Assembly (NCBI GenBank): GCA_021234155.1
Contig: JAJEKV010000008.1
Span: 7,900,445 to 7,964,444, forward strand
Direction: 5' to 3'
DNA length: 64,000 nucleotides
From: Isoetes taiwanensis
Taxonomy: Eukaryota > Streptophyta > Lycopodiopsida > Isoetales > Isoetaceae
Part shown: positions 1-64,000 of the stretch, piece by piece
Layout: every line of letters starts with the position of its first letter
Numbering within the stretch: position 1 is the stretch's first letter
Notes under the pieces: model-generated
What the model saw: the letters and a program-made list of their open reading frames with translations, nothing else
Told to the model about the DNA's origin: nothing
The model's database searches: none
Program-made: the position numbers and the translations under genes

Positions 1-110
1 GGGGATTTTAATTTAAATGTGTTAGATGCAATGGTTTATATTAATTAATGTTAATGGTAGTTATGTGTTAATTGCTATATTAAAAAAAAATTTGGGCCCT
101 TCGGGCCCTT
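1..110 (+). repeat. Dispersed repeat ending in ttgggcccttcgggccc (family R2), copy 1
   Basis: This stretch matches 17700-17831 almost base for base (ggggattttaatttaaatgt near the start, then a run of A and the small palindrome gggcccttcgggccc). A longer inverted relative lies at 16686-16950. It is a non-coding dispersed repeat whose left part is cut off by the window edge. No protein is encoded. The class is not established; it could be a non-autonomous DNA element. Confidence 0.75.
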
Positions 111-216
111 AGGAAGGAATTTCACATGTTAGAAACAACGATACAAATTATACTAAATGTTAGAAACAATGAGAGAGACTATATTAAATGAGGCAATGTG
201 TATATTACAAAAGGCC

Positions 217-549
217 TTAACAAATTCGAACATGCAATACAACATGGTTTTTATGATAGGGCCTCTTGACACATTTACAAATATTGTACGAGCATCTCTT
301 ACACACATTCACAAAAAATATACAAGCAGTAAAACCCCCCTTGGAAATCGAATCTGGATACTCCAAGCCTCCTCTATCCCTTCTCTTCCAACAAATCTCT
401 CCTTCTTGTCCTTCCAGAGCGAACGCAACGCAACCAATCATGGGCACATCTGCACATATACTTTTCAACGTAGGATTCCAACCACAATGGCTTAAAAATC
501 CTGCAAGCCTCATGATCCAAATGATACATGTCATATGTAATACTGACAT
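217..549 (-). pseudogene. UDP-glycosyltransferase fragment (PSPG box)
   Basis: Read on the minus strand, this piece contains GFLSHCGWNPTLKSICAD followed by VPMIG, which is the heart of the plant secondary product glycosyltransferase (PSPG) box that binds the UDP-sugar. The usual tryptophan-proline and aspartate-glutamine end of the box is not intact (CVAFALEGQ). The frame then drifts: a neighbouring frame reads ERRDLLEEKG where this one reads GEICWKRR, so there is an indel near 380-400. No N-terminal acceptor domain is found upstream within 1 kb. An intact family 1 enzyme has about 450-490 residues, so this is a decayed fragment. Enzyme family is clear; substrate cannot be told. Confidence 0.72.
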
Positions 550-619
550 TGTTTTCTGTCTGTCTAACCACTCTAGGTACTTTTTGTCTGATATGCGTAT
601 TTCTCTCCTAAGCCCAAAA

Positions 620-2160
620 TAAAGATGGCAATAATGGTCCCACTGCTAAATAACTTGAGCTCTGCATTAGAATATCTCTCATTGCCCTTGTTTTTACTGG
701 TTCAACCTCGTCAAAATTACTTGATAGAACATGTTTTACTCGGGATAATGTTTCATATCCCTTATCGATCACTGCTAGTTTTTTCTGATTGAGTGAAGAA
801 CAAGACAGGCAAGTCTGTAGGCTTCAAAAGCATGCCAGGAATAAAGTTAACAATCTCATCCTTGATATTTTTCCTGTTGATCCTGCATACAATAATAACT
901 AATTTCATTATTGTTATTGGGCTAACTTCCAATGCAAACAAGAAAAGAAGTTATTATCAACATATAATATATTACCTGTAACAAGAAAAGGTCCTCGACC
1001 TATGTAAAGGAGGCTGCAGAATGGACAAACAGCATCTCGGATAACACTTGGCCGTGAATATGAGTGGTGCTACATCTATGACTTCTGAACCGGCTCTACA
1101 AAATCGGAATTCTTCTGCCATGTATATTCAGCTTCTGCAACTGGCTCTACTGAATCAGAATTTGCCATCTAAAATATCAACAAAAGTAATGACGGGATGA
1201 ATGCTAGGAGAGGATGCTGGACAGAATTCGGTTACATTACAGAGCAAGGTATTGCTTCAAAGAAATAATAGGACAAAACTGATAACCTGTGAAGCAGCTT
1301 CAGTAAATCGCTCACAACTGGTTTTTTTCAGTGATCGCTCACAGCAAGGTTTCTCCAATCGCCCAAAAAACATTACTTTCATCACAACAATATGATCTAT
1401 AGCTGTTATTTTAGAAGAGAAGTTCATAAACGGTTGCAACTCCTCCCTGGTAGCCAAAGTTTCCTTGGCATAAAAATTTGAAAACAATGCCTTGAAAGGA
1501 GCTAACATTGTTTCTCCTCTGTAAACGTCCAGAAGGCAACATAAAGATGAGAATCGTTGCCAAAGCCAAGCGCCCTCAGCATCATACCAGTGTAAAAAAA
1601 AGGAAGCAAATGCACGATTGAAGAATCCTTTTCAAACAAAACACAGTAATAAAGAAGCAGCTGTTGGCTGAGATTAAGAACCCTAAAATTCCACGAGATT
1701 GCCTTTTGTTTCTGTCAAGCTGTAACAAAACCTAAGGCATGTGCCCAACAAACAAATCGACCAGCAACAAACTCCTACAACATGATGTGGATTCCGGCTC
1801 TCAATCTCGCCCAAGAACTAATGTTTGAGAGCTTCCTTGAATTAAAACTAATGCTACAAATGGAATCTGCAACTCGCATCTCAAACTGTGGTCAGAAAGC
1901 GAGATCCTGTTTATTTGCTCCTTTGCCAAAAGAAATTCCTTGCAAAACAATAACTCTGGCCAATTTGTATCACTGCAAATCGAGGTAGCCTAGATGTCTC
2001 CTGTGCCTTCCGATCGACTAAGACCATAATATAGGATGCATACAAACCCTAAAGCTAAGCTATCGAGCCCTGCATGCCTTTAGATTTTTTCTTCTTTTTT
2101 TTTTCCTTTTTTAAACATGGGTCAAACCATTGGCAATTGCCATAAAAAAAACATGAAACT
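620..2160. other. Intergenic stretch without recognised gene
   Basis: AT-rich sequence with only short open frames. I see no domain, RNA gene or clear repeat boundary. A small internal repetition (ggctctac...aatcggaattc / ggctctac...aatcagaattt) occurs near 1091-1160. Confidence 0.5.
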
Positions 2161-2164
2161 GTAT

Positions 2165-2285
2165 GCGCACTCTAGACGTACGCATTAGTACATCCACGAG
2201 ATTACACAACCAAATCATATAAAAACCTTAGGGAAAAAAGTATAAAAATACAAAAACAACCCCCTGTTATTGTGCTACATATTTA
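2165..2285 (+). repeat. End block of the GYGCACTCTAGA repeat family (R1), copy 1
   Basis: The block starts with gcgcactctagacgtac and runs to cccctgttattgtgctacat. The same block occurs at 20242-20365 in the same orientation and inverted at 15788-15905. In the inverted copy it ends with gtacatctagagtgcat, giving a terminal inverted repeat core TGCACYCTRGA against the gtgcaccctggactacc end at 15518. This suggests a MITE-like family; here only one end is present. Confidence 0.6.
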
Positions 2286-2289
2286 GTTA

Positions 2290-3670
2290 GTAAGGTAATA
2301 ATAAAGTATAAAGTTAAGGAAAAGCTAAGGTTATAGGTTTAAAATAAAATATTAAGGGTTTTGGATCAAGGAATTGGGCTAGTGGTTTATTTAGGATTAA
2401 AGGCTAAGTTAAGGAGGGGTATGCTACTGGATAAGTATTTATGATTACGGGATGTGTAGTTTAACAAGGTAGCTAGTTGTATATCTAAACCCTTTGGAAA
2501 TAACTAAATTAGCAAAGGGAAAATATATGCTAGGGGTATTACTAGCTGGGAATGGGTGCAGGAATTAATAAACTAGTTAGCAGGGTTATGGAAGCCACCG
2601 TCATTAAGGTTATAAGTAGTAATTTGAAGGAAGTTGATCTAGTTAAAAGTAATAAGATATTAGTGAAGGTTGTATTTTGCTTAAGCACCGGCCATTGCAT
2701 GTTGCATGGTAGAGATAGTAATGTTTATACGAGCATATAACTGGATTTCCTTTGTTGCATGAGGTGTAAATTATGGAATTTCTAAGGTAAATTTGATATG
2801 GAAATGTGCCTAGCTGATATTGAGTGGAATTCATAGTATTGTGATCTATGTGTAGTATAATTCTTTGATATAGACCTCTGGGGCTGGAGTCTAGGTGCGA
2901 TGTTCTAGACTCGCGGTTATTGCACAGTGCTATGGTATTATTTGAACATCGAGCGTTGGTACCGTATGGTACAACGTCATGCACAGTTAAGTGGTCCTCC
3001 AATGTTGGACGCAGCGTGGATGGGTGTGTACACACCTGGTTACCCCGCCTCTATGTCACTGGCCTGATCAGCCGAGTTGACCTTCCTCTGACCCAGAGGA
3101 ATATTGGTTGCAATGTTGATGCTATGATTGCTTGGTTATTATATATGTGGTCTTCTTTGTTGGAATTAAGTTGCATTGGTCATGTTTGCTGGACTAGTTA
3201 CTTGGATTGCAGGGGCGAGGCTACGGTAAGGTTAGGTTGTTGTTCTAGGTTAACGCCTTGTATTGTTGAAGCTAGATATGTCCCCCGATCCCCACTTAGT
3301 CCGTGTGACTAACCCCGTGGTTGATGGTGTAAGCAGAGGTGCGAGATGCTTCGAAAAGTAGCCAAGCTTCGGAAAGGCGAGAGTAGACGTGCGTGGATTC
3401 CTATTCAATAAACTTGATTATTATTACTATTATTTTTTATATATGGGCTTGAAGCTATAGTATTAAGAACATTCATTGTGTGCGGGGATATTGCTGAGTA
3501 ATGGGCAAGTATATGTTTGGGACCTTATAGCATATACAAAGATTAAATTCTTTACCTAAGTATACATGTATTAATTTCTTGAGTCCCGGAGATTAAGTAG
3601 ATCCAATGGTAGAGATCGATGGGATCTCCAGTTACCGAGAGGTTAACTGGCCAGGCCCGTCACACACGAC
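2290..3670. other. Intergenic stretch, possible old repeat
   Basis: No protein domain is recognisable. The texture (mixed simple AT stretches, a GC-richer middle around 2880-3400, and an AT tail at 3415-3440) resembles an eroded long terminal repeat, but I found no second copy in the window, so this is only a guess. Confidence 0.3.
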
Positions 3671-3673
3671 GTC

Positions 3674-4352
3674 CCCCATAATAGGAAACAAAATACGCTG
3701 CCTTATTTAGAATGTTACAGTTGTCAAGAACACGACCCTTAGTATCTCCAGCACCCCATCATAGGTACAGGTCCTTCCCCTTTTCTATCATGGAATCACT
3801 CACATTATGCAGATGACAGAAATAATGCACCTTCTCGATGTCCTTCATACAGTAGCCCACCATCCCTTCAAAGCAGTGGAGGCTCGTATTCCTCAGCACC
3901 TTACAGACCAAAACCACACCTACTGGCTTACATGGCAAGTTGAAGTCCCTCTTGATAGCTTCATTGATTGCCTTTGGAATTTTAAAACGTTCTCTTAGAA
4001 CACTCTGCACATGTAAGTGATTTGTAGATGAACCTCTCTCCAAGGCAACAGCCCCTGCTATGCATCTTCTATCACAAAAGGATGATAGGGCCTGATAGAA
4101 ACTGAGAGGCATGTCCTGGCCTGAGAGGCCTAATGTGACAGACACATCAATTGCCGCCCAACTCATGGAGGAATTGGGCATAGCATGAGGCTCTTGAGTT
4201 TGCCCAGAGTTACATGTGCCATGCATGGCAGCAATAGGCCAGATGGGATGCATCTCTGCAGTAGCAGACATAGCAAGAATGGAACCAACATTAGGAATAG
4301 CAGCTTGGCCTCCTACACCCCTGCCCTTTCTCGCTGCCGTCCTCAAAGACAT
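3674..4352 (-). CDS. HUH endonuclease (Rep-like) transposon protein, copy A, 3' truncated
   Basis: From the ATG at 4352 a frame of 197 codons runs to a TGA at 3759, and clear homology to copy C continues past it to about 3674, where the element breaks off. Residues 71-80 (SVTLGLSGQD) look like a Rep motif I strand. Residues 111-116 (NHLHVQ) are an HUH motif with H112 and H114 as metal ligands. Residues 166-171 (GYCMKD) fit the catalytic-tyrosine motif with Y167 as nucleophile, followed by H176-Y. This order is that of single-tyrosine HUH endonucleases that nick and join single-stranded DNA in rolling-circle or peel-and-paste transposition; no helicase follows. The start is chosen because copies B and C begin alike (M-x-x-x-(R/K)-(R/K)-A-A-x-K-G). 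An upstream in-frame extension to 4463 is probably 5' flank or a spliced leader. Of the three copies this is the one with all catalytic residues and no stop inside the HUH domain. Assignment to Replitron-like elements is inference. Confidence 0.68.
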
Positions 4353-4469
4353 AATAAAAAAGCAAGCACAAGAACGACACACGAAGAAGGAGGTGCTCAC
4401 CTGCTTGAACGACCAAGCATACCAAACTTGAAAGAAACGCCTCGCCGATCGCTTCATGGCCATTCTGAC

Positions 4470-5215
4470 ATCTGCAGCAAACGGAATTAGAAGGGGCCTC
4501 CGCTGCTCTCCAGATGCCTAAGGCCCACGTGCACTCTCATCCGCAACTCCACCTTCGGCACCAAAATATACAGCTTCTTCCCAGAAGGCAGAGGCCAGTG
4601 TCAGATTCATATGGCCTCACATACAAATACCTCTATAAAAGTTATGAAATCTTGAGTTATAAATCTATGCTTCTTGATCAGGGCAACATTATCAAGCCGA
4701 TTCCAATCTCGCCAGAGCCAAGAATAGGTGACTTTAATAAATCTTTTATGTTTCATGTGCATCCGAAGGTACTTCCGATGGCATTTGTTTTAATAACAAT
4801 TTACTCTACAGCAGCCCGGAAGCTATTCATGTGTAGAACATAAAAAGTGTACTTTGATATTTGAAAATCTCTTAGTTACTCCTTTGGCTGGTTTTGCAGC
4901 ACATTTTTTCTTGACCCAGGAGCAGATTACAAGGCAAATTTTGTTTAGCCACCAAAGTTTCTAGTATTTATTGATATAGTACAATGAGATACGCTTGAAT
5001 TTTGCCCCTTAAAACGTGACATTGATGCCCTGCCCTCAAAAGAAATTGATAGTTCATAAATAATTGACTCTTGGATAAATACCGGCTGGTATAACAGAGG
5101 TTATAGACCTAAAACCTCAAAATATACTCCAGATCCCAGGTTCGACCTCTCTTGACCTCTCGGCTCATGTGACGTTCCAGGGAAATATATGCCATAAATA
5201 TGTATATTTCCAGGC
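4470..5215. other. Flank of Rep copy A and intergenic sequence
   Basis: The first 200 bases are probably still 5' part of the Rep-like element on the minus strand. The remainder holds no recognisable gene. An imperfect palindrome (ccagggaaatatatgcc / aatatgtatatttccagg) sits at 5178-5214, directly before the LTR-like start. Confidence 0.4.
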
Positions 5216-5216
5216 C

Positions 5217-5860
5217 TGTCACTATACAAGTCTACCTTCATAGCCTTGTATACCATAGATTAGTGGCATAAGGTGAATGACTATGTTATTTATATAACTT
5301 AGCCAACCTTAGGTTAAGACCATTTTCCACGTGGCCTTAACCTATTGGGCACCCACCACATGGGACTGTTCTATTGGAGCCACGTGGCATAACATGTGAA
5401 CCCTAACCTATAAAGGCCTAAACCCTAACCATAGGCCTCTTTCCTGGCTCCAACAGTCTGTGGCCCTTTTTCGCGCTCGAAACTCCGTTTCGAGAACCGT
5501 TTGCTATGGCATAGCCTAGCACAGTAGCCCCTAGAACATGTGCACGTCCTTGGAGTGAGGGCTACTTCGAGCATCTCGAAGACCATGGAGCCGCCGGGAA
5601 TAGGAGGGAGTTCCTCAGGAGCATGTATTTGAATTAGAGTTCTTTGTAGATCATTTTGAAGTTAGGACTCCAAATGAGTTAGCATTTCGTGTCTCTAGTA
5701 GAGCCTTCTTAGACACAGTATAGATCTTGAACCATAATCAATGAACCCTAACTGTAAGTTAGATGTATATGATTAGGTTTAGATGTTCTCCTTATTATGA
5801 TCATGTTATGTGGATATGTGTCCTCTTGTATTGGGAAGGGGAGTAGAGACTGTGACGCTC
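5217..5860 (+). repeat. LTR fragment of the LTR element family, plus orientation
   Basis: Begins tgtcactatacaag and follows the right-hand LTR at 47136-47650 segment by segment: the aaccttaggttaagacc block, gccacgtggcataacatg, aactccgtttcgag, then gttaggactccaaatgag and tctagtagagcc. It diverges after about 5860. It is an old, partial copy of the same LTR family as 41377-48577. Confidence 0.7.
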
Positions 5861-5989
5861 CTAGAATCTATACGATGCTCTCATTGTACAAATACGGGAA
5901 TTTCCCTCCCATGGCGACTACATCACCATGGTAAGGCCCTCCGTCATGCTCGGACCCCTATGGCCAAGTGTCCGGGCGAGGATCACGAA

Positions 5990-6720
5990 GGTGTCATTCG
6001 TCCAACGTCCTCTATGGGAAATCCTATACAGCGGAAGCATACATATACGTTAGTATACAACAATCATGCTAATATAATATACCACCACAAATGGTGGCCC
6101 ATCCATCATCATCAACGAAAAGACAATACAACCAAATAACAAATGACAAGGTGCTACCCGAGGCTCAAACTTTAAGGGGTCAACTGACGGCCAGGCCTCA
6201 AGATAACAGCAGACGGAAGTATAACATGGCGTTGGCTGGCATAAGACAATGGCTAGGGTAGTCCACTTCATCCGCCCCTCCTGTACACACTTTGCAGATA
6301 GGCTGAATCATGTTATGATGCGCTTGTAGTCCTTCGGAGACGCAATCCCAAGGAATCACCCTATGGGACTACTCCGAGTTACATATTCCTGGTCCGATGA
6401 GGCAGGTCAGAGAAGCTTCTCCTCCCGGATCACAATGGTTCCCTGGGTGTGCTAGAGGATACCTGCCACACCTGCAACACCCAAATCCGTACCCGACTTA
6501 CCCCCCTAAATCTACACAAAGTCGAGGATGTCCATAAAGGCCATATTCAACGGCGAAGGTATCAGACCCATACCCGGCCCATATATAGTGACCGTCTATA
6601 GGCCTAGCACACTGTAGGAGCCCCAGTAGCCATGCTCAGCAAGGCTCCACCCCTGCTTCACCAGTTGTGTCTGTTGTTTGGTGCTGAACCACATCATAGC
6701 ATCCTCAGCCAGGTTGGCTC
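5990..6720 (-). repeat. LTR fragment of the same family, minus orientation
   Basis: Read on the minus strand this follows the 3' half of the LTR: a stretch like gacggtcactatat (compare 47935), ggagtagtcccatagggtgat (compare 48152-48178), aggaggggcggatg next to gtgtgtac (compare 48250) and tatgcttccgctg (compare 44138). It lies head to head with the plus-strand fragment at 5217-5860. No primer site or internal coding region is seen. Confidence 0.62.
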
Positions 6721-6949
6721 TTGTGCACATGTCGCAAGTATTGGGTTTTAAGGGGTCTAGCTAGAAACATCTCTAACTCTAAGAGGCTTTCAGGACTCTA
6801 CCCTTCCCTTAACCCAATACACGGAGGAAGTCTAAAGAAAGAATATAAACACCATCCAAGTACCCATCATCATCCAAAACAACATACGAAAGAGAATTTA
6901 ACCATTCCACATTTCACATATAGATCATGACCAAGACAATTACAATTTA

Positions 6950-7672
6950 GGGAAATTTACCAAAATAACCCTAATCGTTGACTTATTTCCCAAAAAGCCC
7001 TTTGTATTTTTAAAATTCCTAAATGCCCTTAATTTCTCAAGTATTTTTCCAAATAGCCCTTTGTAATTTAAAAATCACCAGAGATAAGCCTATCATTCCC
7101 AGAGAGAAGACAATTAATTTAATGTTTTTATAAAAATTGTATTGAAGGAGAAGCTTTATGGGCATCTTGTGAAGAAGCTACTTCATACCCATTCAGGTTA
7201 CTTGTAGAGCTCATTTTGCTATTGATATGTTGGAGCTATTTATCCTCCAAATATAGAACTTCTTAAAAATAATGAAATGCTGCCTCTGCAACATGTCGTC
7301 CTCCTGGCAGGCCTAAAAGAAAACGGGATAAGACAGAAGATAAGGATAGAGAAAAGCGTATGTACAAGTGCACACATTGTGATAATGTCGGACAAAATGA
7401 ACGCAGCTGCAGAAATCCTATTTGACATTTCTATTGCATATTTTTGTCATAATAATTTTCTAAAATTTATTTTCCAAATTATTGTCTCTATAAGAAACAC
7501 TTCCTCTATAGAAAATGATCCTCTATTGTAAATATGTGCTTTTTAGTGATTTTTTGGATACAAAAGGATTTGGAAAAATACTTAAAAATTAAGGGCATTT
7601 TGGGAATTTCAAAAATACAAAGGGCTTTTAAGGAATTAAGTGAACAATTAAAGTTATTTTAGTAAATTTCCC
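6950..7672 (+). mobile_element. Mutator-like (MULE) element, internally deleted, with long TIRs
   Basis: Inverted arms of about 105 bp end in gggaaatttac at the left (6950) and agtaaatttccc at the right (to 7672). The arms share blocks such as ccctttgtatttttaaaatt / tacaaagggc. A 10-bp target duplication with one mismatch flanks it: ttacaattta at 6940-6949 and ttacatttta at 7673-7682. Target duplications of 9-10 bp and long arms are typical of MULEs. The 723-bp interior keeps only the transposase C-terminus (see the entry at 7278-7425), so the element cannot move by itself. Confidence 0.82.
7278..7425 (+). pseudogene. MULE transposase C-terminal remnant with zinc knuckle
   Basis: The plus frame ending at the TGA at 7423-7425 reads PPGRPKRKRDKTEDKD and then MYKCTHCDNVGQNERSC, RNPI, stop. 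A proline-glycine-arginine-proline-lysine stretch followed by a C-x2-C-x4-(H)-x4-C knuckle is the hallmark C-terminus of plant MuDR-type transposases. The knuckle histidine is replaced by glutamine (GQN instead of GHN). The DDE catalytic domain and SWIM finger are missing; the sequence upstream within the element gives only scraps. This remnant confirms the class of the surrounding TIR element. Confidence 0.8.
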
Positions 7673-7929
7673 TTACATTTTAAGATAAGGTAGAAGAGGT
7701 GGCAACTTCTTGTAATTGTGTAGTGATAAGGATTTTTCTACATAGAAATTCCTTGTTCTTTCTCCATCCCTAATTGTTATAGCCATAAAAAGGAAGGTAC
7801 TGTATGGAATTACAGCACTGAACTTTTTAACAATTAAGGGGTTACACTCTGATGTGGTGATCCCAAGTCCAAAGAGGTCTTAAAAAGAGCACACATTTTG
7901 TTGTATTTACAGGTTAGTGTGCATCTTTC

Positions 7930-9649
7930 TTACATCTTAGACAGCTTCGCAAGTATAGACTTTGTCATGAAGGTAGAAGTGCTTCCTGCTATTGATTCGA
8001 GCAAGTGTTTCTGCGCCTTCACTCTTACACCATGCTTGGAAAGCATATTAAGTAGAAGAGTAGCAAACTTTAAAGACTCCTTGAACTGCCCTACTACTGC
8101 CTTCAATGAACTGATGAGTCCATCCAGTATTCTAGTATCTATGACAGGTTGTTGGTTCAGCAAAGTCTGGATGACACCAACAATGGGCTCATTCCATGTC
8201 AATGATCTGACAATATTGTGGTGTGCATAAAGATTGTGGAATGTCTTTTCATCCTGCCATTCTGCTTCACAAAACAGCCTCTCGGAGAGATGGGCCAAAG
8301 TATCTGCTGGTAGTTCTTTTAAAACACGATTAATCATGTCACACTGAAAGCTTGAAGCTCCTTCCCTTCTAAGCATGAGAGGAACCAATAATGCATCCAA
8401 AATAACCTTTGGATGCGTCTTGGCCGCCATCATCACAGCACATGTCAGTACTCTTGATGTTGGGTGCTTCAGTTCTAGGAGCTTTGGAAAGAGAGTAAAA
8501 CTGACCACCTGAATGGACCACATATAACCTTCCTGCTCTCCAAGCAAATGATTGACAAAAAGAAGAATTATATTATCTTCCATTTTCCAGGGCTTTATTG
8601 TGTTGAACAAACTGACTAAGTCAGGACAGAGCCTAAAGATACACAAACCCTTTGCAACGTCCAGTTCTGATATTGAAGTCTTTGGTGCCAAAAGCATCTC
8701 CCTCAAAGATAGTGCCTGAGAATGCAATTGAACATCAAGTGCAGCACCAATCGTAACCTCCGGATCCTCCTGAGTTATGCATATATCCTTTTCTCCAGTA
8801 ATGACAGACTGCTCATCCATCTCCATGGCAGGAATAGCAGCTTCATTTTCCGCCTCTCTAACAGGTACCAGAGCATTATCTTTATGTGAATTGGCATCTA
8901 ATCTTTTCTCATGTTGATCAAAGAGGCTTGAAATGGTATCATCCTCCAAAACTTGGTTTGCTTCAATATCCACCTTTTCAACCTCTTCTGAAAGCGGTTG
9001 CAGCTTAGAAAAAAACATCCCTTCAGTAGTCTTTAACTCATCGAACAGTTGTAGAAAAGGATCACACTCTGTCATACATTCCTGAATTATACCACTTCCC
9101 TGAATTTTCTGCTCTGGACATGGAAACCAACTTTCATTGACAGGTGCAGACACAGCATTGCACTTATACAATGGCACTAAACTTACCATCAACTGATGCA
9201 TTGGCAGACATGAAATCAAGAAGCATTTTGGCACCACGATAAACCCAAAAGTCTCCACTTCATGTGAGGATAGTAGCCGCTTGGCAAGCTTCTCGAGGTC
9301 ACCAGAGCGAAATCTGGAGTATTGTGCGACTAAAAATGCAAGAACATTGGCCTGCATAGCACATGGCAAAGTCTGCATCCAAATGCAACTGCACCAAAAG
9401 GCTGTAAGAAAATGCAGATACTTACTCCCCTAACGTTCCTTCCTGCGTAAACACCACTTCCCAAGCCAGAAGGTCAGGTATCAGTTTCCATAATGTAGCA
9501 ACAGATGCTCCTCGTTTCCGACTACCCAATGATGAGCAGCGGCCTTGTGACTCCACCCAATGCATAGCTGCTCCGACTGGGCTTGGTGACTCCTGAAGGA
9601 TCTGCAGCAGAGGCAACCATTCTTGTATACGCACCTCTAATTCTTCCAT
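7930..9649 (-). CDS. FANCE: Fanconi anaemia group E protein (FANCE)
   Basis: FANCE links the Fanconi core ubiquitin ligase to FANCD2 during repair of DNA interstrand crosslinks and acts in meiosis in plants; it is nuclear. The large exon (9388 down to 7930) opens with an N-terminal helical block (MQTLPCAMQANVLAFLVAQ). An acidic low-complexity linker follows, then an all-helical C-terminal repeat domain whose texture I recognise as plant FANCE (for example KTHPKVILDALLVPLMLR and ending TKSILAKLSKM). Exon 1 (9649 to 9426) begins MEELEVRIQEWLPLLQIL. A GTAAGT donor at 9425-9420 and a GGTGCAG acceptor ending at 9389 join the two in frame across only 37 nt, giving 560 residues, close to vertebrate FANCE. 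That gap is shorter than usual plant introns, so an indel, an assembly error or another splice choice (for example the acceptor about 112 nt away, which would drop a conserved helix) is possible. No neighbour is functionally linked. Family confidence is high; the junction is uncertain. Confidence 0.8.
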
Positions 9650-9659
9650 AAAGCTTAAA

Positions 9660-10670
9660 CCCTAACTAGAGGCGGTGGCCACGATACCCCACTTACAGTG
9701 ATTTTCCACTACAATCGTAAAATAAGAGTCTCCATATTGATATGCAAGAATTTATGAGGGAAGTTGTCTTAATGGATGTTTTCATCTTTTATTGTGGGCC
9801 ATTGATGGGCGGAATATTCCTTACATTGTGCCAAATAAGGGCCTCAGATTTTTTGGCCTCTACCCCAATGAAACTTACAATGGTGCAAATTGAACCAACA
9901 AAACCCACTCGATTCGACACAAGTAAACATCAACAACAAACTACAGGCAGAACCCATCACAAATCCGGCAGAGGCAGCACAAATCCTGCAGAAGCAGAGG
10001 CGGCTCTCCAATTGCCTCTCCTGGAAGGAACTTTTCTACCCCCCAGACCATAAAGAACAGAGAACAACAGAATAGGGCTTGGAGGATTCGAACCTCTAGG
10101 CCAAATTAACCATACCAGAAGCCACTAGAAAAACTAACACCATGCCCATCTCAAAACTACATCCGGCAAAGAAGAAACCATAGCCAATGTGTGATTTGGA
10201 CCCACACATCCCAAACTGGTTTGGACTTCGGGCCCCTCTCATCGGTCTGCACTGCCTGAAACAATTAAGAAAAAGACTCCGACTGTGGAATTCGAACAAA
10301 AACACAAAACACAAATGGGAAGATCCCAAGGTAAAATGCCAATGGTGCAGACTCCCGGAGAACTCAGGGCTGGAAAAACCACAGACTCCCTGCAAGCCAT
10401 CTCTGGGTGGTGCTCGAACTCCGGCTATGGCCTCTGCCCTCCAGTTCTGAAAATTTAAATTCCCAGACCAAAATCCTGACCTGCCTGCCGCAACAGTTCC
10501 TCTATGCCCGACTTACTGGCAAGATCAAAATTCCCTCACCTAAGCTCTCCATGCCCCAACGCCATTCACCAGGAACCATCGTGTCCTTGCTCCAAATCTT
10601 TCCCAATTTCACCAAGATTTCTTTCCCCCTTAAACCCCTGCAAAAATACCAATCCATCCAAGCCTCAAAA
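9660..10670. other. 5' flank of FANCE and intergenic sequence
   Basis: No gene is recognised. On the minus strand around 10075-10120 the sequence tagaggttcgaatcctcc resembles a tRNA T-arm / polymerase III B box, but no tRNA cloverleaf can be completed around it. Confidence 0.4.
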
Positions 10671-10675
10671 TAGAA

Positions 10676-10875
10676 GGGGAAAACTACAATATACCCCTAA
10701 CTTTTTGCAAAATTCACAAAATGCCCCTAACTTTCTAAAAATTCACAAAATGCCCTATACAGACTTGTGGACCGTGTGAATTTTGCACTATTTAGGGGCA
10801 TTTTGTGAATTTTTAGAAAGTTAGGGGCATTTTGTGAATTTTGCAAAAAGTTAGGGGTATATTGTAGTTTTTCCC
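10676..10875. mobile_element. 200-bp fold-back MITE with 9-bp target duplication
   Basis: Two inverted arms of about 80 bp, ggggaaaactacaatatac at the left and its near-perfect complement ending attgtagtttttccc at the right, surround a short spacer. The arms contain duplicated blocks (acaaaatgcccctaacttt). The nine bases aaaatagaa occur on both sides (10667-10675 and 10876-10884). A 9-bp duplication with very long arms points to a non-autonomous Mutator-like element. Nothing is encoded. The arms are almost identical, so it is probably young. Confidence 0.88.
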
Positions 10876-10884
10876 AAAATAGAA

Positions 10885-12950
10885 AATTTGTAACAAGCAT
10901 CTCAAACCCTGCGAAGTATACGGGATTGTATACAATACAATACGGGAATTATATTCCCAACCACTGCAAGAAAACCCTTCCACAATATGAAACAAATTAA
11001 GCACACTTAATGATATACGAGAATTTAACGATGGGGAAGGCACCGCCTTATGTACCTTCTTTGGGAGCCTTTTGGGAGGCAGACCCAAATACAATGGCAA
11101 TATATTTCTTAAAATGGTAAATTGAAGAGCTTTATTTCTTTCAATTTCATAAGATAAATAAAGCTCTACTCTTGTAGTTTGTTTATTTTTTAAATTGCTA
11201 GTAAATAAGTGGGTTTTGTATGTTAGATCTGCGAAGATAAATTCATGATGCCTTACATCAACATGGCATGTTGCACAACAAATTAGCAAATTTGACGATA
11301 CCGTTTCTCCATAGGCATATATTGTTGAATTTGGAAAGGAGCAATATTAGGAAAAAACACATTCAAGCTTAACTGCAAGATATATTAAGTCCTCAAATAT
11401 CCATCATGCGGCATCAAGAGGATGCATTATTTCCTCTAAACCCCTTTGGACCATCGACAATGTGAATTGCTTTAGCAAACCATGGGAACAGTGTAATCCA
11501 TGTAGTCAATCTTTTTATGTAGTAATAATTAAAATAAGAATCTATTCTCGGAATGGAATAAGAATTTTTAGATAGAACTAAAATAAGCATCTACTCTCAG
11601 AATAGAATAAGAGTTTCTAGATAGAATTGAAATACACAACTACTCTCAGAATAGAATATGAATTTCTAGATAGAATAAGAATTCCCAGATTTCATACCAC
11701 TACCACAGAGCCTTTTGTCCATTATTCATTCTACTGCTGCAAATGCTTGTAACTGTTATAATATTATCTGAATAATTGTGTGAATGTTCAATTCCATCAT
11801 GCATAGAGCGCATTTTATCCATTTAGAAATCAATCATTTCGAGTACTTGACCAACTCCTCTCAAGAAGCATTGTATTTATATGGTCATTATAACAAACTT
11901 AAGGCCTATGAAACAAAGAGAAACATTTTGCGAGCTATGACACATCTTAAATTTACCAGGCCATTGATATATATAAGCACGTGAGCATGCACTGCATTGA
12001 ATCCTGGCCGATTGAAAATTTCAGGATCAAAGGGTCAAAAGCAGATGATTTGGCTCCCTGATTTGCATCGACCTGGCATGTCCCATCTTTGGTTATAGGA
12101 ATTAAAATTCAATGGTGAAAGAATCCACAGATGTGGTTCGAGTAACATTTATGCAGACCAGATATATACGTCCATTATAAGTACTTACAGCAAAGATGTA
12201 TTGTCTGCAACACCTTCACATGCTTCTCGGAAATCTATCGCACTAAAATTAGCTCCCAACACGAAAGACGAAATTAACATCATTAATCTGCTCATATTAG
12301 CAGGATAATCTCATTCTAGAATAAAAATGGACATTCAATGGACGGAGTACACAAAAGTGTGAAATTGAAGAACACATGTTTGTTCCGAAAATCTGAAGCC
12401 TTCAGACGGCTAATATCCCTGCGACTTATTGACTAATCCCGTGTACAAAGCCTCCAATGTGTAAATTTAAAATGGCAAATTAAAAATATATATGCATGTG
12501 ATTTCAGAGTTTTGTCTTCCGATCTATTCTTCCCAGTGCAAAACTCGGAAGGATTACTATACCATAAATTGGAATTATAATATAGTTAGATCCACATTAT
12601 AAAGGCAGCTAAGTGAACTCATTTTGGTATCGGAATTGTACAAATCTAAAGCAATGCCCCTCGAACAGCATTGACCAACAAATCCATTAACTGCAACAAC
12701 AACTTTTGGAAAATGAAAGTTGAAGTACAAATATCACAGTTAAAATGTATTCTGCATCAAATATCACAGTTTTTGAAGTACAAGGAAATGCGAGTATAGA
12801 AGTACACAGTTTTTTAACTCAAGGAAATTAAATGTCTTAAATCATTACAGCCTTAAAATGACATCAAATTTTGTCAATGAGACGGTCAATGGAGGCACCA
12901 ATGCCCTTCAGAACCAATAACTTTTCTGCTTCTGCTTGCTTCAAAGTCTC
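10885..12950. other. Intergenic stretch without recognised gene
   Basis: AT-rich sequence. A short imperfect tandem repeat (ctactctcagaatagaataa type, three units) lies at about 11535-11690. No domain or RNA gene seen. Confidence 0.45.
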
Positions 12951-12959
12951 GTTCATTTG

Positions 12960-13619
12960 TTTTCCCTATTCCAACAAGCCGCCTTCGGATAAGTGGTCAC
13001 TTAAGCTTCCAGGTAGTAAGTGGCCCGCCATGTGGAAGTGGGCGTGGAATACATTGCCTCCTCCTAAAATCCGTACCCTTCTATGGCAGATCTTGCACCG
13101 TAGCCTCAGGGTGAATGTCCGAGTACACAGGTTCAAACCTCAGGTAGCGGAAACATGCCCTCTATGTGGGAGGCGCCGAGAGACCATTGAGCACTGCTTT
13201 GTCCTATGCACAGAGGTAGGGGCAGCTTGGTCCTGGGTGAGAGCCCTCTTTGGGTCTTCACTGTGCAGTCAGAAGCTTCTCATGGGAGTCTTTCCTAGCA
13301 GTTGGTCAGTAGCCAAGCAACAGGCGTTCCATTTATGCAGAGCTTGGCTTCTGTGGTTGATTTGGAAAAGACGGAGAGCGAAGGTCTTCCAGAATGCAGT
13401 GCTTAGCCCTTTTCGGTTGGTTCCGATCTTGAGGCATAAGTTGTGGCAGGCTTACCAAGTCTCAAGCTTGTCTGGCACAGTTAAGCGGGAAATTTGGTCG
13501 ACATTCCTACAGATTGTGAATCATGATGGGCACTTCATTTCTTAGCACCACACTTATCATTGTACTTGATCACATTCTAGTGGTTTAATATATTCCTATA
13601 TTCTTCAAAAAAAAAAAAA
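12960..13619 (+). mobile_element. 5'-truncated LINE, C-terminus of ORF2 with zf-RVT domain
   Basis: The open frame 12871-13545 ends with the plant LINE zf-RVT domain: a region TLLWQILHRSLRVNVRVH, then CPLCGRRRETIEHCFVLC, then a tryptophan-rich helix (AWLLWLIWKRRRAKVF). This domain follows the reverse transcriptase in plant L1-type LINEs. The element ends in poly(A) at 13607-13619. Its reverse transcriptase and endonuclease are absent, as expected for 5' truncation during insertion. The ORF start at 12871 lies in flanking DNA. It is inserted at the 3' side of the trihelix-like gene on the other strand. Confidence 0.85.
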
Positions 13620-14591
13620 GTCTTCCATTATATGTAGCGCCGTTTCTTTTTTAGAAGAAGAAGAATTTGGAGTTTCTTTTTTGACTTGCACGTTCTCTCG
13701 TGTAACATCTTGAAGAGTTTCTTGTGCAGTGTCTCCTATCTCTGATTCATTGTCTTCCTCGATTGCACCAGCATGAACGTGTTTCCTGACATTGGCTCTT
13801 TCACCAAAATAGCTATCCATTAAATTGTAATATGGACAGCTTTCTCTTCTATCATTTCCAGAAACACTATTCCATGTGACATCAGCCTAAAACTGTCTCA
13901 ACACATACTGAAATTTTTTCCTGCAGGCTTTGGCATCTTTCTTAAAATCAGGACACGTAGCGACAACCTTTGCATGCACCTGTCCCCACAAATTCGTACC
14001 CTGCTTTGGTCTCTCAGAGAATTGTTTATTCATTTCACATCGGGCATGTAATAGAGCAACAACATGCTTCTCTTGCCATGGTTTACCTGCATCGTCATCA
14101 TCTTCACTCGATTCTATTTCCACAGTAGAGGTTTTAGGGACAGCGGGCCTCTTGGTTTTCTTCTTCGCAGCATCTTTTTTTGGCTCAATATTTCTACTCT
14201 TTCTAGTCTTACCTGCAGGAGTGAAATCTGTAGAAGGTGGAGGCGCGGATGAATGTGCAACAATAGGAGGCTGAGAAAAATCTGAGTGGGCTGCAGATCC
14301 AGGAGGTAGGAGAGAAAAGTATGCAGCAGTAGCAACAGAGTGCATCACAGGAGCAGGATATGTGGCAACACTTGTTCTAGTAGATGTGGCCTCAGCATTA
14401 TTGGAAGTGCTTTGGTGAGGATTGAAGCAAGGGATAGGAGTCCGTCTGGCAATGAATTGATGCATGGAATTTGCAAATGGTGGCTGGCTAGGCTGGGAAG
14501 TGGCACTGAATGCAGGGTACTAGGTGGCTTGTATTTGCGAAAACTGATCATCCTGAGTGCTAGGAACAACATCATACTGACTAAAATCCAT
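13606..14591 (-). pseudogene. Trihelix (Myb/SANT-like) protein gene, two in-frame stops, 3' end cut by LINE
   Basis: A single minus frame runs from the ATG at 14591 (MDFSQYDVVPSTQDD) to 13606. It is interrupted only by TAG at 14520-14522 and TAG at 13887-13889. Residues encoded around 14020-13880 form a trihelix/Myb-SANT-like DNA-binding domain (KPWQEKHVVALLHARCEM, later NLWGQVHAKV and ACRKKFQYVL). They are preceded by a basic stretch (KKDAAKKKTKRP) that may be a nuclear signal and an acidic serine block (ESSEDDDDAGK). Both stops sit where a CAG glutamine codon would be plausible. The reading frame ends in lysine codons of an adjoining LINE poly(A) tail (antisense phenylalanines), so the insertion removed the original 3' end. 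It could be a host transcription factor or an accessory DNA-binding protein of a DNA transposon. Confidence 0.68.
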
Positions 14592-14599
14592 CTGGACAA

Positions 14600-15500
14600 T
14601 GAACACAAAAGAATGCAAGACAATGACTTGATGATTCGTAATTATCATTCACCATGGAAAAATGAAAACTGACAATCATACCTATGAGAGAAATGTAGAT
14701 GCTGAAAATCACAGACGCTGATGAAGAGAAGCACGAATTGGAGCGGTGAAGAATTCTTGCCTCAAACAGTTCCCGCCAAGGCCACCACCCGGGGACTGTT
14801 CCAGATCAGCAGTCCGTTGATGATATGGCATGGTGCCCAAGCTTTGGGCACCCGCTCGGGTGCGACCAAAAAAAATCCATGTGCCCAACTCAAAGCCCCG
14901 TTTTGGGCATGTTGGTGTGATAGATGCATGTGCCCAACGTGTCCACGTGTACAATTTTAATAAGAGAGGGAAGTTTTTATTGATGGCCGGGCCCTGGTGT
15001 GATGTCGCCCTAAACCCCAAAAAAATCTTTTTTGATTTTTGGATAGTCGGACCTTTTTTTCCGGTAAACAAAAATTTCAGTACCTCTTCTTCAAGTCAAA
15101 GTGATATCATGAAGCAATCTGAGTTTCTGTTTCTTTTGCTTTCAGTCGGTTGGCTATACATGCCCATACATGTTTCAAAATTATTGAGATTAACAAGTGA
15201 CAAAGTCTGGTTAGGACTGATTTTACACCTAATTTTGGTATGCTCAATTAGCTTGCTTCGTTTGAGCCCTCTCAAGTGATTCTAAATGGGCTGTGCTAAT
15301 ATGTACTCTACAGTTTGAGGCTCTAGAGCACATCCAAAGTATTTGTATGTATGCAATGATGAATGTATATTGCTTTTATTAAAACTACATGATGGAGATT
15401 GGTAGCGCACACCTGCAAGAAAGAAACAATTGTGTGTGACACATAAATTGCTTTGTTGGAAGTTGAGTTTCCATTTTCAGATGACAACTTTGCCTTTTGC
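14600..15500. other. Intergenic stretch, 5' flank of the trihelix-like pseudogene
   Basis: No domain seen on either strand; the open frames on both strands at 14709-15071 and 14830-15279 look random. A small palindromic GC-rich patch (gcccaagctttgggc) is at 14836-14850. Confidence 0.45.
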
Positions 15501-15905
15501 TACATATTCTAAACGACGTGCACCCTGGACTACCAAGGCCGTCGAATTCGTCAATCCTACGACCTAGATCGTATGTTGAGGCCTGTTACCACCTCTCGTT
15601 TCACTTGTTGTCATTTATGATTGGAGGCGCCTATGATTTTAAAATTTGAAATACGATTTCACCTAAGGTTTTGAGGGAATATCGAACCTTTATACGGCTT
15701 TACTTGAGATTTTAGAATATCAAATATGTCGATCCTACGATCTAGATCGTATGTTGAGGCCTGTTACCACCTCTCGTTTCGCATATGTAGCATAATAACA
15801 GGGGGTTTTCTTTGTGTTTTTGTACGCTTTTCACTAAGGTTTTCCTATGATTTCGTGATGTATTCAAATGGATGTACTAATGCGTACATCTAGAGTGCAT
15901 CATTT
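15501..15905 (+). repeat. R1 repeat family, near-complete copy with TIR-like ends
   Basis: Starts tacatattctaaacgacgtg with gtgcaccctggactacc and ends gtacatctagagtgcat, so the ends are inverted relatives (TGCACYCTRGA). The interior contains the block tcgtatgttgaggcctgtta twice (15571 and 15748) and the block atttatgattggaggcgcc shared with 17166, 20500 and, inverted, 24270-24295. Non-coding, MITE-like; class unproven. Confidence 0.65.
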
Positions 15906-15935
15906 CTGAGCCATTGATTTTAGCCTTTTTTTTTC

Positions 15936-16049
15936 AATGGTCAACAACCAATGGCTCACAACAAAAGCCCTTTTTTTGTGCATGTGGTGCATAATGGTCA
16001 ACAACCAATGGCTCACAACAAAAGCCCTCTTTTTGTGTGTGTGGTGCAT
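15936..16049 (+). repeat. 57-bp tandem duplication
   Basis: Two units of 57 bp, beginning aatggtcaacaaccaatggc at 15936 and 15993, with only a few differences (run length of T, gtgcatg against gtgtgtg). No open frame of interest. A recent local duplication. Confidence 0.85.
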
Positions 16050-16685
16050 AATGGGCACATGAAGGGCTTGAAGGGCGCATGTAGTGCAGTTTCCCCGCCG
16101 GCAACACATTTCTTATCATAACTTTTGATTTAGAGCTCTGTTTGAGATGATTTTTATTGCGTTGGAAAGCTCTCTCCGAGATCTTTTTGATATTGTATGA
16201 TATGGATATGTTTGGTTAAGTTATCTATGCTAAAACATCAATTTTTCGGCCGGGTTTGGTAGGCTTTCACATCCTACCAGCTGATTAATACAGGATTGCG
16301 CTATTGGATATTGTTTTATGGCTCATTCCGAATGAAGCTTGCAAAAAATTACCATGCATTTTTAGATTTTGAGGCAGTTATTAAGCAAATTCCAAGGCTT
16401 CTAGATCCTTGTGCTAACAAGCAGAAAAGTTTCCCACTTTGGTTTCTCACCACAAGAATCCATGGAGGCCAAAGGCTGCTGTTAAATTCCAGTTGAAAAA
16501 TGTTTGTGTATAGGTGTTGCAAACTTTATGACTTTCAGAATAATGGGATCAATCTGCTCTATCTTTATGGTAATTTTTACTTATGTTCTATTTGTTTTAT
16601 TGTGATGAAATTCAAAAGCTACAGGTGATGAAAGCCTCAAATGAATTCTAGTTTTTTTCTGGTTTGAATTCTAAAATTTTTGTCA

Positions 16686-16950
16686 CACGGGGGGGGGACG
16701 TCCCTAAGGCCCCAAAGGGGCCAAAAAACTTTTTTTTACAACACAAACCATTAATATCCAACATATAAAAATTAAATCCCCCAACACATAATAACCAACA
16801 CATAACAACCATTGACATTAACAACCAACACATAACTACCATTGACATTAATTAACACAACCATTGGGTCCAACACATTTAAATTAAAATCCCCCTTAAA
16901 CCCCCTTTGGTTTGGGTGCATATTCACACGGGGGGTGACGTAGGGCAGCG
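16686..16950 (-). repeat. R2 repeat, long inverted copy with ccccccgtgtga at both ends
   Basis: Read on the minus strand it starts caccccccgtgtgaatatgc, passes tttaagggggattttaattt, contains a threefold run of the unit gtcaatggtagttatgtgtt, and ends ggggccttagggacgtcc, ccccccgtgtgac. The right-hand relative in direct orientation is 17676-17832. The motif ccccccgtgtga is present at both ends in the same orientation. Confidence 0.7.
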
Positions 16951-16959
16951 AGAGCCCTC

Positions 16960-17152
16960 GTAATTGTATTTTGCACGTACAAAATGAACACCATATAGTA
17001 TTCTGCTTGAAATCTTATAGTATTTTGCGAATTTTGTTATACAGTATAGCAAATTTTGTACTTGCATACCCCACAAACGAGGAACTTTACGTACGGTGTA
17101 GATTAAGGAATAAGGGGTGAATATGCCTATCCAACAGCTCTCGTTGTTATGT
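16960..17152 (+). repeat. Direct repeat DR, left copy (about 180 bp)
   Basis: Shares with 17505-17680 the string of blocks aatcttatagtattttgc, atacagtata, cttg.atgcataccccacaaacgagga and caacagctctcgttg. The two copies flank an R1 core at 17157-17495, which suggests that the R1 core sits inside a larger repeat or that two related elements inserted nearby. Confidence 0.7.
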
Positions 17153-17156
17153 GTTG

Positions 17157-17495
17157 CTTATAGTCATTTATGATTGGAGGCACCTATGATTTTGAAATAT
17201 GAAATACGATTTCACCTAAGGTTTTGAAGGAATATCGAACCTCTATACGTCTTTGCTTGAGATTTTAGAATATCAAATACAGGGGCTCGAACCTCTACCA
17301 AAATAACTCAATGTCCTAATAAGACTACTTTAACCAATATACCTAGTGAGCTAATGTGATTATTTTTTATCTTGAATTTATGTTTTTTTTTATAACAACC
17401 CATTCAATTGTTTAGGGATATATGGTCTATGGTTTCAGGAATTGTTATTTTTTATATCATATCAAATCCCCCTAGAACCCCGTGTTATTTTGCTA
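17157..17495 (+). repeat. R1 repeat core with tRNA-like box on the minus strand
   Basis: Contains the shared R1 blocks (atttatgattggaggcacc, gatttcacctaaggttttg, gggctcgaacctctacc, acaacccattcaattgttta, tcaaatccccctagaacccc). On the minus strand tagctcactaggtatattgg and ggtagaggttcgagcccc are spaced like polymerase III A and B boxes, so the family may carry a tRNA-derived segment. Confidence 0.62.
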
Positions 17496-17504
17496 CATAC
17501 ATGT

Positions 17505-17680
17505 ACAAAATTAATACCATTAAGTACATTCTCTCAAATCTTATAGTATTTTGCAAACCTTAATATACAGTATACAAAAACTTGTACATGCATACCCCAC
17601 AAACGAGGATCGCTATGTACGGTCCAGATCTTGGAATAAAGGGCAAATATGCCCATCCGACAGCTCTCGTTGCCCAGAGT
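17505..17680 (+). repeat. Direct repeat DR, right copy
   Basis: Right-hand partner of 16960-17152 (see there). It runs straight into the R2 copy at 17676. Confidence 0.7.
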
Positions 17681-17832
17681 AACCCCCCGTGTGAATATGC
17701 AACAAAACCAAAGGGGGTTTAAGGGGGATTTTAATTTAAATGTGTTAAATGCAATGGTTTATGTTAATAATGTTAATGGTAGTTGTGTGTTGATTGTTAT
17801 ATTAAAAAAAAATTTGGGCCCTTCGGGCCCTA
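17676..17832 (+). repeat. R2 repeat, copy in direct orientation
   Basis: Starts gtaaccccccgtgtgaatat, passes gggtttaagggggatttta and ends gggcccttcgggccct. Together with the inverted copy at 16686-16950 it brackets the whole DR-R1-DR block, making a symmetrical 1.1-kb composite. Confidence 0.75.
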
Positions 17833-18135
17833 CCTAAAGCAAACATAGGTAAACTTTATGGGTCTAAACATTAATTACCAAAAAGCACAATAACATCAAG
17901 ACAAACAAATTATTTCCATTGCATACCAAGAGCCGCCCAAATATACGCAAACACACTGTTATAAAATGGGCAAAAACAACAGTAACATCATAAGGTTTAC
18001 TGAAGGGGGCCATGGTGCCCAATATAAAGCAGTACCACTAGTTCAAGAGAATCAACTGTCAAAATAGTTTAAAATACCCCCTTCTATTGTAAACTGCACA
18101 TTGTCATGCATATGCTAGTGCATATGATAACATGT

Positions 18136-18694
18136 CAGCGTTGCGATGGCAAATTCTCCATAGATGTGTTCGAGTGAATGTCTTGGTTCACAAGATGAAC
18201 TCTAGAGTCTCAGATCGTTGCCCTCTCTGTGGCCAACGTGTTGAAACTATTGAACACTGCTTCTTTTTGTGCGATCATCTACGGTTTGCTTGGGAGTGGT
18301 TGTTCACCCTTTTCAGTGTATCTCTCACTAGCCAGGAGATCCTGCTTGCACTTTATCCCCCTGTTTGGCCTAACTTGCGTAAGCGGGCATTTCATCTTGC
18401 TTCTAGTTGGATTTTGTGGTCTATCTGGCAGAGGCGACGTTTATGTATTTTCCAAGGTGCCCACATCTCTGATCAGCAGCTTCTCCGTTGTGCTCAGCAG
18501 AAGATCACTAAAGCTTATCGTTGCTCATCTCTAGCTGATGATAAAAAAGAGATGATTTGGCAGACGTATTTACGGTGTTCTTCTTATGCATAGACGGGTG
18601 TTTTTGCCTAGTTGGGTCAGCCTATCCACTAGGGTTTTATTCCTGTCTGTGCATTGTGTATTGTGCCTTTGTTCTTGTCAATAAAAAAAAAAAA
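18136..18694 (+). mobile_element. 5'-truncated LINE (zf-RVT end) with 12-bp target duplication
   Basis: The 559-bp insert encodes only the last 150 residues of ORF2: ALRWQILHRCVRVNVLVH, CPLCGQRVETIEHCFFLC and the tryptophan-rich tail (SWILWSIWQRRRLCIF), stopping at 18593. A 3' UTR (ggttttattcctgtctgtgc) and poly(A) to 18694 follow. The twelve bases atgataacatgt occur before (18124-18135) and after (18695-18706) the insert. The frame is open to the insert edge and the 3' UTR resembles that of the nested LINE at 41469-43190, so this family was active not long ago. Confidence 0.9.
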
Positions 18695-18709
18695 ATGATA
18701 ACATGTGCA

Positions 18710-20240
18710 CAAGAAACATGATCATTTTATACAGAGGCTGCCTCTTTTTAAAAAGGCCAGACCACATTTTCTCTGGATGGAAGTGGAAATACCCATGGAA
18801 GAAAAAAGAAGATTGTCGTAGCCTTACTGGCAAAGCCAGAAAAGAAATATCAATGGTGACAAGGAACGGGCTACAGCAATGAAGGTTGAAGAAGAAACTT
18901 TAAGGAATACATACATAAAGGTGCAAGCCGAGTTGGAGAATAAAACCCATTGAAGAATAAAAAGAAACTAAAGGGGAAAGATGAGTTCACAAATGTCAAC
19001 AAAGGGGCAAGTTATAAACAGAACAGTGCCATGGACGGTTGCGACCAAAGAGGCGATTCAGGCAAGGAATTTCCAAGGAAAAGAGTTGATTGTTCCAAAA
19101 ATAGCTTGCAAGAAAGAGAGACCTGGAGTAAATCGGACCGCAGAACCCTGTCATCAGCAAAAAATCGTAGATCTTTACAAGAATCGGTCGGATTGGATAC
19201 CCTGGAACAATAAATCCCGAGGTCGGATCTAAGAAAGGAATCGGGCTGAACTTGGCAATAGGAATTCCGGAGTCTACAGATTATTCGGCCAGAGTTGCTG
19301 GAGCGGCCTATTCTTGCTTGGAAAAACCGATATGGGGCATAGCATCGCCACGAACTCCAGGCTTCAAAGGATCGGGCGGGATTTGACCAACATCAGGCCA
19401 TGGCCATGCAAAGAATGCTCCAGAAGACCACCATGGTTTGATATTGAAGAAAATAGGCCGGATAGATAATCTGAAGGCCGCTCAGGATCGAAGATCTAGC
19501 AGCAACCAAAGTGTTAACTAGTAAAGAGGGATTTGGAGCAGGCCGGAAAAGGAAAATCGAAGCCATCCGTGCAAGATTTGATTCCAAAGACAAAAATCAA
19601 TCTTCTATTATAAACGAATCCCATAGGAGAAAGAAATACAGAAAAGCAGGGATATAGGGGAATCGAGAAGGAAACAGGGCTAATAGATTAAATTGACCTT
19701 GCAACCCTGGCGTGTCCCATGCTATTATCTGATGTACTCCACCTCTGGAATCAAACAGACCTGCTAAATGGCATGCAGAGAGCAAAATATAACATCCGAA
19801 ATATTCACACCAAGTGTCGTGCTGTATAAACTTCTCAAGAATCAACCCACTACGAACGTTTCAGGCTCCTTCTCGTTGATCAAGGCACAGGTTACACAGT
19901 CCTGCCTGAATAATAATGGCTCTTCTTTTTTTTCTCTGTTCTGCTCTGTTCTGTCTAGTCCTATAACTACTGTTTCTTGCCCTTCGTCTTTCTGATGGCT
20001 GCCGGACTAATTGACCCAATACAAATACCACAACCCACTACAACCACCACGACCCAGATGCTAAAAACAACATTCCATGGCCTGGAGAAGTTTCTGGCAT
20101 CCAACACAGGCCTCAAAGGTCCCATCCCTGCGGCATTCAACTAAGACCTCGATTATGGCCCTAATCCACACAACCCTACCAGAAAAGAAGCCTCTACCAC
20201 AAGATTTGCCCCCTTTTCTAAAATCAACGGCTAACAAAAG
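18710..20240. other. Intergenic stretch without recognised gene
   Basis: Several short open frames on both strands (for example 18981-19232 plus, 19597-19845 minus), none with a recognisable domain. No repeat boundary found inside the window. Confidence 0.45.
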
Positions 20241-20241
20241 G

Positions 20242-20815
20242 GTGCACTCTAGAAATACTATTTAGTACACCTGGATGAATACGGCCACCAAATCATATGA
20301 AAACCTTAGAGAAAATGGTACAAAAACAGAAAAAAACCCCCCTGTTATAATGCTAGATATTTCTAAACGAGGTGCACCCTGGACTACCACGGTCGTCGAA
20401 TTTGTCGATACTACGACTCAAATCGTATGTTGAGGCCTGTTACCACCTCTCGACCCAGATCGTATGTTGAGGCCTGTTACCACCTCTCTTTCGCTTATAG
20501 TCATTTATGATTGGAGACACCTATGATTTTGAAATATGAAATACGATTTCACCTAAGGTTTTGAAGGAATATCGAACCTCTATACGTCTTTGCTTGAGAT
20601 TTTAGAATATCAAATATGGGGGCTCGAACCTCTACCAAAATAACTCAACGTCTAGTGAGCTAATGTGATTATTTTTTATCTTGAATTTATATTTTTTTTT
20701 ATAACAACCCATTCAATTGTTTTAGGGATATATGGTTTCAAGAATTGTTATTTTTTATATCCATATCAAATCCCCCTGGAACCCCATGTTATTTTTCTAC
20801 ATATTCCAATTATCA
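20242..20815 (+). repeat. R1 repeat family, rearranged copy
   Basis: Begins gtgcactctagaaatacta with the 2165-type end block up to 20365, then the second end gtgcaccctggactaccac, a doubled tcgtatgttgaggcctgtta block, and the core shared with 17157-17495. It lacks about 20 bases inside the tRNA-like segment. Followed by short repeats of gacatcaaagaatc (20823-20920). Confidence 0.65.
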
Positions 20816-21900
20816 ATACGAAATGAGACATCAAAGAATCTCAAATGAGACATCAAAGAATCCCGTGCCTTGTAAACATTTTCCATCAAAGAATTCCAAG
20901 TGCGACATCAAAGAATCCTGTGCCTTGTAAACATTTTCGATTATGTTGATCAAAAATTTGCCTTCAACACTATGTCAAAACATACGAAAACAAAAAATTC
21001 GCCACCATTAACTAACCTTCAAACTTGAAATTCGCCAAATGTTCTAAAGTTACCCACTTAAGAATTTTTCTTAAGGGAAACCCTGCCTGGAAGCATGAAC
21101 TGTACATCACATTGCAAGAGGAAACCAGGTTACACTGCTCTTCTGTAGGTTCTGGTTGCACGCAAGCATTTCCCTGTCTACTAACTTAGCTCATCTGTAG
21201 AACCTTAGTAGAAAGATAATTTCTACAACCAGCAAGAAACCCACCATAACTCTCTACTTCATTGCAGGTTAGACCTTTGCTTGCCCATTGTGGAACTATT
21301 TGATCTTTTTTTAAGCGGCTTCAATCTTCAATATTTTGTTGAATGTAGAAGCACCACATACAAGGGCCTAGATATATTCTTCTGCATCATAATTTCACTA
21401 AAGCTATAGATTCCTTGATCATAACTACATGTTTATGTGGCTGTGATTGCAATGTTTTCCTGCCTCAATATATTCATGTTGGCACACTTGATTTTATGCG
21501 TCTTTTAGTTGCATTCGTTGTTTCTCCATATATCTTTCACATTCATGTCTGAAACCAATCCTTGTTTTTTAAATTTGTGAAAATGATCTAAAAAATATGA
21601 GTGGTCATGGAAAACATTCAATATTCTTGAAATCCAGTTATTGTTAATGAGACTTACATTGTTGTTTGCAGGGTGAGCACTTTGGCATTGTTCTACTTAA
21701 AGGAATGCCAACAGAGAAAGCCAGTAATTGCATGCAATAGTGATGTGGTTCAAAGAAGAGCATTCTTCACGTGAAAATCTAATTTTTTTTTTATGTGAAA
21801 CAGCGCCGCAACAAGGATGTTTCTTCTAAAAAGTCTGAAAGAAGCTGAAAACATAGGGAGAGCTATCAAGGAGCATGTGCAGGACATTGAATAATGTTAT
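20816..21900. other. Intergenic stretch; short gacatcaaagaatc repeats at its start
   Basis: Four imperfect copies of gacatcaaagaatc and two of ccttgtaaacattttc lie at 20823-20940. The rest shows no gene. Confidence 0.45.
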
Positions 21901-21912
21901 ATAGTGCACTAA

Positions 21913-22724
21913 TGCAGGTGAATAATTATAATCATATGGCGATGGGTCTCCAACGCCTGAAAGCCTGCTGGAAGGACAAGCAAGCTCAGTGGTTCTCACG
22001 CTGGGGTGTACAGGCAAACAGATGTGTACATGTAAGGACAAAGAAAGATCACAAGGCACTTAAATTGTACCTAGATGCTACTTTCCTTCGCAAGCTATGG
22101 GATGCAGATGCTCTGACGCACGTTAAGCTGGCACACTATCAGCAGCAAGTCAATTCCAGGCTCACGAGAGGCCCACACCAGTACTTATACACCCAGTTGC
22201 CCATGAAGAAGCGCAGACTTATAGCTTCCATTCCCACGGGTGCACATCGCCTCCGTATTGAGACAGGACGTTGGGCTCGGGAAGCACGAGAGCAAAGACT
22301 TTGCCAGTGTTGCCACCAGGGCGCTATTGAGGATGAATGTCATGTCCTCCAGATCTGCCCAGCGTTTGCCCATATCAGAGAGCGGTATGTTCGATTACTA
22401 GTGCCTGGCCAACCGTTGCATGAGTTGTTGAATACGGTGTCAGATGATTTATTGGGGTCATACCTCCAGGAGGTTATGGATGCACGGACTCAGTTGTGTC
22501 TTCCGGGACGGCATTGAACTGTCATACACAATTGTACAGCATACATCATGCCAGCAGACTTATTAATGCTAAGGTTTTTCCCTCGAAAACCCTTTGGCGC
22601 GGGGGTCTTTTAATCCTGTCAGTAATGCGTTTGCTGCTCTCTTTTTTGTTTGGGTCCCATAGGCCAGTCGGTCTCCGTGGACGCTAAAATTCTATTCTAT
22701 TCTATTCTATTCTATTCTATTCTA
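21913..22724 (+). mobile_element. 5'-truncated non-LTR retrotransposon with TTCTA-repeat tail
   Basis: The frame 21894-22517 encodes the C-terminus of a LINE ORF2 of a different family from the zf-RVT ones. It includes IPTGAHRLRIETGRW followed by a zinc-binding segment CQCCHQGAIEDECHVLQIC, stopping at 22517. The 3' UTR ends not in poly(A) but in seven copies of ttcta (22690-22724), a microsatellite tail as in RTE- or CR1-like LINEs. A matching 3' UTR with tail is found inverted at the right end of the window (63808-64000). The reverse transcriptase is missing. Confidence 0.82.
22690..22724 (+). repeat. (TTCTA)7 microsatellite, LINE tail
   Basis: Seven perfect copies of ttcta forming the 3' end of the LINE at 21913-22724. 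Confidence 0.9.
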
Positions 22725-23945
22725 CAACGTAAATGTCAATGTTAAATAAGGTTATTCCTTCGTAAGCTTGCTCCAAAATAAATGCAAACAATATATTGCA
22801 CTGCAACCTTATTTTGCTCTTTATGGATGAGATTTCGAGAGCAAATTCATTGGTTTCATGCACTTGAAATTTGAATATAGCAGCAAAGGATGGGTGCATA
22901 TTGACATGCTTACAACATGCCATTTCATTGGGGTAATATCTTTATCCATCTCTTCACCTCCCTAAATGTCATTGCAGTAATTCTCCTTTATCTATTTACA
23001 AGGAAACACATAATAGATCATATGTTCTACAAATTGCGTGTGTATTATATGAGTTGCATTGTTGGTAGATGTTGTATATAGCATTTATCCTTAATGTTTG
23101 AAATTCCATAAGCTTTGTAGATAGCATTATAATGGTTGCTTGGGTTTTTTGTGGATTGGCTCATTGCCACCATCTGAGCATAATCTATCTGAGCTGGATT
23201 GTGGATCAAAGGGTGTATATCAGGGTGGTCGGTAAATGCTATATCATGGCATAGATAATAGCGTTTTATTAGGTTGCTCTACTTCTATGCTGTATTTTGG
23301 TGCATTCAAGAGGTTGTATGGCTACTGGCTCTTATGTACGACGCAAATAGTCCTATTAGACGTGTGCAGGAAGTAAGAAATGTTGTTCATTGTATACTGC
23401 TTTTTGAAATTGCACGTACCTTTAACAAAAGTTTGAAATAGCATTTGTCGCACAATTAGGTTTAATGCATTTTTCCGACAAGAGCAACCAACTTTTTGGA
23501 TGTTAAATGCCTTCTTAGATCCTTTGATAGTTCAATTCCATCTTTAATATGTGCTATCTGGATAGAATCCAATTATTTTGAAAAGTGGCATCATAAAGTT
23601 GTATGACATGGGGTAACATAGTTTAGAGTGAGAAAATCATCTTCAATCTAGGTAGAATCCAGTAATTTTGAAAAATGACATCACAAAAATTGTATGACAT
23701 CAATCCTTAAATGTGATTCTAATGTGGGCAACATCACAAGGTATTTAGATAAACCTAAGCTGTATAGAGTAACTCATAGGGTGCATGTTTTTGCATGTCA
23801 GTAGTATGTTATTTCTTTAGAGACTTGCTTGCTTTTCTTAATTTATATTCTTGCTATAGTAACTGAGATATTGCACCTTAGATATTGCTTCTTTTGTTAA
23901 TTTCTATTCTTGCTAAAGTAAGTGAGGTATTGCACCTTAGACAAT
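22725..23945. other. Intergenic stretch with two local duplications
   Basis: Imperfect direct repeats at 23565-23600 / 23650-23702 (tagaatccaattattttga type) and 23820-23880 / 23880-23941 (gatattgcaccttaga type). No gene seen. Confidence 0.5.
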
Positions 23946-23949
23946 GTGG

Positions 23950-24410
23950 CCCCAACATAGAATATGTAGCACAATAACGGGGGGTTCCAGGAGGATTTGA
24001 TATGGATATAAAAATGACAATTCTTGAAACCATAGACCATATATCCCTAAAACAATTGAATGGGTTGTTATAAAAAAATCATAGATTCAAGATAGAAAAT
24101 AATCACATTGGCTTACTATGTGTATATTAGTTTAGTCTTATTAAGACAGTGAGTTATTTTGGTAGAGGTTCAAGCCTTCGTATTTCATATTCTAAAATCT
24201 AAGGCAAAGCTATATAAACTCTCGACATTCCCTCAAAACCTTAGGCAAACTCATATTTTATATTTCAAAATTATAGGCGTCCCCAATCATAAATGACCAT
24301 AAGCGAACGAAAGGTGCCCAGAAGCCTCAACATACGGGCCATAGGATAGACGGATCAGATGACTGTGATAGTCCAGGGTGCACCTCATTTAGAATATGTG
24401 GCACCTTGTT
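23950..24410 (-). repeat. R1 repeat family, inverted copy
   Basis: Inverted relative of 20370-20815: starts with tagcacaataacggggggtt and ends gtgcacctcatttagaatat. On the plus strand it contains ttactatgtgtatattagt and ggtagaggttcaagcc, the tRNA-like boxes of the family. Confidence 0.7.
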
Positions 24411-24579
24411 TTGAAAGTTTTATTATAATAAAACACTTGTAACAAATATGCAGACATCTTTGAAAAATCATAAATAAGCCATACAATTAGTGTTGGTCTT
24501 AAATGCATTACAAATAATCCATTCGATGCTTCCTGGTAGAAGTGAAGGCAAACCAACTCAACATAGCAAGGTTACTTTT

Positions 24580-26709
24580 TTTTTTTGGAGGTAAGTATGT
24601 ATATTATATTAATAAGAAGTGAAAACAAGCAGATGGACCTTACGTCCTGATATCATCCATGAGCACAAGGGGAACCCGCCTAGTCCCAAGGGAGGGGGTT
24701 AACTGCCAGAGTTTAAGTCAGGCCAATGGCTACCTCCTCCGTGCTCCATGAGCAACGGAAAAACATACTGAAGCCTTGTGTACTACCAATCTTATCAAGC
24801 TCCTTATCATAATTACTACCATATTTTCTGTGGTGCCCCAACCCCATCATTGCAACCTCCATGTTGAAGTATTTGCGTATTCGAGTGGTAGAGGGAGTCT
24901 GCTTTCCAATTGCAACATCACACCTGTGTTTCCAGACTGCCCATAGAGCAATGTTGATGATCGAAGCTCTGGTCCGTGATCCAGCTGAAACCATTAAGAT
25001 ATGTGGCCACTTCCACTCGTCAGGGACTAAGTGGAGTATGGGTGAAGCCCAATGCCAAAAGTCTACTGCCATCGGACAGAAGAACATGTGCTCTACTGAT
25101 TCACATTGCCCACATCCTAGTGGGCAGAGATCTGATTCCACTATTTTCCTTCTTCTAAGCCGAGACATGGTGCTGATTGCATCTTGGAGAGCCAACCACC
25201 GGAATAGCTGTATCTTCTTGGAGCACCAACATTGCCAAGAACCCACCAAGAGTTGCAAGAATACCTCATCCGTGACATCCAGGCTGGCCAAAACCTTGAA
25301 GGGAGAAAGGTTCCTTTTTAGCCTGTAAATCCTGCTTACTGAGTATCCATCTTGCCCTTCAATCCCCCAGACCTCACCTAGGCCTACAATCCCTGACCAG
25401 TCATGCACATTAGCCAAAATGCCTCTAAATATACTCTTGTCCAGCACACTAGCTTGTTTGAGCCGGGCTTGGAGTTCAGACCAGGACAACCATTGACCAT
25501 CCAGCCACACATCAGCTAAGTGGTGGATCCCTTGTTGTCTCCACCTTGAGTATATACGGGGGTGGACCAGAGCCAGGGGTAGCCCGTGCTTTTCCCATAC
25601 TGTTGTGTTCCAGAAGATGCTAAGGCCCCCCACTTCCACCAGGGGCGGCTTTAGGTGGAAAACCTCTATAATTTCTTGCCACGCACTGAATAGACCTCGT
25701 ATAACAGGGGATACACCACGTGGCATAGAGAATGAGTAAAAGAAGGAGCTTACCTCCTCCATAGGAACTGATGGTCTGCATAGGGGTGCGCATTTGCCTA
25801 GCCAGAATCGGACAAAGTGAAGCGCAGGTGATTGCTCCCCCATAAGAGATCTCCAGATTATTTTTGCTGCCAAGACCTGAGCTTGCAATAGTAGGTCCTT
25901 GCAGCCCAATCCCCCATCTCTCCTGTCTCTACATATTCCATATGAACATCCTGATCATCCTCTAGAGCTTCTCGTAGACTGTCTTAGGACCCACGAGGAC
26001 CGAGGAGTAGAAGACATGTGAGGATCCAAGCACCGCATTGGCTACCGTCACTCTGCCCGCTGTAGAGAGGCTTCTCTGTGACCATAGATTTATTTTCCTC
26101 CGAACCTTCTCCAGAATGGGGTTCCACAGCCCACGAGTAGAGGCCTGAAGAGAGAGGGGAATGCCTAGAAGCTTCATTGTATCTTGTTGTCTTAATACTT
26201 GGAGCCCGAGGGCCAAAACATTGTGATGGACTTGTCCCTCATGCGGCCACAAGATAGAACATTTGTTCCTATTGAGCTCAATTCCAGATGCAATAGAGAA
26301 AGTAGAAAGAACTCCTATAAACTTAGCTAGACTCTGGTCATCATACCTGAGGAATAAGAAGGTGTCGTCTGCATATTGCATAATAGTGAGCATCTGGAAG
26401 CCTCAGTCCCTCGATTCTCTGTAGTTGTACCTCAATTTTGACCAGGCGCGTCAGAACATTAGCTACAATGAGGAATAGATAGGGCGCAAGTGGGCATCCC
26501 TGTCTTACTCCCTTCCTTATTTGGAATAGTCCTGTAGGCCTCCCATTGAGGAGCACTGATGCACTAGCAAGATTGTTAAGGCCCATTACCTTCCCAACCA
26601 AATCGGGATGGAATCCCATTCGATGCATAATTCTCTCTAAGCACTGCCAGCGTAAAGAGTCATATGCTCTCTTGAAGTCCAACTTCAAAAGAACAACCGG
26701 TTGACATGA
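24580..26709 (-). mobile_element. 5'-truncated LINE ORF2 (reverse transcriptase and zf-RVT) with 15-bp target duplication
   Basis: On the minus strand the insert opens inside the reverse transcriptase (VVLLKLDFKRAYDSLRW), passes RKGVRQGCPLAPYLF and the catalytic QYADDTFLFL, and ends with a zf-RVT domain (CPLGCGQCESVEHMFFC, then AVDFWHWASP) stopping at 24713. Frameshifts lie near 26390 and 25910-25960, where stop codons also occur. A poly(T) run on the plus strand at 24576-24586 is its poly(A) tail. The bases agcaaggttactttt occur at 24565-24579 and 26710-26724 as target duplication, so the 5' truncation point is at 26709. The YADD catalytic box is intact, but the frame is broken and the endonuclease missing. 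Confidence 0.88.
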
Positions 26710-26896
26710 AGCAAGGTTACTTTTACACCCTTCTATCCATATATAACTCATCATACTTAAGATTGTCTCCACACAACTCCACACTTCATAATCAAAGATA
26801 TATCAATAGAAAAACTTTAACAAGTCCACTCACACTCATGCCCATAATTTCATGCTTACCTCCTTAATGATGATGGGCCTGGTCTATTAAATAACA

Positions 26897-26966
<70 letters not shown>
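26897..26966 (+). repeat. Poly(T) followed by (GT)n microsatellite
   Basis: A run of about 18 T at 26897-26914 leads into roughly 26 GT units up to 26966. Confidence 0.9.
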
Positions 26967-26969
<3 letters not shown>

Positions 26970-26970
<1 letters not shown>

Positions 26971-27940
26971 TCTTGGGTGTGTGTGCGTGTGTGAATCAAA
27001 ACCTTGGCGGGGGGTCCAAATACCATTGGCTATGATATTAGGGGCGGGTTCATGTTTTTGCTAGGTCTGAAAACATGACTTTGCTATAGACAAGGGGGTA
27101 TAGGGATATGCTATGCACAACAACGACAACAACAACATAGTGTACCTTGATTTCCTAAGTGCAAAGAGGGTAACCTTTTAAGTGCAAAGAGGGTACTTTA
27201 CTTCAACATGGAGGAATATTATCCTTATTATGTTATCAGAGATTAAAGAATGGAGCAAAAGGAAAGAGCATTAGAGTATGTTATGTTTTTAAAAATTATT
27301 CCAAAATTTCGCATAATTGTTAGAGATTCTTATTGATCAAGGAAGGAGTAATGAGCTAAAACCAATCCCTTAGGGCGTCTCATCATTCTCTTTATCATCA
27401 TTCACAAGTTCTTAACTTATGTCCAGCAACGTTGGGCACCATTATTAGTTCTATAATAGAAGATGCAGAGCATATTGTGAAAAAATCCCATGAGCGTAAC
27501 CGGACTTCAAAATTCAAAGGTGCCAACTGCAGCTTTCAGAAATCCTCGACCATTTCTGAAAACTCGAAGTTAACTTTTTCAATAACTTTAGGAATAATTT
27601 GAAGTCAGGAGGTCGCATGGGAACATCGCCTTAGAAATGCAACAGGAGGGAAAAGGGAAAGCAGTGTGGAGAAGAAAGAAGTAAGAATCCAACTTAAAAT
27701 GCTACACACGTCATAGCTCCGGTTCAGGAAGTTCGGCTGAGGTGGGCAGATTTCGGCTGACGTCAGTGCCCACATGGACAACTTAAAATTGCACGGAATG
27801 TGCACCTCGAGTTAGGCAAGCAACCATAGTCTAAAACAATGGAAGGTCTCACATATTCACAAGGCAAACTAGGCGATTAAGGAACCCGTGATCACCAAGT
27901 TCAAGGAGGGTTTCTCTTAGACAGAGAGAGGAAAGGGAGC
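26970..27940. other. 5' flank of SEC13
   Basis: No other gene is seen. The last 150 bases before the ATG should hold the promoter and 5' UTR of SEC13; a purine-rich leader (agacagagagaggaaaggga) lies immediately upstream of the start. No confident TATA box was assigned. Confidence 0.45.
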
Positions 27941-27941
27941 T

Positions 27942-28892
27942 ATGGCGGTGGGAGGAGGTGCAACAGCGACACAGAGTGGCAGCCATGGCATTGAAACCGG
28001 CCACCAGGATATGGTCCACGATACCGCCTTTGATTACTACGGTAAGCGCATCGCAACCTGTTCGTCAGATCGTAGCATTCGCATATTTGCAGTAACTTCC
28101 CCAGATTCAACCTCTACCGCTACCTCTCCTCTTGCAACCCTTCATGGACATGATGGCCCTGTATGGCAGATCGCTTGGGCTCATCCGAAGTTCGGATCTA
28201 TTCTCGCTTCTTGTTCCTATGATCGCAAAGTAATTATTTGGAAAGAGGGAGCTGAAAATGAATGGTCTCAGGCTCAGGTCTTTCAGGAGCATGAGTCTTC
28301 TGTTAATAGCATTTGCTGGGCTCCTCATGAATTGGGTCTTTCTTTGGCCTGTGGATCTTCAGATGGGACTATTTCTGTTTTGACGGAGAAGGATGGGAAT
28401 TGGGATAGGGCAAAGATTGAGCAGGCTCATGCAGTGGGAGTTTTAGCAGTATCATGGGCACCTGCATCTGGACCTGGATCTCTGGTTGGAGGAGGAGAAG
28501 GGCTAGGAGTGGTGCAGAAGCTTGCTTCTTGTGGATGTGATAATACAGTTAAGGTCTGGAAGTACCATGAAGGTGGATGGAAGATGGATTGCTTTCCTCC
28601 TTTGAGCAAACATAATGATTGGGTCCGAGACGTTGCTTGGGCCCCAAACTTGGGGCTCCCAAAGAACACAATTGCAAGTGCATCTCAGGATGGAACAGTT
28701 GTTATCTGGACTCAAGGCAAGGATGGTGATCAGTGGGAAGGGAGATTGCTGCATGATTTCAAAACTCCGGTATGGAGAGTGAGCTGGTCCCTGACTGGAA
28801 ATATTCTTGCAGTTGCTGATTCTGGAAACAATGTTACACTATGGAAGGAGGCAGTGGATGGTGAGTGGGTGCAAGTCACCACAGTTCAGTAA
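27942..28892 (+). CDS. SEC13: SEC13 WD40 protein (COPII coat / nuclear pore)
   Basis: A 316-residue open frame without intron encodes a complete SEC13. This beta-propeller pairs with SEC31 in the outer COPII cage that buds vesicles from the endoplasmic reticulum. It also sits in the Y complex of the nuclear pore. The start of the fold is TGHQDMVHDTAFDYYGKRI, followed by CSSDRSIRIF (residues about 42-51). The next blades carry HGHDGPVWQIAWAHPKFG with CSYDRKVIIWK, and HESSVNSICWAPHELG. The fourth has a glycine-rich insertion before CGCDNTVKVWK. The fifth has HNDWVRDVAWAPNLGL with SQDGTVVIW, and the last TPVWRVSWS ending NNVTLWKE. Six blades match SEC13, which borrows a seventh from its partner. 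Length and single-exon structure agree with other plant SEC13 genes. The short alanine-glycine N-terminus is variable in the family. No signs of decay: an active host gene among repeats. Confidence 0.96.
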   Translation: MAVGGGATATQSGSHGIETGHQDMVHDTAFDYYGKRIATCSSDRSIRIFAVTSPDSTSTATSPLATLHGHDGPVWQIAWAHPKFGSILASCSYDRKVIIWKEGAENEWSQAQVFQEHESSVNSICWAPHELGLSLACGSSDGTISVLTEKDGNWDRAKIEQAHAVGVLAVSWAPASGPGSLVGGGEGLGVVQKLASCGCDNTVKVWKYHEGGWKMDCFPPLSKHNDWVRDVAWAPNLGLPKNTIASASQDGTVVIWTQGKDGDQWEGRLLHDFKTPVWRVSWSLTGNILAVADSGNNVTLWKEAVDGEWVQVTTVQ

Positions 28893-28899
28893 GACTTTC

Positions 28900-30130
28900 A
28901 CTTGGATTTTTTTTAATTTTTCTCTTAACAGCTTGTAGCTTTTTTGAGAATTGCTTCTATCTCAGCGCTTGTTTTTTCGCGTTATTCAGATAAATAGAAC
29001 AGCAATTTGTGTCAATGTATTTGGGCTTATTTTTAACTGCAAGAATGGGGAATGAATAAGTAACACTTCATTTAGGAGACCTGTGCTCATCTGAACTAGT
29101 ATCGTTATTTATTTTTTTCAATAGTAATTGGGTATTGTCAATGACTACTATTTGGAATGATGTGTTCTGTTGGTTATGAGGAAAAATTATAGTGTGATAA
29201 CTAGAACCAGTACTAGGTGGACATACCATATAGTGTACCATTTGAGAGCTGGAACCTTGACTATTCAATGGTCTTGTTTTTTTGGGCCAGTCAGAACCTG
29301 TTCATGTAGAAAGAAGACAAAGTGGATAGATGCAAATCTCTATTTAATCCATGATTTTGACTAATTTAATTCCTCATGAGGCTTTACAGCAGCCCTGCAG
29401 AATCTGTTGTTATGAGTATTATTATGCTAACTACAATATGATACGAATTCTTGAAGAAAGGAGGCATTAGTGGGAGAAGATATTTTAGAATGCGATGACC
29501 TCCGATCTGCCTCATCCAAAAGATTGGGGTGTTTAACAAAAGTTTGTGTCCTCCCATGCTTCTAGGCTAAAGGCTTTCTTTATCAGTTCTGCCAAAATTA
29601 ACGGAATCAATTGCTAACCGTTGGAATTGTTAAAGAATAGAGGCATTATTGTTCTGATAACCTGCGATGTTTCACAGTATCCTTTTTCAATCGAAAGGAG
29701 AAGGGAAGATTACCAAAATGTCCATATACTTTGCCAAATTTATCAAAATGCCTCTAAACATAGGGTGTTGATCAAACTAGAAAGTGTCCTTTACAAAATT
29801 TATATAGGGGAGCGAGATTTGTCCAACGACACTAGAATCATTTAAAATGGAGTTGGAATCTTCAAGTTATCATTTAAAATGGAGTTGGAATCTTCAAGTT
29901 ATGGTGTTAAAGTGTTCCAAATTAAAAAGGGTACATTTGTTACATAAGGTTCTTAAAGGTTTTTAAGGGTTTTGTATAGGAATTTTGGTACTCTGTAGGT
30001 GTTGGATTCTTGCTTTACTATTGTTTTCTTGCATGCAAACTTGAGAATTCGTTTGTGCTTCCGTCTCTTGTTTCTTTGCTCTATCAGTTGCGCCTGAGGT
30101 AGACCTTTCTTTTGTTTATGTTCTTTTAGC
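28900..30130. other. 3' flank of SEC13 and intergenic sequence
   Basis: The first 150 bases hold the SEC13 3' UTR. A tandem near-repeat (catttaaaatggagttggaa, at 29839 and 29870) is present. No further gene recognised. Confidence 0.5.
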
Positions 30131-30139
30131 TGTAGCACT

Positions 30140-30440
30140 ATGTTTATAAAAAAGGCTGCTAGTAAAGGTAAGGCAATAGCCGAGGCTGTGCCTCCATCTT
30201 TGAGCTCGTTGTAGATCGGAGATTCTTCTGCAGGGCCTCAGATTGGAAGTTCTTAAGATTGGGGAGCCATCGATGAGTGTGACATTGGGGCTCTCTGGTC
30301 AGGATATTCCTAGAAGTTTTTATGATATGGTTGGGTTATGTAATAGGATGGCGGATTATTGTGCCGAGATTCCCCTGCTTCCTGGCCGTCCTTGTTTTGC
30401 AAGTTTCGAGTTGTTACTTAGATTGCCACTGTGTGGATAA
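30140..30440 (+). pseudogene. Rep-like element copy B, N-terminal part
   Basis: Starts MFIKKAASKGKA, like the start of copy A. After stops and a frameshift it reads SVTLGLSGQDIPRSFYDM, nearly identical to the motif I region of copy A. Homology stops near 30345, before the HUH motif; what follows is unrelated, and the next homologous block begins only at about 31690. The HUH and tyrosine motifs are therefore absent from this copy. Pseudogenised fragment. Confidence 0.7.
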
Positions 30441-30444
30441 GGAT

Positions 30445-31615
30445 TCTTGCACGCGTCCTTTATGTTTTTTAGGGTTAGAATCGAGGGGCATCCATACTAG
30501 TTATCCAAGGTTTCATAGTCCCTTTGTTGCTAGTGTAAGAAGACTACACCTAATCAAATTTCCATCTGTTTCTAAGTGGAGTGGAAAAGCAGATGCTTTA
30601 CCCTCATCCTCTTTCTGCACTTAGTTCTGGCTGAACATGTGCTTTACAACTTTGCAAACGTCGGCTTATCTCTCTGCAAAGGCAGATGTGGGCGGTAGCA
30701 AGTTTTGTGGTCAAATGCTGTCGCAAAGCCAGTTCTGGCAGAGCCTAGTGTTGATTTTTCCATTACAATACTGTTGAATGTGACCGAAAATAGGAAATAT
30801 AAATGAAATAGGTGCTTGGAGCTGCAGAGTTATGCATTGTCCTTTCTTTTATAGGTGGGGGGGGCTGGATATGCCAAGAATCTTGTTGTTCTAGATAAAT
30901 AAAATTTGATGAACAGGGTGTTGATTTTTCAAATTGTTCTAATAGCTTATTGCTCACGTCTCAATCACAGCTTTTTTAACTTAGAACAAGATAAATTCTA
31001 TTCAAAAATTCTTACTTTATGACCAAGCTACCCCAAAGTGCAAATTCAAACTTCAACAATTCTATTAAGCCCTTTGATACAAGTTCAAATTGATCTCTCA
31101 AATGAATATTGTCAATAACTTATAAAATAACCATTAAACAGAACACTGTAGCTCAGGGATTGACTTTTTTCCTGTAGTAGAGTTGACTAATCTCGAACAA
31201 TCATTTGCAAAACGCTCCGGCATACATCAAGCTCTGTGTACTTTGTTTTTCATCTCCATACTTCTATATACAGCCGATCCGGCGGTTATGGAGACGGATA
31301 AACTTGCCTCCCAAGAAATCTGAGCCTGGAGATTTATCCCACAGGCCGACTGGTGTTAGGTAGCCCTCGAACGGAATTATCCCACAGGCCTATTTCAAAT
31401 TTGCAGCTCCACGAACCATTGGTTCAACAATTCATTTGAATATTCAATAACATGCAAATAACTATTGCCATGTTATAACCTCCAACCTTAATAATTTAAC
31501 AACAACTTCTTCATGTCATAGGCTCAGCCTAGTTTGCCACAAACCAAATTGATCAAGGGGAGCCAAGATATGGTCCCTAATCCCCTTATGCCTTAATTTT
31601 CTTGTAAATCCTGTT
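30445..31615. other. Insertion or replaced segment within Rep-like copy B
   Basis: About 1.2 kb separating the N- and C-terminal parts of copy B. It holds no recognisable gene. A doubled block atcccacaggcc (31336 and 31378) and a G run at 30855 are the only notable marks. It could be an inserted element or the product of a deletion plus filler. Confidence 0.45.
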
Positions 31616-31689
31616 GATCTATGAATGAGTTATCTGTACATGTGTTCCACAGTTGTACAACAAGCCAATATCACATGATCTTCAGATTC

Positions 31690-32463
31690 CATCACAGGGC
31701 TGCCCATTTTGTGAACTATCATGATAATCGAAGGATGACTGCGAGTTTGACATATACCTTGATCTGGATAATTCATCTTGTCTTGTTTGTGGATAATCCC
31801 TTCTAACATTGCTCATATTAATGAGCATAGAGTTAGAGCCACTTGGAAAGTCCTGTTGAATCCTAGTCATTGTATGCCTTCTGATATGAGAACCATAATA
31901 TTTGGGTTGCCGGCAGGCTTTGTGCCCATTGAGAGAAATGGTCCTAGCCATAGACGTTAATGGGATGATAGTATTCTTAGTGATGAGGAAGATGTGAACT
32001 TTTGAGATATAAGTGATCCTAGTTTAAGCCTTGATGTGGTTATCCTGGAGCCTAGTGTGGATTATATCCCCATCCACATGGGTGATCATGCGATGGCTGT
32101 TGGTTGAGAAAGTTTCTTGTGTTTATTTTACAGTTGCAGTTTCTTGGTTTTTATTTATTGCACATTTTATCTTCTTGTTTGTGGTAATATATTGTTGCAG
32201 GCTTGTGATGGAGATCCGCAAGGTGGTATGAATCATCCAAATCTATCTTTAACCTCTTCGCTCATGACATCAGGGATTGATGCTTCTCATCTAGATCCTA
32301 TTGTGTATTCAACTGAGCCAGAAGAGGCATTCTCTACCCAGGAGTTGGTTGCCAATGTGGTACATATAGGTACTGAGGCCCATCGGATAGCCGCATTGCT
32401 TCGTATCCCGAGACAACAACTTAGTGTGTTCTTTGTTTCTATTGATAATGCCATATCTAGTTA
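31690..32463 (+). pseudogene. Rep-like element copy B, C-terminal part
   Basis: Homologous to the C-terminal half of copy C. It reads HRAAHFVNYHDNRRM (copy C: NKAAHFVFYHGGRRL), then WIIPSNIAHINEHRVRATW and CMPSDMRTIIFGLPAGFVP. After a short AT-rich, intron-like gap ending ttgttgcag (32200), it reads EEAFSTQELVANVVHIGTEA. Several frameshifts and stops. The function of this domain is unknown; it is conserved in the family and follows the HUH domain. Confidence 0.65.
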
Positions 32464-32599
32464 GGTGTGCCGGTTTTGAAGTTATATATTTTGCGGTCTC
32501 GCACAAGTCTTGCAAAAACTTTGCTAGTTTAGGAGATTCACCAGATGGATGCATTACATGGCATGCGCAATCTATGCCAGCCATGAACTAGTGTTTGAA

Positions 32600-33470
32600 A
32601 TACGTTTTGTGTTTTGTGCTTTTATGTTTTCAAGTAAATTTATGAGTTTTGATGTGGACATGTGGTTTAGTGCTTGCAAGTGTACATAGACATTGGCGAG
32701 CTCAACTTGGTGCATTGCAACACATGTGGTTGCTAGTTGGCTGAGTTGAAGTTTCTTCAATGCAATGTATAGTGGTTTTTGGGTAATGTATACATTTATG
32801 GATCTTTGTTGGTTGAAATTGAGGCCATTTTATTTGATTAAAAGTTTGAATTGATGTAGGAGTGTGATGTGTGTACTAACTTTGTAGAATTTTCAGTGGG
32901 CTGCGTCCCTGGGTATAGCAGTTATTCCATGTTTGGAATAGCTGCTATGACCGAATGAGCATGAACATCTTGCTAGGGTTCAACTCCCCAGGCTCACTAA
33001 TTTGTATATATTTTGTCCTTTGCAGATTGTTTTTGAAACTTTAGAATGTCTATGGATGTTGGTAATCACTCTGATGTTACTAAGTGCAAATGCTTTGAGC
33101 GATGCCAGAGTGATTAACGCCATGCATAGACTTTTCAAAATTCGAGATTCATATGTTGAAGAGGATCATATGCAGTCATCCTTTTGCTGGGATAGCTGCT
33201 ATGTCTATTGAGCATGGGCATCTTGCCGGGATTCGACTCCCCAGGCTTTACTCAATCGATTTTGCTTTTATTGTTGTATGAGAAATTTTAATCTATTATA
33301 TATATGGGAGGTTGAGTCTTGATTTAATCAAGATAGAACAATTAGATTTATGGGGTGGGTCAAGGGGAGAGTGTTTGGCTCCATCTTGAATTGCAATGAA
33401 GGGTGTTGAAGCTATTTGATGGAATATTGTTGATAATGTGGTCCCGATCAAGAATGCTATTTTTGTTACA
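32600..33470. other. 3' region of Rep-like copy B with hairpin modules
   Basis: No gene. Two copies of a structured module, gagcatgaacatcttgctag...ggctc at 32957-32995 and gagcatgggcatcttgccgg...ggct at 33210-33247, are each preceded by a gctgctatg block. See the matching modules after copy C. Confidence 0.55.
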
Positions 33471-33871
33471 TATGATTTCCTAAGGTAAGGGGAGGTATTC
33501 GTATGCAAAAACGTAATTTTTGTGATGCTCGCATCTGGGATGCGTTTTGGAAACCTAGCTGGCAGTAGAGTCCTGAGATCCGGATGGGGTCGGGTTTGGA
33601 GGCGGCTGCAGGTGTCGCCAACAGAGGAGAATGCTATTTCGGGGGAGATTTTGTGTTGTATCAGGTGTCTATCCGGTTGATCCGGTTGCATGAGGTGTCG
33701 CCAGCACAGGCTTGGCCGTTTTCGGGGAGGACGTCCTCTGACTGGTGTTCTCAGATATAAGGTTTGGTTGAGCGGCCAGGGTGGAGCGATCTGCACAGAC
33801 CAGAGGTTAGCATCTTGGCCAAATCCTTTGTTTTCATCCTTTGTTTGGTCTGTTTTCATCCTTTGTTCATC

Positions 33872-35420
33872 ATGTCTTTTATGAGGAGGGCTGCCCAGAA
33901 AGGCCAAATCCAATGGACATCTGTCTTTTTGTAACCCAATTGAATCAGAGTCTGCACAGACTCAAAATTCGGTCCAGAATTCTGCCATGCCCTCCCATGA
34001 CATTCCTGATGTTGCACAGGGCTGGGATGCAATAGATGCCTCTGTCACGTTGGCCTTGTCTGGTCAGGACGTGCCCCGCGCCTTCTTTGATGCCATGTCT
34101 TTGTTTTGCAACAAGAGGTGCATTGCTGGTGCAGTTGCCTTGGAGAGGGGATCCTCTGCTGATCACCTCCATATGTAGGTTGTCCTTAGAGCCCGTTACA
34201 AGAGTCCTAAGGCCTTGAATGATGCTATCAAAAGGGAGTTTAATTGGCCTTCTACGCTTGCGGGTGTTATCTTAGTATGCAAGGCCCTCAAGAATAACAG
34301 ATTGCATTGTTTCGAGGGTATGTTAGGGTACTGCATGAACGATATAGGGAAAGTACATTACTCCTGTCACTTGCATAATATATTTGAGAGTATGATTGAT
34401 AAAGGAAAAGATTTGTACTTGAGATGAGGAGTTAGGGACACGAAGAATCTTTGTATGTTGGATAATAGAAACCTTTTGAACAAGGCTGCCCACTTTGTGT
34501 TCTACCATGGTGGGCGCAGATTGACCCCTAGTTTGATGTTCAAAATTTGCAGGATGCTGAGAAGCGAAAAATATACTCTGAGCAGCAGTTGGATAATCCC
34601 ATCTAATACTGCTCATGTGAACGAACACAGGGTCCGTGCCGCTTGGAGGGTCTTGTTGAATCCCAGTCGTTGTATGCCGTCTGATGTGAGAACAATTCTG
34701 TTTGGTCTCCCTGCAGGTTACGTCCCTGTTGAACGAAATGGGCCAGGCCGCCGCCAATATTGGGATGACTCAATCCCCCCGATGAGATGGACTGCAATTT
34801 CCAGGAGATCCATGATCCATCGTTCAGCCCTGATATTGAAATCCCTGACCATGGTGTTGATTATATCCCCATCCACACCGGGGATCATACGATGACAGTT
34901 GGCTAATCTATTGTTTTTGTTGTTGCACGTACAACTTTATTTCTGTCCGTGTTTTGGTTTGTTTCAGCATGTGTTTGTATTGGTAACAAGTTGTTGCAGG
35001 ATAGGGATGGAGACCGATGGCAATCCTCCTGGGGAGACCAGTCATCCTGCTGTGACTATAGATCCATCTTTCATAAGCACTGTGATTGAGGATTCCCATC
35101 CAAATCCTGAGGTTTATGCTCCTGAGGGGGAGCAGATGTTTACTGCAGAGGAATTTTTGACCAGTATCATTCAGGTTGGAATGGAGGCTCATCGAATAGA
35201 TGCCCCCCTCAGGATCCTGAGAGGCAGCTGACTAGCTTTTATGTGGCGATCGATTCCGCGATGTCCAGTGTGGCCTGGGAGCAGCTTGGTGCCCCGTTAT
35301 CTGAACTGCAGGCTTTGAGGTCTCACATGAGCTTGGCCAGGTGCTTGTTGACACAGGAAATCTGGCAGCTTGATGCTGTGATCATGGGGGCTACATCTGG
35401 ACAGACCAGGAACTAGGCGT
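33872..35420 (+). pseudogene. Rep-like (HUH endonuclease) element, copy C, most complete length
   Basis: This copy shows the full layout of the family. After MSFMRRAAQKG and a frameshift, one frame runs from 33987 to 34895 broken by just two stops. It contains ASVTLALSGQDVPRAFFD (motif I), SADHLHM (HUH motif, directly followed by TAG where copy A has CAG) and GYCMND (tyrosine motif, the K of copy A replaced by N). A TGA at 34425 lies next to the position where copy A also has TGA. The C-terminal domain reads NKAAHFVFYHGGRRLTPSL, WIIPSNTAHVNEHRVRAAW and CMPSDVRTILFGLPAGYVP. After an intron-like gap (about 34905-35000, ending ttgttgcagg) a tail follows: FTAEEFLTSIIQVGMEAHR, and after a frameshift a tail ending GQTRN at 35416. 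No helicase or DDE domain is present. Inactive, but informative for the ancestral protein of about 500 residues. Confidence 0.68.
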
Positions 35421-35606
35421 TGTTCTTTCTATTGTGTTTGCAGTGTTTTTGTTTATGCAGTTTGATACGCGTGGCCCCAGACCACATGTACATTCTCTGA
35501 GCCTGTGAATATGTGAAGTCCTGTTGCTTCATGCTATGTCTTGTACATGCTTTGCGCTTTCCATTTGACTAACATCTGCAGGGTTGAAGAGGGCTTTGGC
35601 CCTTGG

Positions 35607-35645
35607 GCATAAGGGAGGCCCCTTGCACCGGGATCTCCCTTATGC
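35607..35645. repeat. Perfect 11-bp hairpin after Rep-like copy C
   Basis: gcataagggag and ctcccttatgc are exact complements separated by 17 bases. The left arm sequence recurs at 35723. Possible terminal or subterminal structure of the Rep-like element. Confidence 0.75.
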
Positions 35646-35651
35646 TCGGAT

Positions 35652-35690
35652 GAGCATTGGCATTGCATTGGGTTTTAATTCCCCAAGCTC
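35652..35690 (+). repeat. GAGC-GGG-CCC-GCTC hairpin module 1 after copy C
   Basis: gagcattggcattgcattgg ... ttccccaagctc: outer pairing gagc/gctc, inner ggg/ccc. Followed by actaacgaatcgtgtttgtt, which recurs after module 2. Confidence 0.7.
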
Positions 35691-35750
35691 ACTAACGAAT
35701 CGTGTTTGTTCGAGCATAAGGGAGGCCCCTTGCACCAGGATCTCCCTGGG

Positions 35751-35972
35751 CGTTTGGTCTAGTGGTAACACACTAGTTCTTTAGCAATGTGGTCTCGAGT
35801 TCGAGACCGCCCAGAATCGCACTCAGTACTGTTGGAGGTCAAATCCCAACAGACGCAATGTAAGGTGGTTGGGGGCAGGGCCCAACCGAGCAATGTAGTG
35901 TGGTGTGTGGTCACATGTCCAGTTGGATGCTGCCTAGTGGCGTGACGTTAAAACTACTATCTATCTTATGCT
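35751..35972 (+). repeat. tRNA-derived SINE-like element
   Basis: Begins gggcgtttggtctagtgg and reads ggtctcgagttcgagacc 40 bases later. These match polymerase III A-box (TGGTCTAGTGG) and B-box (GTTCGAGAC) consensus at tRNA spacing, but the arms do not fold into a tRNA. A 150-bp unrelated body follows, ending aaaactactatctatctt. The insert separates two copies of the hairpin module (35652-35690 and 35978-36016). Confidence 0.65.
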
Positions 35973-35977
35973 CGAAT

Positions 35978-36016
35978 GAGCTTTGGCATTGCATTGGGGT
36001 TCAATGCCCCAAGCTC
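35978..36016 (+). repeat. GAGC-GGG-CCC-GCTC hairpin module 2 after copy C
   Basis: gagctttggcattgcattgg ... atgccccaagctc, near-identical to module 1, also followed by actaacgaatcgtgtttgtt. A third, more distant version (ggcatgggcattggatattt ... ataccccaggctc) lies at 36173-36213. Confidence 0.7.
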
Positions 36017-36219
36017 ACTAACGAATCGTGTTTGTTGATTTCCAGGAAACAAAGAAAGAACCATGTATAGGATCATCGAATGCATGCCATTGACAACTGG
36101 ATCTTGGAGTCGTAGTCAATTAGCATGTGTTCGATGGCTCCTATGCATGGGCCGAACGTGGAACACAGGTAAGGCATGGGCATTGGATATTTGGGGTTCG
36201 ATACCCCAGGCTCTACTTA

Positions 36220-39200
36220 TTGTTTTCCTACTGTATTGTATTACATTGTTCTTTTCCTACTGTATTGTATTGCATTGAAAATACCCTTTTATGTAATGGT
36301 CTTTGCCTTAATAATGTCCCTCTCATGGCCAGGTCAACAGGGGCAAGTTTGACTTGCAAAAGACTCAGTTTGTACGCTCTGGATTTAAGGGGAGAGAATA
36401 TGCTCCCACATGTGCTGCAATCCAATGGACAAAAAGCCATAATACACGATTTAGCCATAATGCACAATAATATTCCTCAATCTAATGGTCATGAAAAAGT
36501 ATGAGACACCCCAAATGATAATACGCCCCAAATTATTAAATTCGTGTTTTATAAAACAACTCAAAAGAGCATAACTTGTGAGTTTCAACTCCAACTTAGA
36601 TGGATCTGATCCATCTTATCAACTTTTGTCATGCCAACTTTCGCATTTTAGATGAATTTAATCTTGTTGGAAAGATCTTATCATGATCTGCAACTTTTCT
36701 GAAGATAACTTTTGCCGATCTAGAGCGTCCATTTTTTTGGTCTGTCTTCGTGCCTCCAATAGAATAGGTTTACCTCGTTTGCCGACATAGCTTGTGGTCG
36801 ATAGGCATTTCGAACATCCGCCACCCTAGCTTATATTCGATGGGCATCGCAAGCATCTGCGTCATGGTCTGTGATGAAGACGACGGCAACATATCTTCAA
36901 TCCGCCCGAATGCTTAGCGCCACATGGAGGAATCCGGCCGCAGGAGATGTGACTAGAGTCCTATATATAAGAATTGCAATGTCGGTTGATAGATAGAGTG
37001 CTGTTGTGGATGCTAAAGCCAAGGTTTCTACAGATTTGATGTTGTTCTAGCTCCTCAAGTTCAAGCAATGCTCTTTAAACTTTCGTTCTGGTGCAATTAA
37101 TCTGGTGCTATTTGTATTGTTCCGTGCATGCTTGAATAATATATGTAGACTTCTTAGCTATGTAGTTTTAGCTCAGTTTTAAGTAGCAGATGATTACATC
37201 TTCCCTGCAGTTCAATGTGCGTGTGATCATTGTTGTCCCTAAACTCTATTCCATTGCGTGGCTATTTGTAATAATGGTGCAAATAAGTTAGACAATAAGG
37301 AAGGAAAATCAAAGAACATTATGACAATAGAACGATTATCTGTATCACCATAATGAAGAATCAACCTTTAAAACATTGTGTCTGACGCAAACTTCATAGT
37401 AATTGTTTGTTGGCTTTTTAAATCATATTTTAGAGATAAAGCTTTGTTGTATTGTCCACATGTTATCTCCATAATATCCTCATTGAGACCAGTTACACGT
37501 CCTAGGTTTTTCAGTTTTCCAGAATGCACCTGTTTCCAAGAATGCTTGACCTTAAAGTGAAAAATATTGATATACATGTTCCATTTGATTCTGATTTCTC
37601 ATAAGGGAGTTGGACCTTCAATTATTTAGGTAGATGAAAGTTGTGCCTTTGTTATTGAAAGAAGTTTATTATATTGAAGTCCTCGGGAAGCAATAATGGA
37701 GCTTTATATTAACGTGCAGTGAAAAACCCAATTCTTTTCTATAGTACGAGGGTCTTGATGATAACCAACCAATTGTTTTCTACAGTAGGAGGATCTTGAT
37801 GATAACTATATAAGTCTGACCTTTTGCCTATCTTATCATTATTTTCATGCTGCAGATGTTGCTTCATAAAGGTGAACTTTAGTTGTTTATGTAAACTCAA
37901 TTCGTCCGTAAATGATCCAATATGGTTGTGGCAGTTGAGAAATGACTTTAATTGAGTATTAAAGAAGCTTAATTCATTGATACACTCACAATCAAGTGGT
38001 ATTAATCATGCAGTCCAAGGAGATGGATTGTCGTAAGATTGCCATCACAAATGCATAACCTGGGACTGGTGAAAACTTTCCTTCCCTTCGATATTTTGTC
38101 AAGTGTACAAGAATAAATATTTGAATGGATAACATGTGAAAAATAGAAGTACTACATTGGGATATAACATTGGAATATAGTAATCGGTGGAAAAATTATG
38201 ATATTACATTAGAATATAGTAATTTTCTGGTGAAAAAGTTTGTGGGTCTTAAACGTTATGGATTTCTGTGTGGAAAGCTACACATTAGAATTCACTGTGG
38301 CTCTAGAATAATACTGAATTTTCCTTTATAAAATAGTCGATTCAAACATCAATACAACATTGTATCCTTGATAAATATTGATAAATAGAAATTTCTCAAG
38401 TGTGTTGTCTCCCAAAATCATCCCCTTCTTCTGACATAAAGTGCTTGAGCTTTTTGACTGAACCATAAATTGATTTTTAGATGGTCGATTTCTACTTTGA
38501 TCTATTTGATTTATTTAGATTCCTTTTTTTTTGAACAACATTGTATTGTCAAACGTTGGGCATTAATAGTGGGTCCAACTACACAGGTCGAACTAAAGAA
38601 ATGTTCCTGGCGGCTTTGACCACCACCATAAATTTCTTGTACCTATAAACTTCCCACAATTTGAACTTTCCCTAATTTGTTTTGTAAGGGGAGGGTATTC
38701 GCGCAATGTTTAGGACTATGATTAGGTAAAGTATTGTATGAAAAGTCATATATTTAAGGGAGTTTGAGCAGCTTGGTTGGTTTATAAGTCTCATTTCTAT
38801 TTTCGATTACTTTGGAGGCATTTGTTGCAATGGTTTAAAAAGAGAAAGAGGTGGAGTGATTTTTCGGAAAGTATTGGAGTGCAGGCATGATGCCCTTCCT
38901 GTGGAAGAGCCAGGCGAAGATTGCGATAGTGCAAACTCGAATTTTTCCAGATCCAAATTTTGCCAGATTTGAGGGTAGGGACAGATTTGGGAGAGCCACA
39001 CGTTAGAAGCATGCCTTCTTTTCAGAAGAAGTTCTACAGATTCAGGCTGTAGAGGGAGTTGGCGCCACATGCCATTGGCCAAAAGACTGTTGGTGCTAAT
39101 GCTATGTGGAGGTCCAACTCCTCTAACCTGCTTGATTTTGCAGCCTATTTGGTTTGAGAGAAGTGAGTTTGCATTGCTTATGCGAGGACTGTAGAGAGGC

Positions 39201-39480
39201 CAGTGTGCTTAAAGGTGCAATTCCTTCATCCCTCTTCTTCGCTTGAGTTTATGGGAGAGTCCATACCTATCGAACAGAGGTTTCTTTGGCTTGCTCACTG
39301 ACGAGAGTTGTGGCATGGTAGCTCTGGCTACTGAGGTATAGATCAGGCAGCTAGATGATTCTGTTGCATATATAAAATCCGTGTTTACCTTTATCTTTTT
39401 TCCAAGAGCTTTCGTGCATACAGGATTGCATTTTGAATTGAGTATCATTCGGGCTAGCCCTTTTGTGGGCAGTTAAGGAT
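36220..39480. other. Long intergenic stretch without recognised gene
   Basis: AT-rich with several weak open frames (for example minus 38797-39082 and 39209-39448) and no recognised domain. Short direct repeats occur near 37735-37810 (tagtacgagggtcttgatga / cagtaggaggatcttgatga). Confidence 0.45.
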
Positions 39481-39489
39481 CCATAGCTT

Positions 39490-41376
39490 GTGGCAATTTC
39501 GTGGATCTGATAGTCCTATGCAACGAAAAAGGGATCTAACAGATCAGAAGCCCAGAACTACCCACGTTTCTGTCAATTATTACGTAAGAAGAAGATTTCT
39601 AATGAATGCTGGATTGGATAGGACGAAAGCTTGTAATGCTGGAAGGGTTTTTTTCTTAAACATCCTCAAATATACAAAAAATGGAGATCCCATGATCTGA
39701 ATTTCATTAGTGATCTCTGGAATATCGACAGATGAATTACCTGGTCGGCCTTAAAAAAGAAAAGTAAAGGTACTGGCTCTGATAAAAAGATTTTATACCA
39801 TATAAAGCAGGTGGTTGGTAATTTAAGACCAACTCCATCTACTAATGATTTTCATTGGCAGCTGAACAGAAAATGTCTGTATAAAGTTAGCACCATATAT
39901 GATTTTCTTAATCATAAGATGAATCCAGGAAAAGTCTCTTCTAGCTGGCATCTTAGTACAGATACTTCAAAGTCTCTTATTCATAACGTTTGGAACTCGT
40001 ATTGCTCTAAAAAGATCTCTTTCTTCATTTGGCTTTTAGCCAATAAAAGTGTTCCCTGTCTTCTTAATTTCTCCAATAGAGATCTAAATATTCCACCTCT
40101 TTGTCCTCTTCTTCTGCTCAAAGCTTATGCCTTTTTGGAGGTGGTTTGAACTTTACTTTGGCTCCAAAGATAGATCCTCTATAATTAACTTCTTGCAGAC
40201 AAACAACACTTTTACCAACACTATTGCCTTCATTGCTCTTATGAATATCTGGAAATCGAGGAATAGATATCTATATGGACATAAGAGATTCTCTGTTACT
40301 TGAATTAAAATTCATTTCATATTTGATATTGAATTGGATGCTACTGCCCATAGAAATATTGCGGCTGGTGTTGGGATCGACATGGTTCATATGAAGGGTA
40401 TTTCAATTTGTATAAATCAAACTTGTCTTTTACACAAGACACTAAAATTCCTTTATTCTAGGATACATGGAGCTGTATCGAGGTCACCAGGAAAGAAAAT
40501 TTGATAGAGGCTCAAGTATGTATGAAGTTAAGCTATATGGAGATATCAGGCCACATGAACATCAAGTCAAATTCCCCCCTCATAATCAATGGGCGGTAAG
40601 GCAGATGATCAAAGACAATGAAGTATGCAAGGCAAGAGAAAGGATTTGGGCTGCAACCTTCACTAGATAAGTTTTTCAGATGGCATATATGTACTGGTTT
40701 ATTCATAATCACCATCAGGAGTTCATTGAAAGGAAATTTACCAAATACATGCAGTTATATTACACTCACAGGATGTTAGCAAATGCATATGGTACCCTTC
40801 TCTTACTCATGGTACAACAGGATTTCTACAGGATGATTAGAGATCATATGTGGATGGCTGATTCCTATATCAAAGGCGCTGCTGATAGTTTCACCATTAA
40901 ATATAACCAGTTGTTTAACTCTGCCACAAACTCTGCTGATCCAAAGATTCCTACCATTCCCTCTACCAAAATTGATACCATAGCCTCTTCCTAGATGCAT
41001 TAAGATCTTTTGGTTTTGCAGGTTTATTACAAGATCAGCTTTCGTAAGAATAAGGCAATGGACATGATGGTGATCAATTTTTACATCGCATATTATTGGG
41101 AGCAGCTCAATTTTGTGAATATTATTGGATTTCATAATCTAATTCAGCTTCTTAGGACTACTTAAAGACTTTTCCTTAAGGGTTGACGAGGTCAACTAAA
41201 CTTTATTCTGCTTCTTATCTAAACTTTGACCACCATATTTTGCATACCTTAAGTTTAAAAAGCTTTTGCTTTGTTTTAGGCATGCACTCTATTGGCTGCC
41301 AAAACCTTTGTATGTTTTTCCTTAATTAATAAGAAAATCATCTCGTTCCTTCAAAAAAAAAAAAAAAAAAAAAAAC
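39490..41376 (+). mobile_element. LINE fragment (third family) with zf-RVT-like end and poly(A)
   Basis: The frame at 39811-40149 reads FHWQLNRKCLYKVSTIYDF, then NSYCSKKISFFIWLLANKS and LNIPPLCPL, the linker and start of a zf-RVT domain seen after plant LINE reverse transcriptases. The following residues are frame-shifted but still read MNIWKSRNRYLY. A poly(A) of about 22 bases at 41355-41376 closes the element and abuts the left LTR. The part between 40467 and 41160 encodes an unrelated open frame described separately. Confidence 0.65.
40467..40994 (+). pseudogene. Unrecognised open frame with one in-frame stop, in the 3' part of a LINE
   Basis: One frame of 176 codons from MELYRGHQERKFDRGSSM is broken only by a stop at 40668-40670. 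It reads IRPHEHQVKFPPHNQWAV before the stop and MAYMYWFIHNHHQEFIERKF and YTHRMLANAYGTLLLLMVQQ after it. A further piece after ttttgcag at 41022 reads VYYKISFRKNKAMDMMVI and ends at 41164, so it may be a second exon. No family is recognised. It may be an additional LINE protein, a captured host sequence or another element. Predicted helical and rich in H, M, Y. Confidence 0.45.
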
Positions 41377-41468
41377 CTACTATGGTAGCCTTGTACACCT
41401 CAAGCGTGAATAGGGAAGCATGGCTAAGTTATATAACATAAATTTTCCAACCTTAGGATGGAACCATT

Positions 41469-43190
41469 ATTTTTTTTTTTTTTGAAGGACGTCAAACTTT
41501 ATTAATAACACTCCATCATGATACATAATACAATGCAGAGACAGGAATAAAAACCCAGTGGATAATTAGATCCAACTGAGCAGGACCACTCGTGTAAGCA
41601 TGACAATATAATGCAATTCACACTATTTTCCTTCCTACAAAGAGAAGAAGAATATATAATCATATTTCTAAAAAAGTTACTTTAACCAGGTCGAACTTCC
41701 ACGTCCATAGAATCATTAATATCAACTTGATCTGCTCCCTGGTGCCTCAATGTCACTGAATCAGGGACATCCACTGTAACAATCATAGCAGATATTGGAG
41801 CTACGGAATGAACTAACGCAGATTGAGGAGCTGAGCTATTTTTATGACATGCAAGCTTCTTCGAGCGTGGAGTAGACCATCCTTCTTCCAAGAATTCTTG
41901 CTTGTGAGCAATGTCCTAAAGATGAGAGTGTTGATCCTCATTAAGAGAATCTATTGATATAGACTGAGACGGAGACGCACTAACACAAATAGAAAGAGAT
42001 ACACAAATTTGAGAACCATTAACAATAGAATGGGCAAGATGCATACCCGATCCATTGGCAATAGCAATCATAAAATCAGACACTTGCAATTCTAGTGGAA
42101 AATCCTCTAAGGCAAGCCAGCAAGGCATGCAGACTTACTTCGCAAGAATCCAGAAGAATAAACCTGATATAGAAGATAATGTCCCCAAAGAGGATCAACA
42201 CCACGCTCCACAAGCCTGTCAACTGCAAGTGAAGAGTCAAACATGACCAAGAAGGAATTATTATCTTCATCCAAAACTTTTAGAGACGCATAATGACGGA
42301 GACCCAGTCGCTGAAGGTGATGTTTCAGCCAGAATCCAACTCTCCTGAGATCCAAAAACTGCCCAGTGAAATGGCAAACAATTGCATGAGACGCAAGGTT
42401 CTGAACACACTACAAATGAGCATTATGATCAATTTCAACAACTGGTAAACCAGCCTGTGAAAAAACATTTGAACATTATTGTGCCTCATAGAATACACCC
42501 CCAGGAGGCAACTGAACATCCATACGGTCATCTTATGCTTGTAACTCATTTAGATACGAGCTCAATTCTTTCTTGTTATTCTGTAACATAATATTCAATG
42601 CAGCAGAGACACGAGCAGATTGCACACTGGATGTCAAATCACGTTTAATCCAATCGCTAAATCGTGTAGAAGGCGCTCTAGCCATAGCATCATAAGAACC
42701 TCCAAGAGCAGAGGGAGCAGACACATACCCAACAGAAGTAGACAAAAAAAAGAAGTAAATGCAACAGTAGAAGTATTTACAGTGGTTGAGAAGTAGACGA
42801 AGGTGCAGATTTAGAAAGAGCGGGAAAGTGTTGCAAGCTTGTACTCATATTAACAAGAGAAGGGTCAAAAGAAAGAGGATTGAGGCGAGAATTATTGAAT
42901 AAATTAGGAAACTGCAAAGGAGAATTCATATCATGTACAGAAGAAGAAGCAGAAGCACCACCTACCACTTTCTTGGCTGACAAACGTGCTCCAAAAGCAG
43001 GCAAACTAGGGTTTGCCATGGTAGCCGAAATCAGTAAACTCCAAATCCGACCCAGGTAGACACAACAAAGCTATATGAATTATACACCGATCACATCTCT
43101 AGCTTTCCAATGCACTAAAAAACACCTGAATCTGACACTTAAGCCAGAAGTTATGAAGAAAACCGCGTCGAGACCCTACATGGCGACCAT
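41469..43190 (-). mobile_element. LINE with ORF1 but without ORF2, nested in the left LTR
   Basis: On the minus strand this begins with a 5' UTR and an ORF1 start at 43019 (MANPSLPAFGARLSAKKVVG). ORF1 continues, with stops and frameshifts, through a DUF4283-like nucleic-acid-binding segment (MDLRRVGFWLKHHLQRLGL, 42355-42107) and a tail ending at 41682. A 3' UTR and poly(A) (41470-41483 on the plus strand as T) follow directly. The 3' UTR (ttttattcctgtctctgcattg) matches that of the LINE at 18136-18694. Endonuclease and reverse transcriptase are missing although both ends are present, so an internal deletion removed ORF2. Confidence 0.72.
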
Positions 43191-44323
43191 CACAGTGCCC
43201 CCAAAGGAACACAAGTTCTTCCGGCGAAGGTATTTGGAGTAGTTTCTAGGTAGATCGTCTGGTAGTTAGGACTCCAGATGAGCTAGTATCTCGTATTTTT
43301 AATAGAGCCATTCTAGAGCTCTCAGTTTGGACCTTGAACCCTAATCAATGAACCCCCTGACTATAAGTGATTAGAATTAGATGTTATTCTCATTATTTAT
43401 CATGTTATGTAGATATACAATGTTGGTTGATCATGTTTGCACCTCTTGTGTTGGGAGGGGGGTAGAGACCTAGTAGTCTTGTTTAGATGATGCTTCTAGT
43501 TTAGACCCTTTAGTTCTTATTATATGCGGCCTGTGCATAGAACCCATCAGGCTTTGGAAGTTATGGAGTGACTGAGCACTACACAACGGGGTCGCTGGCA
43601 AGAGAAAGGGGGTCCCTGTTGAGCGCGGCTATTGGGGAATCGGCGCGAGCTAGGCTTATAGCCGGTCACTTCGTGAGGGCCGAGTATGGGTCCACTAATT
43701 CCTAGATCGATGGTGTCGCTCCAATCCTCAGGAGTTGTAGGGTTTCGCCTGGCTCCTGTTTCGGGAAGTTCAGTCGGGGACGAACATATGTCACTACGTT
43801 CTCTAGCCGCCTATCGAATCATTGTGCTTCGGGAAGGGGGTTCCGCCTTTCTTATTTTATCAGACCATGGAGATGCAACTCGGCGTAGCCTTGTAGGGTG
43901 ATACTTCGAGGTTGCAAATCTGGAAGGTTACAGTCACCTCAGAGCTTCTTCTAGCATATCTTGGTCTGCTCTATATTGGGATCCAACCGTCAGTCTACTT
44001 TCCCTATGAGTATGAGTCTGGGTAAGAGCTTATATGTTTTATGATATGTTGATATCTATGATGCATCTATGGATGGATGGATGTGTTACCCTTCGTGGTA
44101 GTTTATTATATTGTATTGCCAGTGCTGATGTTGTAGTATGCTTCCGCTGTTATAGGAGCCCATAGGGGATGGGCGCACAAGACACTTCCATGCCTCCCTT
44201 CCTACGTCTTGGCCACCCCAGGAATGGGGCAGACGGAGGGCCCATGTAGCAGACGATGCTGGATGGGGGATTTCCCATAGAGTATACGACTGGGCATCGT
44301 ATACTTTGTGGGGATCGTCATAA

Positions 44324-44337
44324 TGGTATCAAAGCAA
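44324..44337 (+). promoter_or_regulatory. Primer binding site (initiator methionine tRNA)
   Basis: tggtatcaaagcaa differs from the common plant primer site TGGTATCAGAGC at one position and lies four bases after the LTR end (tcgtca, 44320). Confidence 0.75.
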
Positions 44338-44510
44338 TATTCTTGGTTGACCAAGAGCTAACACTGGCTATAAATCTAATTAGGTAGATTAACTGGCCTA
44401 GTAAGGTGTGGAATGAAGATTCCAACCTTGGACTTCGATTGTGGGACAAATTTTTTTCCCAAGTAGTAGGGTCATAGAATTAGGCTACGTTATAGACTCA
44501 GGGAAAAAGA

Positions 44511-44990
44511 ATGAGTCAAATGAACATTCTAATGAATTTGGAGTGGAAATTATGTATTAGCACTAAATTCAAGCCTCAGACCACGCTCAAGGGCCGACTT
44601 GGAAGAAGAAGAGGAGGAGAAAGAGGTGGAAGAAAAGCCGGAGGGGGGAGCAAGAAGAAGAGGAACCGGAGGACCCCCAATGTTAGACCACCTTACTTTA
44701 AGTGGCCCAAGCTACCTAAACTGACAAAGAAGCAAAAGGTGGGGGAGAGACCCTTCAAACTCAAGCATGGCATCAAGTTTGAGAGGAAGAAGGCGGCCTT
44801 CAAGGTCTACTTCCGGCGATGGTCAAGGTATAACGATTCTTACTGGTGCCAAAATGTCCCGAAGTTCGTGAAGGGAGGGAAACCTCAGAATCCACACAAA
44901 GATGTCTACCACGGACCCAATTCGAAGCACGCACGAGTCTTCCGGGAGATCCGGCACTTTCAACCTTTTGATCCAAAAGGTGCCCTTTGA
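44511..44990 (+). CDS. Basic protein of an LTR element, unrecognised (possible gag remnant)
   Basis: A 159-codon frame 190 bases behind the primer site of the LTR element. Residues about 25-55 are extremely basic and glycine-rich (RLGRRRGGERGGRKAGGGSK), followed by a lysine-rich region (FKWPKLPKLTKKQKVGERPF) and an aromatic stretch (YFRRWSRYNDSYWCQNV). No zinc knuckle or capsid motif is evident. Its place behind the primer site suggests a nucleic-acid-binding gag-like product of the non-autonomous element, but that is inference. It may also be a decayed piece of a longer polyprotein. Confidence 0.45.
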   Translation: MSQMNILMNLEWKLCISTKFKPQTTLKGRLGRRRGGERGGRKAGGGSKKKRNRRTPNVRPPYFKWPKLPKLTKKQKVGERPFKLKHGIKFERKKAAFKVYFRRWSRYNDSYWCQNVPKFVKGGKPQNPHKDVYHGPNSKHARVFREIRHFQPFDPKGAL

Positions 44991-44999
44991 ACGACTACT

Positions 45000-47130
45000 A
45001 CGAAAAATATTGCAAGACTTCATAAACGGACTATTGGGTCATACCCCTGACGGTCCGGGCATTGCAGGAGGCAATAGAAGCGGAGTTGGTGCAACTTTTT
45101 GAAGAGGGCAACTTATGCACTAATGCAAAAAGAGTCACGGTGATGCCCAAGGACTTAAATCTAGCTCGAAGGATTATAAAAGATAAAATCTAGGCCTTTT
45201 TGTATGAAATTTTGCCTCGAAATGTATTAAAGCTCTTCAGTTAATGTAATGTTGTTTAAAAAATTTCGAAAATTTTTGAAAATTGGGTCAAAATTGAGTG
45301 ATTCTGGTCACTCCGCGTCAAACGCATTTCTAAGAGTCTCAGAAATGCACACGAAGTAATTGGATTTTGCCAGAACATTGCTTGGAATGAACATATTTCT
45401 AGTAAGTAAAATGCTAGATAGACTAATTTTGATCAAACGATTCAAGAATAACTTACATTAGTCCAATTGACCACTTTTTGGCAAAAATAAGCCAATTTCC
45501 TGTCTTTCCACGCCAAACACATTTTTGAGAGTCTAAAAAAGGTCATTCATGTAGATAACCGGATTTGCACCATTGGACCTAAATTTGACCCAAAATTGGG
45601 CACTTCTTAGCACTTCAGCCAGAGGAGGACTATGAAGAAGTGGAGGAGCAAGATGAGAAGATGAGAGTAGGTTAGCAGAAAGAATGGGAAGGCAACTTGA
45701 AAGGTATGATGAGTTGAGAAGAGCCACAGAAACTCCAGTGGGCATAACCGCCTTATCTCCAATGGTTATTGAAGGAGAAGAGTACCTCTTTACCAACGAC
45801 ATCCTCCAGCTACTATATTGCTTGGAGCAAGGATTAAGAATCAATGAGCTCCTAAGCATGATTGCAGAAGGATAGAACTGAGACCTCATTGACTACTCAT
45901 ATCAGGAAATTCCTTGGGAAGTAATAGGACGACGCTTCTACGCGGGAGGGACGATGTCCGATGTGGCAGCATATGAGTACATAAGGCAGATCTACCAGTA
46001 GCATCAACCAATCATACAAGAGGAGGAATTCCAGGCAATCTAGAGCACCCTGTACAAGCCGGGGAAAGGACCAAGCACGAGCCGCGCTCTCTGATCAAGC
46101 AGCATAAGAGAGAGGACTCATGTCAATTGGAGAGCGCATGTACCATGTTGAGAGATCATGACGATCTCTTGGCAATGGATGCTTACGACAACGCGGTAGA
46201 TCCACAAAGGGGGAAGACCCTTCTTTACTACCTTCCTGCTCTAAGCCAGGGTCAGATGACAGTATTTCATAGGGACTTCAGCCCAAGAGGAGAAGAGGCC
46301 GTGACACTCCTGATCGCACTCACGAGGTTCGGCCAGTTGCACTTCCTAAGAAAATATACCTCATATTTCATATACCCCTACCATATTTCTTTTATATATA
46401 TACGGAATGCAAGTAAGAAAAACATCCTCTCCCATATATGGGTACGGTTTTGGCCCCAAAAAACCTACTGTACACTCACATGTTTTCTACGGTTTTTTAC
46501 CGAGTGCACCCCCTGGGGGTAAGGTTGATCATGGGCGATGATGGGATCACCTGGGATGTTCCCTAACTTAAACCTCCATGGGCATGATGCATTGTGGGTG
46601 TGCATGATCGAGGGGGTCATGTACAAGGTAGCACGCGATCATGGGCGATGATAGGATCATCTTAACGGACCTTAAGCTCAAATCCTATGGGCCATAATCG
46701 GGTGCAGGTAATAGAGGTAACCTTGAGCTAGTAGTCAGTTCATGGAGGTAATTATGGAGGCGGCTCCCTTAAAACGATAACTTATTAAAGAGGACCGTCA
46801 GGAGGGAGCACATTACAAGAAGAGTAGGAGTTATAAGGTTTGTACTTATATAAACTCCTAAGCTAGTTCTATGATATTATGTGCTAACTTTTAAAATCAT
46901 TAAGGCTATGCAATTTTGTATAAGTGTGTAAGTATAGCCTTACAATTATCGTTATAAGTAAATGTTGGAAGTTGATTATTTCAATAAAGTCTTATGGTTA
47001 TATTCCTTGTTATCGTATCTTGTAACGTTGATGCAGGTTCGTCACCTTACTATAATGCTGAGGATAAGCATTATGCTCGGGGATAAGGCGTTCCCCAAAA
47101 ATATACGGATAAAATCATTATATATTTTAA
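45000..47130. other. Internal region of the LTR element, degenerate
   Basis: Scraps of coding texture remain (LERYDELRRATETPVGITAL at 45693 and EVIGRRFYAGGTMSDVAAY near 45920) but no retroviral enzyme motif can be found. The part from 46340 to 47130 looks non-coding. Confidence 0.5.
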
Positions 47131-48639
47131 GGTCATGTCACCATACAAGCCTACTATGGTAGGCTTGTACACCTCAAGCGTGAATAGGGAAGCATGGCCA
47201 AGTTATATGACATAACCTTGCCAACCTTAGGATGGAACCATTTCCACATGGCCCCATCCTATTGGGCAACCCGACACTCGGTCGCACCCTAGAGCCACGT
47301 GGCATGACATGGCAACCCCAACATACTTATGGCCTAACCCTAACCCGAAGTTACTTTTTGGCTCCTACTGTCTTGGAACCCTAATTTGCCCAAAACTCCG
47401 TTTCGAGGACCGTTTGTTGCAACATAGCACAGATCAGCAGCCCCAAGACCGTGTTCACGTTAGAGGGTGTGGGAGCTACCCCGAATCACGTGCAAGCCAT
47501 GGAGATGCCAGGAGCGAGTGGAAGTTCTTCCGAACAGTTATCTGGAGTAGTTCCTAGGTAGATCCTCTGAAAGTTAGGACTCCAGGTGCGCTAGTATCTC
47601 GTATTTCTAGTAGAGCCCTCCTGCATGTGATTAGGATTAGATGTTATTCTCATTACTTATCATGTTAGGTGGATATACGATGTTAGTTGATCAAGCTTGC
47701 ACCTCTTGTGTTGGAAAGGGAGGTAGAGACGTAGTAGCCTTGTTTAGATGATGTTCTAGTTTAGACACTTTAGTTCCTATTATATGCGGCCTATGCATAG
47801 AGCCCATCAGGCTATGGAAGTTATGGAGTGACTGAGCACCACAGAACGGGGTCATTGGCAAGATGTGGGGAGGGGGACGGGGGTCCCTGCTGATCAGCGC
47901 GACTATTGGGGACCCGACACGATCTAGGCTTATAGTCGGTCACTTTGTGAGGACCGGGTATAGATCTGGCACTTCCTGGATCGATAATGTCGCCCTGATC
48001 CTCAGGAGTTGGAAGGGCTTGGTCTGGCTCCTATTTTAGGAAGTTCAGTCAGGGACGAATGTGTATCGCCACGTTCTCTAGCCACCTATCGAACCATTAT
48101 GCTCCAAAAGGGGGGTTCTGCCTTTCCTACCTCAACAGACCGGGGAGATGCAATCCGGAGTAGCCTCGTAGGGTGATACCTTAAGGTTGCGTATCTAGAA
48201 GGTTACAGTCACTTCAGAGCTTGTTCTAGTCCATCTGCAAAGTATGCACAGGAGGGGCGGATGGAGTAGTCAACCCTAGACATTGTTTACTATCTTGAGA
48301 CCCAGCCATCAGTCTACTTTCCTTATAAGTCTGTGCCTGGGTAGGAGCTTATATGTTTTTCGATATGTTGGTATCTATGATGGATCAATGGATGGATGGA
48401 TGTGCTACGCTTTGTAGTAATTTATTATATTGCATTGTTTACTAGTGCTAATGTTGTAGTATGCTTCCAATGTTGTAGGAGTCCATAGGGCACGGGCGCG
48501 CGAGATACCCCCCGTGTCTCCCTTCCTGCAATCCCAGGAATGGGGCAGATGGAGGGCCCATGTAGCAGACGATCCTTTGTTTGCAAGAGCATAAATGCCA
48601 CAGAGATTCTGTGGGAGGTTTATTAAACCTCATGGGTCA

Positions 48640-49290
48640 TCAACATGTTGATCTGGCTTCATTTCATGGTCTTTGGATACTAGGGTAGTCTTCATGGCCA
48701 AGGATAAATGGGGCAGATGGCCAGTGATTAAGTGGAAGCATGAACATGAATGGGGCATTGTTAATGTTTATGCCTGTAATGTACCTAGGTAGAGAACCAT
48801 TATGTGGGTCTCTTTGAGAACTAAGATGAAAAAAAATCAGAAGATAACATTGCGTGGTTGCTTTTTGAAGATTTCAAATGGTTGAGAATGCGACTGATAG
48901 ACTTGGTGGTGGTGAGATAGTTTCAAGTTTTGAGAAAGAACAGTGGGACATACTCCTGTTTGAACATTGTTATTCTAGAGATTCCAAGCAATGCAGGCTT
49001 TACCTGGTCCAATGGCACTTTAGAGGAAACAAGAGCAGCTAGACATGATAGGTGCTATGCCAACATGCATGCGTGCCATTTGCTCCCTAGCATCTTTCAC
49101 AAAAATTACGTGCTTCAAACCTTGTCTGACCGTCATTCTCAAATAATCAGGCATAATGATTTGCCCACTCATGTATGTGGGAAGACAGTCTTCAAGCTCA
49201 ACATCTATTATCTCAAAGATGTTGATAGCTGCAAATAGGTTTGGGTCCACTCTGTCTTCTACGAGTCCCATGAAAACCGTTGTATATGCT
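48640..49290 (+). mobile_element. LINE endonuclease fragment
   Basis: Across shifting plus frames the endonuclease (EEP) domain can be followed: WGIVNVYACNVPR (48750), a glutamate-aspartate core scrap, then FTWSNGTLEETRAARHDRCY (49005) and LQTLSDRHSQI (49115), which corresponds to the LSDHHPI catalytic end of the domain, with the H of SDH changed to R. Several frameshifts. It abuts the truncated right LTR. Confidence 0.65.
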
Positions 49291-49459
49291 CTGCCAATAT
49301 CAAGTCTTTTGTGAGAAGTGGGGTCGTTAGGACTCTGGGCTTGGATTATTAATTAGTTAATAATTAATATTTTATTAATGTCCACAGAAGCCCTTGGGCT
49401 ATGGGACAAACATGCCAAGTACAAATCAACAGTATTGGTAGATTCAAATTATATCAGCT

Positions 49460-50960
49460 AGATTTGGCACCCTCTAGGAGTTCACGAATATACTTGCCTG
49501 TATAGGGTAGCGTATCATGCTGATTAACCATGTCGGCTAGAGGTATACTCCAATCTATCATAGGGTACTTAGCACGAATGCTATCATGTTTGACACAGAA
49601 ATGGATGACGTGATTTTCAGTTTCAACATCAGAGCCACAGGAGCAAATTCTTTGAGCACATCAATTTTTAGCCAACGGCCTTTCTCTATCATCAATCCAT
49701 GAGAGCTCATGTGTATGCAAGCAATGGCCCAAACCAATCCAGGAGACACACCATAATGGCACAAATATGGTTCTATCTTGTGTTCTCTAATAGGGTTAAA
49801 ATCCCTGATATAATAGCCAACCTTTGCCTTGTTGGTAAAATCAAAGTAAGCCAAAAAGGCTCTCTTTTTAAACCCATCACATTGACCATTAATAGGCAGG
49901 CTGAATCTACCAAACCAATTACATAGGTCTCGGTACCAACATGCTTTATCTTCTGCTACAAGTTGCTTTGAAGCATCTAAAGCATTTTTCACCAAGGTGC
50001 TATAACCCATCTCATTCTTTCTCTGCAAATACTTTGTTGTCCTGTACATAGCATATACTTCTAGAGGGAAAGATCCACTGTCAAACAACATAATTTCATA
50101 TGGTACAGCCCGCTTGACCTTCAAAGTCAGGTGCATCCATGCCTTCTACAACGATTCCAGTTCATTCCATTTGGATTTACAGATAGGAGGCCCCCATATC
50201 TCACTCGCATACAGAGCCACTGGTAGCACAAATGCACAAAGGCCAAAAGGTGATATGTGCATGTTTACATACATTTGCCAATGCATAAAAAGCTTTTAAG
50301 GCAGCTGATATCCAGTGATCCACACCGTTAGTCCATACTTTACGTCCAACCGAGACCTCATGGCCAAGGTAATTATAAGAGCTCAATCGGCTTACCCTAA
50401 TAGTATAATGTTGTTTGTTGCTTCCCAAAGCACAAGATACTAGTTTTGCGCAAGTTGACTGTGAGACCAAATTGCAAGCAAAAATCAACTAATGCATCAA
50501 GCTATTGCTGCAATTCTGGCTGGAGAATGAGCAAACCAAAGCAAATGATCTGCATAAAGTAGTAATATTACCATATATGCGAGAAAATGAGCAACCTGAT
50601 CGTTGAAGGAACACTTCCAGCTAATCAATGTATAGCCAGAATAGTATAGGCGAAAGCGGGCAACCCTGCTTTACACCTATCTCACTAATGATTACATCAG
50701 ATAAGCCTTCTGGAGTGGCAACTCTACCTCTTACTGTCTCATAAAGTCTTCCAATTGCTAGAATCCAATCACCAGGTACTCCAAGTTGGCCGAAACGACC
50801 AATAGCTTTTGACGGGGTATGGTGTTAAATGCTTTAGCAAAATCGATAAAACAGCATAACAAAGGTTTACTATGCGCGAGAAGCAGAACTTGGGAGACAC
50901 GTTTAGGAATTGAAGGAATTGGGCGCCCAAGTTAAAAGCAGGACTTGCCTGGCTTAAAGA
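49460..50960 (-). mobile_element. LINE ORF2 (reverse transcriptase to C-terminal zinc segment), decayed
   Basis: On the minus strand, with frameshifts, the reverse transcriptase can be read: FIDFAKAFNTIPRQKLLV, then IGVKQGCPLSPILF and the catalytic site as YADHL, where YADDL is expected. KLVSCALGSNKQHYTIRVSR and YNYLGHEVSVGRKVWTNG follow. Further down come SGSFPLEVYAMYRTTKYLQR and a zinc segment RICSCGSDVETENHVIHFC (about 49640-49580). The last matches the C-terminal zinc segment of the TTCTA-tailed LINE at 21913-22724, so both belong to one clade. The second catalytic aspartate is replaced by histidine. Confidence 0.8.
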
Positions 50961-50984
50961 TAGGGACAGGTGTTTCAAAGCTTC

Positions 50985-53280
50985 TTTTCGGGCAGCTCGT
51001 CTGAAGAGTCGGAGTACCGCTCTAATTTTGCTTCAGCTTGAGAATGGCGATATCATCTCCTCCCCAGAGCAGATAAAGCAATTCCTTTCAATGCATTTCA
51101 GTTCCTTCTTTGCGAAGAAACACTTTCTTTGAGGATGAAACGCAAGACATTGTGCTATCGAAAGTGTCTTCGATAATTTCTCTGCCTCAGAAACAACAGC
51201 CAGAAGTTCCACTCACCATTCAAAATCTCGAAAAAGCAGTTTTCCTCATGGGTGCCGATAAGTGTCTGGGGATGGAGGGTATCCTTGTTGATTTTTTCAG
51301 GGTCTCTTGGGATTGGTCATCGGAATTGCTTTGGCAGACATATCAGGATATGATGTAGTCACAACAGTTAGATAAGGTTCTCAACATTGACGTTATCACT
51401 CTAATTCCAAATGTCAAAGAGTCTAGAACGATTTCAGACTGGCGACCTATTACCTTGTTGTCGATTGTCTACAAAGATCATAGCAAAGGCATATGCAGAA
51501 TGGTTAAAGGTGATCCTGGGGGAAACAATCAATCAGGAGCAGTCGGGCTTCTTGTTGGGTCGACATATTCTACAATGTTGCAACCACATATGAAGGTTGG
51601 GCAAGACGAACCAAGCAATGTGAAATGGAAATTGTCGAGGTCAGTTAAGGCAGCAATGGTTCTCAGATTGTGTGCAACTAGTTTGCAGGTGACACTTTCC
51701 TTCTTCTGGAGGCATCCGAAGGAAATCTTGATAGGACGAAGCAGCTCCTGGATCTCTTTTCCCTGGCATCTGGATGTTTGTTGAACTGGCAAAAGTGCAG
51801 TGCTATATGGGTGCTGGATACTCCTCCTCCAACATGCATTCAGCCTTATCCATGGTCACTTGTCTCGTCCAACACTGTCACCAGACTCCTGGACGTGCCA
51901 CTTGGTATTGAGATGGATACTGCACAAGCTTGGGATTAGGTTATCCTAGGCCTTCAGCGGCATCTGCTTTCGTGGAGAGGGGCATCACTCTCTGTGGCTG
52001 GACATATACAGGTGGCCAAGTCTATGCTAAATAACACTCACATCTACATCACTTCTGCTAGCTCTAGTCTCAAAATTCAAAGAGATATGAGGCACTATAT
52101 GTAATTTGGTTTGGGGCGCGAATGAAACTGGAGCAACAACAGTGTGTGCACTCAAAGAGGGAGGGTGACCTTGCTATGATGGACTTATCACTCCATAGTA
52201 AGGTATTAATCTTAAAGTTCATATGGAGAATTCTTTTTGATCAGACGCAGTCTTGTGGCATGCGTTTGCTTGTCCAGGCTTTACAACATTCTTGTGCATT
52301 TGGCAAATCCTCCCTCGTCCCTTGTTTGTCCTGGGCTTTGTTTTACCCTTGAATCCATCTCTTCATGCTTTTCCTTTCCTTCATGGAGTTTCCAAAACTT
52401 GGAAAGATGTCAGCTCATTGGTTACCTTCCATTCTCTAAATTGGTCCTAGCCCTCTTCCCCCTTTCCGTGGACATCTTTGCACACCTCCCTGACTCCACT
52501 CCTTTAGCCTCTACAATGCATCCTAAGACTCAATGCATGTGGCAATCTGCTACATAGTTCAGCTTGATGTAATGGGCGCTTCCGCTCATGGAAGGAATAA
52601 GAGACACCTACAGATTGTCTTGGCTAGATTACTACATATGGGAAAGATGTTACAGATAATATTCCCTTGTGGCCTAACTTGGGGGATGAGCATCCATCGA
52701 CATAGTGGCAACTAAGGCTTCTTAAGGCGAATCACATATTACTTTGGTCTAGAGTATGGGACAAGAATGTCATACCATAGCAGTCAGTTCTCTTGTGGCA
52801 AGTTGTGCATAGAACATTGAGCACTAATGTTTGGGTCCACGCCAAGCCTCTATGTCAGTCCTCTTATGTCCAAGCACCCGAAGCAATTGAGCATTGTTTT
52901 GTACTTTGTAGTGATCTCTACCCCATCTGGTTAGGTACATATTCTTGCTTTCGTACATACCTCACAAGTCAGCAAATTCTCTTAGGCATTTTCCTTGACA
53001 GATGGCCTCGCTTCAAAAAGAGGACATTCAATATCTGCAGGGCTCTATTTTGTTGGATGATTTGGAAATGCAGATGCCATCTGGTCTTCAGAGGCTTGAG
53101 TAGCCTTTTCGTGGGCCTCTACCAACAAATGAAATCCCATCTACATGATCAGTTTTTGGCTTCAAAATTACGTCTGGATATCAAGGATGAGGTTTGGGGT
53201 TATCTCCACCTCCCTTGACTTCCCATTGTATTAGCATCTTCTTATTAATATAAGATTCCTTTGTTCTTCGAAAATAAAAA
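50985..53280 (+). mobile_element. LINE ORF2, internally decayed, zf-RVT end
   Basis: Starts inside the region before the reverse transcriptase (LLQLENGDIISSPEQIKQFL). It continues through EKAVFLMGADKCLGMEGILV (51224), LATYYLVVDCLQRS and SGFLLGRHILQCCNHI (51540), much frame-shifted and with internal loss. It ends with a zf-RVT domain (LLWQVVHRTLSTNVWVHA, APEAIEHCFVLCSDL, ALFCWMIWKCRCHLVF) stopping at 53218. An A-rich tail with aaaat units (53268-53288) follows. The zinc segment has lost its first CPLC pair (QSSYVQAPEAIEHC). Confidence 0.8.
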
Positions 53281-53289
53281 TAAAAATAA

Positions 53290-54290
53290 GGTTAGAAACA
53301 GTATAAGATCAATAACATAGCAATAGAGCTGGAAGATGGGATAGTAGAAAAAAGTCAGTACTTAAAAATTGTGGGCCAAAAAGATAAATAAACGTACATC
53401 TCTACATTTCTTAGAATAATCTAGAACCAATATTTGGTTCTCGTTCGTGGCAACAAGAACCACCCAATCAAGCAGGAGTTTTTCCAGAAATCAACTTAAA
53501 ATAGTGTTTTGCAGACCCCTTACCATCATTTGTAAAAAAGATAAACTTGCAGCGTAGAAATGGCCCAATATGCTGCTAACATTCTCAGATGAAATGATTA
53601 GAGCACGTTAATATCAAATGCATGTACTGGCTAGAGCACATTAATATCAAATGCATGTATTGGCTTTAAGATTAATAGTGAACTGCATACTGAATCTTGA
53701 AGGAAACAAATGTTTCTAGCCTTAGCTACAAACTATTGTCTAACTTGAAGGAAACAAATGTATGTAACCTGAAGTACAAATTGAAGGGAAGCAAATATAT
53801 CTAGCCTTAACTACAAACTGTTCTATGCACCATCCGGAAGAAAAAAAATCAAATAATACCAACATGGTGCCTAGGTATACAACTTACCACAGAAAACTGG
53901 CCTATGTTGCTCCTGCAACAACACATGGTTCCAAAAAAGCACTTCAACAGAATTCCTTGAGCATACAAAAATTCTTCTCTGGGTACATAGTTGCTTTCCC
54001 TGAATATCAACAAACAGAAGGTGGAGACATGAAAAATCTCAATCATGATCGTTTGACAAGGGCATAGCTCCAAGGCCAATCTCATTCGGCCAAATGGCAT
54101 CAAGGGAAGATCTAAGCGTCCAACAGGAATATCTTATGAAATATGCCAATGCTTCATCCCACACACTTAGGGGCAATGTACCAATTCATCCAAGAAACAT
54201 GGCTGTATCATATGTAATCCGCGACCTTTACCACTTTTTAGGGCCACACAACTGGCCTTTTATAAAAGCTAGCCTATCCACGTGTCAAAA
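53290..54290. other. Intergenic stretch without recognised gene
   Basis: Short direct repeats (agagcacgttaatatcaaat / agagcacattaatatcaaat at 53600-53655; cttgaaggaaacaaatgt at 53697 and 53744). No gene seen. Confidence 0.5.
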
Positions 54291-54292
54291 AA

Positions 54293-54792
54293 TCTGAGCT
54301 GGTTATGGCTTAAGCCATTTGATCATGATCTACCAGACGGTCTTCAAAATTCGATGGCCGTTCTGGACCGTCGCCTAGGTTAGAGCAGAAGATGCTCCAC
54401 AAAGGTATGGATCGACGCCTTATGAGACTCCACAAAAGTAAATCAGAGTTTAACTTAGCTCCTATTTATCGTAGCTCTATTTCAGTCTTAATTAAGATCA
54501 TATTCAAGATCATAGTTCCCGGCATCACAGGATAATTTGAGTTGGATGTGGCTTAAGCCATTCGATCATGATCTAGAATAGACTATTTTCAAAATTCAAT
54601 GGCCATTCTGGACCGTCGCCTAGGTTAGATCAGAAGATGCTCCACAAAGGTATGGATCGTAGCCTATGGTTAGGTCAGAAGATGCTCCACAAAGGTAACT
54701 CAGGGTTTTTCTAGCTCCTATTTATCGTAGCTTTACCCAGCCTTAATTAAGATCATATTCAAGATTATAGTTCCCGGCATCACAGAATAATG
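54293..54792 (+). repeat. Tandem duplication of about 245 bp
   Basis: Two units, starting tgagctggttatggcttaag (54293) and tgagttggatgtggcttaag (54539), each run through ctggaccgtcgcctaggtta and end with atagttcccggcatcacag. In the second unit a piece cagaagatgctccacaaagg is itself duplicated. Non-coding. Confidence 0.85.
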
Positions 54793-54938
54793 ACATGCTG
54801 GCATTTGAGACGTGATTTACCTTGCCATGCCATTTGCATTTCGGATTCTCACTTCGGTATGGACCAACATGTCTATTTGCCAGAGTTTGCTCTGTAATCT
54901 GTGCAAGTTGATGTTTAGATGTGGTGGCGTCAGTTCTA

Positions 54939-55024
54939 GCTGCAAAGGCATGTGCAATGCATTCTTTAGTAAAAACCTCTGGCTGCAAAGGCATGCGCAA
55001 TGCATTCTTTAGTAAAAACTTCTG
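54939..55024 (+). repeat. 43-bp tandem duplication
   Basis: gctgcaaaggcatgtgcaat at 54939 and gctgcaaaggcatgcgcaat at 54982, each followed by gcattctttagtaaaaac. Two units with two or three differences. Confidence 0.88.
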
Positions 55025-55029
55025 CATGA

Positions 55030-57235
55030 CATGATTAAAAGTTTTATCTGATGAACAGGGCCTGAGTGATAATTTCTCCGGTGCTAGCCTTTATATGGCA
55101 ATTATACAGTCTATGGCTTTTAATTCGTCAACACAAAGGTATGCCTGTCTGTATGTCTTTTTAAGTTGTCGGCTGCCTTCAATGTGTCAAATAAGAAGGA
55201 ACGATTTGAACTCAATGCACCAGCATATGGCTACGGCTCTTTTACATTAATTATTGGAATTTGAAGGACCAAAACGTTCCCCTTTGCTATGATGTAAGAC
55301 AACAATGGTAGTCAATCCACATTTTGATCTACATACCTTGCTGCTGATGTGTTGCAGAGCCAAAAATTCTATATGAAAATGCAGCATTCTGTATCTCTAA
55401 TGTGGCTACTCATCGCTCCTTCAGCCTGACATTTCCTTTCTAGGTTTACCTTAATCAATTATTATCAGCTCATAATGTTGCAAACTCATAAAGAGCGTAT
55501 ATGTGCTGGCACAAGATCAATTCTTGGTTCGTTTTTGAGGTTATGACGCTGCATATTGCTTTGTAAGCCTCCTGTCTTTTCTTGGATTATAGGGTCTGTG
55601 CTTATACTCAGTATAATAGGGTATCTCTGCATAGGCATCCTCTAAACTAGTGGCCAGACAGAGTATTATAGTTTCGTAGCTCCCCAATTCCAGGCAATTG
55701 CATCAGAATATAGGGCTGTGCATATGCTCAGTACTTCTGCATAGGGATCCTCTAAACTATTGACTAAGCTTCCCAAAGAGTACGGATGCAATAGAATTGA
55801 CAATTCCTTTTTGGAACAGTTAACTATCCATTTGGCGTTACTTTATTTTCTCGGTTTAGGCTTAGTGTGATTTAGCTAAATGATGTTGAAAATTAGTTGC
55901 TCGTGTCCTTTCAAAAAAGTCTTCGCTTCCAACTTCAAAAAGTGCATGAGTCCTGTGGCGGACCCTCAGCCTGCCGTAACCTGCTGCAGTCTTGTTGCTA
56001 ACTTTCTTTGTATTTTGTTTGGTGGGTAATGCCTAACTATCTAGTTCTTTCTCATTGTAACTTCTACTTTTTAAGATACTTGTTTGAGGATTTTTCATTA
56101 TGCTTATGGACGATATCGCATTACGCATATGTAGGTTTTTGAAGGCAGCTCAATTGGATGGAAGGATTATCTCTTAAGGGTCTTTATTCTGGTTTAAATG
56201 GAAACGTTGCTGGAGTTCTACAGTAAGTGCTTTCTTGTTTATTTACAGGTTATAAATTTCCGTACAAAACTCTATTTCACTTTGTATCAAAGGCATGACT
56301 GTATGAAGAATCATTATATTTTAGACAATCTATGAAACAAAGCAAACAATTCTAAGAACATCCACATCTGCATGAATTTTTGGTGCTTATGACAAGCAGG
56401 TTTGCAAATGCACCATATTTTGCTCGAATTGTTTAAGCATGAATGCAAGGGAAGGAGGCACAGAGGAGGACCCTAAATGAAGTAATTTATGCCCTTTAGA
56501 ACTTGGTAGGAAGTAAAGGATCATAGATGGCACAGGGGAATGCTATTCCATCAGGGGTTCAGAGGGGCCTTACATCCTATGCCTGGAGGCAATTGAGTTT
56601 GACTAACTAATTGGGTGTGTATACGAACCTGTCGAGCAGAAGCTACTTAAAATATTTTTAGGTTATTTTAGTTCAATTGCTGATCTGCCATTACATAGTT
56701 TAGCACATTGGTTCTTCTTACTTGGTAAAACTGGCCATTGAAACTTACATGATTTAAATTGAAATTCTTGTAAGAAAAGAAACCACATCTACTACCAGCT
56801 TCTACAAATTCCTGCTTTTAAATAACCATGATATATGATGAAAACAACAAAAATTGAGGACCCAGTACAACTGCATAGTACAACGGCATACAGTCCCAGA
56901 TATGGTGATATGCTTGTACACAGTGTTTACTACGACAAATGGTACAGAGTTATGTAGATGCTGGTTTCTAATGGGCAGAGAGGATAAGCTGCCACTCAAT
57001 AGTACAGAAATGGTTGAGAGAAACGGCCTCTCGGCCATACAGTCCAAAAATACAATGAGAACATCAATGCTTTCTGAGGGGGATGTCTGAAGTTTATTTA
57101 CATTTAACTTTTATTGTCTCATTCGGAGTTATGACGATGCATATTCCTTTTCTGCGGAACTTGAGCATAGAGCGACGTGCGATTGCTGAAAGCTTATGAA
57201 AACTTAAGAGTAAGAAGTAAGAATTCATTGTTGTA
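55030..57235. other. Intergenic stretch, upstream of the PPR fragment
   Basis: No domain found. It may contain intron remains of the decayed PPR gene. Two related passages (cttatactcagtataatagg... and gcatatgctcagtacttctg... each followed by gcatag and atcctctaaac) lie at 55608-55650 and 55717-55760. Confidence 0.45.
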
Positions 57236-57236
57236 G

Positions 57237-57460
57237 GGGTTTAATTGATGAAGGTTGTCATTGTTTTGATTCTATGTCACAAGATTATCTCTTGAGACCA
57301 TTAGCAGATCATTGCAGAGGCATGCTTTCACTTTTAGGCAGAGTGTGGCAAATAGATGAAGTTGAGGATTTTCTTAATAAAATACCAATAGAGCCTGATT
57401 TGTTGAGTTGGGCTGAATTCCTGGGATGTTCTGAGTGCCACGAAAAAAATGCACCTTAGA
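57237..57460 (+). pseudogene. Pentatricopeptide repeat (PPR) protein fragment, PLS-class tail
   Basis: One plus frame reads GLIDEGCHCFDSMSQDY, then CRGMLSLLGRVWQIDEVEDF and LNKIPIEPDLLSWAEFLGC, stopping at 57460. This is the last repeats of a plant PLS-type PPR protein, just before the E motif; such proteins bind organellar RNA for editing or processing. A tgttgtag|G acceptor-like site directly precedes it. No upstream repeats are found and the E/DYW part is absent or out of frame, so it is a relic. Intact members have more than 400 residues. Confidence 0.78.
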
Positions 57461-58621
57461 TCATATGTTTGGTGAATTTTGGGCAGATAAGAAACAATTC
57501 TCATAAATTAGTTTGAGTTCTATGATAAACAAATATAAAAGGATTCAGTCGATTAATGATCATCTTCTGGAAGACAAGATGCTTGCTGCTTATGGAAGTC
57601 AGGGTTGTTTCAATAAATTAAGTCGTGAATGATATTAGGCTGTGCTCTTGGTTTAGTGGTTGTGTTTCCAGCTCAAGGAATATCCAGAAATAAGATTGCA
57701 TCCTCTCTGTGTGTCTCTGACTGCCAACTATGGCAAATAAGAACCTTCTTCCTTTCTAGAATTCTTAGTCAAGTATTCTGTTTGATTTCTCATAACCTGG
57801 TTATTACAATTTGATATTTAAAGTTTGGGGTGTTAAATCATTTCATAAATCATCACAAGAATCTTGTTGGAGACTTTCATGCTCGTATAGCTCGTAGAAC
57901 TTGAAAGTTTATATTTTAAACAAGCTAAACTCTCTCTTTTTGAAGGGAAATTTATTGACTAACTAGAATGAGGAAAATATATGTCTTCTGGGGCCTGGGG
58001 TTCAATTCTCCAATCTCTTTTCTTGGGCCTTACTGCAGCTGTTGAATCTAACAGGTCAAGAACAGTGTACATAATGAATCTTTGTCCCTTTTTCATAGTA
58101 AATCTTATGCTCATGGAATCAGGGCTTTTCTATTATGCACTTTCAAATGCCAAGTATAATCATTTCAGACTTCAGCTTTTTATATTTGCTGATGGTACTC
58201 TATTTTATTTCGTAGAACTCTTGTATTTTGCTAGGAAACTAGAGGTCTTCTACCTTTGGAGTAATTAGTAGATTAAGAAAAATCAAGGAATTGCGTACCT
58301 CCTATGTGGTGTAAGATGGTCTGATGGATTTCCTTCACTTTGGTTACAAATGGGATGCAAGGACATCCCATATTTGGTATGCCACCATATCTCATATTCC
58401 ACGTGTCGGTGATTCATCCATGGTTCTCCATGCCTGATTTTGTAACTTATATCCTAAGATACCATATTGAACTAGAGAAGAGAGAAGAGAATGAATGAAA
58501 AGGGATTGCATCAACCTGCCAGTAGAACTTGACTTGAAAGCTCTAGTATTGCAATGTTCTTAACAATCACTTCAGCAAAATGTACCGTGACGGAATACAA
58601 TTGCTGCAAACAATGCTCTGT

Positions 58622-58765
58622 CATGGGAAATGCAAGCATGTGCTTATTAACATAAGCTGTGTGTACCATGATAGGTTGAAACACGGGAGTTGTTTTCATG
58701 GGAAATGCAAGCATGTGCTTATTAACTGTGTGTACCATAATAGGTTGAAACACGGGAGTTGTTTT
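58622..58765 (+). repeat. Tandem duplication, units of 75 and 69 bp
   Basis: Units start catgggaaatgcaagcatgt at 58622 and 58697 and end ggttgaaacacgggagttgt tttt. The first has six extra bases (cataag). Non-coding. Confidence 0.9.
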
Positions 58766-58988
58766 AATGCTAAAATTTGCATATCAGTTGACAAACTTTA
58801 ACCTAACTGCTAATTTGAAATTAGGTTAAAGTTTGCATGTCAATTGACACCATCTCTAGCTTATAGTGGATATAACTTATCACTTTTTGTTATCTTGCAA
58901 TATTGGCCTTGTTTGATTATCTTACAATGTTGGCCATAGTTGATCTTGTGTGTTTTTTATCTTGAGCAAATGTAACATGTATCCCTGA

Positions 58989-59020
<32 letters not shown>

Positions 59021-59033
59021 AAAAAAAAAAAAT
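58989..59033 (+). repeat. A-rich run (about 29 A, ggg, 10 A)
   Basis: Could be the tail of a retroposed sequence in plus orientation, but no retroelement body is recognised upstream. Confidence 0.7.
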
Positions 59034-59647
59034 AGCAAAAAGGTGCAACAGAAGGCTTGGGCAATTTTAGGCTTGAATTCGGAAAAGGTAGTGACATCTA
59101 TTAGATACGGTTTTATTATGCTTTCGAAATGGAATTGATTTAAATAATATGATAATACAAGCATCGAGGTCATAAAAGTGTGAAAGTAATGCAAAGTGTT
59201 AGCTTTATAGAGCATTGTTTTAAGAGAGGTACCAAGACAACTCAAATTCACATGAATAGTGTATGAAAAGGGCATGAGGATTTATGAGACACCGCTTTGT
59301 AAATTTTGAATCCTCTGTCTTGAATTATGTTTATTAATTCATACTTCGTATGTTGTACCAAACAGAGCAAAATTTCTACATTATATCTTCTTTTCTAGTC
59401 ATTAAGTAACATGCCGCCTCCATATCTTTGAAAAAGTATTAGTCGATTCAAAGACTAGCAAAATAATTATTAAGTTTTTAACCCTATCTGCTTGATAGAC
59501 TAGTTTTTCAATGCTTCTAAATCATTGTCCATGGATTTAGGTTACAGGAGGGAAAACAATGTATAGATTTATTCTTATCTGGAGGTGATTACATATAATC
59601 ACTGTTGGGTATTGAAGATTTATGCGCAGTGACAAATTTTGCGTGGA

Positions 59648-61233
59648 ATGGAAACCATTATTGATAAATCTGAAAGCATTTATGAACTCATCCCACCACC
59701 TGTTCCACCGCCGGCTAAAAAACCTATTCCTAAGGCTAAGGTAAACTAGTGTTTTTTTTCTTCTCGTTTTGAATTCAAGGAATTTCTTTGTAAGTTGAAA
59801 ATGCTCAATCCAACTGCTTTTGTGTGTTGTCAGTATGATGCCAAAAAGGATACTTTCATGACCCATTTGGCAGAGGTAAGACCAGCAGCAACTTTTGGTT
59901 ATCCTCTTGGATCATTGAAGCCCCATACTGAGAAATTTTTGAAAAAGCATAAACCACTCTTTAGGAAAGGTGCAAGATATTACCAACTTTTCATCTGCAA
60001 CTCGTTTTTTACAAAGCATTGTCATGTGCCTTAACATCAATGTAATTATACAGATCCGGGGCTGGATTGCTGCAGAAAGGAAAAAGAGAAGGCTCCAATT
60101 CCTCACGAACCGCCGGTCTGGTATTCTTGTTCATATATAGAACTATTAAATCTTTTGATTGAATAACAGGCCATAAAAATAAATCATCTTAGCAAGCTGT
60201 GTATCTGCTAGCAGTAGAGTAAATGGTGTTTGAAAGATCATTAGTTAGACCTTATTCTTGGGTACCGGTTTTGTAGGTGATGGGCCTTAGCAGTGGAAAA
60301 AATTTCATTAATGAAAATGCTATTGAAATCATTCATGCGTGTAAGTTTCCTTTTGTATTTGCATGAAAAATAAACCAACAACTGAGAATGCTAAAGCAAA
60401 GGGGAGGGATTATGATCCTACCTTATTTAGTGTAATTTTCTCTTTAATTTGTTATCTCAGCTCCAAGGAAAGTACCAAAGCATATCCCACGCTCTGTTGA
60501 AAGGGCAGATTATGGAAAGATTCCTGGTTACCTTGTCAAACTAAAAAAGGCTGCAAGAGAAAAGCAAGAAAAAATTAACGCGTCAAATAATAAACACCCA
60601 GGGCTAGCAGCTGGCCCCACTCCTGACACAAGAAGGTTTATAATCCATCTCTATACATATTGAATAGCATTAAATAACCGATATAGAAACAAATCAAATG
60701 GTTGCGATGCAGTTTTTGCATGCATGTCTGTTGGCAAGATAGATGTAATATCCGACGACAAACAAAGAGATTAAATAAGATTTGCAGATATACAAAATGT
60801 GGTATTCTATATTTTGCAGACTCGAAGAGTCAGAAAGGAATGAGCTCATTATCTTGTTAAAAGAGAAGTGGCAACAAGTCAATCAACAATACCAAAAAGT
60901 ATCCTTTACACTTGATACTCAAGCCAAGAAAGAACGAAAAGAAGAGTATGTAATATGTTATATAGTTTGAGTATATATGTCACAAGGCATGGTCAAATAA
61001 AGAATGAGGCAACTATATGAAAAGCTTCCTTCATGGATGATGCATTACGTATAAAATAGAAAGGCCTAATTGTTGGTTTCTTTAACAGGCTTGAAGACCA
61101 ACTTATGCAAATCGAGAAAGATATTTTGACATTGTCACGCAGAGTGATCCTTGTTACTGATAAAGGGAAGTCATTGTCTTCTAGTAGCCATTCCAAAGGG
61201 CGTAGAAGACATTTGAAAAGTCATGTTTTTTGA
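59648..61233 (+). CDS. ENKUR: Enkurin (axonemal FAP106 orthologue), seven exons
   Basis: Exons at 59648-59740, 59834-59969, 60054-60115, 60277-60340, 60461-60635, 60820-60945 and 61089-61233 all have GT-AG borders and join in one frame of 266 residues, close to the 256 of animal enkurin. The protein opens METIIDKSESIYELIPPPVP, the conserved IYxLIP start with a proline-rich SH3-type segment. It continues with RPAATFGYPLGS and FLKKHKPLF, then VMGLSSGKNFINENAIEII, the best conserved enkurin block. The C-terminal enkurin domain has DYGKIPGYLVKLKKA, then ERNELIILLKEKWQQVNQQY and a coiled end with LEDQLMQIEKDIL. Enkurin is an inner-junction protein of axonemal doublet microtubules and an adaptor that binds calmodulin and TRP channels in animals. 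Its presence indicates flagellated sperm. The fifth donor (gtttat) is weak; the others are good. Untranslated exons were not sought. No neighbour is functionally related. Confidence 0.9.
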
Positions 61234-61239
61234 AAGGTA

Positions 61240-62035
61240 AGTTGACCTTTCTTTCAAAGGAGTATTAAAAAAATGTGTACCATAGCAACAATCAGGAACC
61301 ATTTCTTTGTCTTAAAAGCTTCAGTTGATGCCTAGAGTAAAATGGTTCATTAGATTATATTAATATGTAGCAATCAACATGCTCTTAGTGCGTGGATACC
61401 AAGAATTAAGCATTTAATATTGTTTTGTGTAAGATAAGGCGATTGGAAGAGCTGATGGCCTTTCACCTGAAATGTAGATTATTGATTGATTTATAGGTCA
61501 CGAAATAAGCATGCTACGATGTATCATAGAGCTAAAAAGTACCCACACTGGATATTGGTACTTTTATAATGTCTCAATAACTAATATGTGCTAAATTAAA
61601 TGCATTTATTTTGACCCACATATTAACATGCTTTTGAATCTAATTTTCAACTTTTAAATAAATTTTGAGAAAGGAAAAAAAAGGGGAAACAATACCCATT
61701 CCTAAAATACCTAGTGTAGATACTTTGTGGCAGGTTCTAAAAGTGGACCGCATTCTTATGCCCGATTGGTGCAATGGAGAATATTTTGAAACAACCTGAA
61801 ACACTTGAGACATAATAACAAAAAGCAACATGCAAGTAGAGATAGATATGGCTTAGCAACAATGTCATATATAGTCTACGAGTGGGTGCGAATTAATGAA
61901 AAGAAAGATAAAATTGTAGGAACATGACAATTCTCCCATGCAAGTTTTGTATGACAATGAAGGGAGTAATCTTTATGATAAAATTGTTGAGGTAGAACAT
62001 TAATGTGTCTTAAATCTTTGGTTTCTTCTTCCTCT
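61240..62035. other. 3' flank of enkurin and intergenic sequence
   Basis: No gene recognised; AT-rich. Confidence 0.5.
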
Positions 62036-62041
62036 TTCTGC

Positions 62042-62161
<120 letters not shown>

Positions 62162-62169
62162 ATACCAAA

Positions 62170-63800
62170 TACAAACAATCAAGCAAAAGATATATTGAAT
62201 ATGGTTCCATTTTTTCCTCCTCTTTTTTATTTACATTCTTGTACTTGCCATGTAATTTGGAGTGTTTAAAAATTTTAGTTTCTTGGCCATGTGGAATGTG
62301 CGGCTTTTTACCTATAGAGCAATATTCTTATTCTATCTCCTCCTTCGAGGTGGACATATATGTTGTAGCCATTTAGAAACTATTGGCATCTATTCTTTTG
62401 CACTAGGATCAAATGTTGGCCTTGCTAATTAGAGTGACTTCTTTTAGAACTAACCTAAAGTGCTAACCCTGTCCAAGTTTCAGATTGGGGTTAGTTCTTA
62501 GGCTTGGAGGGTAACCTCATCTCTGGGTGAGGCCCAAATTTTGTTGTTTCTTTGCGATCTTACCTCATTCTAGCATAGGGTTTGACCAAGTTTCAAACCT
62601 AGAAGTTTGTATTCTTAAAATGGGTCGTTGCATCTCCGATTCAACCTTGAAGTTCAATTTCAAGGCAAGTTTGAGAACACTTCTTGCTCGGGTTAATGCC
62701 ATAAGAAGGTTTTCAAGGTGAAATCATGGCCATGGGGATGTACTAATTCTGATTTGCTTCTTTAGGCTAGAAACAGATTATAAGAGAACTATTGTCACTT
62801 TTTTTTTTTTTTTTCCTATCATTAAAATAATGTGTCAAAAAGCTATTATAAAAGTGACAATAACAATGACAAAATTATTGAAGTCGGAGGTGGCGCCGGA
62901 AGATAAGGCAAGCGGAAACCCTAGGCGCTTCCTAGGGCGACAACGACCGCTGCCCATCTTGTGCAGGCATATCCGGAGCTACAGCTGCTGGAAGAAGAGT
63001 CGAAATGGTTGTTGATGATCTATCACTACGTTTACTGCTCTGATAGTCCTTATACACTGGCTTGAAGGGTTCTGGTGCAAAAAGCTTGGTATTTAGAGGT
63101 ATAGTTGCTGCCCCTTGTATCTTCCTTTTGTAGCAGAGCTAGGTATAGTTAACGAGAGACAATGGTGCTTCACCCAACAATCGAGTATCTATATCAGCAA
63201 ATATTGGCAAGCAGCAAGCTTTTTTAAATTTCTTGGTTTTTTTAGAGCATGTGGCTACTGCCACGGCTTTATGGACTGTCCAGGATGTTATTCTTTCTTG
63301 CGGTTGCTAGAGACTAGTGCGCTGATTGTGGATGCAATTTTTTAGTTCTATATAGGCAGGTTAGTCACAAGATCCTTCTTGCTGCACTCATTATAGCACA
63401 AAGACTGCACTCACTGCAGAATGAAGACTGCACTCATTGCGGATTTTGGCAAGGCCAAGTTGTATAGGATGCAGGGCAATGCCACAGAGCTTTTATATTT
63501 CCGTCTCGTTTACTCATAGTCCTTAGGGATGCTAGAGCACTTTATTGGTGCTCTTAGTTCATCCTTTCCCTCACCCATCCAAGTTAGAGAGAGAATTAAG
63601 ATTCTGGCAAAGCAAATAGGGGATATTACTCTTTTGGTTTGCCTATACGGGACAAGAGGCCCATGTCAGACTGGTTGCCTAGTCTCTCTAGGTCTTGCGA
63701 TTGCCAACCTACCTCTTTGGGATGCAGCTTCTTGCTAGAGGCTGTTGCTTGATAGTTTTCTTGAAAAAGTGGCATTAACAATGTAAAGTTTTAACATGTA
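62170..63800. other. Intergenic stretch without recognised gene
   Basis: Weak open frames only. A frame at 63115-63345 and one at 63423-63510 with ALIADFGKAKL, which resembles a kinase DFG segment, are too short and lack neighbours to be called. Confidence 0.4.
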
Positions 63801-63807
63801 ATTTAAG

Positions 63808-64000
63808 AATAGAATAAAATAGAATAGAATGTATTTTTATCGTCCACAACTAGTCTATGGGACCCAAACAAAGAAAACAGCAAGCGCATTAAGATGGCCA
63901 GGATATATCACCCAATATTATTGTGTAGAAAAAACTTAATTGCACATCCTAACGATAGGGGAGTCCGACAACAATTTTCTGAGTTATTGCTCGTCACTGT
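63808..64000 (-). mobile_element. 3' end of the TTCTA-tailed LINE, continuing beyond the window
   Basis: On the minus strand the sequence runs gcgcttgctgttttctttgt, gggtcccatag, gtggacgataaaaatac and then attctattctattttattc. This is the 3' UTR and tail of the LINE at 21913-22724 (gcgtttgctgctctcttttt, gggtcccatagg, gtggacgctaaaattctatt). The element body should lie from about 63900 past the window end. Confidence 0.75.

Follow-up and report, generated by a model that had tools for sequence, protein, structure and literature searches.

A dead, interrupted Replitron in the lycophyte Isoetes taiwanensis and the high-copy family to which it belongs

Features of the locus

The window (the whole stretch of 64,000 nt of Isoetes taiwanensis DNA analysed here) holds the first half of an element on the minus strand, copy A, and further along two related elements on the plus strand, copies B and C. 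These and the other annotated features are given below with their window coordinates, strand and basis.

1..3664, minus: in-window part of the insertion splitting copy A (TGTGACGG...CCGTTACA), which extends to about window -1625
3665..4692, minus: first half of copy A, i.e. the 5' terminus ATAATGTTGCCCTGATCAAG ending at 4692, the leader and the start of ORF1 (two-block alignment of relatives)
about -1627 to -2773, outside the window (locus L031), minus: second half of copy A (alignment of relatives)
3759..4352, minus: ORF1 frame of copy A, 197 codons plus a TGA stop at 3759-3761
3762..4142, minus: Replitron_HUH domain (PF21859) of copy A, residues 108-233 of the 234-residue frame
3852..3854, minus: Tyr codon of GYCMKD, the presumed catalytic residue, copy A (sequence; 24 of 24 other copies covering the position)
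4011..4019, minus: His-Leu-His codons of the HUH motif, copy A (sequence; conserved in other copies)
13887-14465, minus: frame with a Myb/SANT-like DNA-binding domain (PF13837, E 4.4e-07)
27942-28892, plus: SEC13-like gene, intact, without introns, 316 codons (protein similarity)
29905..33260 (ends approximate), plus: copy C, a wrecked Replitron directly 5' of copy B (blastn/tblastn pieces)
33433..36534 (3' end approximate), plus: copy B, a second, older-diverged Replitron (termini and protein homology)
33872..34906, plus: broken ORF1 of copy B, with a frameshift near its start, TAG at 34176-34178 and TGA at 34425-34427
35007..35416, plus: frame-shifted ORF2 of copy B (homology to the ORF2 of relatives)

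The nuclease domain of copy A

The minus-strand open reading frame 3759-4463 contains an internal ATG, the codon of which ends at 4352, and reading from this ATG gives the 197-codon frame; the ORF from 4463 is longer and takes in the leader. A Pfam scan of the copy A frame (24,736 models) assigned it to PF21859, Replitron_HUH, with an E value of 7.5e-17 and 62.3 bits against a cut-off of 28.5, the alignment spanning positions 1-127 of the 128 in the profile. The sole further family listed for copy A fell below its threshold (E 0.019, 15.9 bits, cut-off 27). An earlier, sequence-only reading of this DNA had described a motif I-like SVTLGLSGQD, an HLH motif and GYCMKD, in this order. All three are present on the minus strand, the first being encoded at window 4113-4142. 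The same reading had suggested a Replitron-like HUH element without a helicase or DDE domain, and had proposed a profile search. Such a search leads to Replitron_HUH, far beyond chance, PF21859 lying over its cut-off in copy A and also in copy B when the latter is read through. The absence of a helicase is likewise borne out by the Pfam scans, which found no helicase domain in copies A and B, in ORF1 of three relatives with open frames (L014, L025 and L018) or in ORF2 of L014 and L025.

The HUH motif and the Tyr in the expected order would also fit a Helitron or another known HUH lineage, such as an IS200/IS605-like element or an insert derived from a CRESS Rep. We consider such an assignment extremely improbable, as Pfam scans of copy A, copy B and the three relatives found neither a helicase nor any other HUH family, and the only clear match was Replitron_HUH. 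According to a passage of a review (PMC10741241), Replitrons are already listed in liverworts, mosses, lycophytes and ferns; copy A is thus a Replitron, of a kind reported from its own host group, and the separate land-plant lineage that had been offered as an alternative is superfluous. Replitron transposases are counted among the HUH enzymes in a passage of a more recent article (PMC13231165, 2026).

Other searches returned no relatives. In a protein database search that requires shared 5-residue words, none of the 643 candidates for copy A reached E <= 0.001, and none of the 923 candidates for the read-through of copy B reached E <= 10. A sequence search of the PDB with copy A yielded nothing, and the corresponding profile search gave one unrelated chain (E 2.1) and no HUH protein. 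Four stretches of viral contigs were matched, none of them a relative, while PHROGs gave noise only and NCBIfam no match. AlphaFold models built from two or three sequences had mean pLDDT values of 33.6 and 34.8, i.e. no usable fold. Among the literature matches listed, none on Isoetes or lycophytes used the word Replitrons, and the main text of the I. taiwanensis genome paper (PMC8566536) contains neither a word starting with transposon nor the word Helitron.

Copy A is a whole element split by an insertion

The frame of copy A proved to be real and, at the same time, just the beginning of a longer gene, since homology to other copies continues beyond its stop codon to position 3665. Relatives L014, L019 and L024 align to copy A as two blocks, one at window 4692-3665, with the 5' end of the element and its ATAAT terminus at 4692, and the other at about window -1627 to -2773, in the adjoining sequence (locus L031, C1089:7896900-7901400). 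The genome search with the ORF2 query described below also gave a match on the strand of copy A, 2.1 kb beyond the window. Between the two blocks lies an insertion of 5,290 bp, which splits the element within ORF1 and is bracketed by a perfect 5-bp target duplication, TCGTG, at window 3665-3669 and at about -1630 to -1626. The two alignment blocks around this insertion show that the gene of copy A was not originally short: copy A amounts to a whole Replitron, split by an insertion. The possibility that it is a 3'-truncated element was considered and ruled out, because the adjoining sequence shows the split.

Copy A is dead. Besides the insertion, it has the TGA at 3759-3761 in ORF1, another stop in the C-terminal part and a frameshift near the start of ORF2. 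Its catalytic motifs are intact, as had been claimed from the sequence; the gene that carries them is broken. Neither the death nor the interruption of the element is visible from the window alone.

The insertion itself has TGT...ACA ends and resembles a solo LTR or an LTR-derived element. It is without long direct repeats inside and contains one inverted repeat of about 450 bp. A frame in its part at window 217-549 is reminiscent of the sugar-donor box found in plant glycosyltransferases, with the Pfam UDPGT match below the cut-off (E 0.084).

The family in the Isoetes taiwanensis genome

A genome search with PF21859 gave 2165 candidates, and all 150 places scored were over the cut-off, compared with none of 14 control genomes. 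With copy A as the query, at least 155 matches were obtained (150 of 3163 candidates scored). All these copy numbers are lower bounds. Twenty loci, L009-L028, chosen for their long open frames, were examined, together with smaller pieces of others. For the assessment of individual residues, copy A was compared with 25 other copies, namely 24 loci and copy B; L001, L003, L005 and L007, which were copy A itself or duplicates, were dropped.

The first His of HLH is present in all 25 other copies and the second in 24, the exception being L008, which has Tyr. The Tyr of GYCMKD occurs in each of the 24 copies that cover the position, and a second Tyr (in KVHY), ten residues further on, is equally kept (24/24), so that conservation does not prove the single-tyrosine enzyme expected of a Replitron. 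Conservation of the HLH and GYC motifs across aligned genomic copies had been named as a test of the HUH assignment, and these His and Tyr residues are indeed nearly invariant. The three open relatives L014, L025 and L018 scored 69.4-74.1 bits with PF21859; with PF21860, Replitron_C, they gave 13.6-14.9 bits against a cut-off of 27. Some pairs of copies share 94-98% identity along most of their length, which suggests recent movement.

A protein under purifying selection could also belong to a host gene family with an HUH-like domain, perhaps a domesticated transposase. This explanation has next to no likelihood, as there are at least 150 dispersed copies, many of them broken, and their common sharp ends and unrelated flanks represent the behaviour of a transposon. 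We are highly confident that the nuclear genome of this lycophyte harbours a high-copy family of Replitrons, with copy A as one of its dead members. Copy A itself is a fossil that alone adds little. Its family, on the other hand, offers, within a vascular plant, many very similar copies whose frames are open and whose 5' end is sharp, so that nicking, the element ends and the role of ORF2 become testable.

Copies B and C

Copy B starts with the 5' terminus ATAATGTGGTCCCGATCAAG and has the 3' sequence GACACCCCAAATGATAATACGCCCCAAATT; its 3' region carries, as judged by eye, a SINE-like insert and duplications. The HLH codons of its ORF1 lie at 34164-34172 and the Tyr codon at 34329-34331. The HUH part of copy B (33951-34421) is 62% identical to copy A (blastn, tblastn), and the protein identity of copies A and B is 65-66%. 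Read through, copy B gave 59.3 bits with PF21859, and with PF21860 it gave 16.2 bits read through and 18.0 in one piece, the cut-off being 27. In 141 aligned codons, copies A and B differ by 24, 25 and 83 substitutions at codon positions 1, 2 and 3, respectively, with dN of 0.19 and saturated dS, which indicates long-separated lineages that were both selected for the protein. A tree of 25 copies, from which L002 was omitted, groups A with L004, L006 and L008 and unites B with L021 and L022.

The HUH region of copy C is destroyed. Its C-terminal part is recognizable from about 31694 and the start of its ORF2 near 32208.

A recurring motif that contains a GGGGTTCGA..CCCC hairpin was observed at window 32918-33290 and 35633-36036, 3' of copies C and B, respectively. 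The window contains it four times, in each case no more than about 1 kb 3' of the coding part of copy C or B, and it was not found to equal the 3' hairpin of their relatives (see below).

A distinct arrangement was noted at locus L002 (C963:847381-848946), where an ORF2 match shares its strand with an HUH match that directly follows it in the 3' direction. It looks as if two Replitrons were placed head to tail, and copies C and B of the window give the same impression.

Ends and length of the elements

The better preserved elements are typically about 2.4-2.7 kb long, with a sharp ATAAT(G) 5' terminus and, at the 3' end, a predicted hairpin and then short repeats in which ATAAT recurs. Seventeen of the 18 delimited loci measure 2.37-2.72 kb, some of their ends being approximate, and the remaining one, L010, measures 4.1 kb. 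The ends were taken from pairwise blastn. Of the 18 loci that extend to the 5' end (L021 and L022 fall short of it), 17 show a sharp break of the homology between copies at ATAAT; L012 reads TTAAT, and L017 and L018 share one base before ATAAT. The 3' ends are more ragged: the ATAAT-containing repeats, e.g. GACACCCAAAACGATAATACACCCAAA, were found in 13 of 20 loci, L015 is without the first A, and in six loci the homology stops earlier. A trial pattern for the 3' repeat was discarded, as its first half was wrong and it gave one match.

A genome-wide count of the exact 17-nt terminus ATAATGTGKCCGAAATT gave 187 hits, compared with none for its reversed control. This number does not equal the number of elements, because some of them carry the terminus twice: in three of the 18 loci scanned (L011, L029 and L030) it recurs 360-490 bp from the 3' end, with 16-17 of 17 matches, as compared with none of 200 shuffles. 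Termini about 2.1 kb apart had been considered as head-to-tail arrays, and this was ruled out, since in L029 and L030 both occurrences fall within a single element.

No terminal inverted repeats beyond those of shuffled sequences were detected in any of 13 copies. The 3' hairpin is weakly better than shuffles in the eight relatives folded (z -1.07 to -2.95), and copy B shows no such hairpin (z +1.72). At the blastn-based ends of 13 copies, no target-site duplication of at least 4 bp was seen; ten of these copies have flanking words of 2-3 bp, by eye at chance level. An empty site was not found among the locus sequences examined.

A second reading frame

In this family ORF1 is followed by a spacer of roughly 60-100 nt and then by an ATG-started frame of about 135 codons, ORF2. 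The 3' end of the spacer consists of a conserved pyrimidine-rich stretch and TTGCAG. ORF2 is open for at least 85 codons from its ATG in 9 of 14 loci, and in pairwise comparisons of seven copies selected for their long frames dN/dS lies at 0.05-0.35 in 16 of 21 pairs, with dS saturated in the other five. ORF2 is under purifying selection. It has no Pfam match above the cut-off, and a comparison with the PDB by sequence gave nothing meaningful (best E 0.18).

A genome search with ORF2 yielded 1518 candidates, of which 150 were scored, all matching. At least 19 of the best 45 matches have a listed HUH match directly 5' on the same strand, and one of the 45 has it on the opposite side; the 48 HUH places used for this pairing were selected visually and with knowledge of the ORF2 list, so that the count is a lower bound and does not represent a rate.

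The conserved pyrimidine-rich stretch and TTGCAG at the end of the spacer raise the question whether ORF1 and ORF2 encode successive parts of a single protein, as two exons that are joined when the spacer is spliced out, in which case there would be no accessory protein. The joined frame is indeed open in one group of copies (L009, L012, L015, L025, L026 and L027), in which the distance from AG to ATG is 6 nt. However, this distance is 5, 6 or 7 nt depending on the group, and with 5 or 7 nt the same splice would put ORF2, which is nevertheless selected, out of frame. Moreover, in the displayed copies the context of the ATG (ATA in L021 and L026) includes a purine at -3 and a G at +4. The variable distance favours separate translation of ORF2, without making it certain, and we keep the single spliced protein as a possibility of appreciable weight that nonetheless falls short of being probable.

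A further-reaching proposal is made here tentatively, and in its entirety we regard it as rather doubtful: that the Replitrons of this lycophyte might be two-gene elements, in which ORF2, independently translated and selected across the subfamilies examined, would take part in transposition. If this were true, the Replitrons of vascular plants would so far have been only half described.

Comparison with other HUH elements and a putative mechanism

Replitrons were named only in 2023 and their movement has largely been inferred. Replitron-1 of Chlamydomonas, in the work of Craig from that year, reportedly moves by copy and paste.

According to the review passage cited above (PMC10741241), Replitrons have termini of short direct repeats of 5-11 bp without inverted repeats, a length of 900 bp to 4 kb and a target-site duplication of 2-8 bp. 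The Isoetes family resembles them in its HUH domain, which exceeds the PF21859 cut-off, with no helicase found, in its short direct terminal repeats without inverted repeats, in an element length within 0.9-4 kb and in a host group that the same passage reports (PMC10741241). It differs in that Replitron_C (PF21860) stays at 13.6-18.0 bits, below the cut-off of 27, wherever the region was scanned, and in that no duplication of the reported 2-8 bp (PMC10741241) could be assigned to its copies at the ends used. Compared with this review passage alone, the Isoetes family adds the conserved ORF2.

The Isoetes elements also bring Helitrons to mind, being without inverted repeats and having a hairpin near the 3' end. 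Helitrons are eukaryotic HUH transposons with both of these properties, in which a helicase is fused to the HUH nuclease (RepHel) and two Tyr residues stand close together. The Isoetes element, by contrast, is without a helicase domain, and its conserved Tyr pair is ten residues apart. The Reps of CRESS-DNA viruses and the transposases of IS200/IS605 elements combine an HUH motif with Tyr chemistry, which the Isoetes ORF1 shares in principle, whereas it has no Pfam match to either group and no PDB sequence match.

By homology, ORF1 is a Rep-like HUH transposase with a C-terminal domain. Drawing on HUH chemistry, we infer the following biochemical steps for this protein and a role for ORF2. The ORF1 nuclease would bind a metal ion via both His residues of HLH, and the Tyr of GYCMKD would nick the DNA at the ATAAT end and stay covalently attached to the 5' phosphate; host enzymes would meanwhile copy or displace one strand. 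A further cleavage by ORF1 may follow at the 3' ATAAT repeats, after which the single-strand copy would be joined to a new site, which would amount to copy and paste. The small ORF2 protein might aid the assembly of ORF1 or hold the single-stranded DNA.

Other features of the window

The scans of the window for tRNA genes and Rfam families gave no match. The proteins nearest to the SEC13-like gene product are those of Diphasiastrum (78%) and of Sphagnum and Selaginella (77% each), with seed plants reaching about 74%. A near-perfect inverted repeat occupies 10676-10875, its 80-nt arms being 99% complementary and 40 nt apart. Remains of non-LTR retrotransposons were noted at 12871-13545, 18132-18593 and 24713-26784, with zf-RVT in three frames and RVT_1 in one. 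The frame with the Myb/SANT-like domain at 13887-14465 is possibly a host gene or a gene derived from a transposon.
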